A DNA stretch of 50,192 bases, taken from a virus. The stretch is taken from positions 1-50,192 of the IMG/VR virus record IMGVR_UViG_3300002835_000286, one strand, 5' to 3'. Each line of letters starts with the position of its first letter. Position 1 is the first letter of the stretch. Under the pieces are notes generated by a model. The model was not told the origin of the DNA and made no database searches. It worked only from the letters and a program-made list of their open reading frames with translations. Below are positions 1-50,192 of this stretch, in pieces. A program made the translations under genes and the position numbers.

Positions 1-365
1 GTGTGTCTTACACTCGGGATGCTCTTAAGCGTAATGCTGATGCTAAGCATCAAGTTGCTACGCAGAGCACTCTCATGTCTGTTCTTGCTGATCCTTCGAT
101 TGATATCAACACCAAGAAGCAAGCTATTCTTAATATCAATAGTAGTTTTAATAAAGATACTGCCACTCAAGTAGCTACACAAGCTGCTCAGCTTCCTAGC
201 AAAGGTGAGAATCAAGAGCAAGAAGATGTACGCATTCTTGGAGCAGAACAGTTTCGTGCTGTTCGAGAGAACAGAGAGACTAAGCAGAAACTCTTGAATG
301 GTAAGATGGCTAAGCTTAATTCTGGATTTGCCAGTATGACTGGTGATGTCGCCGAAGTAATGCTT
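1..365. repeat. Left copy of terminal near-duplicate (circular assembly overlap)
   Basis: These 365 bases recur at 49828-50192. The first 274 positions are identical; the last 91 differ at nine places (275, 290, 293, 294, 321, 326, 350, 353, 359). In the reading frame eight changes are silent and one is Ser to Ala. The overlap falls inside a structural gene, so it is best read as an assembly overlap of a circularly permuted or circularised genome, with two strain variants at the far side, rather than a packaging repeat. Confidence 0.9.
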
Positions 366-3300
366 GCTCCATTTGCTGTGAATAAAGTGGGATTTGGTAT
401 CCTGAATGATATACTCACTGAGGTAGGTGGTACAGCTTCTAGAAAGAAAACTGCTGCTACTCCGGGCAGTACCATCATGGAAATCCGTGAGAAGCTTGCA
501 CAGATTCCTGCAGCAGATCGTACAGCAGTTGAACAACGCATCACTGATCTCATCTTCAATACCCCCAACATTGTCTTCACGAATGATAATGCATTCGCTA
601 GGATGACCTTAGCTAATTCCATTCTGCAAGATGGTGGTTATTCCACTACTGATAAGTGGTTGGATAATGCATCAGGATTGTTGGATGTAATTGGTGTGGG
701 CTCTCTCCTTAAGAGTGGAGCTAGACAAGTTACTAAGCTCTTCACTAAGACCCCCCAAGCTACTGTAGATAATCTTAATCTGCGTAGTGTCACCTCTTCT
801 ACTAGCCCTGTTTCTCCTATCAAGTTGATGGAGGATTCCAACCCTGAGAAGGCTAGGGGTATGTATGAGATGGTTGTTAAGTCCAGCAGTGATGAAGCTG
901 CTCAAGCAGTGGCTAGCACCAATCGTGATGCTGCTATTATTGATCCAATCATTCCTCAGCCATTAGCTAGAGATGGTAGTGTAGAAGCTAAGCTTGTTGA
1001 TGCAGATAGAAATGTCAAGGCGATCAACCCTAATGAACAAGTGGTGAAAGAATGGAATGACAGCGGAGCTATTGTCTTTACGGAAAATGAACGTAAGTCT
1101 GCTGCTGCTGCAATATTTCATGACTTAACTAATGTTAAAGGGATTACTACTTTAGATAATATGGTAGCTGTTGGTACTGACGGCAGTAACCTCACTATCA
1201 AAGCTGTGTATGGCACCTCTGAAGGTGGCTTCTTAAAAGCACAAACTGCTATAGATCAAGTTAAGTTGGCTCTGAGGGAGTATGGTATCACGGAGCGTGA
1301 CCTCACTCTCTTGCGTAAAGAAGGTGATGAATACATCCCTATTACGCTTAAGGAAGCTGCAGATGATGGCAACTATGTTGTCCAGCTTGATACGAAGCAT
1401 AAGCTTTCTTCAACTGATATCACTGTATGGGATAACCTCGATGTAAAGAGAAACTTCTTTGATCGTATCCCCTTCTTGCGTAGTGCTAGATCAGGTACAG
1501 CAGCCAACACAATCCTAGACAATGCATCAATGCTCCATCCCACTATCAGTGGCGCTATGGTTGTACAGACAGACAAAGCTGTACGTATTGATAAGCTTCT
1601 CCTCCAATTGCATTCCCAATTCTCAGATGTCTATACCAAGCTTCCTAAAGCTAGACAAGAAAAGGTATATGAATATCTGAAAGAAGCGAATGCTCATGGG
1701 CTTGAGCTTAACAATAGCCAGCTTGTAGGTCGTGGATTTGTGCAGCAAGAGATTGATGCTATTCACCAATGGAGGTCTAATTGGGATACTCACTTCTGGC
1801 TTGAGAATGCAGACTTAGTTCGCACTCTCTCCCATCAAGGAGTGAAGGTATTTGATAATGCAGCGACAGGTACTAAGCTGTTCGCTAAGGAAATCCCTAA
1901 GAATACCAATCTTGCTAAGGTGTATGACCCGGCTACGGATACAATCATTACGCTGAACAAGGTGGATATTGATAACCTGTATGCATCTGGTGGTTCCTAT
2001 GCTGCATTCAAGCGTCCTATCAATGTGAATGGTGTTGAGATTGAACACATGGTTGTGCGTAACACCCCTACAGAATACCTGAGAGGCTTGCGTAGCTTTG
2101 ACCAAGTGCTTGATTATCGTAAGGGATACTATCAAGTGCAGTACAATGCACCTAAGTTCATCACTGAACGTAAGGTGGATAGTAATGGCAAGGAGTATTT
2201 CAAAGCTAGAGAAGTTGCAGGGGATACACAATCTGCAGAACAGATTCGTAATCGCTTAGCTGTAGCTGAAGGTAAGTCTGTAGATGATTTCAAGGTGAGA
2301 GATGACCTTAAGGATATGAAGGTAGATACCGATGCATATTGGGATTTACACAATACCTCTGGTCGTATTGCTCAACGTAGGCGTGGGAAGCGTTTAGAGG
2401 ACTCTAGCGCCCCTGTAGGTGGCTTTGACCATCAGTATATGCTTGACCCTGTAGAATCGTCTATACGGGCTTCTAGGAGCCTTGCAGGGCGTGTTGCAAT
2501 GAGGGATGCTCTAGAAGTTGCTAAGCAACGTGCTATGTCCCAATATGGTGAGTTCTTTAAGAGTGATGGCAAAGGTGGGAAACTGTGGGTGGAACACTCA
2601 AACAGTTTAGTTCCGACTACTGGCCGAGAGGTAGCTAGCATTGCTGATGCTCGCACTACAGTTGAATACATCAACTACATGCAGCACGGCTATACAAACA
2701 TTCTTGATGAAGGCTTTAAGTCGTTAATGAATGGTGTAGCAAGTATGCTCACTGCTAGCCCCACTGCTGAGAAGAGCTTCATTTGGATGGGTGGAATCAA
2801 TCCCACTAATGAGCTAAAGCATGGGGTCTTTCAAGCATACATTGGCTTAAACCCATTCCGTCAGGCTATGATTCAGAGCCATCAAACTGTACGCCTCTTA
2901 GGGTACAATCCTGCATATGTTGCATCTGGTAAAGCTTCATTAGATGGTGCTACATACATGCGTTACGCTAGCGGTCTCTCCGACATCAATACTGCATCTA
3001 AAGCAGATCGTGAGATGGTTGAATTCATTCAGAAGAGCGGTATGCTGGATGCTGTAGATAAACAGAATCTAGTTCGTGGCTCTCTGTATGACATGGCTGA
3101 GTCTTCCAACAAAATGAAGAAAGCTATTGGTACAGTTGCTACAGTGTCTCGTAAGGTTGGTTTTGATACAGGTGAACAGGCTAACTTAGCTATGCACCTG
3201 TTAGCTGTACGAGATAAGCTTATCAAGCAAGGAAAGAATATGGCTGATCCTGCTGTTAGGGATGAAGCTTATTCCATAGCGCGAGCAATCACCTATGACA

Positions 3301-4394
3301 TGAACTTTGCAGGAGACCTTCCTTATAACCAGAATGCTATGAGCTTGTTCTTGCAGTTCTTTCAAGTTCCACATAAGGCTTTCCTGTCTCTCACCAATAG
3401 ACGTATTCCTTCTCAGGATCGCTTAACTATGGCAATGATGGATACTATGCTATTTGGTATCCCCGGAGCTTTAGCTATTGAGAATCTGATTGGTAAGGAG
3501 ATGCTCCCTAAGGATGCTGCACAGAAACAAGCTGTAGTCAGTGGTTTAGTCTCTGTAGGTTACAATGGAGCCCTCTCTGCTATTACTGGTAAGGATACGA
3601 AGATTGATTTCTCTTCTCTCTCTCCTTACGGCATAGATGGCTTTGCTCATCTAGCTCATGCTGTTGTCTCTGGTGGTACGCTTGAGTTTATTCAGAACTC
3701 TCCTGCATTCACTATGTATCTGAAGAGCGGCAGCAGGGTACAAGAAGCCTTTGGCCGTATGTTTAGATACTTAGGCTTCATTGATACACAATCTGGTCTT
3801 GAACCTGAGACTGCTATGAGCGTATTGAATGGTGTTGCTGAGATATCATCTGGCTGGACTAATGCTCAAAAGGCTAAGCTCATCTACGAGATGGGTAAGA
3901 TTCCTAGTAAGACAGGGGATGGTGTGATTCTTGATGATGCCAACTGGACGTATGCTGCTGCACAAGTCTTAGGATTCAAGAGTCAGAAGGAAGTCTTTGA
4001 ATGGGCAGCCATTAAAGAAATCCATCAGAATGACAAGGACAGGGAAGCTGATTATAAGAAGGTATATGATTCTTATATCCGTGTTCTCACCCGTGATTCT
4101 AAGCTTAAGGTGAGTGATCCTGAAGCTGTTGAGAAAGTATTAGGAGCAGTTAAGCTCATCTACAAGGATGACTTCAAAGCTCAAGAATGGTTTAACAAGC
4201 GTTTAGCTAAGGATATGGTTGATCGTAAAGACACCCTTATGCGTGACATTGTTGAATCAGGTAACTTCTCTGATGCTAACAAGAGCATGGCTAATGCTAG
4301 ACAGCTTGGTATGGTTGATGAAGACTACAAGAAATCTCTACAACTCTTTGATGATATGCAGAGACAAATCCAAACTATAAAGGAAAGTAAATAA
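3..4394 (+). CDS. Large internal virion / DNA ejection protein (5'-truncated by window)
   Basis: The 1463 codons seen here are the continuation of the gene that starts at 49629; adding 67 codons gives about 1530 residues. The apparent GTG at position 3 is an internal Val codon, not a start. Size, position after tail tubular B and a gp14-like protein, and before the transglycosylase, match the giant ejection proteins (gp15/gp16 type) of T7-like podoviruses. These leave the capsid with the DNA and help form a channel through the cell envelope. I see no enzymatic motif; the sequence is Ala/Lys-rich, helical, with a few moderately hydrophobic stretches. It ends in an ATAATG overlap with the next gene, as expected for tightly coupled virion genes. 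The role is inferred from synteny and size, not from a recognised domain. Confidence 0.75.
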   Translation: MSYTRDALKRNADAKHQVATQSTLMSVLADPSIDINTKKQAILNINSSFNKDTATQVATQAAQLPSKGENQEQEDVRILGAEQFRAVRENRETKQKLLNGKMAKLNSGFASMTGDVAEVMLAPFAVNKVGFGILNDILTEVGGTASRKKTAATPGSTIMEIREKLAQIPAADRTAVEQRITDLIFNTPNIVFTNDNAFARMTLANSILQDGGYSTTDKWLDNASGLLDVIGVGSLLKSGARQVTKLFTKTPQATVDNLNLRSVTSSTSPVSPIKLMEDSNPEKARGMYEMVVKSSSDEAAQAVASTNRDAAIIDPIIPQPLARDGSVEAKLVDADRNVKAINPNEQVVKEWNDSGAIVFTENERKSAAAAIFHDLTNVKGITTLDNMVAVGTDGSNLTIKAVYGTSEGGFLKAQTAIDQVKLALREYGITERDLTLLRKEGDEYIPITLKEAADDGNYVVQLDTKHKLSSTDITVWDNLDVKRNFFDRIPFLRSARSGTAANTILDNASMLHPTISGAMVVQTDKAVRIDKLLLQLHSQFSDVYTKLPKARQEKVYEYLKEANAHGLELNNSQLVGRGFVQQEIDAIHQWRSNWDTHFWLENADLVRTLSHQGVKVFDNAATGTKLFAKEIPKNTNLAKVYDPATDTIITLNKVDIDNLYASGGSYAAFKRPINVNGVEIEHMVVRNTPTEYLRGLRSFDQVLDYRKGYYQVQYNAPKFITERKVDSNGKEYFKAREVAGDTQSAEQIRNRLAVAEGKSVDDFKVRDDLKDMKVDTDAYWDLHNTSGRIAQRRRGKRLEDSSAPVGGFDHQYMLDPVESSIRASRSLAGRVAMRDALEVAKQRAMSQYGEFFKSDGKGGKLWVEHSNSLVPTTGREVASIADARTTVEYINYMQHGYTNILDEGFKSLMNGVASMLTASPTAEKSFIWMGGINPTNELKHGVFQAYIGLNPFRQAMIQSHQTVRLLGYNPAYVASGKASLDGATYMRYASGLSDINTASKADREMVEFIQKSGMLDAVDKQNLVRGSLYDMAESSNKMKKAIGTVATVSRKVGFDTGEQANLAMHLLAVRDKLIKQGKNMADPAVRDEAYSIARAITYDMNFAGDLPYNQNAMSLFLQFFQVPHKAFLSLTNRRIPSQDRLTMAMMDTMLFGIPGALAIENLIGKEMLPKDAAQKQAVVSGLVSVGYNGALSAITGKDTKIDFSSLSPYGIDGFAHLAHAVVSGGTLEFIQNSPAFTMYLKSGSRVQEAFGRMFRYLGFIDTQSGLEPETAMSVLNGVAEISSGWTNAQKAKLIYEMGKIPSKTGDGVILDDANWTYAAAQVLGFKSQKEVFEWAAIKEIHQNDKDREADYKKVYDSYIRVLTRDSKLKVSDPEAVEKVLGAVKLIYKDDFKAQEWFNKRLAKDMVDRKDTLMRDIVESGNFSDANKSMANARQLGMVDEDYKKSLQLFDDMQRQIQTIKESK

Positions 4395-6175
4395 TGGCAG
4401 ATTTCAATGTAAATCTAGCTGCTCCGTCTGCCTCTGGTGCAAAGGTTATTGCCCCTGTGCATGACAATCGTACAGATTTCCCTAACCCTTGGGTGCCTGT
4501 AGTTGCTAGTCTAGCGACCACCTTTCTTAAGAATGAAGCAGATCAGAAGAAAGCAGCAGCGTTAGATCAACAGAATGCTATTGTAGCTGAGTTTACTCGT
4601 AGCCAAACCCTCTTGAATGACTCTGTTGCTCAAGGGGGTTCTTTAGCAGAAGCAGGAGCTAAGGCTAGGTCTAATTTCTCTAAGTATGCTGCTTCCTATC
4701 CCCACTTAGCAGAAGACTTTGCTAAGGTGAACAAAACCCTCTTTGAATACACTGACTTAGGTGAAGCCAAAGATGATAGGCAGATGTTTAAGGATGCTCG
4801 TAAAGAAGCTATCGGTAGTGCAGTGAAATCTGGCTATCCGATTGATTTGAACACTCCTGCTCCTGTTGTTGATGCTCAGTTGAAAGCCTTTCAAGTATCT
4901 CGGAAAGCTGAAGCTGAATTCAGTACATTAGTTAAGCAAAAAGCCGAGATGCGTTCAGCTAGTGCTGAAGATAGACAAGCTTTTGACTTTAGGGTTAAGA
5001 ATGAGTCTGTACAGCTTCTCTCCACTATTGCTGATAGTCATCTTGATGCAGCCTTCCTGAATGCTCAAGCTATTGCTGCTGAGACAGCTAGGACAGGGGA
5101 TATCAACGGTGGTAAGATGAAGCTCACTCAGTCTTTCTCCAATATTGAACGAGCTATTGCATCTGCTAGTGCTCTTCATCCTGAGCTTGGTCGTACATAT
5201 AAGGCTCTCTTTGATGAAGCTAAGCAGCTTGGTATGGATCAGATTGAGGGCAAAACTGCTGGTGCTGCTGCTGAGAATCAGCTTAAGGCTCTACAGACTA
5301 AGATTATGCTTACCACCTTAGCGTCCCCTGAGAATAAAGCATTCTATGGGATGTCTAAGGTGTTTAATGGTAATCTCCCTGCTACCTTCTTGAATGCTAA
5401 TACAGCAGCTAGGGATAGCATCACTAGGCTCACTCTTGAGTTTGGTGGGAATGCTCCGCAAGTTGTTGGTAGAGCTGACACTGAACCTGCTACGTTTGAT
5501 CTGTTGAAATCTCAAGTATCTGCTATTGAATCTGGTAAGGTTCCTGATGCAGAAGCAACTAAGACTCAACTTGGTCATGCCGCTAACAATGTGCTTGCAC
5601 AGGTTGGTAAGGCAGCTTCCACTGGACTGAAGCCTGAACAACTCTCTGCTTCTTTCAACTTCATTGCTAGTCCTGAGTATGCTAAGCTTATTTCCTATGG
5701 AAAGATTGATGGTCAAGCTGCTCAAGCTGCTAATAAAGTGTTCAGCTTGATGTATGAGAATTCTATCTCCAAGAGCTTAGAGAAACGCTTAGAAGAACCC
5801 TTCCGTGACACCTCTGGTAAGAATGATGTAGCATATAAGGACATTGTTGATTTCCAATGGAAGAATGGGAAGGTATCTGCAGAAGCAGCTAAGGGTATGT
5901 GGATGACCCCGATGGAATCACATGATCGTGACCATTTCGTACAGCAGATGGAGACCAATACCAAAGTGGTGAATCAGCTTGTGAAAGCTGGTGCCCATAT
6001 GGAAGGTCACACCAACTATGACAAATATTGGGAAGCTAATAAGCATCAGATTCTTCCTAATATGTTTCCTGATCCTGCTAGGCTGAAGGTTGGTCAAGTG
6101 GTGGATGGCTACAAGTATATTGGTGGTAATGTTAAATCCAAGAGTAATTGGATTAAAGAACCTGAAAGCCAATAA
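4394..6175 (+). CDS. Internal virion / ejection protein (593 aa)
   Basis: This 593-residue protein is almost entirely predicted helical, Ala/Lys/Glu/Gln-rich, with no transmembrane segment and no recognised catalytic motif. Its start overlaps the stop of the giant ejection protein (TAATG) and its stop overlaps the start of the transglycosylase gene, so the three are translationally coupled. In podoviruses a block of two or three such proteins sits between tail tubular B and the end of the late operon and forms the internal core. I infer a role in that core or in DNA ejection. The sequence itself does not identify which T7 protein it corresponds to. Confidence 0.65.
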   Translation: MADFNVNLAAPSASGAKVIAPVHDNRTDFPNPWVPVVASLATTFLKNEADQKKAAALDQQNAIVAEFTRSQTLLNDSVAQGGSLAEAGAKARSNFSKYAASYPHLAEDFAKVNKTLFEYTDLGEAKDDRQMFKDARKEAIGSAVKSGYPIDLNTPAPVVDAQLKAFQVSRKAEAEFSTLVKQKAEMRSASAEDRQAFDFRVKNESVQLLSTIADSHLDAAFLNAQAIAAETARTGDINGGKMKLTQSFSNIERAIASASALHPELGRTYKALFDEAKQLGMDQIEGKTAGAAAENQLKALQTKIMLTTLASPENKAFYGMSKVFNGNLPATFLNANTAARDSITRLTLEFGGNAPQVVGRADTEPATFDLLKSQVSAIESGKVPDAEATKTQLGHAANNVLAQVGKAASTGLKPEQLSASFNFIASPEYAKLISYGKIDGQAAQAANKVFSLMYENSISKSLEKRLEEPFRDTSGKNDVAYKDIVDFQWKNGKVSAEAAKGMWMTPMESHDRDHFVQQMETNTKVVNQLVKAGAHMEGHTNYDKYWEANKHQILPNMFPDPARLKVGQVVDGYKYIGGNVKSKSNWIKEPESQ

Positions 6176-7161
6176 TGCCTAGTCCTTGGGAACAAACATG
6201 GAATGATGTAAAGCAGGGAGTGGAGCAAGCTGTAGGGAATGCCTCAGAAGCCGTCCAGAAGGCTCTCCCTTGGGCTCAAGACTGGAAGGCTAAGGCTACC
6301 CCTCAGCAAGCCCCTGCTCCTCCTGCAGAGGCTGTAAAGCCCTCTAGTGGGGAGATTACAGCAGAGAGCCTTCTCCCTGCCCTCATCCAAGCTGAGAGTA
6401 GAGGTGTCCACATTGATGAAAAGACAGGGGAACTTCTTAAATCTAAGAGGGGGGCTTTAGGACTCACTCAGATTAAACCTGATACCGCTAAAGCCCCCGG
6501 ATATGGGATTAAACCCCTACAAGATCATTCTCCTGAAGAATATAAGCGTTTCACTATTGATATGCTTAAAGCTGGATACAAGAAGTTTGGGGATTGGGAG
6601 AAAACTATAGCTGGATATAATGCTGGATTTGGGACCATTGATAAAGCTATAGGGAAAGCAGAACGCTTTGGAGGGAATTGGCAAGATCACCTGCCTCAAC
6701 CTAAAGAAACCCTCCCTTACATCAGGAAGATTCTTCCAGCTTCTTCTATGAAGCCTGTGTCTTCCCCTAAAGGAAAGCCATTAGCTGCTACAGAAGTTGG
6801 TACTATCTTAGATGATGCTAGTGCATTTGCTAAAGCTGCTGGTGAGGGAGTGCAAGACTTAGCTCTAGCTGCTGGTGCAGGAGTAGGAACAAGCTCTGCA
6901 TTAGCTACAGCAGGAGAGATGTTAGCTGATCCTCTTAATCTGGTTCCCGGAGGGAAGGGAATAGCCGCTGCTGGTGTCATTAAAGTTGGTGGTAAGAAGA
7001 TTACTGAGACAATGACTGATGCCACATTCGCTAGCATTCTCCATTCAATCACTGGAAACACTGAGGATATTGCTAAGGTGATTAAAGGGAAGAAGCTCTC
7101 TGCTGATGAGAGGGAGCAACTCTTATTAGAAGCTTTATTAGCTAAGAAGAAAGGAAAATAA
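6175..7161 (+). CDS. Virion-associated lytic transglycosylase (SLT family)
   Basis: Residues about 65-185 form a soluble lytic transglycosylase domain. The catalytic Glu lies in QAESRG (about residue 74), followed by GALGLTQIKP, then AGYNAGFG and the LPYIRKI helix typical of the family. The enzyme cleaves the glycan backbone of peptidoglycan without hydrolysis, leaving 1,6-anhydro ends. Being part of the ejection-protein block, it probably opens a local hole in the cell wall during DNA entry rather than lysing the cell. A Pro/Ala-rich linker (about 42-57) precedes the domain. The C-terminal 130 residues are Gly/Ala-rich and moderately hydrophobic, which could insert in or cross a membrane; this is inference. 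Confidence 0.88.
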   Translation: MPSPWEQTWNDVKQGVEQAVGNASEAVQKALPWAQDWKAKATPQQAPAPPAEAVKPSSGEITAESLLPALIQAESRGVHIDEKTGELLKSKRGALGLTQIKPDTAKAPGYGIKPLQDHSPEEYKRFTIDMLKAGYKKFGDWEKTIAGYNAGFGTIDKAIGKAERFGGNWQDHLPQPKETLPYIRKILPASSMKPVSSPKGKPLAATEVGTILDDASAFAKAAGEGVQDLALAAGAGVGTSSALATAGEMLADPLNLVPGGKGIAAAGVIKVGGKKITETMTDATFASILHSITGNTEDIAKVIKGKKLSADEREQLLLEALLAKKKGK

Positions 7162-7448
7162 TGCCTAAACGCGGAGAGTACAAGAAAGGCGCTAAGAAAG
7201 CTTCTATAGCTAAGCGTAAGTTTAACAGTTCGGAAGAGCAGAAGAACAGACGTGTCCAGCGTAATACAGCTAGGCGTCGTATGGAGAAAGCTGGCAAGGT
7301 GCATAAAGGTGATGGCAAAGAAGTCGATCACGTTAAGCACAAAGCCCGTGGTAAGCTGAATAACAGTGAGAGCAATCTGAGGGTGATTGGCCGTACAGCT
7401 AATCGAAAGAAGAACCTTGGCACAGGTGGTAGGCCAAAAGGTAGTTAA
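7161..7448 (+). CDS. Small basic HNH-like protein
   Basis: A 95-residue, very Lys/Arg-rich protein. The core has EVDHVKHKARG followed by NLR and RTANRKKN, which matches the H-N-N pattern of a minimal HNH nuclease. It lacks the Cys pairs of the larger HNH proteins in this genome. It overlaps the stop of the transglycosylase gene (TAATG) and so is part of the late virion operon. Comparable short HNH-like genes occur in structural modules of other podoviruses; whether it cuts DNA or is packaged is not known. The domain call is moderately sure, the role is not. Confidence 0.7.
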   Translation: MPKRGEYKKGAKKASIAKRKFNSSEEQKNRRVQRNTARRRMEKAGKVHKGDGKEVDHVKHKARGKLNNSESNLRVIGRTANRKKNLGTGGRPKGS

Positions 7449-7477
7449 TTGTATTACAATTTTAATAGGAGAAATAA

Positions 7478-8017
7478 ATGGGTATTGTTGCACATGATGC
7501 TGTAGATCGGGCTGAATTTGGTAATATGATTAGTGCTTCCCTTGGTGTTTCCACCGGGGAACTCACCCGAGTTTCAGATACAAACACTCGTATAGTGAAT
7601 GCTACGGCATCCACTCTCACTGTCACTGAAGCTCTTCACGGGAATCGGACGATTGTATTGGACTTAGCGGCTGGTATTGCTGTAACCCTTCCTGCTGCTG
7701 CTGCTGGCTTGAAATTCCGCTTTATTGTTAAGACTACCTTCACTGGTGCTGCCACCATTAAGTCTGCCACTGGCGCTGACATTATGATTGGTTATGCCTT
7801 GATGGGTAATAACACTGATAATACGGTTGTTCGTTGGCCTGTTATTGCGGCTGACACTGCAGACACCATTGATATGCTTGGTACTGGTAATAGCACTGGT
7901 GGTATGGCTGGTCAAGAGATTGAAATTGAAGGCTTGGCTGCTAATCTGTGGTTTGTGAAGATTGTTGGGGATGCTGCTGGAACTGAAGCTACTCCCTTTG
8001 CTAACACCGTAGCCTAA
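7478..8017 (+). CDS. Putative virion surface / decoration protein
   Basis: A 179-residue protein rich in Ala, Thr, Gly and Val with a predicted all-beta pattern and no Cys, as for capsid- or tail-exposed proteins. It is the last gene of the rightward late arm and is followed at once by a strong terminator. It has its own good ribosome binding site (AGGAG, 7 nt before ATG) after a 29-nt gap, unlike its coupled neighbours. The region ahead of it holds a perfect ATTGTA-T-TACAAT palindrome. No family was recognised; a structural role is inferred from position and composition. Confidence 0.55.
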   Translation: MGIVAHDAVDRAEFGNMISASLGVSTGELTRVSDTNTRIVNATASTLTVTEALHGNRTIVLDLAAGIAVTLPAAAAGLKFRFIVKTTFTGAATIKSATGADIMIGYALMGNNTDNTVVRWPVIAADTADTIDMLGTGNSTGGMAGQEIEIEGLAANLWFVKIVGDAAGTEATPFANTVA

Positions 8018-8035
8018 GAAATTTAGGCAATAAAA

Positions 8036-8063
8036 AAGGGCCACCCCGTTAGGAGTAGCCCTT
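8036..8063 (-). terminator. Rho-independent terminator ending the leftward arm
   Basis: AAGGGC (8036-8041) pairs with GCCCTT (8058-8063). Read on the - strand the hairpin is followed directly by TTTTTTATT. It closes the leftward operon after the reductase and HNH genes. Confidence 0.8.
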
Positions 8064-8075
8064 AAGCAATACACT

Positions 8076-8108
8076 AAGGCTGGCTAGAGAAATCTAGCTG
8101 GCCTTTTT
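8076..8108 (+). terminator. Rho-independent terminator ending the rightward arm
   Basis: AAGGC pairs with GCCTT and an inner GCTAGA-GAAA-TCTAGC stem extends it; a T5 run follows on the + strand. It stops late transcription about 60 bp after the last virion gene. The stop codon of the opposing HNH gene lies within it. Confidence 0.8.
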
Positions 8109-8525
8109 CATTTCTAGATCATCATAGCTTCTCGAATGTAATTCTCTATGACAATTGGAACAAACTAGAATACATTTCGAGAGTTCAGTTAATATTTTTG
8201 GATGGGTAAGGGAGTATGATTGTAGGAGTTTAGCAATACCTCCCTCTTTCTTTTTAGGGTCAGTATGGTGAAAGTCATACGCAGACTGGTGAAAAACACC
8301 ACCACAAACTACACATTTACCTCCAAGTAACTGTATTGCCTCTTGCTTCCTCTTTCGTGTAGCAAGCAGCAGACCTCTGACTATACAAGATTTGCACCAA
8401 GTATTAAGACCATCCTTTGCTTTCTTTTGTTTCCAGAAGTCGACAAGTGGTGTTAGTGTACCGCATTTAGTGCATACCTTACACCCCGCATGAACCACCT
8501 TTCCCTCCGATTTCACAGATGTCAT
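8094..8525 (-). CDS. HNH endonuclease with N-terminal zinc-binding region
   Basis: A 143-residue protein. Two CxxC pairs near the N-terminus (CTKCG and CKSC) precede an HNH core with CVVC, the FHHTDPKKK motif and CSNCHRELH. It is of the same type as the HNH protein encoded at 14817-15263. The start given overlaps the last 47 bases of the ribonucleotide reductase gene in another frame; a GTG at about 8498 is an alternative. Free-standing HNH genes of this kind often act as homing endonucleases that cut related phage genomes lacking the gene. The location at the 3' edge of the reductase gene fits this. Target and activity are not known. Confidence 0.85.
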   Translation of the reverse strand: MTSVKSEGKVVHAGCKVCTKCGTLTPLVDFWKQKKAKDGLNTWCKSCIVRGLLLATRKRKQEAIQLLGGKCVVCGGVFHQSAYDFHHTDPKKKEGGIAKLLQSYSLTHPKILTELSKCILVCSNCHRELHSRSYDDLEMKKAS

Positions 8526-10155
8526 TCTCGACGTAAACTACTCCTTTGTGCTTGATAGCTTCGGAGTAAGGCACTTCAGTGAGAGGCTGTCCACCCCTAC
8601 TTCCATCTGGATAGCTTGTAAATCCACGAAGTCGAGGAGCATACTTTGATAAGACTTGCGCAAAATGCGTAACTTTCTCTTCGTTGTTATCTTTCGTCCC
8701 CCAAGCAGGTAGATTAATTGTGCTTGAGATTGACATATCGACATAATCTTGGATGTCAGCTTGGAATTTAATTCGCTGCTCATAGTTACTTCCTAGTTTG
8801 TAAGCTGTTTCAATTTTCTCAGGATCAATACCTTGCTTGATAAGAATATCTGCTGTACTGTCAACGCAATACTCATAATGCCAACGAGTACCATCCTTAA
8901 CATAACGACGCTTATAAGCAACAGCAAAAAGAGGTTCAATGCCGGTAGTAGTAGAAGCAAGAATACCAAGAGTGCCAGTTGGAGCAATAGACCTGAAGGC
9001 TTTAGGATGGGAGAGATAGAATCGGTCACAATGCTCTCTTCCTGACTTCTCCGATTCACTCCTGTATACTTCAAGCCATTCCTTGAGTTCCGGAACCACC
9101 TCATAGCCATAGCCCTTTTTCAGCAGCCATTCGTGAATACCCATGAGGCCGAGGCCAAGTCGTCTGTTTTTCTCTCGGACTTGATAAACTTTCTCGTATG
9201 GAAGACTAGCGCGTAGGGTTCCACAGACGAGGAACTTTGATGCCAGCGATACCACAGATTTGAGTTCTTCCAGAGAACTGACAACGCCAAGATTGACTGA
9301 GCCAAGATTGCATACGTCAGAATCATCCTCACTCGTAACTTCAGTACATGCATTCCTAAGCGTTTCATTTTGCTTCTCTCCAAAATTAAAGGAGAAGCCC
9401 GGCTCTCCTGTTTCCATTGCTTGCCTACAATTCGCTAAGAATGTAGGACTCACTGCCCTAATAGCACTATGCTCAAATTCAGAACTGAATGCAGAGCCGC
9501 TATACAACCAGTCATCATCGTAATTAACTGAGATGTTGGTCATATCCAGCATAGCAGGAAAGTTGAAATCTTCTGCTTTCAGATTCTTAATCTGCTCAGA
9601 CCAATTCTTAGCTTTAAGAAAATCTGGAATATCTTCATGCTTCCAATTTAGCGATGCATATATTGCAGAACGCCGGCTCCCTCCCTGCATAACGTTCCTG
9701 CCAATCTCGTTTATCATGCTCATCAAGGAAAGTGGTCCTGAAGACACACCTCCCGTTCTGCGGATAGGCTTGCCCTTGGCACGGAGAACAGAGTAGTCCA
9801 CACCAATTCCACCCCCTGTCATTAGGCATGAAGTGCTCCTCTTTGCGAGGTCTGCCCATTCTTCCCTTGTATCGTGCTCAGCACGAAGCAAGTAGCAATT
9901 GTTGAAGTAAGAGTTAGGCCTACCAGCATAGTATATGTAACGGCCTCCTGGTATGAAAGCCATTGTTTTAATGTATTCTGCAAGCTGTTTCCTCTCATCA
10001 GTTGACATGAGGGCTTGTTGTGTGCCCCATCGTGTTCCACAGACATCTTCTACAATACGCTCAGCAGCTTGATCCCAATTATCATCTGGGCCTTGGGCAT
10101 ACTTGAAGCGGAAGACATTCTCCCCTAGATCACTCTTGAATCTGTTCTTCTGCAT
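8479..10155 (-). CDS. nrdJ: B12-dependent (class II) ribonucleotide reductase
   Basis: A 558-residue class II reductase that makes dNTPs from ribonucleotides using adenosylcobalamin, thus needing neither oxygen nor a small subunit. The active-site signature NxCxE is present as N268, C270 and E272. The redox Cys candidates are C87 (FNNCYLL) and C282 (CNLGSVNLG), with C547 and C556 at the flexible C-terminal tail. A PTGTLGILA loop follows near residue 395. No ATP-cone is present, so overall dATP feedback through that domain is unlikely. It is the last metabolic gene of the leftward arm, overlaps the ClpP-like gene by 26 bp, and its 3' end overlaps an HNH gene. The function implies a host that makes or imports cobalamin. 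Confidence 0.92.
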   Translation of the reverse strand: MQKNRFKSDLGENVFRFKYAQGPDDNWDQAAERIVEDVCGTRWGTQQALMSTDERKQLAEYIKTMAFIPGGRYIYYAGRPNSYFNNCYLLRAEHDTREEWADLAKRSTSCLMTGGGIGVDYSVLRAKGKPIRRTGGVSSGPLSLMSMINEIGRNVMQGGSRRSAIYASLNWKHEDIPDFLKAKNWSEQIKNLKAEDFNFPAMLDMTNISVNYDDDWLYSGSAFSSEFEHSAIRAVSPTFLANCRQAMETGEPGFSFNFGEKQNETLRNACTEVTSEDDSDVCNLGSVNLGVVSSLEELKSVVSLASKFLVCGTLRASLPYEKVYQVREKNRRLGLGLMGIHEWLLKKGYGYEVVPELKEWLEVYRSESEKSGREHCDRFYLSHPKAFRSIAPTGTLGILASTTTGIEPLFAVAYKRRYVKDGTRWHYEYCVDSTADILIKQGIDPEKIETAYKLGSNYEQRIKFQADIQDYVDMSISSTINLPAWGTKDNNEEKVTHFAQVLSKYAPRLRGFTSYPDGSRGGQPLTEVPYSEAIKHKGVVYVENDICEIGGKGGSCGV

Positions 10156-10732
10156 TTTTTCCCTTCCGTTTACGCTTAGGAGCTTCTACAACAGCTTCAG
10201 CTTGCTCTACAACATTCTGAACACGTTGCATGATGTCTTCAGCAGACACCCACATATCCTTACCACCTAAGATGCCTTCAATTTCTTCTACAGAGAAGAA
10301 GGGCTGATATACGTCCATGTAAATCTTCTTAAGCAGAGCTTGAGTGAAGATAGCTTGTTTAATGTTCTCATTCATCTTGCCACCAAGACCTTCACTACCA
10401 TCATGCATCATCAAGTAGCTGTAGGGCATGATTGAGATATTAGGGCAAGCAAAGAGAATGATGCTTCCAGCAGACATCACTTGACCATCTGCGATACCAA
10501 CTACAGTGGCTTCAGAAGCTTTGATAGCATTGAGAAGCTGCATAGTGATGTCAAGACGGCCACCGGGAGTATTCAGGTGAATGTAGATGTTTTCATTAGG
10601 CTTGCCTTGATAGAGACAATCAATCAAATCAACAAAGTCATCTTCGTCTTCGATGATACCATTGATGTAGAAATGTCGGTCTACCCCATTGATATGAACT
10701 CGCTCCATATCCTTATTACCAATCTTAAACAT
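10130..10732 (-). CDS. ClpP-like serine protease
   Basis: A 200-residue protein with the crotonase-like ClpP fold. The triad looks complete: Ser in GQVMSAGS, His in MMHDGS and Asp in GGKDMWVSAED. The NTPGG oxyanion-hole motif is also present. The last 35 residues are a Lys/Arg/Glu-rich extension. Phage ClpP-like proteins usually act as head maturation proteases next to capsid genes; this one sits between reductase and PhoH genes in the early arm, far from the head genes. It therefore more likely processes or degrades host or early phage proteins, alone or with a host unfoldase. No phage ClpX-like partner is seen. Confidence 0.87.
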   Translation of the reverse strand: MFKIGNKDMERVHINGVDRHFYINGIIEDEDDFVDLIDCLYQGKPNENIYIHLNTPGGRLDITMQLLNAIKASEATVVGIADGQVMSAGSIILFACPNISIMPYSYLMMHDGSEGLGGKMNENIKQAIFTQALLKKIYMDVYQPFFSVEEIEGILGGKDMWVSAEDIMQRVQNVVEQAEAVVEAPKRKRKGKNAEEQIQE

Positions 10733-11357
10733 TTACTTTCTCCCAATCTTCAAACTTCTCAATCCACATCTTACACTGAGGACTTCTGAGGATGTCATCT
10801 CTATTGAACTCAATCCTATGTACAGGCATATCAAAATGGTTTACCATCTTAATAAGCTGAGCTAAGCCACTCCCTTGAAACTTAGGACTAACCTGAGCTA
10901 CATCCCCACATAGAACAATCTTGCTATACTTACCAGTGCGGGTTAGCAATACCTTAAGCTGATCGAAGGTGATATTCTGACATTCATCAACAATGATGAA
11001 GCTCTTGTCAAAGGTCATCCCTTGGATGTATTCAAGGGGGTAGAAGGTGAGTTTCCCTTCTTGCTCCCATTTCACTGTTAAGCTACGAGGACAGAATGCA
11101 TCCATTGTCTGCAGGATAGGACGAATCCAAGGCTCCATCTTTTCTCGCTCAGTGCCGGGAAGAAAGCCACTCTTCTCAGCAAAGGATACATTAGGGCGAG
11201 TGATGATGATTTGCTGGAACTTCTTAGCAGAGAGAGCCTCATAAGCGGCCCTCACTGCTCCATAAGTTTTCCCTGTACCTGCTGAACCAAATGCAAGGGT
11301 AGGGTACATCAGCTTATCCCGTAGAGCTAGGTCATATAGCTTGTGATTATCAGACAT
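10725..11357 (-). CDS. phoH: PhoH-like P-loop ATPase
   Basis: A 210-residue PhoH-family protein. Walker A is GSAGTGKT (about residue 24), Walker B is IIVDECQN (about residue 123), and a TRTGKYSK segment with GDVAQ follows, as in the helicase-like PhoH core. PhoH proteins are common in phages; the role is uncertain, with suggestions of RNA metabolism or phosphate stress. The start overlaps the stop of the phosphatase gene by 8 bp and the end overlaps the ClpP-like gene by 8 bp, so all are co-translated. The length is that of the ATPase core alone, without a PIN domain. Confidence 0.9.
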   Translation of the reverse strand: MSDNHKLYDLALRDKLMYPTLAFGSAGTGKTYGAVRAAYEALSAKKFQQIIITRPNVSFAEKSGFLPGTEREKMEPWIRPILQTMDAFCPRSLTVKWEQEGKLTFYPLEYIQGMTFDKSFIIVDECQNITFDQLKVLLTRTGKYSKIVLCGDVAQVSPKFQGSGLAQLIKMVNHFDMPVHRIEFNRDDILRSPQCKMWIEKFEDWEKVNV

Positions 11358-11730
11358 TAATTAGTCCAATCTCAGTTAGCTTTTCAGTAATGATTTCTAC
11401 CAGCTTTGGATCACGGAACTGATACGCATCAGGGATGTTGAGGACATGCACTTCTTTAACCTGCAGGTTGTAATCCTTAAGAGACTTATGATGTTCCTTA
11501 GCAGCAAATATAATGATGTCAGCCCATTGAATCAGTACATCATCAACCTCGACTAAGGCATAGTCATGGACGCCAGCAGCACGGGTGTTATATCCATGTT
11601 GGCTTAGAACATAAGCAATAGTAGGAGAGCGTAGAAGACCAGCAGAACATACACATAAGACTCGTTTAAAGTCGCCCTGATTAGGGTTTTGACAATTCCA
11701 TAATGCATTGTGTCGAATCTCTTTATCCAT
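11350..11730 (-). CDS. Low-molecular-weight protein tyrosine phosphatase-like protein
   Basis: About 126 residues from the ATG at 11730, chosen because it overlaps the stop of the upstream phosphoesterase gene in the ATGGATAA style used across this operon; a start further upstream would run deep into that gene. The phosphate-binding loop CX5R is VCSAGLLRS and the general-acid loop is probably IPDAY near the C-terminus. The family removes phosphate from Tyr or arginine residues of proteins. In a phage it may reset host phosphosignalling or capsule-related tyrosine kinases; this is inference. The mixed CSAGLLRS loop differs from the usual CxGNxCRS. Confidence 0.75.
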   Translation of the reverse strand: MDKEIRHNALWNCQNPNQGDFKRVLCVCSAGLLRSPTIAYVLSQHGYNTRAAGVHDYALVEVDDVLIQWADIIIFAAKEHHKSLKDYNLQVKEVHVLNIPDAYQFRDPKLVEIITEKLTEIGLINV

Positions 11731-12232
11731 TAAATCTCTCACGAATTTCCTCAAAGTTAACAGGGGTGTAATTGATAGCCTCAACACTCACATTTACATA
11801 CTGGTTAGAAGCTAAACTGTTTGCATGTACATGACCATGAATGTTGGCAATCCACCGATACATGCTGTCTGGATGCAGAGGGATGTGGCTAAGCACAAAC
11901 TTATCCAGAGTGTGCGTAGCCCTTACATCCTTGAACATTTGAGCATACTGACTAAGCTTGAGATTGTCATGGTTTCCCTTAATGAGGATTTTTGTACCAT
12001 TCAAATAATCAAACACTCGCTTCATATACTCAAAGTTCTTAAATCCAACATCCCCTAAGTGATACACCTTGTCTTCAGGCTTGACAACATTATTCCAGTT
12101 CTCCATCAACACCTCATCATGATGATGGATGTTATGGAAACCCCCACGGAGAGGGCTTCCATCTTGACGCAAGAAGGTTAGAATGTTGGCATGACCAAAG
12201 TGTGTATCCGCAATAAGGAAAGTTTTAGCCAT
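11723..12232 (-). CDS. Calcineurin-like metallophosphoesterase (169 aa)
   Basis: Start at 12232 (MAKTF), which places the metal-binding motif DTHFGH near the N-terminus as usual. Further motifs are HLGDVG, KGNHDN, LSHIP and HGHVHAN, the complete five-motif signature of the superfamily. The nearest characterised relatives of this short form are phosphodiesterases and phosphatases acting on nucleotides or small molecules. It overlaps the second phosphoesterase gene by 8 bp. Two adjacent but dissimilar phosphoesterases plus a tyrosine phosphatase make a phosphate-ester-cleaving block. Confidence 0.85.
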   Translation of the reverse strand: MAKTFLIADTHFGHANILTFLRQDGSPLRGGFHNIHHHDEVLMENWNNVVKPEDKVYHLGDVGFKNFEYMKRVFDYLNGTKILIKGNHDNLKLSQYAQMFKDVRATHTLDKFVLSHIPLHPDSMYRWIANIHGHVHANSLASNQYVNVSVEAINYTPVNFEEIRERFNG

Positions 12233-12989
12233 ACTTATGCTGAAGGTACTTGAGACTAACTTGCATTGGTTCAAACTCTCCATCATGCGTGTCATTCAGC
12301 ATCCAGACACCCCTCCAATGTACATTCCCTTGTGGCCCCATGTAGTCTTCATCATGCAGGTAGCAAGCACCAGAGAAGAGACCAGTGATACGCTTACCTT
12401 CAGCAGTGTATTGACTAGCAATACCGTCCTGCTGAACATGACCCATTACGCAGGAGACATGCTTCTTTGTGATAAGAGCATTAGGACTTGTAACTGGCCT
12501 TCCAGCCACACCACTTGTGAAATAATGGCTAAAGCAGACACCATTGATAGAAACAACAGCAAGGTAAGGGTAAACTTCCCAACCAAACTCTTGATATTGC
12601 AGATCATCAATTGATAGAACACCATCAAGCTTAGCATCGTCATTGACAGCCCGATTAATACGTTCATCGTGATTTCCTAAAGTCATTACCAAACGTGGAT
12701 TATAAACTTTCTTCTTGTTAATGATCTGTTGTTCTTGTAGGTTAAACAGAGGGTGAAGAAGTTTTCCTTGTGCTTCAATAACACTATCTACGTCATCACG
12801 ATAACGACGACCTTCAAAGCTCTTCTTACCTACATCATAGGAAGAGAGACTAGGCATATCAGCAAAATCACCAATCTGCACAATGACATCAGGACGCTTA
12901 TCAACAATCATCTGACCAATCCACTCAAGGTGGGAAGTATCTACACCGGGTTTAACTTGGCAATCAGGGATTACAAGAATCTTACTCAA
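12225..12989 (-). CDS. Calcineurin-like metallophosphoesterase (254 aa)
   Basis: Motifs in order are IPDCQVKPG (Asp of motif I), QIGDFAD, TLGNHDERI, FSHYF and MGHVQQDG. These are the superfamily's metal ligands, with the last His pair altered relative to the usual GHTH. The protein differs in length and sequence from the adjacent phosphoesterase, so the pair is not a simple tandem duplication. Substrate is unknown; phage relatives are generally described only as phosphoesterases. It overlaps the DUF3310 gene by 4 bp (ATGA-type coupling). Confidence 0.83.
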   Translation of the reverse strand: MSKILVIPDCQVKPGVDTSHLEWIGQMIVDKRPDVIVQIGDFADMPSLSSYDVGKKSFEGRRYRDDVDSVIEAQGKLLHPLFNLQEQQIINKKKVYNPRLVMTLGNHDERINRAVNDDAKLDGVLSIDDLQYQEFGWEVYPYLAVVSINGVCFSHYFTSGVAGRPVTSPNALITKKHVSCVMGHVQQDGIASQYTAEGKRITGLFSGACYLHDEDYMGPQGNVHWRGVWMLNDTHDGEFEPMQVSLKYLQHKYG

Positions 12990-13222
12990 TTTGTGGTTCC
13001 TTTATTTAAACCTTCAAGTTCAATCAAGAGGTCAATGTAATGCTTAGCTTTTAGAAGGTCTGCTAAGCCATTCTTAGTTTTCCAACGGGATACGTATTTG
13101 ATTACATTAGCTTCACAGTAAGGGAGATTATTAGCATGGATGAACTCAATAGGTTGAATCTTAAAATCCTTATAATGACTTCCGCCTATTTGAACATCTA
13201 ATGCAGAGTTATTTAACCCCAT
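12986..13222 (-). CDS. DUF3310 family protein
   Basis: A 78-residue protein with the family's pattern: IGGSHYKDFKIQPIEFI, then NNLPYCEANVIKYVSRW and a DLLKAKHYIDLLIE helix. DUF3310 is widespread in phages; the T7 gp1.7 nucleotide kinase carries this domain, so a role in nucleotide metabolism is plausible but not shown for this short form. It sits between nucleotide- and phosphate-related genes and overlaps the next small gene by 14 bp. Confidence 0.82.
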   Translation of the reverse strand: MGLNNSALDVQIGGSHYKDFKIQPIEFIHANNLPYCEANVIKYVSRWKTKNGLADLLKAKHYIDLLIELEGLNKGTTN

Positions 13223-13457
13223 AACCCCTCTCCACCATATTCACTAAGAACTGCTGATGAACTGTCTTACGCTCGTCTTTAGGGATAGACTCAAAATATC
13301 CAACCATTAGGCTTGCACCTTTAGGTGTAATCTTATTCTGCTTAGTGTAAGTCTCTGCAATGTTAGCAAGGATTACAGCACGATTACGATTACGGAGAGT
13401 AGCATCTTCGATGTCATTAAACAGGGAATAACCCTTAAAGTCAGTTGCTTGCGTCAT
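13209..13457 (-). CDS. Conserved phage hypothetical protein (82 aa)
   Basis: A soluble, predicted all-helical protein without recognised motif. It contains LFNDIEDATLRNRNRAV followed by a Lys-rich helix and a C-terminal QQFLVNMVERGY segment. It overlaps both neighbours (HNH gene by 17 bp, DUF3310 gene by 14 bp) with good coding periodicity, which supports a real gene. Position among replication genes suggests an accessory role there, but nothing in the sequence shows it. Confidence 0.65.
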   Translation of the reverse strand: MTQATDFKGYSLFNDIEDATLRNRNRAVILANIAETYTKQNKITPKGASLMVGYFESIPKDERKTVHQQFLVNMVERGYGVK

Positions 13458-13833
13458 TTATTGTTTTTCTTTCTTTAGCTAGACACCTTTCGGTGTTACT
13501 CTTAGCCTTATGACAAGGCTTACAGAGGATTTGATATCCTTCTTTTTCGCAGAACATCCTTACAATTACATCATCCCATGAAGTGAAGCCAGTATCAGGA
13601 TCAATAACAGGATGTATGTGATCCACTTGTACTTCTTTAGCTGGAAATGTGTTTCCACAAGCTGCGCAAAGGTAGTGTTCTGCAAGCCTACCAGATGCTT
13701 GATTAATTCTCTTACCTCTCTTGGCGTCTGAGAGAGCAGAGAACTTTGGAGGCCAGCGTTGTGATGCAGAGCGTAAAGCTGATTTGATAAAGCTTGTAAA
13801 TCTGGCTTCTGTCCATTTACCATTGTTATACAT
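13441..13833 (-). CDS. HNH endonuclease
   Basis: A 130-residue protein. The HNH core is complete: CAACGNTFPAKEVQVDHI, a TSWDD turn, and LCKPCHKAKSN supplying the second zinc CxxC and the last His. An N-terminal basic helical region (about 1-50) probably contacts DNA. This type is distinct from the two-zinc-pair HNH proteins at 8094 and 14817 and is found in replication modules of many podoviruses, where it may process branched DNA instead of homing. The ATG overlaps the stop of the preceding 50-residue gene (TAATG). Confidence 0.85.
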   Translation of the reverse strand: MYNNGKWTEARFTSFIKSALRSASQRWPPKFSALSDAKRGKRINQASGRLAEHYLCAACGNTFPAKEVQVDHIHPVIDPDTGFTSWDDVIVRMFCEKEGYQILCKPCHKAKSNTERCLAKERKTINDASN

Positions 13834-13985
13834 TAAAAAAATGTTTCCATGAATCGTTTGATTATCTCATAGAGCCGTTTCTCATCCTGATATGCATACC
13901 CATCAAATGCTTTAAAATAACCAGCATCATCGGATATTAGATGAGAAGCTAGATACCTAGCAAATTCATCATCATCGTCATTCAT
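13833..13985 (-). CDS. Small acidic protein (50 aa)
   Basis: A 50-codon open frame that fills the gap between the exonuclease and HNH genes. It starts with an ATGAATGA overlap with the exonuclease stop and ends in a TAATG overlap with the HNH start, the same coupling used by real genes here. The product begins MNDDDDEFARYL and ends in a basic KRLYEIIKRFMETFF helix, so it is amphipathic and charge-separated. No family recognised. Coupling at both ends is the main support. Confidence 0.62.
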   Translation of the reverse strand: MNDDDDEFARYLASHLISDDAGYFKAFDGYAYQDEKRLYEIIKRFMETFF

Positions 13986-14820
13986 CTAAGAACCTCCACA
14001 TAACAGGCTTACCCTCCTCATCCAACTCTCTTACCATCCAAAGGAGTTGAGCTTGCTCTAGCATCTCCTCCCTCCACAAATCCCCATAGCAGGCCATATA
14101 AGCCCCTACAACGGCTTTCTCTGCCTCTGCCCTTGTCTGGGTATTACCGAGGATGTCAAAGGCTGCCTTGGGGCCAAGCTTAGGCACTCCGGGGATGTTA
14201 TCTACAGGGTCTCCCATGATGAGTTGAGCGTAGAAGAATTTATCCCCCACTCCTCTCAACTTCTTGTTGTCATCAGACAACGAGATATACCCAAATCCCT
14301 CTACAAACTCAGGGCCAAATTGAGGTTGATTCCCTAGTTCCCATCCAAAATGCCAGCCCGGACACTGCCTAAGGTCTTTATCCCTTGTGCAAATGATTGT
14401 TTCCACCCTAGGGCCAGAGTAAAAAAGATTACTTATGAGTTGTTGATTGATTACTTGCTCTGTGCACAAAGCATCATCAGCCTCCATCCCCTCAACAACT
14501 ATAGTGGTGTAAGCTACCTTCATGTAGGAGAGGAGGTTCTTGTAATGCCAAGGCTTGCCTGACTGATCCCTATTTCCCTTATACACTTTCTTCTTAGCAA
14601 TCTTCTCTCGAAAATTACCTTCACCAGTGAGATAGAGAATAGGAGGCTTAGTTGCCATCACCTTGCCACAGATTTCAGCAATGCGATTGTCAAGAAGCTC
14701 TGCTACATAATTGAAAGGAGGAGGGGGACACTTGCCCTCCCCATTCCATTGTATTGTAGCAGCCCATCCTGTCTCAGAGGCAAAGCCTATCTCGTAGATG
14801 AGGACGTGAATCCCCGTCAA
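13978..14820 (-). CDS. 5'-3' exonuclease (FEN / T7 gp6-like)
   Basis: A 280-residue flap-endonuclease-type nuclease. Metal-binding motifs are VEGMEADDAL (about 112-121), CTRDKDLRQ (about 147) and the helix-hairpin-helix region MGDPVDNIPGVPKLGPKAA (about 203-221). These bind two Mg2+ and double-stranded DNA. In T7-like phages this enzyme removes RNA primers, degrades host DNA and makes ends for recombination. The neighbours are the SSB-like protein, polymerase and HNH genes, as expected. An HNH gene overlaps its start by 4 bp (ATGA). Confidence 0.9.
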   Translation of the reverse strand: MTGIHVLIYEIGFASETGWAATIQWNGEGKCPPPPFNYVAELLDNRIAEICGKVMATKPPILYLTGEGNFREKIAKKKVYKGNRDQSGKPWHYKNLLSYMKVAYTTIVVEGMEADDALCTEQVINQQLISNLFYSGPRVETIICTRDKDLRQCPGWHFGWELGNQPQFGPEFVEGFGYISLSDDNKKLRGVGDKFFYAQLIMGDPVDNIPGVPKLGPKAAFDILGNTQTRAEAEKAVVGAYMACYGDLWREEMLEQAQLLWMVRELDEEGKPVMWRFLDE

Positions 14821-15263
14821 TGAGTGGTTGCATTGACGGCCTCCTTTCCTTCAGAACCATGATGACGGATCATATGGCAGTTAGCACACAGCATAACACA
14901 TTTACGAAGTTCTCTCCACATCTTGTCTTCGCTCATAGCAAGTGCAACACTTGGATTAACATCTTTCTCCTTTGGATTAACATGATGGAAATGGTATACG
15001 CACTGAGGGTAGGGCTGCTTGCAATCATGACATACATTTCCAAAGTATTCTACAACTAATGCTTTACGTTTTTGATTACGCTCGTTAGCTGCTAACTGAC
15101 GCCTTGATCTATTATCACTGTACCACTTTGAGACCCTGATATTTGCACAAGGTTTACATGTACCCACAACCCCTTGGCTACACTCTTTATTAGGAGAGTA
15201 TTCAGATAAAGGTTTCCAAGTGAGACATACAGTGCAGACCTTACCATCAATTAGGGGCTGCAT
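14817..15263 (-). CDS. HNH endonuclease with N-terminal zinc-binding region
   Basis: A 148-residue protein with CTVC and CKPC near the N-terminus, then CHDC, YHFHHVNPKEKD and LCANCHMIRHH. It shares domain order and spacing with the HNH protein at 8094-8525, so the two are likely paralogues in this genome. It is wedged between the SSB-like and exonuclease genes, coupled by ATGA to the exonuclease and 3 bp from the SSB-like stop. A free-standing homing role is likely; insertion next to conserved replication genes is typical of such elements. Confidence 0.85.
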   Translation of the reverse strand: MQPLIDGKVCTVCLTWKPLSEYSPNKECSQGVVGTCKPCANIRVSKWYSDNRSRRQLAANERNQKRKALVVEYFGNVCHDCKQPYPQCVYHFHHVNPKEKDVNPSVALAMSEDKMWRELRKCVMLCANCHMIRHHGSEGKEAVNATTH

Positions 15264-15266
15264 ATC

Positions 15267-15971
15267 TCAATCCCAAGGCTGAGAATCATCAGCAGGAGCT
15301 TCTACAGGAGCAGCTAATGCTTCATCCTTTTTAACCTGCTTAGGGTCTTGATTCTTAGGAGCATCACCATTTAGAAGACCTTGCAGCTTGCTGCCATTGT
15401 AATTCAGATTCTTCTGAATCTTCTCCTTAATCCAATCAGGGAACGAATTAAAGGTTTCCAGATCAGGAGCATCTAAGTCAAACAGACGCACAGGATTCTG
15501 CAGAGCGGGGCACTTCTCTACATCTTTAGGACGCATAGAAGCAATAGCAGCCACATTGATGTACAGCTTCTCTTGCACTTGATTATGCACAATAGAGACA
15601 TTCACAGGGATGTCTGCTACTTGGCTGAAGTCACCACCAAATGCATTGTTAGGATCAAGAGCCTTGTAACGCTGTGTGCATTTAGCTTTATCAGCCTTAG
15701 ACACGTCATACAAGGGCAGAGTTTCACTCACCCAACGGGGCTTGTCTGCTAGCTCCTTACCTTCTTTATCAACCATAAAGCTATCGACAAGCTCATAAGT
15801 GAGCATAATCTCATTAGCTGGCGGCTTATCTTTGCCTTGGAAGGGCCGTTGGGTTTGTAAGCCCAAGTCAATAATCTGGACAATACGGGCTGGATAGACA
15901 CCCGGATCAATTGCGGGTTGTTCAACTCGGTCAGGATTGTTTCCTTTAATCTTGCTAGAATTTAATGCCAT
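15267..15971 (-). CDS. Putative single-stranded DNA-binding protein
   Basis: A 234-residue protein with a beta-rich central region (about 20-150) and a C-terminal tail that is Pro/Ala/Asp-rich and ends DDSQPWD. An acidic tip with a terminal aromatic residue is the hallmark of phage and bacterial SSBs, where it docks replication partners. The location between the polymerase and the 5'-3' exonuclease is where T7-like phages place the SSB. I do not recognise a clear OB-fold motif by eye, so the assignment rests on tail and context. It would protect single-stranded DNA and recruit the primase-helicase and polymerase. Confidence 0.68.
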   Translation of the reverse strand: MALNSSKIKGNNPDRVEQPAIDPGVYPARIVQIIDLGLQTQRPFQGKDKPPANEIMLTYELVDSFMVDKEGKELADKPRWVSETLPLYDVSKADKAKCTQRYKALDPNNAFGGDFSQVADIPVNVSIVHNQVQEKLYINVAAIASMRPKDVEKCPALQNPVRLFDLDAPDLETFNSFPDWIKEKIQKNLNYNGSKLQGLLNGDAPKNQDPKQVKKDEALAAPVEAPADDSQPWD

Positions 15972-15972
15972 A

Positions 15973-16155
15973 TCAGTTGTTCCTTATAGTGAAAAAGTTC
16001 ATACTATCAATTTGCTGACGCTTAACACGAATGAGGTCAGCAATCTTTGCTTCTTGTTCTTCAAGAAGACAGATTTGATTACGAAGCCGCATGCTATGAG
16101 CCTCTAAATCAAGAATTGTTGTTTCTAGTTCTTTGATGCGATTAGTGGATTGCAT
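15973..16155 (-). CDS. Short coiled-coil protein (60 aa)
   Basis: The sequence is a single long heptad-patterned helix (RIKELETTILDLEAHS, then LEEQEAKIADLIRVK), so probably a dimeric coiled coil. The start lies within the last 14 bases of the HNH gene and is preceded by AGGAAGG at 8 nt. It ends 1 nt before the SSB-like gene. No family recognised. The HNH gene separates it from the polymerase gene; it may be an accessory of replication. Confidence 0.6.
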   Translation of the reverse strand: MQSTNRIKELETTILDLEAHSMRLRNQICLLEEQEAKIADLIRVKRQQIDSMNFFTIRNN

Positions 16156-16480
16156 CCCTTAAACCCTTCCTATAAAGTGAATTAGGGTTCTTATCCCCGA
16201 TGATATCCCGATTACCTGCTTGATAACTCTTACGGTTATTCTCAGATTTAGAAAGGTATCTGAGATTATCGAGGCAGTTATTGTGTCTCACATTATCAAT
16301 ATGGTCGACTTCATATCCTTCAGGCCGTAGTCCAAGAAATGCTTCTGCTATAACGGAATGAAATGTCTTACAGATTGATCTACCATTTATGTAGAAATTA
16401 GAGAACAAGTATCCTTTCTTGCTGCGTTTAGCCTTTTTAATAGTACCGTTTTTATTCCAGATGATACCATTAGCAAACAC
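16142..16480 (-). CDS. HNH endonuclease (polymerase-flanking)
   Basis: The core has FHSVIAEAFLG, then EGYEVDHIDNVRHNNC, NLRYLSKSENNRKS, the classical H-N-H pattern without zinc Cys pairs, as in intron-type and free-standing homing HNH enzymes. The open frame continues upstream into the 3' end of the polymerase gene, but those codons are the polymerase in another frame; a GTG at 16480, just after the polymerase stop, is my preferred start. The exact start is uncertain. It probably arrived as a mobile gene beside the polymerase. Confidence 0.78.
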   Translation of the reverse strand: MFANGIIWNKNGTIKKAKRSKKGYLFSNFYINGRSICKTFHSVIAEAFLGLRPEGYEVDHIDNVRHNNCLDNLRYLSKSENNRKSYQAGNRDIIGDKNPNSLYRKGLRDAIH

Positions 16481-16496
16481 ACCATAACCATGCCAG

Positions 16497-18395
16497 TTAA
16501 TGAATACTACACCAGTTTTGTCCAATCTTTGCTTCTCCTTTATGAGGACATGGTATGTTAAAAAACTCACCAGCCCATTTAATGGCATATTCTGCAAGAG
16601 CAGCAATATCTTTAGCAAATTCTTCTTTGCATTCGATATTGAATTCATCGTGATAAAAACAAACTACACCGTAATCCACACCATAGATATATCCCTTACG
16701 TTCGAGTAGTTGATGTATTTTGATGTATGCAGCACTCATCATAATAGCTTCATCACTCTGCAGAAGATACACTAATAGCTGATGTTCAAATGGAACATAA
16801 ATGGGCCTACCATCAAGACCAGTGATGCATCCATCAAAGTACTCCACCTTATTCCATTTAGCGTTAAACCGTTTCTTGGCAGTTGATCTCCATTCTTTAG
16901 TGAGTCTTTCTACAAGCTCACCAAGCCCATCTAAGCCACGATAGAGCTTGCTACGGAGTTCAGCTCCAGAATTATGCGGTTTCTTGGCCGTCTTAGCCAG
17001 TTTAACGTCACCTCCACCAAACAATAAGCAATACATCACATTCTTGGCTATGTCTCTAGATTCTAGTTCTCCGATTCTAGCGGTGATTGAGTGATTATCT
17101 GTGCCAAGCTTTTTGTCTCCATTCACCATAGCTTCAATGTATGCAGGACTTCCCATCCTTCCTGCAAGCATACGAAGCTGACAAGCATCTGAGTCAGTGC
17201 CCACAAGTACATAACCTTCTTTGCTTGTGAATATCTTTCTCATTTGTTTCCCATAGAAGCTAGAAGCTTTAGGGATGTTTACGATGCCTCTGTGTGTTGC
17301 TCTCGCTGTAGTAGCAAGGTTATTAATGATCGAACTAATACGACCATCTTTACGAATAATACCAAATAAACCCTCGATGATAGATTTGCGTTGCCTACAT
17401 TGTACGCGCTTCGCAACAAGGCGTCCGATTCCCCCTGTAATTCCTTCAAACGGGTCATCTTTACTAAGCTTAGGACTGGTCTTTTCTCCGTCGTCATTGG
17501 TATTCCATTCTAAGGGTTCCCATCCTGAGTTAAGAAGGAAATCTTTAGTTTCTTGGTTAGAATTTAAATCTACTTTCCGCAGGTTAATGCGAGTGAAAGG
17601 GCCAGCAACAATACGAGAGGCCACATCAATATTATGGCACCCCATCCAGCGCACCACAGATTGAGAATATTCTCCAGATTTGAGGAATGGTTTCTTAATG
17701 TATTTATATTCACCATCTTCCTTCAGTTCTTCCACCTCGATAAGTTGAGGTAGATGCTTGTCTAATACCCTGTCAATCCGGTTAATCCAATGGTCAAGCT
17801 GGTGTATGCAGGAATGCATGTGCTTCTGATCCACCAACCATCCATACTGTTCTTGCTTCTGCAAGCATTCAAACAGCTTGAATGACATCTTGAAAGCATT
17901 TTTCCAGTTCTTTCCATCAGCCTCCTTCATTAAGGCAAGGTAAATTAAATGCTGTATCTCTACATCTTCTGTGCAGCGATGCAGCATATCTTCAGAATAG
18001 CGTGACCAGTCATCATGGCTAGGCTTACCTCTGCCAACACGATAACCCCACGCCTCTACTGAATGAGGGCCAACCTTCTTATTAGGGCAATTGAAGGGGA
18101 CAAGGCGTTTAGGGTTGAGCAGACGAGACATTGTGAGGGTATCTACCTTTTGTCCTTTAAACTTATAGGTGTAGAGCTTCTCAAGCAACGGCCAGTCATA
18201 GCCAATTCCATTATGCATTATCAGGACATCAATGCTGTCCATAAACTCAAGAAGCTGCTTGATATAATCAGCACCCTCCCAAGGCCAGAACTTCCATACT
18301 TGCCCTGTATTGATGTCTTTAAAGACTGCGCACCAGAGCCTAGTGGCAGAATCTAATAGACCATTCGCCTCCAAATCTCCGATACAAACTCTCAT
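16497..18395 (-). CDS. DNA polymerase, family A (T7-like) with 3'-5' exonuclease
   Basis: A 632-residue replicative polymerase. The proofreading domain has DLEANG (D7, E9), HNGIGYDW (about 61-68) and CTEDVE (about 147). The polymerase domain has motif A GTDSDACQLRMLAG (about 395), motif B RDIAKNVMYCLLFGGG and motif C YHDEFNIE (near residue 583). It ends QNWCSIH, similar to the conserved T7 C-terminus. The Tyr of motif B matches the T7 position that does not discriminate against dideoxynucleotides. Motif A has Thr-Asp-Ser-Asp rather than the simple Asp-Ala-Ser form. T7 polymerase uses host thioredoxin; whether this one does is unknown. Confidence 0.93.
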   Translation of the reverse strand: MRVCIGDLEANGLLDSATRLWCAVFKDINTGQVWKFWPWEGADYIKQLLEFMDSIDVLIMHNGIGYDWPLLEKLYTYKFKGQKVDTLTMSRLLNPKRLVPFNCPNKKVGPHSVEAWGYRVGRGKPSHDDWSRYSEDMLHRCTEDVEIQHLIYLALMKEADGKNWKNAFKMSFKLFECLQKQEQYGWLVDQKHMHSCIHQLDHWINRIDRVLDKHLPQLIEVEELKEDGEYKYIKKPFLKSGEYSQSVVRWMGCHNIDVASRIVAGPFTRINLRKVDLNSNQETKDFLLNSGWEPLEWNTNDDGEKTSPKLSKDDPFEGITGGIGRLVAKRVQCRQRKSIIEGLFGIIRKDGRISSIINNLATTARATHRGIVNIPKASSFYGKQMRKIFTSKEGYVLVGTDSDACQLRMLAGRMGSPAYIEAMVNGDKKLGTDNHSITARIGELESRDIAKNVMYCLLFGGGDVKLAKTAKKPHNSGAELRSKLYRGLDGLGELVERLTKEWRSTAKKRFNAKWNKVEYFDGCITGLDGRPIYVPFEHQLLVYLLQSDEAIMMSAAYIKIHQLLERKGYIYGVDYGVVCFYHDEFNIECKEEFAKDIAALAEYAIKWAGEFFNIPCPHKGEAKIGQNWCSIH

Positions 18396-18397
18396 TG

Positions 18398-18877
18398 TTA
18401 AGTATATTGCTCCCTAATCTTCTGCTTAAAGCGACTAAGCACTTGTTTCACTGTGTTTAATTTGACATTAGTGATTTGTGTAATCTCCCGAGGAGTGCTC
18501 CCACTCTCTAGGTTAAGCCTCACAATCTCCTGATGTTCAGGGAGAAGAGCAGCTATTTCTTCTTGAATGCAAGCTAGAAGGTTGTTTTCAGTGTGTCGCT
18601 CCTCAATGGGTTCCACTTCATCCTCATCAAATTCATCAGTGAGGGTGCCATTGTATTGCTCACGTTTCCAATCCTTGAATGAATTAGCTACGATACGGCT
18701 GAGCCAATGCCCGAAGTTCATCCCCATTTCAAAGGAATGTTGATATTTCAAGGCTCGACAATAAGCTTCTTGGACAATATCTTCTGCATCGTGGTCATTA
18801 CCATTAGTACGATAGCGAACACGCTTAACTAAGGAGGAGAAGTTATGCCGATAATGCTTTTCAATGATTGAATGCAT
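18398..18877 (-). CDS. ECF-type RNA polymerase sigma factor
   Basis: A 159-residue protein with region 2 (about 1-75, including HDAEDIVQEAYCRALKYQ and a Trp-rich SRIVANSFKDWKRE helix) and region 4 (about 105-155, LPEHQEIVRLNLESG then an HTH ending KQVLSRFKQKIRE). Region 3 and region 1 are absent, as in extracytoplasmic-function sigma factors. It would redirect host RNA polymerase to phage promoters; phiEco32-type phages use a comparable sigma factor. No phage RNA polymerase is encoded here, so this is the likely switch to late transcription. The three TGTATCCGA-N15-GTATTA elements are candidate targets. It lies 2 bp from the polymerase gene and is coupled to the gene upstream (TAATG). Confidence 0.9.
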   Translation of the reverse strand: MHSIIEKHYRHNFSSLVKRVRYRTNGNDHDAEDIVQEAYCRALKYQHSFEMGMNFGHWLSRIVANSFKDWKREQYNGTLTDEFDEDEVEPIEERHTENNLLACIQEEIAALLPEHQEIVRLNLESGSTPREITQITNVKLNTVKQVLSRFKQKIREQYT

Positions 18878-19083
18878 TAGAAGATATCAAACAAATCATC
18901 CAGAACATCGGCTACACCAGTTTCTTGCATAATACTCTTAGCGACAGAAGTTCCAATACCACCTGCTACAAACCCTGTAGCAACACTTGCTATAGAAGTT
19001 TCTTCACTAACAGCATCAGCTACAGCATCACCCGTCAGAAAACCAATACCTAATGCAGCTAAATCACTTGGTTTAATACTCAT
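18877..19083 (-). CDS. Small Gly/Ala-rich protein next to sigma factor (68 aa)
   Basis: A short protein with two Gly/Ala/Val-rich, moderately hydrophobic stretches (LAALGIGFLTGDAVADAV and SVATGFVAGGIGTSVA) and an acidic, aromatic C-terminus DDLFDIF. The pattern suggests a glycine-zipper membrane-associated peptide. It overlaps the start of the sigma gene (TAATG) and the dUTPase stop by 4 bp, so it is made together with them. No family recognised. A role in membrane or in control of the sigma factor can only be guessed from position. Confidence 0.6.
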   Translation of the reverse strand: MSIKPSDLAALGIGFLTGDAVADAVSEETSIASVATGFVAGGIGTSVAKSIMQETGVADVLDDLFDIF

Positions 19084-19499
19084 TTCCCTGTACTCCCATA
19101 ACCACCAGCACCTCGTTGTGTATCATCCAGCTTATCTGCTAAGATAAACTGTACCTGCTTATAAGGAAGAACAATCCCTTGTGCAATCCTATCCCCCTTA
19201 GTGCATTGCTTACGATCACCATCAGCCTTAAGTTTAACTTTAAGCTCTCCTCGATAGTCTGAATCAATTACACCAACGCAATTAGAAAGACGTACATCAT
19301 CCTTAAACCCCATCCCTGAACGGGAGAACACAAGCATTACGTGTTCCTTCGGGATTTCAAAATATAAGCCTGTAGCTGCAATGAATGTAGGGTTTAGGAG
19401 CCCTCCTTCTACAGCAGTGATGTCAAAGCAAGCTGCCCCTTCTGTGCCATATGTAGGAATGACAGCATCAGGATGACCTTTTCGTATGTTGATATTCAT
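19080..19499 (-). CDS. dut: dUTPase (trimeric type)
   Basis: A 139-residue dUTP diphosphatase with all five motifs: GTEGAACFDI, SRSGMG, GVIDSDYRGEL, KGDRIAQGIV and RGAGGYGSTG at the C-terminus. It hydrolyses dUTP to dUMP and pyrophosphate, keeping uracil out of phage DNA and feeding dTMP synthesis. The start overlaps the RNA ligase stop by 4 bp. Together with the class II reductase it forms the genome's nucleotide supply; no thymidylate synthase was seen. Confidence 0.95.
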   Translation of the reverse strand: MNINIRKGHPDAVIPTYGTEGAACFDITAVEGGLLNPTFIAATGLYFEIPKEHVMLVFSRSGMGFKDDVRLSNCVGVIDSDYRGELKVKLKADGDRKQCTKGDRIAQGIVLPYKQVQFILADKLDDTQRGAGGYGSTGK

Positions 19500-20062
19500 T
19501 TATTGATTATCGCCTTCCAATAGCTGTCAGTGTTATACTCATATACAACTACACCCTCAACATTCATATATCCGGGAGCAGCTAAGCTACCTCCTTCAAT
19601 AAGCTTCTGCTTAGCTTCTTCAGTTGTAGCTGCATGAATTGTGGGAACTACACGGCAACATGCCGGAGTATTAGGATTGTGTGGCCCCCATCGCTTAGTA
19701 TTAAACAAGGAGAACACCTTCTCTTTCATGTCATAGGTACGACCAACCCCTTGCCCCCACCATTCTCCATAGTGGTAGCCCTCACCAAGGCCCATGAGAT
19801 CAACAACATTCTTCTCAACCCATTTAGCAAACCCGAAGTTGTCATCTTCAGGAGTAATCAATCTGTTACGTGATTGTGCCCAAAATCCATACACTTTATC
19901 ATCGTGCATGTAGAGGCGTTCAATTGGTTGAGGCGTACCCTCTTCCAATTGTGTCGCATCACAGATGAAGATACATGCATTAGTGCCATCAATCTTCTCT
20001 GTGTAGAATTCCTTCTTATTTTCTACACGTGGAATCTTAGGCCAAGCTTTAAAGATTTCCAT
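19496..20062 (-). CDS. RNA ligase family protein
   Basis: A 188-residue nucleotidyltransferase-fold ligase. Motif I is TEKIDGTNA with the Lys that takes AMP (about residue 23); motif Ia/III candidates are AQSRNR and HYGEWWGQG; motif IV is VEGVVVY and motif V WKAIINK. The compact length and motif spacing fit the Rnl2 / DRB0094-like group. Such phage ligases repair cut tRNAs or other RNAs; this genome has a tRNA-Leu but no visible polynucleotide kinase. It begins 1 base into the stop of the primase-helicase gene. A C-terminal domain is absent. Confidence 0.85.
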   Translation of the reverse strand: MEIFKAWPKIPRVENKKEFYTEKIDGTNACIFICDATQLEEGTPQPIERLYMHDDKVYGFWAQSRNRLITPEDDNFGFAKWVEKNVVDLMGLGEGYHYGEWWGQGVGRTYDMKEKVFSLFNTKRWGPHNPNTPACCRVVPTIHAATTEEAKQKLIEGGSLAAPGYMNVEGVVVYEYNTDSYWKAIINK

Positions 20063-21729
20063 TACACAACCCCCATTTCGTTAAACAACCCTGTTGCTGC
20101 ATCCCAATAGAGATGGAACCTGCCATTCTCTCCAAATTCCCTATCTTCCAACAGAACTAGCTGTCGAATGTTTCGTTCATGCTGCGGGAGATTTGGGTCT
20201 CGATTTCCTTCGATACCCAACATAAGGTTACAACTGCGGGCCATAGCCCTAGAGCCAGCGAACTGACTACTGAGAACTTCACCACCTCGTTCATGTGGGG
20301 GACCAGCATCCGGATTACGAAGATGACAAAAGATAAAGATAACCACGTTGAGATCGAGAGCCATAGCTGAAAGCTCTTGGGCAATCTCTTGAAGCTTGGT
20401 GTTAGCATCTGCTGCATTCACTCCATTAGTGAGGTTGGTAATAGGGTCTATAAAAATAGCCTTACACCCTTCTAAGGCTGCTTCTCTGATGTCTGCTTTA
20501 AGCGTTTCCCACCCGACATGCTGGTAGAGATTAATAAGAACAAGATTGTCACCAATCTCCTCAACTGCTTCATCATAGGCTTTCTCATCAAAAGGAATCT
20601 TAGGATCATGGAAGATTTTACCTGCCATCTTACCTGCCACCATCTTAACACTCTTTACATTAGCCTCTTCAGGCTTAGCCAGTAACACCTTCCAGCCATG
20701 CTCACGAATGCAATGGGCTGCTAGTGTATTAACTACCTCGCTCTTCCCTTGCTTTTGACCAGCACCGATGTAAATAGTTTCACCTAGACGCAAACCACGT
20801 GTCAAATTGGTGATACCTTTCCACGGCCATGAGAAGCCCCATTCTGGAATCTTCTTAGCTTCCTTAAACAGGTCTCTAGCATTCACTAGGCGGGTGTTCT
20901 TAGGCTTCTTGGCATTGAAGACACAGGCATTGAAGCAAGCCTTGCTACGGCCCTCTACGAGGCATTCTCCTGCATCCTTAGCAGGGAGTGCAGCAACAAT
21001 AGCTTCAGGGAGAATCTTCATACTATCTTCTACAGCAGCTTGCCCCGGAGCATCCATATCAAATACTAGGACAATCTCCTTGAAATGCTGTCGTAAATCC
21101 TTAGCTACTGAAGCAAGTGTCTTACTTGCACTGCTGCTGCCATTAACAAGAGACACCACAGCAGGATCAATGGCTGCATACTCACCTTTCTGCCCTTCCT
21201 TAAGAATCTGATAGAGAGCCATTGCATCAATCTCTCCTTCAGTGATATAGAGGCGTTTAGTACCTGACTGAACAGCTTTGTCCCATCCGAACAAATCTGC
21301 ATCAGCAATTCGACCAATACCCCAGAATTTCTTACCCTCTACGAGGCGACACTTATAACCCACTAGCTCCCCTTGTTTCTTATAGGGATAGTAATGTGCT
21401 ACAATTGTCTCTCCGTCCTCTTCAGAGACAGATGTACGTGTCCCAAAATAGGAGAGGGTGGCTGCTGTTAATTTCCTATCCTTAAGCTCTAAGCTCTTGA
21501 ATTGATTAATGGCCTTAAGTTCTTGAGCTATTTCTTCAGGGGTTTTCTTAAACCCCACAGGAGGTTTATACCCTTCCGGCTTGTCCTCATATGGATTAGG
21601 GACATACGTTTTACATGCGAAACAGAACCCGCTGTATGTCCCGTCATCATTAGAGAAGATGTTTAGTCCTCGTCGAGAATGGCATGTCTCTGTTTCATGT
21701 GCAATTCGATCAACTACGCTTCCTGACAT
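20062..21729 (-). CDS. DNA primase-helicase (T7 gp4-like)
   Basis: I start it at the ATG at 21729 (MSGSVV), which has an AAAGGAAA ribosome site 5 nt upstream; a TTG further upstream lacks this. The 555 residues hold an N-terminal zinc-ribbon remnant (CHSRRG and CFAC), a TOPRIM primase core (ITEGEIDAMAL, VLVFDMDAPG) and a RecA-type hexameric helicase with Walker A GAGQKQGKSEV, Walker B AIFIDPITN, and SQFAGSRAMAR. It unwinds the fork and lays down primers for the family A polymerase. The zinc site shows Cys and His rather than the four Cys of T7 gp4. The helicase P-loop has GQKQGKS. Confidence 0.92.
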   Translation of the reverse strand: MSGSVVDRIAHETETCHSRRGLNIFSNDDGTYSGFCFACKTYVPNPYEDKPEGYKPPVGFKKTPEEIAQELKAINQFKSLELKDRKLTAATLSYFGTRTSVSEEDGETIVAHYYPYKKQGELVGYKCRLVEGKKFWGIGRIADADLFGWDKAVQSGTKRLYITEGEIDAMALYQILKEGQKGEYAAIDPAVVSLVNGSSSASKTLASVAKDLRQHFKEIVLVFDMDAPGQAAVEDSMKILPEAIVAALPAKDAGECLVEGRSKACFNACVFNAKKPKNTRLVNARDLFKEAKKIPEWGFSWPWKGITNLTRGLRLGETIYIGAGQKQGKSEVVNTLAAHCIREHGWKVLLAKPEEANVKSVKMVAGKMAGKIFHDPKIPFDEKAYDEAVEEIGDNLVLINLYQHVGWETLKADIREAALEGCKAIFIDPITNLTNGVNAADANTKLQEIAQELSAMALDLNVVIFIFCHLRNPDAGPPHERGGEVLSSQFAGSRAMARSCNLMLGIEGNRDPNLPQHERNIRQLVLLEDREFGENGRFHLYWDAATGLFNEMGVV

Positions 21730-21739
21730 ATGTTTCCTT

Positions 21740-21820
21740 TCATTTCTTTTCTCCAAAGGCTAGGCGTTCGATTAGGTCAGCGGCTTGTGTCATCTCGATT
21801 GCGCGTAGGTGGGTTAGCAT
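21740..21820 (-). CDS. Possible 26-aa peptide upstream of primase-helicase
   Basis: A 26-codon frame (begins MLTHLRAIEM, ends LAFGEKK) that ends 10 bp before the primase-helicase ATG. A weak AGAGGTGA site precedes it by 12 nt. It could be a short leader peptide or a chance frame; support is limited to position in a dense operon. Confidence 0.3.
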   Translation of the reverse strand: MLTHLRAIEMTQAADLIERLAFGEKK

Positions 21821-21838
21821 CCACAGTATTTCACCTCT

Positions 21839-21946
21839 CTATGGGGCCGCACCTACCAAATCCGATGGATGATAGTTAGGATCGTATCCACCATCGCCAA
21901 TTGGCAGATCGGGATTGTCCGCGTTCGAGTAATATTCTTCATCCAT
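21839..21946 (-). CDS. Possible 35-aa acidic peptide
   Basis: A 35-codon frame beginning MDEEYYSNADNP and rich in Asp, Tyr, Pro and Gly. It lies in the 240-bp gap before the primase-helicase and shares the higher G+C of the two genes upstream. No family recognised; I report it because the gap would otherwise be unusually long for this arm. Confidence 0.4.
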   Translation of the reverse strand: MDEEYYSNADNPDLPIGDGGYDPNYHPSDLVGAAP

Positions 21947-21973
21947 GTAAAATTCTTTCTTCGTTGGTGCGGG

Positions 21974-22222
21974 TTAGGGGAGGGGTGGTGCAGCGAGTAG
22001 TAGTGTTCCCGCTGGCAGCAAGTCAGTTGACTCAGTATCTATCCACCTAATATCGTACAGAGTATCTGTATTTATTACGACTGCCACCGGCTCCCGTTCC
22101 GCGAGGTAGGCGGCGAGGAAGCGTTTGGAATACTCATGCAACCATTTTGTGCCGGGGTAGTCACCAACTGCGTCATCAGTCTGCGTAGCCACCCGCAGCG
22201 CGAGTTCCTTGATGTCGGTCAT
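21974..22222 (-). CDS. Accessory phage hypothetical protein (82 aa)
   Basis: An 82-residue protein with KRFLAAYLAEREPVAVV and a C-terminal LLPAGTLLLAAPPLP segment. This tail pattern recurs in small accessory proteins of proteobacterial phages and prophages. Codon use is more G+C-rich than that of the amidoligase and replication genes around it, suggesting recent transfer. It overlaps the next gene by 4 bp. The function is unknown. Confidence 0.65.
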   Translation of the reverse strand: MTDIKELALRVATQTDDAVGDYPGTKWLHEYSKRFLAAYLAEREPVAVVINTDTLYDIRWIDTESTDLLPAGTLLLAAPPLP

Positions 22223-22536
22223 TTCATACTCCTGAGTTCATCAGCCAATGTAGCCCATCCGTGTAGCTCGGCATAATGAGCACACCGTTCCCTCTCAGCC
22301 CTCAGCGCAGCATCAAGGGCCGATGAGTCGTCGGGAGTGGCGAGGGCTACAATTATTTCATCAACTATTGGTTTATAACCTCCCTCTACATCAGGATCAA
22401 TACAGGTTTGCAAGCCATTCAATGCCCCTCGCAATTCCTTGATGCGAGCTTGTGCGGCGGCGAGTTGATCTTGTGTTTCTTTATGGAAGCTCTCTTCAGC
22501 CTCCAATTGAGCAACACAAGCAGATATAACGTCCAT
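22219..22536 (-). CDS. Accessory phage hypothetical protein, coiled coil (105 aa)
   Basis: The N-terminal 45 residues form a coiled coil (LEAEESFHKETQDQLAAA). The C-terminal part has ALDAALRAERERCAHYAE, a motif seen often in small accessory proteins of proteobacterial phages. Like its neighbour it is G+C-richer than the surrounding arm. It starts on the last base of the amidoligase stop (TAATG). Function unknown. Confidence 0.65.
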   Translation of the reverse strand: MDVISACVAQLEAEESFHKETQDQLAAAQARIKELRGALNGLQTCIDPDVEGGYKPIVDEIIVALATPDDSSALDAALRAERERCAHYAELHGWATLADELRSMK

Positions 22537-23531
22537 TATTCCTTCACCTCCAAATAAGGCATACTAATCAACATACTATAAGCAGCCCTCATCTCCTGTT
22601 CCATTTCTGTATAGGAGAATAAGGGGAGATGCGGCCCAAATACCTCTGTTGCTAGCAGTAATGGAGATGTTAAAGCCATCTGCTTAATGACATGAATTGA
22701 ATACTTCTGCGAAATGTTACGTATATTTTGTAACACATCCAACCACGGGAAGAGAACAGCAATGTCAAGCGTTCCCCTCATAGCCCTGAATTCAATACTC
22801 CCTTGCGTCATCATAGGACAGAGGTTGATAGCACAATACTTGTAGCTATCCTCTCTAATCCCATTAAACCCTCGCTTAAGGAGGAAATCATAAGCTGCTT
22901 CTAGTTGATATTCAGCATCACAACACCGGAGGCAGAAGCGATTACCACTACGGGAGTCTCCACCAAACCTAGTCAAAGCATTCTCAAGGAGGTAGCTCAG
23001 ATAGAGGAATGTGTGAATCTGGTGTTTAGTGAATTCCAATACATTAACATGAACATGCACAGATGTACGGAAAGAGAAATCCAATACAGCTTTGTTAGCT
23101 GAGAGGGCTGTATTCAGGTCAACCAAGGCTTTCTTAGCATCTTCCAAAGCTAATGGCTTACGAAGAATGTACTCCCTGCTCTCGCCACGTAAGGAACCAT
23201 CAGCTTTGTCAGTCCATTTACCTGAGATGGCCTTAAGGAGATTGGTTCCTTCAGTTTCAATTTCAATTCCGAAGGTGCCTTTAGTTTTTAAACCGATAGC
23301 TTGAGTTAGGGTGTAGGATTGTGGAGGTTGTAATTGACAAGGGTTAGACACCTCATCCAAAATAACAACTTTTGGGATCACCCTAGCTCCCCGTCGTGGC
23401 TCTAATCCTTGGGCCACATTCATGAACATCTCAGGGGGCTTCCTCACCAATACATTATCACCATTGATAACGGGACGAGCGATAGGTTGAGCTAGCATTT
23501 CCTCAAAGAAGGGATTATCAAAATCAGGCAT
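22536..23531 (-). CDS. Amidoligase (Amidoligase_2-type COOH-NH2 ligase)
   Basis: A 331-residue member of the glutamine-synthetase-fold amidoligase superfamily. The first metal-binding strand is FGIEIETEG (about residue 90), followed by DGSLRGESREYILRKP, then SVHVHVNV and the late strand GSIEFRAMRGT. These correspond to the Glu and His ligands expected for Mg-ATP. The family is predicted to join a carboxyl to an amine, as in isopeptide or peptide bonds; substrates are unknown. I start at ATG 23531, overlapping the stop of the gene upstream. It belongs to a block with a second amidoligase, ATP-grasp ligase and two amidotransferase-fold genes. Confidence 0.82.
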   Translation of the reverse strand: MPDFDNPFFEEMLAQPIARPVINGDNVLVRKPPEMFMNVAQGLEPRRGARVIPKVVILDEVSNPCQLQPPQSYTLTQAIGLKTKGTFGIEIETEGTNLLKAISGKWTDKADGSLRGESREYILRKPLALEDAKKALVDLNTALSANKAVLDFSFRTSVHVHVNVLEFTKHQIHTFLYLSYLLENALTRFGGDSRSGNRFCLRCCDAEYQLEAAYDFLLKRGFNGIREDSYKYCAINLCPMMTQGSIEFRAMRGTLDIAVLFPWLDVLQNIRNISQKYSIHVIKQMALTSPLLLATEVFGPHLPLFSYTEMEQEMRAAYSMLISMPYLEVKE

Positions 23532-24099
23532 TTTCAAATACCCCCATTAAATAGTTCATGCTTCGCTTAAATAGAAAGCGATTAGAAACCTCATCATACA
23601 TCCCCACTTTCTTAGTGATGTGAATGATTTCATGGTCAGCAGAGATAGCAAATGAGCGATGGAAAGCTAATGCTTTTCTTCCTGTATCTCGTATGATACC
23701 AATTGCTTCCATCACTGAGGGGTAACGCCCATCTGCACAATCTGTAATAGGAGAACCCTTAATATTGAAAATCTCATTCACCACCTCACGTGAAGGACTT
23801 CTCTCTGTCAAACTCTGCACTATAAGATTCTGCACAGTGAGTCCTTGCTTGAATTGACGCTTAGGAATGCGAGAGAGGAATACAGTTTCATTCTTGCAAT
23901 TGCACATTCCCAAAGGGAGAGGACGAAAATCAAGACGTTTATCAGAAAGAGGTATCTTTACCATACCACCATCAATTGTGCTAAGACCCAATTGATGATC
24001 GTCCGTAACGTAAGACACATATACAGGCTTCTTTTCAAACCTGATGATGCTCTCTGCAAAGATTGTGACTAAATCACCAACCTCAACATTTTCATACAT
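23524..24099 (-). CDS. Uncharacterised protein between the two amidoligases (191 aa)
   Basis: Start at 24099 (MYENVEVGDLV), which overlaps the stop of the type-2 amidoligase gene by 8 bp. The first 60 residues look like a small beta-barrel (VGDLVTIFAES, then KPVYVSYVTDD), followed by a helical half with SPSREVVNEIF and DGRYPSVMEAIGIIRD. No catalytic motif recognised. It is overlapped at both ends by amidoligase genes, so it may be a partner or adaptor of these enzymes. That is an inference from gene order only. Confidence 0.65.
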   Translation of the reverse strand: MYENVEVGDLVTIFAESIIRFEKKPVYVSYVTDDHQLGLSTIDGGMVKIPLSDKRLDFRPLPLGMCNCKNETVFLSRIPKRQFKQGLTVQNLIVQSLTERSPSREVVNEIFNIKGSPITDCADGRYPSVMEAIGIIRDTGRKALAFHRSFAISADHEIIHITKKVGMYDEVSNRFLFKRSMNYLMGVFENA

Positions 24100-24886
24100 G
24101 AGGGATAGCCAGTCCTTCCTTATCAATAATCTTCTTGGCTTTCTTCCAATCAGATGAATTGATAATTTCTTGGATATCCCCATGCTTCTCAAAGAGAGCA
24201 TCACCAGACATCAAACGGTGCATACCAGATTGAATAGCATTAAACACCCATTCCATAGTAGTACGAGAGTTGAGCCAAGCATTTGACAGGGTGCGATATT
24301 CACAACCATAACTCTTAGGACGGAAGCATCCAGCCTTGCCATACAGTTCACGACGACGATTATCCTTGTCGTATGCAATGGAAGGCAAACCAAGGAAGAA
24401 ATCCATCTGGCGAGCTACAGCACCAGCAGCATAGAAATGCTCAGCGGATTGGATGTCAGCATCCTTAGTCCATCCGATATGAACATGACCTGATGCAGTG
24501 CGGAAGGGACGATCACCATTAGGCTTACCATTGGCATTCATCGACCAGCCATTGTAATCAGGGTCACAACCAAGCTCAAGGGCTTCAGCAGGCTGTTCCT
24601 TCATATACTGAGGGTCAAAATCAGCTACAGGACATGCCACCACCTGATATTCAGGAACCATAGCACAAAGCTGTGCATAGACATCCTCAACGTTGATGAT
24701 GAATTCATTAGCAGAAGCAGCAGGGTAGGTATTGAACTCAAGAGCCATACCATCCACTTGAACAGCCCCATTACGTACAGGGAAGGGATTGGCCTTATCT
24801 CCCTTGATTAGACCATAAGCAGAGAGGAATTTGTTCCCCTGCTTAACAAATACTTCTGGATCACAGCCAACAAGAATGGATTGCAT
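24092..24886 (-). CDS. phiEco32-like amidoligase, type 2 (COOH-NH2 ligase)
   Basis: A 264-residue amidoligase of the second phage type. The N-terminal strand GCDPEVFV carries the first acidic ligand, then VDGMALEFNTYPA, SGHVHIGW (His ligands) and SYGCEYRTLSNAWL near residue 205. The order matches the COOH-NH2 ligase family described from phiEco32-like phages. It should activate a carboxylate with ATP and ligate it to an amine. The substrate might be a peptidoglycan peptide, a protein side chain or a small metabolite; none is indicated here. It is only distantly similar to the other amidoligase in the block. Confidence 0.85.
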   Translation of the reverse strand: MQSILVGCDPEVFVKQGNKFLSAYGLIKGDKANPFPVRNGAVQVDGMALEFNTYPAASANEFIINVEDVYAQLCAMVPEYQVVACPVADFDPQYMKEQPAEALELGCDPDYNGWSMNANGKPNGDRPFRTASGHVHIGWTKDADIQSAEHFYAAGAVARQMDFFLGLPSIAYDKDNRRRELYGKAGCFRPKSYGCEYRTLSNAWLNSRTTMEWVFNAIQSGMHRLMSGDALFEKHGDIQEIINSSDWKKAKKIIDKEGLAIPHV

Positions 24887-24888
24887 TG

Positions 24889-25149
24889 TTACTTCTCCTT
24901 TGCTTGATTACGATGTGCATCCCTCTTTGAGGGCTGCTTGCTTGGGTTGCGCTTAAAGGTGATACCTTTCTTGTGCAGACTAACAACACCATTACTGTCC
25001 TTCTTTTCAAAGAATACAGCAGATTCATGAACTACAACAGGAAGATGCTTGTGCTTAGCAGCACGTTTCTCTGCTTTCTCATTCTTCGGATATTCATACT
25101 TAGGCAGACGAGAGAGCAGGCATTGAATCAAGGTGTATTTATTTTCCAC
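24889..25149 (-). CDS. Small basic protein in the amidoligase cluster (86 aa)
   Basis: A GTG start at 25149 is preferred: it is preceded by GAAAGGAA and avoids a long overlap with the amidotransferase gene. The product is strongly basic, beginning with an aromatic helix (NKYTLIQCLLSRLPKYEY) and ending in a Lys/Arg tail (KQPSKRDAHRNQAKEK). It looks like an RNA- or nucleoprotein-binding peptide, or perhaps a ligation substrate. No family recognised. Confidence 0.6.
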   Translation of the reverse strand: MENKYTLIQCLLSRLPKYEYPKNEKAEKRAAKHKHLPVVVHESAVFFEKKDSNGVVSLHKKGITFKRNPSKQPSKRDAHRNQAKEK

Positions 25150-25160
25150 GGTATTTCCTT

Positions 25161-26390
25161 TCAAGGGGCAGTTGGGAGGTAATTCTGAATTTCCGGGTCT
25201 TCTGCGCAATCAACACAGAGGCAAGCTTCTTTACCAAGGATTTTGAAATTGGTGAGGTATTCAAGATTTGCGCTACAAAAGGCACAGCCAGTATACCTCT
25301 GATAGAATTCAACAGCAGTGATGGGAAATCCATGATGGTCTACTTTAACAACCTTCTCAGCCTTAGTATTAACCTTGTAATACCGATCAACACCGTTCTT
25401 GAAGCTGCCAATGGTGAAATATTGCTGACCATCCTTAATACGAGTTTGGCATTCTTCCAGTGTTGAGCAAAACATACGAAAGTTCTCACCTTTATATTGC
25501 TCCGATATAAGATTGACGTAATAAGCTCCATTACGACCACCAGACCACCGAGGATTGAGAAGCAGACGTTGCCCTTTCAATGCTCCTTGAGACAGTTTCT
25601 TGTTGATATGGGTGATATTAGACGACGAATTCGTCGTCGTCGTAGAGTGCCCCATACATCCACCTTTGACGAAATTTGAGACAGGCACCGGATTCTGTTT
25701 CACTTCACTGACTATAGGAAATCCAAAATCTGCTGATCGAGCAGGAATATTGTAGGTATATTCCTTATCCTCAGGGAGAAGCCATATATCTTTGTAGTCA
25801 ACAGATTGACGTTGGAGAATAGCATGAAGCATCCAAGCTTCTGATGCCCAGAATACACATTTATTGTCCTTAGTTTCTGCTACAAACAAAGGACGTTCCT
25901 TATTACGAAGCAGGTGCACAGCATTCGTCCGTGTGTCATACCATGTTAATGCATATGCACCTTGGACAGGAGCAAGAGTTTCCTTAGCTCCACGAATATC
26001 AATACTGTTGAAGATGGCTTCACTATCCGTGTCATACTGATATGCATCAGGGATAGCCCCTTTATTGGTCAGCGTGCCATTATGCGCCCCTACAATGTTC
26101 TTGGTAAGGAAAGGGTGGGCATTCTTACGTACCACTTTCCCAATAGTGGCAGAGCGATTGTGACCAATCAGACAGCTATTAGCTTGACGCATACCAGCTT
26201 CAAATGCAACAGTTTCAAGGAGTTGGAAAGGATCACCAACAGTTTTAGCTAGATGCACATCCTTTAAAATATTCACAAAGGCAGCACCAGTGCTGTCCAT
26301 TCCTCGAAGAGAATCAAGGATTAGGAGATGCCTAAATGCATCTTCCTCTTTCTTATTGAGAGTGCCAGCGGCACCAACTAGACCACACAT
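25161..26390 (-). CDS. Class II glutamine amidotransferase with C-terminal zinc ribbon
   Basis: A 409-residue Ntn-type amidotransferase. Cys2 (MCGLVG) is the nucleophile; RGMDSTG (about 30), GHNRSAT (about 76) and AHNGTL (about 103) form the glutamine pocket. It would release ammonia from glutamine. After residue 250 a Ser/Thr/Asn linker leads to a region without a synthetase domain, and the C-terminus holds a four-Cys zinc ribbon (CAFC ... CLCVDC). Class II domains usually feed a fused synthase; here the acceptor is probably an amidoligase or ATP-grasp enzyme of the same operon. It overlaps the next gene by 1 base (TAATG). Confidence 0.88.
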   Translation of the reverse strand: MCGLVGAAGTLNKKEEDAFRHLLILDSLRGMDSTGAAFVNILKDVHLAKTVGDPFQLLETVAFEAGMRQANSCLIGHNRSATIGKVVRKNAHPFLTKNIVGAHNGTLTNKGAIPDAYQYDTDSEAIFNSIDIRGAKETLAPVQGAYALTWYDTRTNAVHLLRNKERPLFVAETKDNKCVFWASEAWMLHAILQRQSVDYKDIWLLPEDKEYTYNIPARSADFGFPIVSEVKQNPVPVSNFVKGGCMGHSTTTTNSSSNITHINKKLSQGALKGQRLLLNPRWSGGRNGAYYVNLISEQYKGENFRMFCSTLEECQTRIKDGQQYFTIGSFKNGVDRYYKVNTKAEKVVKVDHHGFPITAVEFYQRYTGCAFCSANLEYLTNFKILGKEACLCVDCAEDPEIQNYLPTAP

Positions 26391-27019
26391 TAGGCTTTAA
26401 CTCCAAGATGACGTTTAACAAGGGAAAAGAAATACTCCTGATGGATTGGACCATCATATTCAGGGTGAGGTTGATAACACAAGCATTGAGTGTGAGGGTA
26501 GAACACTACTTCTGTATCCGGCTCAGGAACCTCAACAGACTTGATGATACCATTCTCCATGTGCTGCTTGAAGCCCTTCTCTTCTGCCGTAGCAACAAGG
26601 ATACCTGTTGGCCCCTTTCGCATCATCTGATGGTGAGTGGAGGTTACAAATACATTCTCCTTTGTAATCAAATCCTTAAGCACATGAGAGCGTGTATGAT
26701 TGGAGACATGCTGATACATCTTACCCCCATTCATTACATTAAGGAACTGACCACCACGGCAGATACCCACCATCGGAATCTCAGCAATACCAAATTCCTT
26801 GAATAGGGCACGTTCTTGTGTATCCCTTGCCAGAGAGCTATATGTAGAAGGATGCTTATCTTCCCCATAAAGCGCAGGGGTGACATCCTCACCACCAGTG
26901 AAGCATACAAGATCAGGTATATCTGCATCCAAAGAAGCAAGCACTGTGAATCCAGCTTTTAGGAACATAGATGCATATGCCCCACTGCCATTCACAATAT
27001 ACACTTTCTTAGTTGGCAT
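26390..27019 (-). CDS. Class I glutamine amidotransferase-fold hydrolase (peptidase C26-like)
   Basis: 209 residues from the ATG at 27019, 7 nt after AAGGAG. FTGGEDVTP and YGE are typical of gamma-glutamyl-gamma-aminobutyrate hydrolase relatives. The triad is present: Cys in GICRGGQFLN and His/Glu in QPHPEY. The family cleaves gamma-glutamyl bonds or transfers the glutamyl amide. In this operon it could remove, edit or recycle bonds made by the ligases. No fused synthase is seen. The gene overlaps the upstream 265-residue gene by 11 bp. Confidence 0.83.
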   Translation of the reverse strand: MPTKKVYIVNGSGAYASMFLKAGFTVLASLDADIPDLVCFTGGEDVTPALYGEDKHPSTYSSLARDTQERALFKEFGIAEIPMVGICRGGQFLNVMNGGKMYQHVSNHTRSHVLKDLITKENVFVTSTHHQMMRKGPTGILVATAEEKGFKQHMENGIIKSVEVPEPDTEVVFYPHTQCLCYQPHPEYDGPIHQEYFFSLVKRHLGVKA

Positions 27020-27806
27020 CATCAATCTCCTTAAGCTTTGCAATCAATTCAGGCTTGGTTAAATCAACATGAGGAACAGCAGCCCACTCATTCCTTTCCT
27101 TCTTATTAACACAGAAAGGTTTCAGCAATTCAAGGATATATGTGGCCTTATCTCTACTTGGGAATATGTCTTGAATCCCGTAGAAAGAATTAGCTGCCTT
27201 ATTCATAGGCTTAGGAGAGCTTCTCTTGTACTGAGTTGCTCCCTGCTTATAGCTAGTGAGTGTGCTTAGAGTAGGCTCACAGAACAAATCATGCCCACTA
27301 TTACGTCCTCCTAGCACATTTCCTCTGGTAATCCCACAGACAATATGACTAAGCTCAGGGCTAATCCCCTGCTTACGTAGAGCAAAGAATGTGGGAGCAG
27401 TGTGAGCATGTTCCAAAGGCTCACGAATAGCTGTGAGGGCAGCCACAATAAACGTAGGGGGCATGTTAGTATTGATTGCCAAGCCATATTTGTAATAGTT
27501 GCTCTTCCCGTTGAGGAAAGCTTTCTTCCATAGGCTTTCATTCACCACCCAATGAACAAAATCCTTGTACTGTTTAAGGGTTTTCCGTGTCTTAAAATAA
27601 TGTGGCCCTTGATTCAGATATACACGAGCTTTCTTGATGCCTGAATCATAGCTCGTAAATCGTGCATAACACACATCAGAGAAATTCAAGGAGATACTCC
27701 CATCTCCCTTCTGAAATACATAATGGGAGATTCTCGTTTTGCTCGCATTTGGACCATGTTTCAAAACCTCTTTAATGAGGCTACAAGGCTTTATTTTCTT
27801 CTTCAT
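27009..27806 (-). CDS. Uncharacterised protein in the amidoligase cluster (265 aa)
   Basis: A basic, mixed alpha/beta protein. Visible features are CSLIKEVLKHG near the start, an IVCGITRGNVLGGRNSGHD loop rich in Gly around residue 155, and YKRSSPKPMNKAANSFYG. I recognise no known family. It lies between the ATP-grasp and class I amidotransferase genes and is probably part of the same pathway. Gly-rich loop and neighbouring His/Asp might be catalytic, but this is speculative. Confidence 0.62.
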   Translation of the reverse strand: MKKKIKPCSLIKEVLKHGPNASKTRISHYVFQKGDGSISLNFSDVCYARFTSYDSGIKKARVYLNQGPHYFKTRKTLKQYKDFVHWVVNESLWKKAFLNGKSNYYKYGLAINTNMPPTFIVAALTAIREPLEHAHTAPTFFALRKQGISPELSHIVCGITRGNVLGGRNSGHDLFCEPTLSTLTSYKQGATQYKRSSPKPMNKAANSFYGIQDIFPSRDKATYILELLKPFCVNKKERNEWAAVPHVDLTKPELIAKLKEIDDAN

Positions 27807-27861
27807 GAGGGCTTCCTATTGGTTAAGGGGAGAAAAGGGCACAGAGAGGCTGTAATGGCGT

Positions 27862-28569
27862 TTAAACCACATTCTTAAGCATCTTCTTAAATGCTGTAAT
27901 GGCTTCATCTGTAATAATGGGGCCAGAATTGGCTTCCAAGATGACAAATTGCTTCTGCTTATTCATCACTACATCAAAGCCTACATAGTCAATACGGAGG
28001 GCATCAGCAGCTTTCAGGCAATGTGCTTTCATATCATCGAAATGGATGGAATCAACAAGGGTGAGAGTCCATTCATCATTCTTTTGCACCTTCTCATACA
28101 CATTGCAACTCGTGATACCATTCTTCACAGGCACCACAACAACACGGTATTCCTTGTGATGAGCGAAATACTTGGTATAGAGAGGAGCGTCCGGGATATC
28201 TTGGTCTTGAGGATCAATATAGCGCATCCCCTTATTACCTGCACCATCCACATCATGACGGACAACGACACAGGGCCAGTCCTTCACCTTAGCTGCATTG
28301 GTGGTGAATTCAGGAATGTTGATACCTCCTGCTTCCTTCAACACAGTGAATGTACGCAGCTTGTCAATGCAACAAGCAACAGCCTTAGCGCCATTGATGA
28401 GGCGATTAGCTTTGATGTTCCTGTTGCAGCCATAGTTGATTACCAAGTCGTAATCACGATAGTCCTTCTTCTCACTTTGATAGGGATTCTCAGCTTGAGC
28501 ACCAATAGCATTAGCTAGGGCAGTTGCAGACTTACGACAGATTTGTGGATAGAGAACGATGATTTTCAT
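27862..28569 (-). CDS. ATP-grasp ligase (RimK-like fold)
   Basis: A 235-residue ATP-grasp protein. The nucleotide-binding lid is in VVVRHDVDGAGNKGMRYI (about 101-118), followed by YTKYFAHHKEYRVVVV and the Mg-binding strand VILEANSGPI near residue 215; a CIDKLRTFTVLKEAG helix marks the ATP-grasp entry. The family couples ATP to ligation of a carboxyl to an amine or thiol through an acyl phosphate. As the first enzyme of the amidoligase block it may add an amino acid to the substrate used by the following enzymes. It overlaps the small gene upstream by 4 bp and has the site AAGGAACTAGC before its ATG. Confidence 0.88.
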   Translation of the reverse strand: MKIIVLYPQICRKSATALANAIGAQAENPYQSEKKDYRDYDLVINYGCNRNIKANRLINGAKAVACCIDKLRTFTVLKEAGGINIPEFTTNAAKVKDWPCVVVRHDVDGAGNKGMRYIDPQDQDIPDAPLYTKYFAHHKEYRVVVVPVKNGITSCNVYEKVQKNDEWTLTLVDSIHFDDMKAHCLKAADALRIDYVGFDVVMNKQKQFVILEANSGPIITDEAITAFKKMLKNVV

Positions 28570-28781
28570 GCTAGTTCCTTGAGTTTAAATGCCAAAGCAA
28601 AATGAACACCCTTATCATCACCTGACACAAATTGAAAATCACCACTATTGTATCCGGGAATGGCAGAAATTTCTGCATCCATGAGGATTACACGTCCCCT
28701 GATGCTCTTCTGTCCACCAAAGAAAGCGTGATGATATGCATCATCCTTATGTACAGACAAAATCTTGTACTTCTTGAACAT
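28566..28781 (-). CDS. Small conserved hypothetical protein (71 aa)
   Basis: A 71-residue, probably beta-rich protein beginning MFKKYKILSVHKDDAYHHA and ending VHFALAFKLKELA. Its ribosome site AAAGGAACTAGC is nearly the same as that of the following ATP-grasp gene, and the two genes overlap by 4 bp. It is the first gene of the amidoligase transcription block after the tRNA. Function unknown. Confidence 0.62.
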   Translation of the reverse strand: MFKKYKILSVHKDDAYHHAFFGGQKSIRGRVILMDAEISAIPGYNSGDFQFVSGDDKGVHFALAFKLKELA

Positions 28782-28812
28782 GCTAGTTCCTTTTAATAAT
28801 GGGTGGCTTCTA

Positions 28813-28829
28813 GGGAGACTCGAACTCCC
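28813..28829 (-). other. Isolated tRNA T-arm-like hairpin
   Basis: On the - strand GGGAG-TTCGAGT-CTCCC is a perfect T-arm, followed by AGAAGCCACC. The stretch upstream (to about 28900) does not give normal D and anticodon arms, although CTATAGT/ACTATAG can pair around an overlong loop. It may be a decayed or unusual tRNA just downstream of the tRNA-Leu. Confidence 0.4.
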
Positions 28830-28929
28830 ATTCTATAGTTTAAGAGACACGTAGGTTCTATACTATAGTCTTACCTACTACAACAACTTAGATGATAGAG
28901 GCCGTTGATTGGTGGTATTTTATAAACTC

Positions 28930-28959
28930 TGTATCCGAAATGGCAAATACGGAGTATTA
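28930..28959 (+). promoter_or_regulatory. Putative phage sigma promoter upstream of HNH gene
   Basis: TGTATCCGA, 15 nt, then GTATTA. The same bipartite element with identical spacing occurs at 29770 and 42041. It points rightward, through the tRNA-Leu in antisense, to the + strand HNH gene that starts about 120 nt later. Confidence 0.65.
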
Positions 28960-28979
28960 CTATACATATCTCTACTGAT

Positions 28980-29064
28980 TGGTGGGGGTAGCAGGATTCC
29001 AACCTGCATGACCGAAGTCCTCTGATTTTAAGTCAGATGTGTAAAGCAGTTCCACCATACCCCC
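28980..29064 (-). tRNA. tRNA-Leu (anticodon TAA)
   Basis: The acceptor stem GGGGGTA pairs with TACCCCC, followed by A and an encoded CCA. The anticodon arm is TCTGA-CTTAAAA-TCAGA, giving anticodon TAA. A long variable arm (GAC-TTCG-GTC) marks a class II tRNA, and the T-arm is GCAGG-TTGGAAT-CCTGC. It reads TTA codons (and TTG by wobble), which are frequent in this A+T-rich genome. Confidence 0.93.
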
Positions 29065-29079
29065 ATTGAAACGGATGAT

Positions 29080-29511
29080 ATGAAAAGAGAATACAGAAGG
29101 TACACAAAAGAAATGTTAGAAGAACTTGTTGCAACCTCCATATCCTATGCTGAGTGTCTACATAAGCTAGGGCTACGAGCGTGTGGAGGAAACTACAAAC
29201 ACCTTCAGAAAAACATTACCAAATTCCAACTATCCACCGATCACATGCTTCACCAAGCTCATAATCAAAATAAAGAATTGAAAACATTTGATGAGTTGGT
29301 CAAGCCTGAAACAATTAAAAAACGATTAGTGAAAGAACTTGGGCATGTCTGTCAAAAATGCTTGAACACCGTTTGGTTAGGGCAACCAATCCTCTTGGAA
29401 TTAGAACACATTAATGGAAACAATAGAGATCATTCCCGAGGTAATGTCACTCTTCTCTGTCCAAATTGCCACTCTCAAACACCTACATGGCGAAATCGCA
29501 AGCGTGTTTAA
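29080..29511 (+). CDS. HNH endonuclease on the opposite strand of the early arm
   Basis: A 143-residue protein with an N-terminal helical, basic DNA-binding region (YTKEMLEELVATSISYAE resembles a helix-turn-helix used by HNH homing enzymes) and a C-terminal HNH: CQKC, LELEHINGNNRDHSRGN, TLLCPNCHSQT. It is the only + strand gene between 8.1 and 33.5 kb. It starts 16 bp past the tRNA-Leu gene and has its own putative phage-sigma promoter upstream. A mobile homing gene inserted next to a tRNA is the simplest reading. Confidence 0.87.
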   Translation: MKREYRRYTKEMLEELVATSISYAECLHKLGLRACGGNYKHLQKNITKFQLSTDHMLHQAHNQNKELKTFDELVKPETIKKRLVKELGHVCQKCLNTVWLGQPILLELEHINGNNRDHSRGNVTLLCPNCHSQTPTWRNRKRV

Positions 29512-29545
29512 TTGTGTCTACCAATTCCACCACCCTCGCAATGAA

Positions 29546-29752
29546 TTATGCAGCTACAACAGCCTTCTTTTCATAGCGATGAGCCATCTGACCATACTTC
29601 ACAACCAGAATGCCCTTCTGCTGGATGGTGGCATGCTCAGAAACAATGAGCTTGCCCTTCCCATCCTTATAAACAGTGAGAATCTCACCTTTGTCCTTGA
29701 ATTGCAAGCCAATATTGCCAGATTTGGTGAGAAATGCATTATCAAACTTCAT
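29546..29752 (-). CDS. Small hypothetical protein (68 aa)
   Basis: A 68-residue basic protein with a beta-hairpin-like pattern (AFLTKSGNIGLQFKDKG, ILTVYKDGKGKLIVS) and a Lys-rich end. It converges on the + strand HNH gene with 34 bp between. GAAAAGGAAAAT precedes the start. No family recognised; it may be a small host-takeover protein, as usual for early genes of this size. Confidence 0.58.
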   Translation of the reverse strand: MKFDNAFLTKSGNIGLQFKDKGEILTVYKDGKGKLIVSEHATIQQKGILVVKYGQMAHRYEKKAVVAA

Positions 29753-29769
29753 TTTTATTTTCCTTTTCT

Positions 29770-29799
29770 TGTATCCGATTGTTGAAAAACAGAGTATTA
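29770..29799 (+). promoter_or_regulatory. Putative phage sigma promoter upstream of a structured RNA
   Basis: TGTATCCGA-N15-GTATTA, matching the copies at 28930 and 42041. No + strand gene follows; instead a region able to form two strong hairpins lies 50-110 nt downstream. Confidence 0.65.
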
Positions 29800-29805
29800 T
29801 ACACT

Positions 29806-29915
29806 GTAAGTGCTTATTAGAAATTATGCGAGGAACTCAAGGGAGATGTTAGCCTTAGATGAGCTTATGCTCAGAATCTAAGGGAGATGCTATAAGAGCA
29901 TCTTAAGCTTTAACA
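29806..29915 (+). ncRNA. Candidate structured small RNA
   Basis: After the putative promoter comes about 100 nt without any reading frame of note. Stem 1 is CCTTAGAT (29853-29860) with ATCTAAGG (29876-29883), holding an inner GAGC-TTAT-GCTC hairpin and a 3-nt bulge. Stem 2 is AGATGCT (29885-29891) with AGCATCT (29897-29903), loop ATAAG. A sequence AAGGGAGATG is repeated ahead of each stem. The + strand orientation opposes the flanking genes, and the 3' end overlaps the stop of the next - strand gene, so an antisense role is possible. The hairpins would also form in a - strand transcript. Confidence 0.45.
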
Positions 29916-30250
29916 TACCTTGTATTCTCTGTCTCAAATGATTCAATTCCTTTTCCATTTGATACAAAGGATTGGACACAGGTTGTCAAAGCCCATCTGG
30001 TATTGGATACATACTCAGAAGGATGATCCAAAGGCTTGACAAACACCCTTTGACCAATAGCTATTGAGCTTTGAATCTCAGAGAACTTCACTATCGGCTT
30101 AGCTTGCGGATTGTTGATGATACCATTCTTCTTGCAATGGCATTCATCCGGGTTGTTACGACAAGCATACGGCGTAGCACCCATTGCTTTGAATGCAGCA
30201 CAGGGCTGTTCCTGCATAGCTTGGCGCATATCATTACGAGGAATGTTCAT
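29903..30250 (-). CDS. Hypothetical early protein (115 aa)
   Basis: The N-terminal third holds four Cys and two His (CAAF, YACRNN, ECHCKK), a possible zinc site. The rest is beta-rich, with IGQRVFVKPLDHPSEY and TRWALTTCVQSFV. It overlaps the upstream 67-residue gene by 4 bp. No family was recognised; a small host-directed or structural zinc protein is possible. Confidence 0.6.
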   Translation of the reverse strand: MNIPRNDMRQAMQEQPCAAFKAMGATPYACRNNPDECHCKKNGIINNPQAKPIVKFSEIQSSIAIGQRVFVKPLDHPSEYVSNTRWALTTCVQSFVSNGKGIESFETENTRYVKA

Positions 30251-30450
30251 GCTACTCTCCTCAGACAGTCAGCAGATACGAAGTAGCCATCAACCATATA
30301 GGATGTAGCGACCTGATCTACAAGGGATACATCTGTAATGGTGAATTCCTTACCAATCAGACGCTCTCCCATTCCCGGACACCACCAGTGTTTCGCCTTG
30401 CGAAAAACAGTTACCCGATCACCAACTACATACAAAGCTTTGCGTTTCAT
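30247..30450 (-). CDS. Hypothetical early protein (67 aa)
   Basis: A small basic beta-rich protein: ALYVVGDRVTVFRKAKHWW, then FTITDVSLVDQVATSYMVDG. The spacing of strands resembles a small SH3-like or KOW-like barrel, often nucleic-acid binding. It overlaps both neighbours by 4 bp. Function unknown. Confidence 0.6.
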   Translation of the reverse strand: MKRKALYVVGDRVTVFRKAKHWWCPGMGERLIGKEFTITDVSLVDQVATSYMVDGYFVSADCLRRVA

Positions 30451-30659
30451 TTCAGTTTCCCTTCCCTATATTGTTGAATGTTGATAGGACGAATCACCTT
30501 GGTTCCATCCACTGCATTATCAAGCGTAGCTGTCTTGCTCCGAGCAATAGCTCGCAAGAAGCCACCCTTCGTCCTATAACAGACGTTAAACTTGTAGCCA
30601 TCCCGATGATTGAACGTAGCTACTATGAGCTTTCTATTAGCCTCACGAATTGTTTGCAT
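30447..30659 (-). CDS. Hypothetical early protein (70 aa)
   Basis: A 70-residue basic protein with KLIVATFNHRDGYKFNVCY followed by a KGGFLRAIARSKTATL segment. It overlaps the next gene by 4 bp and is preceded, on the transcript, by a strong hairpin at 30678-30711. No family recognised. Confidence 0.6.
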   Translation of the reverse strand: MQTIREANRKLIVATFNHRDGYKFNVCYRTKGGFLRAIARSKTATLDNAVDGTKVIRPINIQQYREGKLK

Positions 30660-30677
30660 TCAGATTCTCCAAATGAA

Positions 30678-30711
30678 AACAGCTAGCATGTCCTGAGACA
30701 CACTAGCTGTT
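30678..30711 (-). terminator. Intra-operon terminator or attenuator
   Basis: AACAGCTAG pairs with CTAGCTGTT; inside, TGTC-CTGA-GACA extends the stem. On the - strand the stem is followed by TTTTC. It sits between two early genes transcribed leftward, so it may reduce read-through into the long downstream operon. Confidence 0.65.
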
Positions 30712-30733
30712 GCTTGGTTGAGAGAGGGTTTGT

Positions 30734-30961
30734 TTAAATCAGACGAGCACGGGCTCCAATGCTGAACATTCCATTACGCTCATAATGAGCAGGTGTCAGC
30801 ACTTCCCTGAGGGGTGACAGAATCTCAGCCTTACCATCCCGATAGTGCTTGGGATGTTCCTGTTTCATACGCTGAACATCCTTGGTTACATCCTTGCCTT
30901 GTGCATTGAGCAGCATAGCAGCAGTTCCTTCTAGTAGCAGGCAACATTGCCTCCCAAGCAT
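30734..30961 (-). CDS. Hypothetical early protein (75 aa)
   Basis: The product starts MLGRQCCLLLEGTAAMLLN and continues with a Lys/His/Glu-rich middle (KQEHPKHYRDGK). The ribosome site at the ATG is poor, so the start is uncertain. It is followed on the transcript by the 30678-30711 hairpin. No family recognised. Confidence 0.5.
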   Translation of the reverse strand: MLGRQCCLLLEGTAAMLLNAQGKDVTKDVQRMKQEHPKHYRDGKAEILSPLREVLTPAHYERNGMFSIGARARLI

Positions 30962-30993
30962 ACCAAATATGATATGCTTGAAAAGGATGCTGA

Positions 30994-31116
30994 TTAACGT
31001 CCTTGATACATTTTGAGAAAATCAGCAGAGACATCACCTGCCTCACACATTGCAGAGATACATGCATCCAGATAAGACAGGCTGCTACGGCCAGCGCATT
31101 GTTGAGAGATAAACAT
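30994..31116 (-). CDS. Tiny early protein (40 aa)
   Basis: A 40-codon frame with a clear AAAGGA site 5 nt before the ATG. The product (begins MFISQQCAGRSSLSYL, ends FLKMYQGR) has three Cys and is amphipathic. It follows the 25-codon frame upstream by 2 bp. Support comes from ribosome site and tight packing. Confidence 0.5.
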   Translation of the reverse strand: MFISQQCAGRSSLSYLDACISAMCEAGDVSADFLKMYQGR

Positions 31117-31118
31117 GA

Positions 31119-31196
31119 TTATCCTTTCAGTCTCTCCACTTCCCGAGCAAGACGCTCAACTTCCCATTGTTGCAATGGTTCCCTGTTATCTAGCAT
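31119..31196 (-). CDS. Tiny amphipathic helix peptide (25 aa)
   Basis: A 25-codon frame that overlaps the stop of the membrane-peptide gene (ATGCTAG). The product, WEVERLAREVERLKG at its end, has perfect heptad spacing and is probably a short coiled coil. The pair membrane peptide plus coiled-coil peptide is translationally coupled. Function unknown. Confidence 0.42.
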   Translation of the reverse strand: MLDNREPLQQWEVERLAREVERLKG

Positions 31197-31297
31197 AACG
31201 ACAGCATCACAACAAGGAACAGGTAGAATCCAGCAAAGCATAGAGCAGACATGCCCCATTCTTTCCAGCTTGATGGCAGCAGATGGCGTGATACCAT
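31190..31297 (-). CDS. Tiny membrane peptide (35 aa)
   Basis: A 35-codon frame with GGAGGGGAAG upstream of its ATG. The C-terminal 20 residues (MSALCFAGFYLFLVVMLS) form one transmembrane helix, preceded by a short cationic N-terminus. A longer version of the same frame starting upstream is possible but has no ribosome site. It may be an early membrane-acting inhibitor or superinfection-exclusion peptide; this is speculation. Confidence 0.48.
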   Translation of the reverse strand: MVSRHLLPSSWKEWGMSALCFAGFYLFLVVMLSLC

Positions 31298-31330
31298 TGT
31301 TCTTCCCCTCCGTGAGTGAATACAGGAGAG

Positions 31331-31348
31331 GGGATTATTTCTAATCCC
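31331..31348 (-). other. Intercistronic GAAA-loop hairpin
   Basis: On the leftward transcript GGGATTA-GAAA-TAATCCC forms a 7-bp stem with a stable GNRA tetraloop between the first early gene and the tiny genes. It has no T-run, so mRNA stabilisation or processing is more likely than termination. Confidence 0.4.
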
Positions 31349-31378
31349 TTCCCCTTTAGTTACTCCCGGCAATGATGC

Positions 31379-31936
31379 TCAGGCTTCTTCCATGCCTTCG
31401 AGAATGGCAGACACAAGCTCAACATCCAAGCCACCGGCAATCATGGCCTTGAATACATCTTCTTGCTTGAAGCCGGCCTTATCTGCCTTCTTGAGCAAGC
31501 TTTCCACTTGCTTTGTGACTTTCAGCAGGGTAAAGGGCTTCGCTTCCATTTCAACATGGATTGCAGCCCACGTCCAGATATTGTTATGCGGGTCTTCCAA
31601 GAATTCAACAGCAAGGGCTTGCTTCTTTTCGTAAGCAGGTTTGTCCCGCTTGCCGAAAGCTTCGTCCTTCTCGCTGTAGTGATGGCCGCTGAAATGCTGG
31701 AAGAACAGAACGCAGGTCTTGCGGTTCATCGGCGTGAGAACACCAAGCAGGCGATTGATGGGCTGAATATCACCATCAAAATGCATTTGTTCCAAGAGAA
31801 CACGGGACAAAGCCGAAAGAACACGCTTTGTGATTTGTTCCGATGCCTGCAATTCAGCAATGGCAGCATCGAATTCAACATTGAATTTCTGGCGATCGAA
31901 TACCTTAGCGGCATTCTGTTCTTGATTCTGTTCCAT
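31379..31936 (-). CDS. First leftward early protein, uncharacterised (185 aa)
   Basis: Start at 31936 (MEQNQEQN), 7 nt after AAAGGAA; an ATG five codons upstream lacks a site. The protein is helical and charged, with QASEQITKRVLSALSRVL, LLGVLTPMNRKTCVLFFQHF and a KKQALAVEFLED stretch. The C-terminal third has LLKVTKQVESLLKKADKAG. As the first gene of the leftward operon it should be made at once and strongly. No family recognised; a host-takeover or DNA-associated role is possible. Confidence 0.68.
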   Translation of the reverse strand: MEQNQEQNAAKVFDRQKFNVEFDAAIAELQASEQITKRVLSALSRVLLEQMHFDGDIQPINRLLGVLTPMNRKTCVLFFQHFSGHHYSEKDEAFGKRDKPAYEKKQALAVEFLEDPHNNIWTWAAIHVEMEAKPFTLLKVTKQVESLLKKADKAGFKQEDVFKAMIAGGLDVELVSAILEGMEEA

Positions 31937-33098
31937 GGTAGTTCCTTTCATTAGTGGGTTTGTGTAGCAGGATTATAATAAACACTCTTGCGAATGTTTA
32001 TTAGCATACCTGCCAAGTATGCCGCTTGTCATGCGGTATTGCTACCGTTTAGACTCGCTTGGTTTATTCGCTACCGCGAACCAATTAACGCGGCTTTGTG
32101 TATCGAACCAGTAATCAGGGAAGCGTGATACCTTTTCTTTGCCCCTGTTAGGACTGTCAGGTTTTAGATTTCCGCTTTGCTATAACGCAATTAGCTAGAA
32201 TCATTGGATTAGGGAATAAAGGTATTCTCTAAAACCTGTAAGTGATACACTCGAATTTTAGCGGATAAGCTTGTGCCTATCCAGAACGTTCAGGCTTTTT
32301 CCTTGATCTTTCCGCTACAGCATGCCACTAATGTAGTGTTACTAAGTTAATCTGTTATCCATGATTGTATGGAATTACCATTTTAGGGAAAACAGCAATG
32401 CCTAGCATATGCTATTCTATAAGCCGGTATCCATCTGGGCCAATGTTGTATAACCTATTAACCGTTCAACGGCTAAGAAGGTATTACCTGAATTTTTAAT
32501 GATCGTCGGAATGCAGGAACTAATTGTTCCTTCCGGTATTGCCACAACATGATGCAGATTCTAAACTTGTTCTGCTGCATTGTCAAGCTAATTCGTTTCG
32601 CTAGTGACAAGCTTCAACTTTCGCAAGTTATCCCCATACGGACTGGAAAGCTTGCCACTAACTAGGACACTTGCCGCTATTCGCTATTGCTTGCATCCAT
32701 GTAACGAATGATACAGGGTATTTAGAGATTGTCAATCAATTGTTTTTATCCTGTCATAAGCAATGGTATCACGCAGAGCGTGCAGCATATAGAACTAACG
32801 CGCATACGCGTAGCAAAGAGCGTGCCATTAGGCAAATCATAGACTATATAAGCAAATGCTTATTTGCCCACTAATCGGGCTTGTACGGGCTTAACGCTGT
32901 ATAGCCTATGCATGGGTAGCCTAAAACTATTTGAAAGGCACTAGCAGGCTGTATTAAAGCCGTAGGGCTATATGTTAGTGGTCACTAACCATCAATAGCG
33001 CGAGAGTGAGCACTAACTAGCAGGATGCAAGGACAAAGACTGTATATATAGCCAGTGTATCTGTATGTATATACAGTGTCGCAATCAACTGGATACAT

Positions 33099-33175
33099 GT
33101 AAGTGTATGATTTATAAGGATTAGGGACACGATAGCGTGTCATTATATCTCTGTAAGTGTATGAATCATAAGGAT
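33099..33175 (+). repeat. Direct repeat pair GTAAGTGTATGA-N3/4-ATAAGGAT
   Basis: Two 23-bp copies at 33099-33121 and 33153-33175 differ at two positions. The second holds the near-palindrome TATGAATCATA. Spacing of 54 bp puts them about five helical turns apart. They may be operators or tandem promoters. Confidence 0.6.
33126..33141 (+). promoter_or_regulatory. Conserved hairpin unit, copy 1
   Basis: GACACG-ATAG-CGTGTC within the context ATTAGGGACA...TGTCATTATAT. The second copy at 33470-33485 keeps the flanks but changes one stem pair in a compensating way (C-G to A-T). Confidence 0.55.
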
Positions 33176-33469
33176 ATATCAGAGATTAGAACGAGTGTTC
33201 TATTATGAAGATAGGGCGAGTGTTGTATTTCAACAACATTGTTGTATAAATACAACAGATGAGAATGATTCTCATTAATAGATTGGATGTCCAATCATTT
33301 AAGCTTCAATTATGGGAGAGCAAGCTAAGGCTTGAGCAAGGGGGCATGGGGGTACTTCCTAGTAGTGCATTCCACCTTCTAAATTTCTCAGAAAAATTCT
33401 GACAATAGCCCCTTAAGTATACATAAGATTTATTTTTAAGTAAAACATAAGTAGTACATAAGATTTAGG

Positions 33470-33485
33470 GACAAGATGTCTTGTC
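33470..33485 (+). promoter_or_regulatory. Conserved hairpin unit, copy 2
   Basis: GACAAGA-TG-TCTTGTC in the context TTTAGGGACA...TGTCATTTAT, 65 bp before the first rightward gene. ACATAAGAT lies just upstream of it and could be a -10 region, placing the hairpin at the very 5' end of a transcript. Confidence 0.55.
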
Positions 33486-33549
33486 ATTTATTTCTGTATC
33501 TGCATAGAGAATCCTCTTGCGACACAGCTTAACAAAGGAATAGGAGAGT

Positions 33550-34458
33550 ATGGCTAAAATTACATTAGATAGCGTAGCATCAGGCTACGACCTGTCGAAG
33601 ATCAATAGTAACTTTGTTACGATTGCTGCCGCATTAAATGATGAAGTGTTGTATAGGGATAACCCCGTAGGGGAAGTTAATACGTTATTGACTGAGGTAG
33701 ATGCTAATAGTCAGTCCATCTATAACATCCCAACGCCAACGTTGGATCATGAGATTGCTAATAAAGCTTATGTAGATGACAGCGTTGGTGATGCACCAGT
33801 TCAAGCTGCTGCTGCTGCAGCGAGTGCTGCCGCTGCATTGGTAAGTGAGAATAATGCTGAGACAGCAGAGACTAATGCTGAAGCGGCTGCTGTCCTAGCT
33901 GCTGCATCTGCTGCTGCCCTTCCTAATGCTGCTACAGCAGGAGCAGATAAGTTTATTCAAGTTAATGGTACGGCTACGGGATGGGACTATCTTACAGCAG
34001 GTCAGACGTTAATTGAGATTGGTGCTGCTGCATCCGGACATACCCACACTGGTGTGTATGAGCCAGCTAATGCCAATCTATTAGAAACTACGGATATTGG
34101 TACGTCTGTACAGGCTTATGATGTAGACACAGCAAAACTAGATGTAGATCAATCATGGACAGGCGCACAGCGTGGCACTGTAACTGCGGACAACGACTTG
34201 TCATTCGATCTATCCGTAACGAATAACTTCTCCTGCACTCCCTCTGCTGGCGGAACGCTTACATTCACTAATCACACCGCAGGGCAGAGTGGGATGATCC
34301 TGCTGACCAATGGTGCAAATTACGCTATTGCAGCAGCCGCGACAACTAAGATTCACGCAACCGATCTGGCAACGATCAGCGCCACTGGTGTCTGGTTGCT
34401 CTGCTATTTTGATAATGGCACGAATGCCTATGTCACTGTGTCTAGGGATTTGACGTAA
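33550..34458 (+). CDS. Tail fibre protein, N-terminal virion-attachment type
   Basis: A 302-residue protein. The N-terminus (KITLDSVASGYDLSKINSNF and NEVL-type segment, IYNIPTPTLDHEIANKAYVDD) is the conserved tail-fibre head that docks to the tail. An Ala-rich helical stretch (about 85-125) and ASGHTHTGVYEPAN loop follow, as in many trimeric fibres. The C-terminal half is beta-rich. It is first in the rightward arm, with AGGAGAG 6 nt before the ATG, and overlaps the next fibre gene (TAATG). It likely forms the stalk to which the next protein is joined. Confidence 0.82.
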   Translation: MAKITLDSVASGYDLSKINSNFVTIAAALNDEVLYRDNPVGEVNTLLTEVDANSQSIYNIPTPTLDHEIANKAYVDDSVGDAPVQAAAAAASAAAALVSENNAETAETNAEAAAVLAAASAAALPNAATAGADKFIQVNGTATGWDYLTAGQTLIEIGAAASGHTHTGVYEPANANLLETTDIGTSVQAYDVDTAKLDVDQSWTGAQRGTVTADNDLSFDLSVTNNFSCTPSAGGTLTFTNHTAGQSGMILLTNGANYAIAAAATTKIHATDLATISATGVWLLCYFDNGTNAYVTVSRDLT

Positions 34459-36110
34459 TGAGCATTCTTCACGCAGGATTTGGTAGCTCTGGCGGCTATC
34501 AGATCAGTAACAGCGTCAGGCTTCGTGCGGCGGCGAGTGCGTATTTGAGCAGGACTCCGGCTGCTGGCAATCGAAAGACATGGACGCTGAGTTTGTGGGT
34601 CAAGCGTTCAGCAATGGCGAACGGCCAATTGTTTGCTGCTTATGTCGATGGCACCAATTACACCTATGCAGCATTTGAATCCGATGCGCTTCGGTGGTCG
34701 GATACAGATGCGGGCGCGAATACTACGTATCTTGTAACCACACAACTGTTCCGTGATCCGTCTGCGTGGTACCACTTGCTTTTTGTGCAGGACACAAGCA
34801 CAGCCTCCGGGCAGACTGCCGACAACCGCAGACGCATCTATGTCAATGGGGCGCAGGTCACCTCGTTCAGTTCCAGAACAAATCCTGCTGCTGATTATGA
34901 GGGCCACTGGAACAAAGCTGTCTTGCATAAGCTAGGCGTTGGGATCGCTACATACTTCGATGGGTATTTCGCCAAGAACGAAGCGATAGAAGGATTCAAG
35001 ACAGGAACCACAACAGCAAATGCGTCTGACTTCGGCGAAACCAACTCCGATGACGTATGGGTTCCCAAAGCCTACACAGGAACTTACGGCACCAACGGAT
35101 TCCATCTCGACTTCAAAGATGCCGCACTCACCGCAGGCAGCAACGTAGGACTCGGCAAGGATGTTTCCGGGAATGGAAACTACTGGACGACGAACAACAT
35201 CAGCGTAACTGCCGGTGTGACGTATGACAGCATGGTGGATACGCCGACGAATAACTATGCGACGTTGAATCCTTTACTGTACATGGGGTCTGGATCAACG
35301 AAAGCAGACGGAAACTTGCGCTTTGTTGGTGGCGGTGCAGGTGGCCCACCTTACAACTACTCGATCCACGGCACGATGGTTCAGTCATCTGGTAAGTATT
35401 ACTGGGAAACAACCATCACCACCGTTGGCGGTAATGCTTTTGTCGGCATGTGGGATACGTCTGTTGCGTTCAGCGGTTCCAGTCCGATTGGTGGTGCGGG
35501 GCCGGTAGCTTACGGCGATAACGGAAATTACTACAACCAGACTGCGGGGGTAGCCTTCGGTAATACATTTACCTCATCAGATGTTATCGGAGTTGCTGTG
35601 GACTTCAACAATAATCTGATCTGGTTCAGTAAGAACGGAACATGGCAAAACTCCGGCGATCCGGCAGCAGGAACAAATGGAAAGTCATTTGGTAGTGGAA
35701 AGTCTTGGGGTGTTGGGTATGTTGAAAGTGGGTCAAGCGTGTCACCGTCTACGTTTAACCAAACATTCGGCCAGCGCCCCTTCACCTACACACCGCCCAC
35801 CGGATTCAAAGCCCTCTGCACCGCGAACCTGCAACCTCCGGTAGCTCCTACAGCCTCTGGCTCATTCACCGGCAATGCAGCAGCAGATGGCCCGTTTGTC
35901 TGGATTGGTGGCGTACCAACTACCCTCACCATCAATAGCAACGCCGTTACTTTCGGAACTCACGCAGACAAGACCGCAGGCGGATTCAAACTTCGTACAG
36001 CATCGGCTAGTTACAACAATACCGGCAGTAATACGTGGAGCGCAACCTTCGCCTCTCCGTCTACGAAGTCTGCATTCGCTGTTCCACAAACTGCACAAGG
36101 AAACCCATAA
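34458..36110 (+). CDS. Receptor-binding fibre/spike with LamG-like and SPRY-like regions
   Basis: A 550-residue beta-rich protein. The first 200 residues resemble a concanavalin/LamG jelly roll (WTLSLWVKRS, ADNRRRIYVNGAQV). Residues about 295-450 resemble a SPRY domain (YYWETTITTVGGNAFVGMW, GVAVDFNNNLIWFSKNGTW). Such regions bind glycans or surface proteins, so this is probably the host-recognition tip. Base composition and codon use are clearly more G+C-rich than the rest of the late arm, typical of swapped receptor modules. It is coupled to genes on both sides (TAATG). Confidence 0.75.
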   Translation: MSILHAGFGSSGGYQISNSVRLRAAASAYLSRTPAAGNRKTWTLSLWVKRSAMANGQLFAAYVDGTNYTYAAFESDALRWSDTDAGANTTYLVTTQLFRDPSAWYHLLFVQDTSTASGQTADNRRRIYVNGAQVTSFSSRTNPAADYEGHWNKAVLHKLGVGIATYFDGYFAKNEAIEGFKTGTTTANASDFGETNSDDVWVPKAYTGTYGTNGFHLDFKDAALTAGSNVGLGKDVSGNGNYWTTNNISVTAGVTYDSMVDTPTNNYATLNPLLYMGSGSTKADGNLRFVGGGAGGPPYNYSIHGTMVQSSGKYYWETTITTVGGNAFVGMWDTSVAFSGSSPIGGAGPVAYGDNGNYYNQTAGVAFGNTFTSSDVIGVAVDFNNNLIWFSKNGTWQNSGDPAAGTNGKSFGSGKSWGVGYVESGSSVSPSTFNQTFGQRPFTYTPPTGFKALCTANLQPPVAPTASGSFTGNAAADGPFVWIGGVPTTLTINSNAVTFGTHADKTAGGFKLRTASASYNNTGSNTWSATFASPSTKSAFAVPQTAQGNP

Positions 36111-36544
36111 TGTATATCTTCAAGACAACCAAACTCCGCGCCAATCAGTATGCCCGTTATGTGGATGAACAGGGAACGCAATACCACCAAGTTCCAATGG
36201 AACTGCTTGAGGAAATCCCTGACCCTGCCCGTGGCAACGACGAGGTCGAATACACGCAGGAGATCAACGAAGCTCCTTACGTCATCATCACGCCGAAGTC
36301 GCAGGAGCAACTGGACACGCAGAACAAAGCCAAGGCACTTGCCGAACTGACGGCACTGGAACAAGCGAACCTGCTCCCCCGTGTGACCCGTGAGTTCCTG
36401 ATCGCTGTCACCCTTCAGCAAGCCGCAACGCTCGGCTTGACCGTCGCGCAACTACTCGACGCCAACGACCCCGCGTTCTCCCCCGGCTTCAAGAAGATGT
36501 GGGACTTCAACGAGCAGACCAAGGTGTTAAGGGGCAGACTGTGA
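36110..36544 (+). CDS. Fibre-associated protein / possible assembly chaperone (144 aa)
   Basis: The ATG at 36110 overlaps the stop of the fibre gene; longer upstream frames run inside that gene. The N-terminal part (MYIFKTTKLRANQYARYVDE) and C-terminal FKKMWDFNEQTK are separated by a helical LAELTALEQAN region. Similar small genes follow fibre genes in proteobacterial phages and may assist fibre folding. It shares the high G+C of the fibre gene, so both probably moved together. Exact role not shown. Confidence 0.62.
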   Translation: MYIFKTTKLRANQYARYVDEQGTQYHQVPMELLEEIPDPARGNDEVEYTQEINEAPYVIITPKSQEQLDTQNKAKALAELTALEQANLLPRVTREFLIAVTLQQAATLGLTVAQLLDANDPAFSPGFKKMWDFNEQTKVLRGRL

Positions 36545-36867
36545 TCTACCTCGCGCTCTACATCTATGCCTTCTACCTGCTATTCGTTGTGACGATGGCG
36601 GCAAAGTCGGTGTGGAAAACTCTCCCACTGACAGCGAAGATTCTGCTTGCCCCCGCTGCACTTCTAGCTGTGTTCATGGATGTGATCTTCAACGTGTTCA
36701 TAGCGACATTCATCTTCATGGATTTGCCAGAAGAATATATGTTCACTCAACGCTTGAACCGCTATAAATTAGAAGGCGCAGGGTGGAGAACCAGTGTTGC
36801 AAAGTGGCTGTGTTTCAACCTTCTCGATTCTTTTGAGTTGGGTGGTCATTGTAAGGGAACTCCGTAA
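36541..36867 (+). CDS. Membrane protein of the fibre/lysis region (108 aa)
   Basis: A GTG start at 36541 overlaps the stop of the upstream gene (GTGA). Two transmembrane helices are clear: LALYIYAFYLLFVVTMAA (about 4-21) and ILLAPAALLAVFMDVIFNVFI. The C-terminal half is soluble and basic (RLNRYKLEGAGWRTSVAKW). It may belong to the lysis set or alter the envelope. G+C content falls back to the genome norm along this gene, marking the edge of the exchanged cassette. Confidence 0.6.
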   Translation: MIYLALYIYAFYLLFVVTMAAKSVWKTLPLTAKILLAPAALLAVFMDVIFNVFIATFIFMDLPEEYMFTQRLNRYKLEGAGWRTSVAKWLCFNLLDSFELGGHCKGTP

Positions 36868-36869
36868 CT

Positions 36870-37187
36870 ATGGAACCTTGGATGCTACAAGCTTCAATCC
36901 TAGGTCTTCTTGGTATTGTTGGCTACTTTCTTAGACAGAAAGATGCAGAGCAAGCTAGGAGTATTGCTCTCCTCTTTAAGAAGCATGATGAGGATGCTGA
37001 GAGATTGAATCAATTTGAATTGAAGATTGCTCAGAATCATTATGTTAAACCAGAACTCGATAATCGTTTTGAACGACTAGAGACTGCGATAAAAACAAGT
37101 ATGGACAATCTCGGTAATAAGTTTGATGAACTAAGCAAACTCTTAATTGCTCACCTAATCAAAGAAGATAAAAAACATGGAGATTAA
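36870..37187 (+). CDS. Membrane-anchored coiled-coil protein, possible Rz-like spanin
   Basis: One N-terminal transmembrane helix (MLQASILGLLGIVGYFL) is followed by a long charged coiled coil (about 25-105). This single-anchor plus periplasmic helix layout is like i-spanins (Rz), which fuse inner and outer membranes in the last step of lysis. No overlapping Rz1 lipoprotein frame was noticed. Position between membrane protein, terminase small subunit, endolysin and holin fits a lysis role. It overlaps the small terminase gene by 11 bp. Confidence 0.5.
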   Translation: MEPWMLQASILGLLGIVGYFLRQKDAEQARSIALLFKKHDEDAERLNQFELKIAQNHYVKPELDNRFERLETAIKTSMDNLGNKFDELSKLLIAHLIKEDKKHGD

Positions 37188-37692
37188 AATTCCAAAGAAA
37201 GCAGATTTAGTGGACAATGGTGGTAAGCCATTAACCCAATCTCTTTTCTTAGAAGTTGCATACAGTGATAAGGCAGTGTACACCCTGAAAGGGGATCACT
37301 GTGAATATGAGGGGAAGATGTTCCCTTCTCTTAAGCGTCTGTATATTGAGATGGAAGACCCAACAGAATATGAATTTGCCACTGCATATCTCTTAGGATA
37401 TAAGCATTGGAAACGTATCTGTGAGAATAAGCTCATTCTTCGGCATATTGAAGAGTGGCGTGAAGAGCTTGAAGTGAAGCTACGTAGCAGGGCTGTCAAG
37501 CATATGCTACAAGCTGCCTCTGAGGGTAACTATCAAGCTGCTAAGTGGTTTGCAGATAGGGGATGGAGTAATAAAGGAGCAGGTCGTCCTACCAAAGCTG
37601 ATATTGATCGTGAGAAGAAGTTCCAAGCACGTGTCGACAGTGAATATGGCAGTGATGTCATCCGTCTCTTTGGTACTGAGCAAGTAGCATGA
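37177..37692 (+). CDS. Terminase small subunit
   Basis: A 171-residue protein. The middle holds basic helices (EELEVKLRSRAVKHMLQ) and the motif AAKWFADRGWSNKGAGRPTK, as in podovirus small terminases (DNA maturase A type). The subunit recognises phage DNA and presents it to the large terminase. The endolysin and holin genes lie between the two terminase genes, as in T7 where the lysis genes are close to the maturases. It overlaps the endolysin gene by 4 bp (ATGA). Confidence 0.75.
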   Translation: MEIKIPKKADLVDNGGKPLTQSLFLEVAYSDKAVYTLKGDHCEYEGKMFPSLKRLYIEMEDPTEYEFATAYLLGYKHWKRICENKLILRHIEEWREELEVKLRSRAVKHMLQAASEGNYQAAKWFADRGWSNKGAGRPTKADIDREKKFQARVDSEYGSDVIRLFGTEQVA

Positions 37693-38057
37693 AAGCTTTT
37701 ACCCTCCGCTCTTTAGAGAAGTTTAAAGGGGTACATCCCCTTTTAGTTAAATGCGCACAGATGGCCCTAGAACGCTCTACAGTTGATTTTCAGATTTCTG
37801 AAGGGGTACGTAGCCTTGAATGGCAGAAAGCTCTCTATGAGGCTAAAAAGAGCCGTACAATGTCTTCCAAGCATCTAGAGGGGAAAGCTATAGATGTTTT
37901 CGCATTAATCGACAATGAAGCGAATTGGGATTTAGCAAACTATGCTAAAATCAATGAAGCTTTCCAATCTGCAGCTAAGGAACTTGGAATCAAGATCACT
38001 TGGGGTGGAAGTTGGAAATCCTTCATTGATGGCGTACATTTTCAAATAGAGGTATAA
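37689..38057 (+). CDS. Endolysin, M15-type peptidase (L-alanyl-D-glutamate peptidase-like)
   Basis: A 122-residue VanY/M15 enzyme. The zinc-site motif is SKHLEGKAIDV (HxxGxAxD, about residue 57) and the second His is in DGVHFQIE at the C-terminus; WGGSW precedes it. SEGVRSLEWQKALYEA resembles the N-terminal helices of T5-type endolysins. It cuts the stem peptide of peptidoglycan at the end of infection. No signal peptide, so it depends on the holin made 2 bp downstream. Confidence 0.9.
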   Translation: MKAFTLRSLEKFKGVHPLLVKCAQMALERSTVDFQISEGVRSLEWQKALYEAKKSRTMSSKHLEGKAIDVFALIDNEANWDLANYAKINEAFQSAAKELGIKITWGGSWKSFIDGVHFQIEV

Positions 38058-38059
38058 GA

Positions 38060-38434
38060 ATGTTAATTGAAAGTCTTATTGCTGCACTGATTCCTGTAGG
38101 TGTGGAAGGTGTTAAGCAAGCAATCAATCATTTCTCTGGTGGTGTTAAGCCCACCACTGTTGATGAACAAATCAAACTGGATCAAAATGAAATTGAACGT
38201 ATTAAAGCAGTTGCCACTCTGGATAATCCCGGTGGCACCCCTAGCCAATGGGTTATCGATTTACGTGCCTCTGCTCGCTACATTGGGGCTCTTGCTGTAA
38301 TTGCTGTAGGAATTGGTAGTCTGTATATTGGTGTTGTCCCTGCCAATGTCCAGATTGTTGCATTAGAAGCTGCTAACATCGCTTTTGGCTTCCTTTTTGG
38401 TCAGAGGATTGCTGTCTCTATTGGTAAGAAATAA
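38060..38434 (+). CDS. Holin (3TM type)
   Basis: A 124-residue membrane protein. The N-terminal helix (SLIAALIPVGVEGVKQAI) is amphipathic; two further helices lie at about 78-95 (YIGALAVIAVGIGSLYIGV) and 100-117 (IVALEAANIAFGFLFG). A soluble charged loop separates them, with PSQWVIDLRASARYIG, as in the 3TM holin family. It permeabilises the inner membrane so the endolysin can reach the wall. Its stop overlaps the start of the large terminase (TAATG). Confidence 0.82.
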   Translation: MLIESLIAALIPVGVEGVKQAINHFSGGVKPTTVDEQIKLDQNEIERIKAVATLDNPGGTPSQWVIDLRASARYIGALAVIAVGIGSLYIGVVPANVQIVALEAANIAFGFLFGQRIAVSIGKK

Positions 38435-40029
38435 TGGATGATTGGCTCAGTTTAGCGAAGACGAAATTAGAAAGGATGCCAAAGGAAGCAAAGCAGATTA
38501 GGGACACCGCTTTCGATGACCTCTTCTTCTTTGCTCAACTGGTTAATCCCGGATATATGTACGGGGATGTACATAAGGAAGTTTATAAATGGCTTGAGAA
38601 CTACTCAGTCTTTGGGATTGGAAATGAGAACTCAAATAACAAACTCATCCTTCTCCCCCGTGCCCATTTAAAGAGTCACATGGTGGCAACTTGGTGTGCT
38701 TGGTTGATTACCAGACACCCTGAGATTACTGTGCTATACGTATCTGCCACTGCAGAACTAGCAGAAATCCAGTTGTATGCCATCAAGAATATCATGGGCT
38801 CCTCTGTCTATCAACGTTACTTCCCTGAGTATATCAATCCTCAGGAGGGTTTACGTGAGAAATGGTCAGAGCGTAAGATGAGTATTGACCATGAGAAGCG
38901 TAAGACTGAGGGTATTCGAGATGCTACAGTGTCTACTGCAGGTCTTACCACTAATACGACAGGATGGCATGCAGACGTAATCATCCCTGATGACTTAGTG
39001 GTTCCTGAGAATGCATACACAAATGAAGGTCGTGAGAGTGTTATGCGTAAAGCTTCTCAGTTTACTTCTATTCGTAATGCAGGAGGCTTTACTATTGCAT
39101 GTGGAACTCGTTATCATCCCGCAGACATCTATGCTACTTGGAAGACCCAAGAGTATGAAATCTATAATGAACATGATGAGGTTATAGATAGGAAACCTGT
39201 ATGGGAGATTAAGGAGTTTGCTGTAGAGGATGAGGGTATCTTCATCTGGCCTAAGCGTATACGTCCTGATGGGAAGTGTTTTGGCTTTGATATGCAGAAC
39301 CTAGCTCGTATCCGTGCTGAGTATTCTGACAAGGTTCAGTTCCATGCTCAGTATTACAACAATCCTAATGATCCCGGAAGTAATCGAATCAATCGAGAAC
39401 GCTTCCAGTATTATGATAAGAAATATCTGAAACAAAGCGATGGAAGCTGGTTCTTTAAGGGCAAGAAGCTTAATGTCTATGCCTCTATCGACTTCGCTTT
39501 CTCTCTGCATAAGAAATCAGACTTTACAGCAGTGGTTGTCATCGGTATTGATTCAGAGGGGTACATCTACCTCCTTGATATCGACCGATTCAAATCAGAC
39601 AAGATTTCTGAATACTTCTCTCACATCGTGCAACTTCACTCTAAATGGGAGTTTAAAAAGCTTCGAGCAGAAGTAACAGTGGCACAGTCCATTATTGTCA
39701 GAGATTTGAAAGATAAGATTCGGGAGGAGGGTTTAAGACTCTCTATCGAGGATTTCAGACCTACTCGTAATCTAGGTTCTAAGGATGAGCGTATTGCTGC
39801 TGCTTTAGAACATCGTTATGAGAATAACACGATATGGCATTTCAAGGGAGGTTATATTGACATCCTTGAAGAAGAGCTTATATTAGCTCGTCCCCCACAT
39901 GATGACATCAAGGATGCTTTGGCTTCAGCAGTGGAAATTGCTATTAAGCCTAAGGGCTCTCGTTTACTGGAAGAGCGCAGTAATGTGCTGCTCTTTAACT
40001 CTCGCTTCGGCGGGGCGAATTTTAGATAA
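38434..40029 (+). CDS. Terminase large subunit
   Basis: A 531-residue packaging motor. The ATPase has a Walker A variant LPRAHLKS (about 74-81) and Walker B VIIPDDLV (about 185). The RNase H-like nuclease has SIDFAFS (about 347), DIDRFK and the late acidic motif HDDIKDALASA (about 500). It belongs to the T7 gp19-like group by length and motif form. It pumps and cuts concatemeric DNA with the small subunit and portal; the portal gene follows after 8 bp. Confidence 0.95.
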   Translation: MDDWLSLAKTKLERMPKEAKQIRDTAFDDLFFFAQLVNPGYMYGDVHKEVYKWLENYSVFGIGNENSNNKLILLPRAHLKSHMVATWCAWLITRHPEITVLYVSATAELAEIQLYAIKNIMGSSVYQRYFPEYINPQEGLREKWSERKMSIDHEKRKTEGIRDATVSTAGLTTNTTGWHADVIIPDDLVVPENAYTNEGRESVMRKASQFTSIRNAGGFTIACGTRYHPADIYATWKTQEYEIYNEHDEVIDRKPVWEIKEFAVEDEGIFIWPKRIRPDGKCFGFDMQNLARIRAEYSDKVQFHAQYYNNPNDPGSNRINRERFQYYDKKYLKQSDGSWFFKGKKLNVYASIDFAFSLHKKSDFTAVVVIGIDSEGYIYLLDIDRFKSDKISEYFSHIVQLHSKWEFKKLRAEVTVAQSIIVRDLKDKIREEGLRLSIEDFRPTRNLGSKDERIAAALEHRYENNTIWHFKGGYIDILEEELILARPPHDDIKDALASAVEIAIKPKGSRLLEERSNVLLFNSRFGGANFR

Positions 40030-40037
40030 GGAGTGGT

Positions 40038-41801
40038 ATGGCGCGTAAGCCTCTGGAACTCTCTGCATTATTTGGCAGGGATAGTGAAGCAAAATACATT
40101 GCAAATACATGGGATACCTATGTAAAGCAGATGCAAGGGAAGCGAGATGAGTGGCGTGAACTACGTAACTACGTCTTCGCTACAGACACCACTACCACTT
40201 CTAACAAGAAGCTTCCTTGGAAGAATAGCACCACACTCCCTAAGCTTTGTCAGATTCGTGACAATCTACATTCCAACTACCTCTCTGCATTGTTCCCTAA
40301 TGATGATTGGCTGAAATGGGAAGCATATACAAAAGAGAGTGCAGTTAAAACTAAGTCAGTAGCTATTGAAGCTTATATGTCGAATAAGACCCGTGTGGGT
40401 CACTTTCGTACTGAGATTAGTAAGCTGATCTATGACTATATCGACTATGGTAATGCTTTCTCTACTGTGGACTATGAAGCATCCTACATCACTGATGAAA
40501 AGGGGGAACAAATCCCTAATTTCATTGGCCCTAAAGCTAGACGCATCTCCCCATTAGATATTGTTTTCAATCCGTTAGCTTCCAACTTCCAAGACTCCTT
40601 TAAGATTGTACGCTCCTTAAAGACTCTTGGTGAGCTTGAGATGATGGTAAGGGATGAGCCGGGTAATGAATTCATTAAGGCTGCCCTTGCTAAGCGTAAT
40701 AAGGTGCTGCAACATGCTAATTCCTACGGACTTGATGACATGGATAAGTCTGAGGGATTCTTAGTTGATGGCTTTGGAACTTACCATGAGTATCTGCAGA
40801 GTGGTTATGTTGAGTTCCTTGAGTTCTATGGTGATCTGTACAATCAAGCCACTGGTACTTTAGAGGTTGGTAAGGTTGTCACTGTCATTGACAGGGCATG
40901 GGTGATTCGTAAAGACCCCATCCCTAATTGGCTTGGTCATGCTCCAATCTACCATGTAGGCTGGCGTACCCGCCCTGATAATCTCTGGGCTATGGGGCCA
41001 TTAGATAATCTCATTGGTCTACAATATCGCTTAGATCACCTTGAGAATCTTAAGGCTGATGCAATGGACTTAGCTGTGTTTCCTCCTCTGTTGATTGCTG
41101 GTGAAGTGGAAGAGTTTGAGTATCAACCCGGTGGTGAAATCCACATGGATGAGAATGGAACTGTCACTGAACTCGCTAAGAATGCACAGTGGGTGATCCA
41201 AGCTAACAACGAGATCAACTACATCCTAGCTCTTATGGAGCAGTTTGCTGGTGCTCCTAGTGAAGCTATGGGTATCCGTACTCCGGGGGAGAAGACAGCC
41301 TTTGAAGTGCAACAGCTACAGAATGCAGCAGGACGTATCTTCCAAGAGAAGGTCACTACATTTGAAGTAGAACTCCTTGAGATGGTATTGAATGCCATGC
41401 TTGAAGTAGCTAGGCGTAAGTTGGATGCAGAAGACATTGTCCGTGTTATGGATGATGACTTAGGTGTGCAGCAGTTCCTAAAGGTTACTAAGGCTGACAT
41501 CACCGCTTCTGGTAAGCTACGTCCTATTGGTGCTCGTCACTTTGCTGCTCAAGCTCAGTTGATGCAGAACCTTCAAGGGCTTATGGCTAGTCCTGCTATG
41601 GTTCAGATGCTTGCTCCACATACATCTGCTAAGGCTATGGCTCTGCTTGTAGAAGAAACTCTTGGCCTCACTCGCTTCCAGCTATTCAAGCCTAATGTGG
41701 CTATCTTTGAACAGCAAGAGACTCAAAGATTGGTATCACAGGCTCAAGAAGACTTGCAGATGGAAGCTTCTGTTGATCCAAGCTCAGGACAAATCGGATG
41801 A
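40038..41801 (+). CDS. Portal (head-tail connector) protein
   Basis: A 587-residue podovirus portal, T7 gp8-like in length and place. Recognisable segments include WEAYTKESAVKTKSV, a HAPIYHVGWRTRPDNLWAMG loop and AGAPSEAMGIRTPGEKTAFE, which recur in phage connector proteins. It forms the dodecameric ring through which DNA is packed and to which the tail attaches. A GGAG site precedes the ATG by 5 nt. It overlaps the following small gene by 4 bp. Confidence 0.92.
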   Translation: MARKPLELSALFGRDSEAKYIANTWDTYVKQMQGKRDEWRELRNYVFATDTTTTSNKKLPWKNSTTLPKLCQIRDNLHSNYLSALFPNDDWLKWEAYTKESAVKTKSVAIEAYMSNKTRVGHFRTEISKLIYDYIDYGNAFSTVDYEASYITDEKGEQIPNFIGPKARRISPLDIVFNPLASNFQDSFKIVRSLKTLGELEMMVRDEPGNEFIKAALAKRNKVLQHANSYGLDDMDKSEGFLVDGFGTYHEYLQSGYVEFLEFYGDLYNQATGTLEVGKVVTVIDRAWVIRKDPIPNWLGHAPIYHVGWRTRPDNLWAMGPLDNLIGLQYRLDHLENLKADAMDLAVFPPLLIAGEVEEFEYQPGGEIHMDENGTVTELAKNAQWVIQANNEINYILALMEQFAGAPSEAMGIRTPGEKTAFEVQQLQNAAGRIFQEKVTTFEVELLEMVLNAMLEVARRKLDAEDIVRVMDDDLGVQQFLKVTKADITASGKLRPIGARHFAAQAQLMQNLQGLMASPAMVQMLAPHTSAKAMALLVEETLGLTRFQLFKPNVAIFEQQETQRLVSQAQEDLQMEASVDPSSGQIG

Positions 41802-42040
41802 AATTAAATTGGGTTAAGGGTCTCTCCCCTAAAGAGAAAGAGGAAATGAAGCTCCTCTTCTCTTCCAATGCTCTTTTTAGGGAGAGAGCTATTGCAATTC
41901 TCCAAGAAAAGCAAAATTCTCTTGCTAAACGCAATACTTTAGAGGATGCATATGATTCTCCAAATTGGGCATTAAAACAAGCAGATGCAGTGGGTTATGC
42001 CCGAGCTATGCAAGAGATGATAAGTTTATTTTCAAAATGA
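41798..42040 (+). CDS. Small conserved head-region protein (80 aa)
   Basis: An 80-residue helical, charged protein beginning MKLNWVKGLSPKEKEEMK. A gene of this size often lies between portal and scaffold in podoviruses. It ends exactly where the 42041 promoter motif begins. No function recognised; it may assist head assembly. Confidence 0.62.
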   Translation: MKLNWVKGLSPKEKEEMKLLFSSNALFRERAIAILQEKQNSLAKRNTLEDAYDSPNWALKQADAVGYARAMQEMISLFSK

Positions 42041-42070
42041 TGTATCCGATTGTCTAAAAAACCAGTATTA
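42041..42070 (+). promoter_or_regulatory. Putative phage sigma promoter of the capsid operon
   Basis: TGTATCCGA-N15-GTATTA begins directly after the stop of the upstream gene. A very A+T-rich 160-bp leader follows up to the scaffold gene. It is the third exact copy of the element and the one best placed for strong late transcription. Confidence 0.7.
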
Positions 42071-42230
42071 GTAGTTACTCTTAAGTATACTTAGTTAATG
42101 CTTAGTATTTCTTAAAAACTGAATAAAACAAAATCTATATTAATAGTATTATATAGAATTATATTTTTCATATAATTTACTTCTAGCATAATACTTACGT
42201 ATAGATACATATAAGGATTAAGACATACCC

Positions 42231-43046
42231 ATGTCTAATGATGCAAATATTTTCAGTGGCACACCTGCCCCTGCTGCAGCAGCTACGCTGCAAAACGATC
42301 AATCTAATACTAACTATGCAGACCTGCTTAGTACGATTAAGAATGAACGTGGTGAAGTTAAGTATAAGGATGTTGCTACTGCTCTTGAAGCACTTCGGCA
42401 TTCCCAAGAGTTTATCCCTCAATTGAAGAGCGATAATGAGAAAACTGCAGCACAGCTAGCAGCCCTCAGTGCAGAAGTAGAACGCTTAAAGAACATTGAA
42501 CAATCCGTTGCTCAACTCAATCTCCAAAATACTGCAGCACAGGGCACTCCTGCAGCGCAAGTATCTCCGGATGATGTAGCACGACTTGTGAATCAAACTC
42601 TTTCGCAGAGAGAAGTAGAAACCATTCAGCGAAATAATCTCAACTCTGTAGTTGAGTCTGTGCAGAAAGCTCATGGAGACAAAGCACAAGAAGTTTTCTA
42701 CGGTAAGGCGAAAGAGTTAGGAATGTCAGCAGAACAGATTAATAGTTTAGCTGCACAGTCTCCTACAGCAGTATTGAAGTTATTTGGAATTGATAAGAGT
42801 GCTCCCCCTCAGGTTACAGGACTACCTAATACTGGCAGTTCTGTTAATACTACTGGTCTCATTCCTAATCAAGAAACCTATATTGGTCGAAATAAAGCCT
42901 CAGCTTTAGTTGGCGCAACAACGGCAGACTTGCAAGCAGAACGCGAAAACAGCAAGAAACTGGTTGAAGAGCTACATAGTCAAGGGCTTTCGATGTCTGA
43001 TTTATCTGACCCTAAAGTATATGCAAAACGCTTTGGTGGTTTTTAA
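42231..43046 (+). CDS. Capsid scaffolding protein
   Basis: A 271-residue acidic helical protein with an Ala/Gln-rich coiled coil (LAALSAEVERLKNIEQ at about 70-90) and a basic C-terminal region (SKKLVEELHSQGLSMSD, ending KRFGGF). Location between portal and capsid genes and the helical composition are those of podovirus scaffolding proteins, which guide procapsid assembly and leave. No protease motif is present, so it is not a fused maturation protease. The call rests on composition and order. Confidence 0.82.
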   Translation: MSNDANIFSGTPAPAAAATLQNDQSNTNYADLLSTIKNERGEVKYKDVATALEALRHSQEFIPQLKSDNEKTAAQLAALSAEVERLKNIEQSVAQLNLQNTAAQGTPAAQVSPDDVARLVNQTLSQREVETIQRNNLNSVVESVQKAHGDKAQEVFYGKAKELGMSAEQINSLAAQSPTAVLKLFGIDKSAPPQVTGLPNTGSSVNTTGLIPNQETYIGRNKASALVGATTADLQAERENSKKLVEELHSQGLSMSDLSDPKVYAKRFGGF

Positions 43047-43067
43047 TTAAGAAAAGGAAAATATTAA

Positions 43068-44021
43068 GTGAGTCAAAACCGCACTAATAGTGCAGCTTTT
43101 ATTGAAGCAGAACAGTACAGTGCATTTATCGTCCGCAACTTACACGACGGTATGCTGCCGGGTTCGTTCTGGCGTAACGTATCGGACTTCGGTTCGGGCA
43201 CTACGCTGAACATCAAGACCATCGGTACTGTCACTGTTCAAGATGGTGCTGAAGAAGTTCCGTTCTCGTATTCCCCGATTGAGTCGGGCACTGTCACTAT
43301 GACCATCACCGATTATGTTGGCGATGCTTGGTATGTGACTGATGAACTGCGTGAAGATGGCGCTCAAGTTGAAGCTCTGATGGCTGGCCGTTCGGCTGAG
43401 TCCACCCGTGCTATTCAAGAAGTGTTTGAGTCGCGCTTCCTTGCGAAGTGTAATTCTATTCAAACCAATGCTAATGCCAATCTGGTAAATGGCTTTGCTC
43501 ACCGTATTGCTTCGACTGTTGCTACTAGCGGCTCTGAGAATACTCTGGCTCTGTCTGATATCGTTGCTATGAAGCTGGCTTTTGATAAAGCCAATGTCCC
43601 CACTGCTGGCCGTGTTGCGATCCTTGATCCTGTCACTGCTGCCACTCTGGATAAGCTGGTTTCGATCAGTCGTGATGTCACTCCCTTCGGTCAGAAGATT
43701 CTGGAGAACGGCTTTGCCCGTGACCACCAGTATCTGATGAACCTGTATGGCTTTGATATTATCACCTCGAATCGTCTGCCGAAGGGCACGTTCTCGGATG
43801 GTACTACCTCGGTTACGGGCGCTGTTGCTAACGTGTTCATGAGCGTTGCTGATGACAACACCAAGCCTATTATGGGTGCATGGCGTCGGATGCCTCGCGT
43901 TGAAGGCGAGCGGAATAAAGACCTGCGTAGGGATGAGTTTGTTACCTCCTGCCGTTGGGGTTTCGGTGGTCAGCGTGAAGATACGCTTGGCATCTACATC
44001 ACTTCTGCTACGAAGTATTAA
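43068..44021 (+). CDS. Major capsid protein
   Basis: A 317-residue protein starting at GTG, 8 nt after AAAGGAAA. The text INIKTIGTV-type N-arm, AEEVPFSYSPIESG and MTITDYVGDAWYVTDE resemble an HK97-fold E-loop and A-domain, as in small podovirus capsid proteins. Codon use is more C- and G-ending than in surrounding genes (CTG, GGC, CGT), a sign of very high expression. It is followed by a decoration-type gene and a strong terminator. Confidence 0.9.
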   Translation: MSQNRTNSAAFIEAEQYSAFIVRNLHDGMLPGSFWRNVSDFGSGTTLNIKTIGTVTVQDGAEEVPFSYSPIESGTVTMTITDYVGDAWYVTDELREDGAQVEALMAGRSAESTRAIQEVFESRFLAKCNSIQTNANANLVNGFAHRIASTVATSGSENTLALSDIVAMKLAFDKANVPTAGRVAILDPVTAATLDKLVSISRDVTPFGQKILENGFARDHQYLMNLYGFDIITSNRLPKGTFSDGTTSVTGAVANVFMSVADDNTKPIMGAWRRMPRVEGERNKDLRRDEFVTSCRWGFGGQREDTLGIYITSATKY

Positions 44022-44033
44022 GGAGACCTTATA

Positions 44034-44525
44034 ATGGGTTACGAAAATTCTGCTGCAATCGACGTTTACAACCACTATGGTGTCCGTACTACGGGCGGCA
44101 CTATTGGTGCTGAACAAAGCTCGAACTCCACTTACACCATTAAGATTGATCTGACTGGTCAATCCATTGCTGATAATGTGGCTGGCTTTATTCCTGAGGT
44201 TTACGTTAAGAAGGGTATGTTGCTGAAATCGGCTGTTCTGCGTGTTGATGAAGTGTTCGTTGTTACGGGCACCTCTCCTCACTTGGAGATTGGCTCGTAT
44301 GGTTCAGTTGCTACTGATGGTATCGAAATCACTGAAGCTCAACTGGAAGCTCTTGGCACCACCCTCCTGTCCTCGACGGGTGCTGGTACTTGGGCTACGG
44401 CTAGTGCTGGTGGTATTGCTGCTGATGCCAAGATTGGTTTTGTTCTGGAAGGTGATACGGCTATCGCCGCTACTTCTGGCAAGGCCACTGTGATTCTTGA
44501 GTTCGTGTACAACACGAAGATTTAA
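44034..44525 (+). CDS. Probable capsid decoration / head protein (163 aa)
   Basis: A 163-residue beta-rich protein with Thr, Ala, Gly and Val dominating and no Cys. It follows the major capsid gene by 12 bp, has AAGGAGA 8 nt before the ATG and shares that gene's highly biased codon use, so it is probably made in large amounts. A decoration or head-stabilising role is likely; no specific family was identified. A terminator follows at once. Confidence 0.72.
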   Translation: MGYENSAAIDVYNHYGVRTTGGTIGAEQSSNSTYTIKIDLTGQSIADNVAGFIPEVYVKKGMLLKSAVLRVDEVFVVTGTSPHLEIGSYGSVATDGIEITEAQLEALGTTLLSSTGAGTWATASAGGIAADAKIGFVLEGDTAIAATSGKATVILEFVYNTKI

Positions 44526-44542
44526 TCACTTGTAACAAACTA

Positions 44543-44580
44543 AAGGGAAGGTCGCTGCTAAGGCTTCCTTCCCTTTTTTC
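44543..44580 (+). terminator. Rho-independent terminator after the capsid genes
   Basis: AAGGGAAGG (44543-44551) pairs with CCTTCCCTT (44567-44575), followed by TTTT. It separates the highly expressed capsid pair from the tail genes, which must depend on read-through. Confidence 0.88.
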
Positions 44581-44609
44581 ATTTATAGGGTTTAACCCCG
44601 GAGAATATC

Positions 44610-45365
44610 ATCACAATCGAACATACAATCATCACCGATCCATACCTTCATGAACCTAAAGGTATAGCTGCAGCGGCAGCTAATAAGGTTTATGTTTCAG
44701 ATGGCCTTGGGAGTGGTGGATGGCAAAAAGTAGCTGTCACTCAGCTTGACAGCACAGGAAAAGAATATGGACATCTGATTACAGCAGATGGCACTGGTGG
44801 CACCACATGGGATAATGCGGTATGGCAAGATAATGTAGGTTCTATTATCGTCCGTGGTGCAGGAGCTAATGATCCCACATTTGAATTGGTTACTGGCTCC
44901 ACAGCGATGTGGGCATATAGCTTCAGTGCTACAGTGCTACAACAGTTCTGGACATGCTTCCATATAGATCATGACTATGCACCTAACACTGTGATTTATC
45001 CTCATGTGCACTGGTTCAATGCCGCTGCTGTGCCTAATACGGGTAATGTTCGTTGGGGCTTTGAGTATGTAGTAGCTAAGGGCCACTCTCAGCAAGCTTT
45101 CCCATTGACTGCTTCTACCACAGTATATAAAACTCAAGCTTCTAGTGCAACTCGCTATATGCACGCTATTGCAGAAGTTGCTATTGGAGATGCTATCCCT
45201 GCCACCAATCTTGAACCTGACTCCTTAATTTATATGCGAGTGTTCCGTGACGCTGCAGATGCAGCAGACACTTGTACAGATAAGGTGTATGCTTTCTTAG
45301 CAGACTTGCACTATCAAGCTGATGCTTTTGGCACTCTCAACAAAGCTCCTAACTTCAACGCATAA
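44610..45365 (+). CDS. Virion structural protein with apparent ATC start (251 aa)
   Basis: The frame is open from 44589 to 45365 and codes throughout for a coherent protein, yet has no ATG, GTG or TTG before 44886. A GGAG site (44600-44603) lies 6 nt ahead of ATC at 44610, giving (M)TIEHTIITDPYLHEPKG. The N-terminal region (LHEPKGIAAAAANKVYVSDG) resembles the conserved head of phage fibre-like structural proteins; the C-terminal half (YPHVHWFNAAAVPNTGNV, FLADLHYQADAFGT) is beta-rich. It may be a head fibre or collar protein. A TTG at 44886 would drop the first 92 residues. A sequence error removing the start codon is possible. Confidence 0.62.
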   Translation: MTIEHTIITDPYLHEPKGIAAAAANKVYVSDGLGSGGWQKVAVTQLDSTGKEYGHLITADGTGGTTWDNAVWQDNVGSIIVRGAGANDPTFELVTGSTAMWAYSFSATVLQQFWTCFHIDHDYAPNTVIYPHVHWFNAAAVPNTGNVRWGFEYVVAKGHSQQAFPLTASTTVYKTQASSATRYMHAIAEVAIGDAIPATNLEPDSLIYMRVFRDAADAADTCTDKVYAFLADLHYQADAFGTLNKAPNFNA

Positions 45366-45367
45366 TC

Positions 45368-46114
45368 ATGGCTAAGCGCACTCTCTTAGAAATTGTCCAA
45401 GAGATTCTTAATGACTTGGATTCAGATGAAGTTAATAGCATCAATGACACTGTAGAAGCTGCACAAGTAGCTAGCATTGTTAGGGCAACCTACAATGAGA
45501 TGATTAGTAATAGGAACTGGCCTCATCTCAAGAAGATTATTAAGCTTGATGCATTAGGAACATCCTACCCTAACTACCTTAAGCTCCCAGATAACGTCAA
45601 AGAGCTAATCTCAGTGAAGTACAACGTAATTGGTGATGGTGAGACTCGGGTACAATACAAGGATTTAACTTGGAAGTATCCTGATGATTTCCTCCAATAC
45701 ACCTACAGCCGCAATAGTGACAACAGTAATGTTGAGCAAATCCAAGACATAAGTGGTGTAGTGCTGCTTATATTGAATGACACTGCTCCTCAATATTGGA
45801 CTACCTTTGATGATGAGCACATTGTATGTGATGCATACGACAGTGCTGTAGATGATTCTCTGCAAGCTAATAAATCACAGGCTATTGTCTATCAGGAAAC
45901 TGCATGGGTGCATACTGATGGTGCCTATCCGAATCTCCCTGAAGAAGCTTTCTCTGCCCTTATTGAAGAAGCTAAGAGTACAGCATTCATTGTATTGAAG
46001 CAAATGGCTAATCAGAAAGCAGAACAAAAGGCTGGCAGGCAGCAACGATGGCTTGCTAGGAAAGCATGGAAAGTTCAAGGGGGTATTCGTTATCCCTCGT
46101 ATGGAAGACGTTAA
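45368..46114 (+). CDS. Tail tubular protein A-like (gatekeeper, T7 gp11-like)
   Basis: A 248-residue protein beginning KRTLLEIVQEILNDLDSDEV, then an N-terminal helical part with RATYNEMISNRNWPHLKK and a beta-rich middle. This start and size match the tail tubular A / gatekeeper family of podoviruses, which sits under the portal and seals the head after packaging. A basic C-terminus (RKAWKVQGGIRYPSYGRR) ends it. It precedes the tail tubular B gene, as usual. Confidence 0.88.
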   Translation: MAKRTLLEIVQEILNDLDSDEVNSINDTVEAAQVASIVRATYNEMISNRNWPHLKKIIKLDALGTSYPNYLKLPDNVKELISVKYNVIGDGETRVQYKDLTWKYPDDFLQYTYSRNSDNSNVEQIQDISGVVLLILNDTAPQYWTTFDDEHIVCDAYDSAVDDSLQANKSQAIVYQETAWVHTDGAYPNLPEEAFSALIEEAKSTAFIVLKQMANQKAEQKAGRQQRWLARKAWKVQGGIRYPSYGRR

Positions 46115-46115
46115 A

Positions 46116-46331
46116 ATGGCAACTGATAACATTCATGAATATAAAGGCTATCAAATTAAGCCTAGCTCCAAAAGCCCAACCTCTTATTGTGTAGCCACTG
46201 TGGGACAAGGAGGGAAAATCCCCACAGTGCTTACAGGGTTGTTTACTTCTGTTGGCATTGCAAAAGGGATTATTGATGCATATGTCGCTGAGAAGGAAGT
46301 AAAGAATGGTAAAGCCAATAACCAAAGTTGA
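46116..46331 (+). CDS. Small protein between tail tubular A and B (71 aa)
   Basis: I start at ATG 46116 (MATDNIHEYKGYQIKP), 1 bp after the previous stop; an in-frame ATG at 46101 would overlap the tail tubular A gene. The product has a beta-hairpin-like core (SYCVATVGQGGKIP) and a helix (GIAKGIIDAYVAEKE). It overlaps the tail tubular B start by 26 bp. Function unknown; small genes here are common in related phages. Confidence 0.6.
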   Translation: MATDNIHEYKGYQIKPSSKSPTSYCVATVGQGGKIPTVLTGLFTSVGIAKGIIDAYVAEKEVKNGKANNQS

Positions 46332-48597
46332 GATTACCTCTTTCTCTAAGGGGTTCTTGACTGAAGCAAGTCCTCTTAACTTTCCTGCAGATGCAACGAG
46401 AGATGAAGAGAACTTTGAATTAAATGTTAATGGTAGTCGAGATAGGCGTCTTGGTGTTGATTTTGAGGATAACTATCAATTACGTTCTACCGGATACAAC
46501 AGCACTGACCTTAAGGGACTTGCCACTTCTTCCTTTAAATGGTTTAGTGCAGGCAATGATGCTAATAATGAATTCATTGTCGTACAGTTTGGGGATCATA
46601 TTGACATCTATGATTCCAGCTATGAATCAATCTCCCAAGATGGTTATAAGGGTACAGTTACCCTCACTGGCACTGACCCCACTGTTAAGCTCTCCTATGG
46701 CAGCGTAGATGGTATTCTCACTATTGCTGCTGGTACAGATGACATTCATATTGTAAGTTGGGATGGAGCATCTTTTACCTATACGCAATCTCGTCTATTA
46801 GTTAGAGACTTGTGGGGCTTGCCGGGTTCTGATGGTAATGATATTAACTTACGCTCTGCTACCTCCTCTGATGAATTGCAGTATAACCTGCGTAATCAGG
46901 GTTGGGGAGTACCTCGTAAGGATTCATCAGGAACGCTTTCTGATCCTGTAACCATCTTCTACAACAACTATTCTAAGTTTCCAGCTAATGTAGAAACTGT
47001 ATATGCAGGTTTGCAATTCCAGCCTGTAACTTCTGGAACCCCTTTTGAGCGTATCTATCCGGCTCTCTATGATGACATTCTTGGTCTTGATGCTCCTGCA
47101 GCTAAAGGCTATTTCATCATTGACGTATTACGTAGAGGAGCCTCTAGAGTTACAGCATATGGAGATAATAGGACTAAGTTTCCTACCCTCAATTATGCTC
47201 TAAGCACCCTCCCTTCTGACATCACTTCTGGTGGGGCCACCATTGTAGAAGACTTTGCAGGTCGTATTTTCTATGCAGGCTTCTCTGGTGATCTGACGGA
47301 TGGAAGCACTAATTCCCCTGTTCTCTCTAGTTATGTCCTCTTCTCTCAAGTTATTAAGAGCAAGGAAGATGCTGTTAAGTGTTATCAGCGTGGCGATCCA
47401 ACTTCCCGTGAGAACAGCGACTTAGTAGATACTGACGGTGGCTTTATCCGTATCTCAGGTGCTAAGCGTATCTATGGCCTTGTTGGTCTCTCAGGTAATC
47501 TCTTTGTCTTAGCAGATAATGGTATTTGGAAGATTGCCGGTGGTAGTGATTATGGTTTCTCTGCCACTAACTATGCTGTAACGAAGATTAGTGCTTTCGG
47601 TTGTAATAACGCACAATCTATTGTGGTGGTTAATGACAAGATTTTCTTCTGGGGTCAAGAAGGTATCTTTGCTGTAGCTAAGAATCAATTTGGTGATTGG
47701 ATTGTTGAGAGTGTATCTGCTACTTCTATCCAGTCTTTCTACAACGATTTAACCACACTAGACCAAGAGAGTGCCACTGGTTTCTATGACCAGTTTGATA
47801 AGAAGATTCGCTGGATTTACACCACTGACTTTGATAGGGTTAACTTCAACATTGTACGTGAGCTAGTCTTTGATGTTCAATTAGGAGCATTCTCTAAGAC
47901 TCGTTTCTATAACCTTGAAGCTAATACTCCTGAGATTGTGGGTATTGTAGCATCTGCTTCGTTTGTCACAGGGAGTACGGCTGAGGATGTAGTAGCAAAT
48001 ACAGTCTTAGTTGTCTCTAATGGTGAACAAGTGCAGATGACAGTTAATACTCGTAGCTCAGGTATCCAGTCATTGAAATATGTAACACTCTTCTCTACAG
48101 TGACAGGGAATGTAGGCTATACCTTCTCTCAGTATAAGGATACAGATTTCATTGATTGGTTCACTGCAGATAGTATAGGTGTAGACGCTACAGCATACAT
48201 GCTCTTTGGTAATGCTACAGCTAGTGATGCTAGTGTCTATAAGCAAATACCTTACCTCACTATGCATTTCTTGAAGACTGAATCTGGTGTAGTGGAGGTG
48301 AATGGTGAATTAATCCCTGACAGGCAATCCTCATGCTTAGTGAGAGTGCAATGGGATTTCTCTACTAGCATCGTATCAAACCGTTGGAGCAGCTTATTCC
48401 AAGCATATCGTTATCGTCAGCCACTCTTCATTACTGGCCCTGCAGATGATTATGATAATGGGCTTGAAGTGATTACGACTAAGAACAAGATTAGAGGCAG
48501 AGGTAGAGCCTTCTCAGTCTATATTAAAACTGAAGCAGCTAAGGACTGTCGTGTTCTTGGTTGGGATTTGGCATTGACAGGAAATAACTTAGTATGA
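46306..48597 (+). CDS. Tail tubular protein B-like (nozzle, T7 gp12-like)
   Basis: A 763-residue beta-rich protein. Its N-terminus (FSKGFLTEASPLNFPADAT, then EENFELNVNGSRDRR) is the typical opening of podovirus tail nozzle proteins. The middle carries propeller-like repeats (FVLADNGIWKIAGGSDYG, FFWGQEGIFAVAKNQFGDW). The protein forms the tail nozzle to which fibres attach and through which DNA passes. It overlaps the acetyltransferase gene by 4 bp. Confidence 0.9.
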   Translation: MVKPITKVEITSFSKGFLTEASPLNFPADATRDEENFELNVNGSRDRRLGVDFEDNYQLRSTGYNSTDLKGLATSSFKWFSAGNDANNEFIVVQFGDHIDIYDSSYESISQDGYKGTVTLTGTDPTVKLSYGSVDGILTIAAGTDDIHIVSWDGASFTYTQSRLLVRDLWGLPGSDGNDINLRSATSSDELQYNLRNQGWGVPRKDSSGTLSDPVTIFYNNYSKFPANVETVYAGLQFQPVTSGTPFERIYPALYDDILGLDAPAAKGYFIIDVLRRGASRVTAYGDNRTKFPTLNYALSTLPSDITSGGATIVEDFAGRIFYAGFSGDLTDGSTNSPVLSSYVLFSQVIKSKEDAVKCYQRGDPTSRENSDLVDTDGGFIRISGAKRIYGLVGLSGNLFVLADNGIWKIAGGSDYGFSATNYAVTKISAFGCNNAQSIVVVNDKIFFWGQEGIFAVAKNQFGDWIVESVSATSIQSFYNDLTTLDQESATGFYDQFDKKIRWIYTTDFDRVNFNIVRELVFDVQLGAFSKTRFYNLEANTPEIVGIVASASFVTGSTAEDVVANTVLVVSNGEQVQMTVNTRSSGIQSLKYVTLFSTVTGNVGYTFSQYKDTDFIDWFTADSIGVDATAYMLFGNATASDASVYKQIPYLTMHFLKTESGVVEVNGELIPDRQSSCLVRVQWDFSTSIVSNRWSSLFQAYRYRQPLFITGPADDYDNGLEVITTKNKIRGRGRAFSVYIKTEAAKDCRVLGWDLALTGNNLV

Positions 48598-49043
48598 GCT
48601 ATACAGCACGTATTGCTGAAGAGAAAGATAGTCTCTGGATTGAAGAAGTGGCTGCAGTTAATATGCTCTGTGAAGAGCTTCTTCGTCCAGAGCTTGTAAA
48701 TCCTCAGCGCATTAGAGAACTTGTACATAAAGGTATTACTGAGAAGACTTGCTTCATTGCAGAGAAAGATGGAGAACCTGTAGGCGTATTAGGGGCTTTC
48801 TTAACATCTAATCTCTTTAATCCCGATATCAAAGTATTAGGAGAAGTCTTTTGGTATGTCCTTCCTGAATACAGAAACACAAGGGCTGGTATCCTCCTCT
48901 TCAAACTCTTTGATGCTACGGCTAAGGAGATAGCAGATGAAGCTACCCTTAGCATTTTAATAGCATCTAGTGAAATCAATGTTGATTCATTAGAAAAAAG
49001 AGGATTTAAACTCAATGAATTTGCATTTACTAGGAGATACTAA
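48594..49043 (+). CDS. GNAT-family acetyltransferase-like protein
   Basis: A 149-residue GNAT-fold protein. Strands and helix order fit: N-terminal TARIAEEKDSLWIEE, then FIAEKDGEPVGVLGAFL, the VFWYVLPEYRNTRAGILLF segment as the acetyl-CoA binding loop (R/Q-x-x-G/A region), and VDSLEKRGFKLNEFAF at the end. It lies inside the tail/ejection block, coupled to both sides. Similar genes occur there in other podoviruses; it could acetylate a virion or host protein, or be a structural derivative of the fold. Confidence 0.75.
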   Translation: MSYTARIAEEKDSLWIEEVAAVNMLCEELLRPELVNPQRIRELVHKGITEKTCFIAEKDGEPVGVLGAFLTSNLFNPDIKVLGEVFWYVLPEYRNTRAGILLFKLFDATAKEIADEATLSILIASSEINVDSLEKRGFKLNEFAFTRRY

Positions 49044-49622
49044 ATGGCATTAGCTACATCAACAATGGCAGCTATCTCTATTGGAATCTCAGCTTTCTCT
49101 GCAGTATCCGGGATAATGGCTGCAGATAAACAAGAAGATGCTCAGAATGAAGCCCGTCAGCAACAAGAAGCTGCTACCGCAGAACAGCGTAAAGCAAGGG
49201 ATGAACAGAAAGCTGCTCAAGCTGCTCAATCTGCTGCAGAACGTAGGACACAAATTAGAGAAGAGCGTGTTAAACGTGCTCGTCTATTACAATCCGGTGT
49301 TAACTCAGGCGTCACTGGAAGCTCTGGTGAAGCAGGGGCTAGTGGTGGTCTTTCCACTCAGCTTGGTACTAACATTGGCTTCAACTTAGGCCAAGGACAA
49401 GCTGCATCTAATATTAGTGATGCAGGGCAAAATGCTGCTGATTTCCTTAGCTCTGCTAGAAGTCATACTGTAGATGCTAATCAATGGGGTTCAATCGGTG
49501 CACTCTCAATGAATATCTTTGAGAAGTCTGGTGGCTTCAACTCTATTTTTAAAGGAAGCACACAAGCTCCTGCTCCTGTAAGCTCAGCTTCTCCTACACC
49601 CGTATATCACTTCGATCCTTAA
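49044..49622 (+). CDS. Internal virion protein (T7 gp14-like)
   Basis: A 192-residue protein. The N-terminus is a hydrophobic helix (AAISIGISAFSAVSGIMAA), followed by a long Gln/Ala/Arg coiled coil (about 30-85) and a Gly/Ser/Asn-rich tail. This arrangement is typical of gp14-type inner core proteins, which insert into the outer membrane on ejection. It is followed after 6 bp by the giant ejection protein gene. Assignment rests on architecture and position. Confidence 0.78.
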   Translation: MALATSTMAAISIGISAFSAVSGIMAADKQEDAQNEARQQQEAATAEQRKARDEQKAAQAAQSAAERRTQIREERVKRARLLQSGVNSGVTGSSGEAGASGGLSTQLGTNIGFNLGQGQAASNISDAGQNAADFLSSARSHTVDANQWGSIGALSMNIFEKSGGFNSIFKGSTQAPAPVSSASPTPVYHFDP

Positions 49623-49628
49623 ATAAAT

Positions 49629-50192
49629 ATGGCAAATGACCTGTTAGATGTTGTAGCTGAAACCTATCCTATTAACTTAGATGATATGGTGGAACAGCTT
49701 CCTAAACCGCAATCCAAAATACCTGAAGCTTCTGTTCGTAATCAGGCAGCAATCACTACACTTCTTTCAGAAGACCCTGCCAAGCTTGAGTCTAATTATC
49801 AAAGCATGATTGCTGAGCATGAGCAGGGTGTGTCTTACACTCGGGATGCTCTTAAGCGTAATGCTGATGCTAAGCATCAAGTTGCTACGCAGAGCACTCT
49901 CATGTCTGTTCTTGCTGATCCTTCGATTGATATCAACACCAAGAAGCAAGCTATTCTTAATATCAATAGTAGTTTTAATAAAGATACTGCCACTCAAGTA
50001 GCTACACAAGCTGCTCAGCTTCCTAGCAAAGGTGAGAATCAAGAGCAAGAAGATGTACGCATTCTTGGAGCAGAACAGTTTCGTGCTGTTCGAGAGAACA
50101 GGGAGACTAAGCAGAAGCTTCTGAATGGTAAGATGGCTAAGCTTAATGCTGGCTTTGCCAGTATGACTGGTGATGTAGCTGAAGTGATGCTT
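49629..50192 (+). CDS. Start of the large ejection protein gene (truncated by window end)
   Basis: ATG at 49629 starts the gene whose remainder is at 3-4394. The first 67 codons (MANDLLDVVAETYPINLDDM...) exist only here. From 49828 the sequence repeats the left end of the window, identical for 274 bases and then differing at nine positions, with one amino-acid change (Ser to Ala). It runs off the end of the window without a stop. Confidence 0.85.
   Translation, partial: MANDLLDVVAETYPINLDDMVEQLPKPQSKIPEASVRNQAAITTLLSEDPAKLESNYQSMIAEHEQGVSYTRDALKRNADAKHQVATQSTLMSVLADPSIDINTKKQAILNINSSFNKDTATQVATQAAQLPSKGENQEQEDVRILGAEQFRAVRENRETKQKLLNGKMAKLNAGFASMTGDVAEVML
49828..50192. repeat. Right copy of terminal near-duplicate
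   Basis: It matches positions 1-365 as described there. The divergence is confined to the last 91 bases, where it is about 10 per cent and nearly all silent. Confidence 0.9.

What the first reader, a model, noticed from the sequence alone, without database searches (positions are those of the whole stretch)
22536..28781. Phage amidoligase / ATP-grasp / glutamine-amidotransferase cluster with uncharacterised partners
Seen: a leftward run of coupled genes encodes an ATP-grasp ligase, a 265-aa unknown, a class I amidotransferase-fold hydrolase with Cys-His-Glu, a class II amidotransferase with Cys2, an 86-aa basic protein, a type-2 amidoligase, a 191-aa unknown and a second amidoligase. Known: Amidoligase_2-type and phiEco32-like type-2 amidoligases, ATP-grasp and GATase II genes co-occur in some phages and are predicted to form peptide or isopeptide bonds. 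Inference: the set makes, amidates and edits an amide-linked product, perhaps a modified wall peptide, a capped protein or a small molecule that blocks host defence. It is about 12 per cent of the genome, so it must matter. The two unknown proteins and the basic peptide are the least described parts.
Basis: partly seen in the sequence, partly recalled or inferred. Interest (0 to 1): 0.85.

Follow-up and report, generated by a model that had tools for sequence, protein, structure and literature searches.

The report
Phage amide-ligase cassette, target unknown
A marine-type phage carries a block of genes that very probably builds and trims an amide-linked product during infection; the block was already known as a suspected cell-wall-modifying cassette, but two unnamed proteins turn out to be core parts of it, and its real target is still untested.

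Summary
The window is a Zobellviridae-like phage genome. At 22536-28569 (- strand) lies a tightly packed run: ATP-grasp ligase, 265-aa unknown (X), class-I/C26 hydrolase, class-II glutaminase, basic protein, phiEco32-type COOH-NH2 ligase (LIG), 191-aa unknown (Y), second amidoligase (AL2). It is a new member of a published cassette, the 'peptidoglycan modification' module, for which I found no functional test. New here: (1) X is in 47 of 48 complete Zobellviridae-type loci and Y in 48 of 48, so both are core parts. X has a confident model with no PDB match and a near-invariant Cys-Arg-Glu-His set despite 13% mean column identity; remote homologues occur singly or in pairs in other cassette phages. 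(2) Three ATP-grasp subtypes replace each other; the window has a rarer one. (3) 63 of 65 complete cassettes carry a C26 hydrolase or a gamma-glutamyl cyclotransferase, pointing to a gamma-glutamyl-type amide. (4) The basic protein is not conserved. (5) LIG was not found in plasmids and, in cellular genomes, only on 12 metagenome contigs, mostly phage-like. (6) Phage FBPa8 has a natural LIG truncation. DNA hypermodification is unlikely; wall, soluble-metabolite and protein targets stay open.

The parts
27862..28569 (-). ATP-grasp ligase, 235 aa, of the rarer upstream subtype ('a')
   Evidence: PF02655 above cut-off, phrog_2599; 18-row clade 100/100; D199/E212/N214 conserved
27009..27806 (-). 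X, 265 aa, core protein without Pfam family; near-invariant C46, R128, E132, H172
26390..27022 (-). GAT-I: class-I amidotransferase-fold C26 hydrolase (ORF open from TTG 27043; likely start ATG 27022 or 27019)
   Evidence: PF07722 E 6e-22; C95/H193/E195 (77/77 loci each); solved relatives include PuuD
25161..26390 (-). GAT-II: class-II glutamine amidotransferase with C-terminal CxxC...CxxC
   Evidence: PF13522 E 1e-17; conserved Cys2, N104-G105, D122 and four Cys
24889..25149 (-). 86-aa basic ORF, accessory: no homologue in related loci
24092..24886 (-). LIG: phiEco32-type COOH-NH2 ligase, 264 aa
   Evidence: PF14395 32.5 bits, phrog_3815 E 1e-83; DPE, HxH, RR, EYR invariant or nearly so
23524..24099 (-). 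Y, 191 aa, core protein of phrog_11055; start overlaps the LIG stop
22536..23531 (-). AL2: Amidoligase_2-type ligase (ORF open from TTG 23537; likely start ATG 23531)
   Evidence: phrog_7469 E 1.7e-53, PF12224 20.1 bits; ExExE, HxHxN, ExR conserved
28566..28781 (-). 71-aa ORF at the head of the run; overlaps the ATP-grasp start; no homologue among the accessory ORFs of the other loci

Best explanation
This is a phage amide-ligation cassette, a new member of the known LUZ24/phiEco32/RIO-1 'peptidoglycan modification' module. Shown: the gene set, intact catalytic residues, conserved order and membership, X and Y as core parts. Inferred: the proteins act together in the cytoplasm around the time of DNA replication. 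Two GS-like ligases and an ATP-grasp ligase use ATP to join a carboxylate (probably a glutamate side chain) to amines or amino acids; GAT-II, perhaps with GAT-I, frees ammonia from glutamine; the C26 enzyme (a GGCT in other phages) cuts gamma-glutamyl amides, so the product is built and then trimmed or recycled. X is probably a thiol-dependent enzyme or a scaffold, Y an adaptor. The single most likely target, at about one in three, is the peptidoglycan stem-peptide precursor pool, as published; a soluble gamma-glutamyl metabolite is nearly as likely. The confidence below is for the pathway-level statement, not for the target.
For: Family assignments; catalytic residues conserved across about 80 loci; conserved order and co-occurrence, X 47/48 and Y 48/48; every one of 63 complete loci keeps at least one ATP-grasp although three subtypes replace each other; 63 of 65 complete loci carry C26 or GGCT; GAT-I's solved relatives include PuuD, a gamma-glutamyl hydrolase; ATP-grasp of relatives closest to RimK-type glutamate ligases; enzymes of a related cassette detected in proteomics of phage SU10 (PMC4281155); published as one module (PMC5498523; PMC11945000).
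Against: No substrate or product is known; the chemistry is inferred from families. The LIG profile found no solved structure and the AL2 profile none of note. C26-versus-GGCT partly follows phage groups, so the association is not independent evidence per locus. GGCT is absent from the window. A natural LIG truncation in FBPa8 shows, if real, that one ligase is dispensable on some host.
Confidence: 0.7

Rival explanations
1. Wall modification (Iyer 2009, Hardies 2013): the cassette puts unusual amide links into peptidoglycan stem peptides, to stop superinfection or to suit the phage's own endolysin.
For: Published reading (PMC5498523; PMC10580990; PMC11945000). The records named in the LIG searches are phages of hosts that have peptidoglycan. 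The window's likely endolysin is an M15 peptidase, a family that acts on stem peptides (established knowledge).
Against: No wall data were found. No recognised envelope or lipid II enzyme in the cassette. C26 and GGCT act on gamma-L-glutamyl amides in known pathways, whereas the wall glutamate is D (established knowledge).
Confidence: 0.33
2. Soluble metabolite: the cassette makes a gamma-glutamyl or peptide conjugate (for example of a polyamine or amino acid) that helps replication or blocks a host defence.
For: GS-like ligase plus C26 hydrolase is the chemistry of PuuA/PuuD (C26 relatives); GGCT replaces or joins C26; no wall or secretion enzyme recognised in the cassette.
Against: No metabolite is known; no defence-related gene was identified next to the cassette.
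Confidence: 0.3
3. Protein modification: the ligases attach amino acids or a tag to host or virion proteins, as RimK does on ribosomal protein S6.
For: The ATP-grasp resembles RimK-type ligases; the pupylation ligase PafA has a GS-like fold (established knowledge).
Against: No conserved small tag protein: the basic ORF has no homologue.
Confidence: 0.15
4. Nitrogen metabolism: the genes are auxiliary metabolic genes that improve ammonia and amino-acid use by the host.
For: Proposed for phage ZRK32, whose locus carries LIG, AL2, GAT-II, ATP-grasp and GGCT (PMC10945688).
Against: The reported effect is of the whole phage, not of the genes; a five-to-seven-protein ordered cassette with X and Y is more than nitrogen supply needs.
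Confidence: 0.06
5. DNA hypermodification: the cassette decorates phage DNA bases with amino-acid amides to resist nucleases.
For: The cassette lies next to or near the primase/helicase in several phage groups; Y weakly resembles small barrels that often bind nucleic acid.
Against: DNA of cassette phage tf was cut by RsaI, HpaI, EcoRV, SmaI and HaeIII in that study (PMC3517423); DNA of LUZ24-like U17 was sensitive to 11 enzymes of the 16 tried (PMC11945000); none of the window proteins scanned matched a hydroxymethylase or base-kinase family.
Confidence: 0.05

Closest known systems
'Peptidoglycan modification cassette' of RIO-1-like, LUZ24-like, phiEco32-like and CW02 phages (Iyer 2009; Hardies 2013; known here through PMC5498523 and PMC11945000)
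   Same: LIG, AL2, ATP-grasp and class-II amidotransferase, with Y between LIG and AL2 and unknown genes upstream of LIG
   Different: The window has C26 in place of GGCT, the rarer ATP-grasp subtype placed upstream of X, and an unconserved basic ORF; X and Y were not named as core parts in the papers read
Cassettes of other Zobellviridae (CW02, CVT22, PA11/Ty-like, oyster phages)
   Same: Order X, GAT-I, GAT-II, LIG, Y, AL2
   Different: Most have the ATP-grasp downstream of AL2, of another subtype
Gamma-glutamyl-putrescine pathway PuuA/PuuD
   Same: A GS-like ligase paired with a C26 gamma-glutamyl hydrolase (PuuD matched by profile)
   Different: Two distinct amidoligases, a class-II amidotransferase, ATP-grasp, X and Y here; a likeness of chemistry only
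RimK (ribosomal protein S6 glutamate ligase)
   Same: ATP-grasp glutamate-ligase family
   Different: Only one of several ligases here; acceptor unknown; the window's own subtype had no significant PDB match on its own

Membership tests
PF14395 COOH-NH2_lig (phiEco32-type) | Profile score above the curated cut-off | tested here: met
   32.5 bits against 25; phrog_3815 E 1e-83
PF14395 COOH-NH2_lig (phiEco32-type) | Conserved GS-like residues (DPE, HxH, EYR) | tested here: met
   86/86 loci
PF14395 COOH-NH2_lig (phiEco32-type) | Carboxylate-amine ligase activity | not testable with these tools
   needs purified protein
PF12224 Amidoligase_2 | Profile score above the curated cut-off | tested here: inconclusive
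   20.1 bits against 22, but phrog_7469 'amidoligase enzyme' E 1.7e-53
PF12224 Amidoligase_2 | ExExE, HxHxN and ExR residues | tested here: met
   84-85 of 84-85 loci
Peptidase C26 / class-I amidotransferase fold | Cut-off reached and Cys-His-Glu present | tested here: met
   78.9 bits against 20.5; C95, H193, E195 in 77/77
Class-II glutamine amidotransferase | N-terminal Cys2 and glutamine-binding residues | tested here: met
   Cys2 in all 68 rows with letters there; N104-G105, D122
'Peptidoglycan modification cassette' | LIG, AL2, ATP-grasp and amidotransferase in one run | tested here: met
'Peptidoglycan modification cassette' | GGCT present | tested here: not met
   no GGCT in the window; C26 present instead, as in 45 of 65 complete loci
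'Peptidoglycan modification cassette' | It modifies peptidoglycan | not testable with these tools
   needs muropeptide analysis; a hypothesis in the papers read
X family (defined here) | C46, R128, E132, H172 and position upstream of the amidotransferases | tested here: met
   C 61/61, R 62/62, E 61/62, H 60/62; 47/48 loci

The most novel reading that the evidence does not exclude
X is a previously undescribed thiol enzyme of new fold, shared by cassette phages, that performs a defining step of a phage-only amide-conjugation pathway whose product (metabolite, tag or wall change) has no bacterial counterpart.
Probability: 0.22. Interest if true: 0.8.

Novelty: new member of a known kind. Interest (0 to 1): 0.5.

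Why it matters
The cassette takes up 12% of this genome and is held by phages of Pseudomonas, Escherichia, Vibrio, Klebsiella, Rhizobium and crAss type; its function was predicted in 2009 and I found no test since. Adding X and Y as core parts, narrowing the chemistry to probable gamma-glutamyl amides, and finding FBPa8, a phage with a truncated LIG that is 97-98% identical over that stretch to phages with full-length LIG, make the question directly testable. If the product is an anti-defence compound or a wall change, it would explain a widespread phage strategy.

Tried and rejected
Basic 86-aa protein as a Pup-like tag: no homologues and no C-terminal Glu or Gln. Fold identity of X from the PDB: no match, best E 1.2. 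Pfam hits of Y (Redoxin, SspH) are weak or limited to few members. LUZ24 gp14/gp15 and crAss gp029/gp030 as X relatives: similar motifs by eye but no significant profile score, left as unproven. Bas86_82 as X: not significant against X directly. DNA hypermodification: argued against by restriction data. The crAss ligase as a query found nothing. Iyer 2009, Hardies 2013 and the mycobacteriophage Marvin paper are not held, so their content is known only through citing papers.

Full report
What is there. The window is the whole stored record of a 50192-base virus. Phages of similar gene content and order are Zobellviridae, such as the oyster-associated phages KZY1 and T2S1 and Salinivibrio phage CW02. 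On the - strand, from 28569 down to 22536, lies a tightly spaced run: ATP-grasp ligase, X (265 aa), GAT-I (C26), GAT-II, an 86-aa basic ORF, LIG (PF14395), Y (191 aa) and AL2. Starts and stops overlap at X/GAT-I, GAT-I/GAT-II, LIG/Y and Y/AL2, as in a co-translated operon. The next large gene downstream is the primase/helicase (20062-21756). A tRNA-Leu lies upstream.

Are these more than chance ORFs? Yes. Five of the eight match enzyme families, and their catalytic or conserved residues are kept in almost all of about 80 related loci: DPE/HxH/EYR in LIG, ExExE/HxHxN/ExR in AL2, C95/H193/E195 in GAT-I, Cys2/Asn-Gly/Asp in GAT-II plus a CxxC...CxxC tail, and D...ExN in the ATP-grasp. AL2 falls 1.9 bits short of the Pfam cut-off, but the phage-specific family and its position place it.

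Co-occurrence. A scan of viral contigs with a LIG alignment found 439 relatives, of which the best 80 were fetched. Profiles built from six or fewer starting phages and refined on these loci found Y, GAT-II and AL2 in essentially all of them and X in most. In 65 loci that are complete around LIG, AL2, GAT-II and ATP-grasp are in all 65; X is in 47 and Y in 48 of the 48 Zobellviridae-type loci. The order X, GAT-I, GAT-II, LIG, Y, AL2 is kept, apart from inserted genes. The loci were chosen by LIG, so this shows that X and Y go with LIG, not that they never occur without it.

X. Despite 13% mean column identity among 62 sequences, C46 is in 61/61, R128 in 62/62, E132 in 61/62 and H172 in 60/62. 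The AlphaFold2 model is confident (pLDDT 90.4, pTM 0.89) and has no match among solved structures (best E 1.2). Among predicted viral proteins, the named matches with E up to 0.001 come from CVT22, CW02, RIO-1, GAP52 and LAh_6 (several rows carried no name). CVT22, CW02 and LAh_6 were seen here to carry the cassette, RIO-1 is listed in PMC5498523, and GAP52 was not checked. Profile searches extend the family to phiM6, Slicky01, BUCT695, SE131 and LAh_6, the last three with two tandem copies, and with lower support to the phiEco32-like protein Bas86_81 (hhalign probability 92.7%). These proteins sit in several separate PHROGs of unknown function: 34254, 27195, 38092, 24882, 19161 and, through Bas86_81, 13102. 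LUZ24 gp14/gp15 and crAss gp029/gp030 occupy the same place but did not reach significance. The Cys-Arg-Glu-His pattern suggests a thiol enzyme, but Glu and His are not kept in all remote copies (by eye), so a scaffold role is possible.

Y. It lies between LIG and AL2 in the Zobellviridae-type loci and, with weaker scores, in phiEco32-like phages. Its model is confident (pLDDT 94.9) but only weakly similar to SH3/KOW/Tudor-type barrels. An adaptor role is an inference.

ATP-grasp. A tree puts the window's enzyme in an 18-row clade (support 100/100) apart from the usual downstream type; a third type is rarer (some long branches). Of 63 complete loci by that call's criterion, 45 have only the usual type, 9 that and the window's type, 5 (the window included) only the window's type, 4 only the third, and none lacks an ATP-grasp. 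The step appears needed but the enzyme exchangeable.

C26 or GGCT. Of 65 complete loci, 45 have C26 only, 12 GGCT only, 6 both, and 2 neither within the fetched flanks (Fisher p 3e-7, not corrected for relatedness, and the split partly follows phage groups). Both enzyme families cut gamma-glutamyl amides in known pathways (established knowledge), and GAT-I's solved relatives include PuuD. This is the best clue to the chemistry.

Distribution. In 84,980 bacterial and archaeal species genomes only 12 LIG matches were found, all on metagenome-assembled contigs; nine carry AL2, GAT-II and Y with it, and two inspected further have large primase- or polymerase-like ORFs beside it, as expected of phage contigs. 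The most distant, L119 from an archaeal bin, holds LIG-, AL2- and GAT-II-like genes in another order. Plasmids have none. The genome search depends on short patterns, so absence is not proof.

Natural truncation. Pseudomonas phage FBPa8 has a LIG of 165 aa that ends before the RR and EYR motifs, while X, GAT-I, GAT-II, Y, AL2 and ATP-grasp are intact. Sister phages PPAY, PPAT and PP21, 97-98% identical over that stretch, have about 363 more bases there. If the record is right, LIG is dispensable on at least one host. An assembly error has not been excluded.

Literature. The module is described as a seven-gene 'peptidoglycan modification cassette', hypothesised to block superinfection (PMC5498523) or to prepare the wall for the phage's own endolysin (PMC11945000). 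Another paper reads the same kind of genes as nitrogen-metabolism genes (PMC10945688). Enzymes of a related cassette were detected in proteomics of SU10 (PMC4281155). I found no genetic or biochemical test in the papers held. DNA modification is unlikely because DNA of cassette phages is cut by many restriction enzymes.

Verdict. It is a new member of a known kind. What this work adds: X and Y as core parts, exchange among ATP-grasp types, the C26-or-GGCT pattern, removal of the basic ORF from the core, and a natural LIG truncation that helps make the open question testable.

Noticed in passing
L121 (ON857932.1, phage FBPa8) 9178-9684: Natural truncation of LIG to 165 aa in an otherwise intact cassette; sister phages 97-98% identical over the stretch have about 363 more bases.
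   Followed up: partly
window 37689-38057 (+): Likely endolysin: Peptidase_M15_4, E 1e-11.
   Followed up: no
window 11723-12989 (-): Two overlapping ORFs (11723-12295 and 12225-12989) both match metallophosphoesterase families; possibly one gene that is split or frameshifted.
   Followed up: no
window 8479-10155 (-): 558-aa ribonucleotide reductase large subunit matching its profiles in two or three separate stretches, next to a 143-aa ORF at 8094-8525 that was not examined.
   Followed up: no
window 48594-49043 (+): GNAT-type acetyltransferase among the virion genes, matching a GNAT gene at the same kind of place in phage KZY1.
   Followed up: no
L120 (OP650935.1, Poriferisphaera phage ZRK32): Phage recorded from a planctomycete, but its cassette and primase region align with Pseudomonas phage LUZ24 at about 68-75% DNA identity; the record is marked unverified.
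   Followed up: partly
L119 (archaeal bin contig JANQNF010000016.1) 2460-9765: LIG-like, AL2-like and GAT-II-like genes in another order on a 175-kb contig assigned to an archaeon.
   Followed up: no
window 28980-29064 (-): tRNA-Leu (anticodon TAA) about 200 bases upstream of the first ORF of the cassette run.
   Followed up: no
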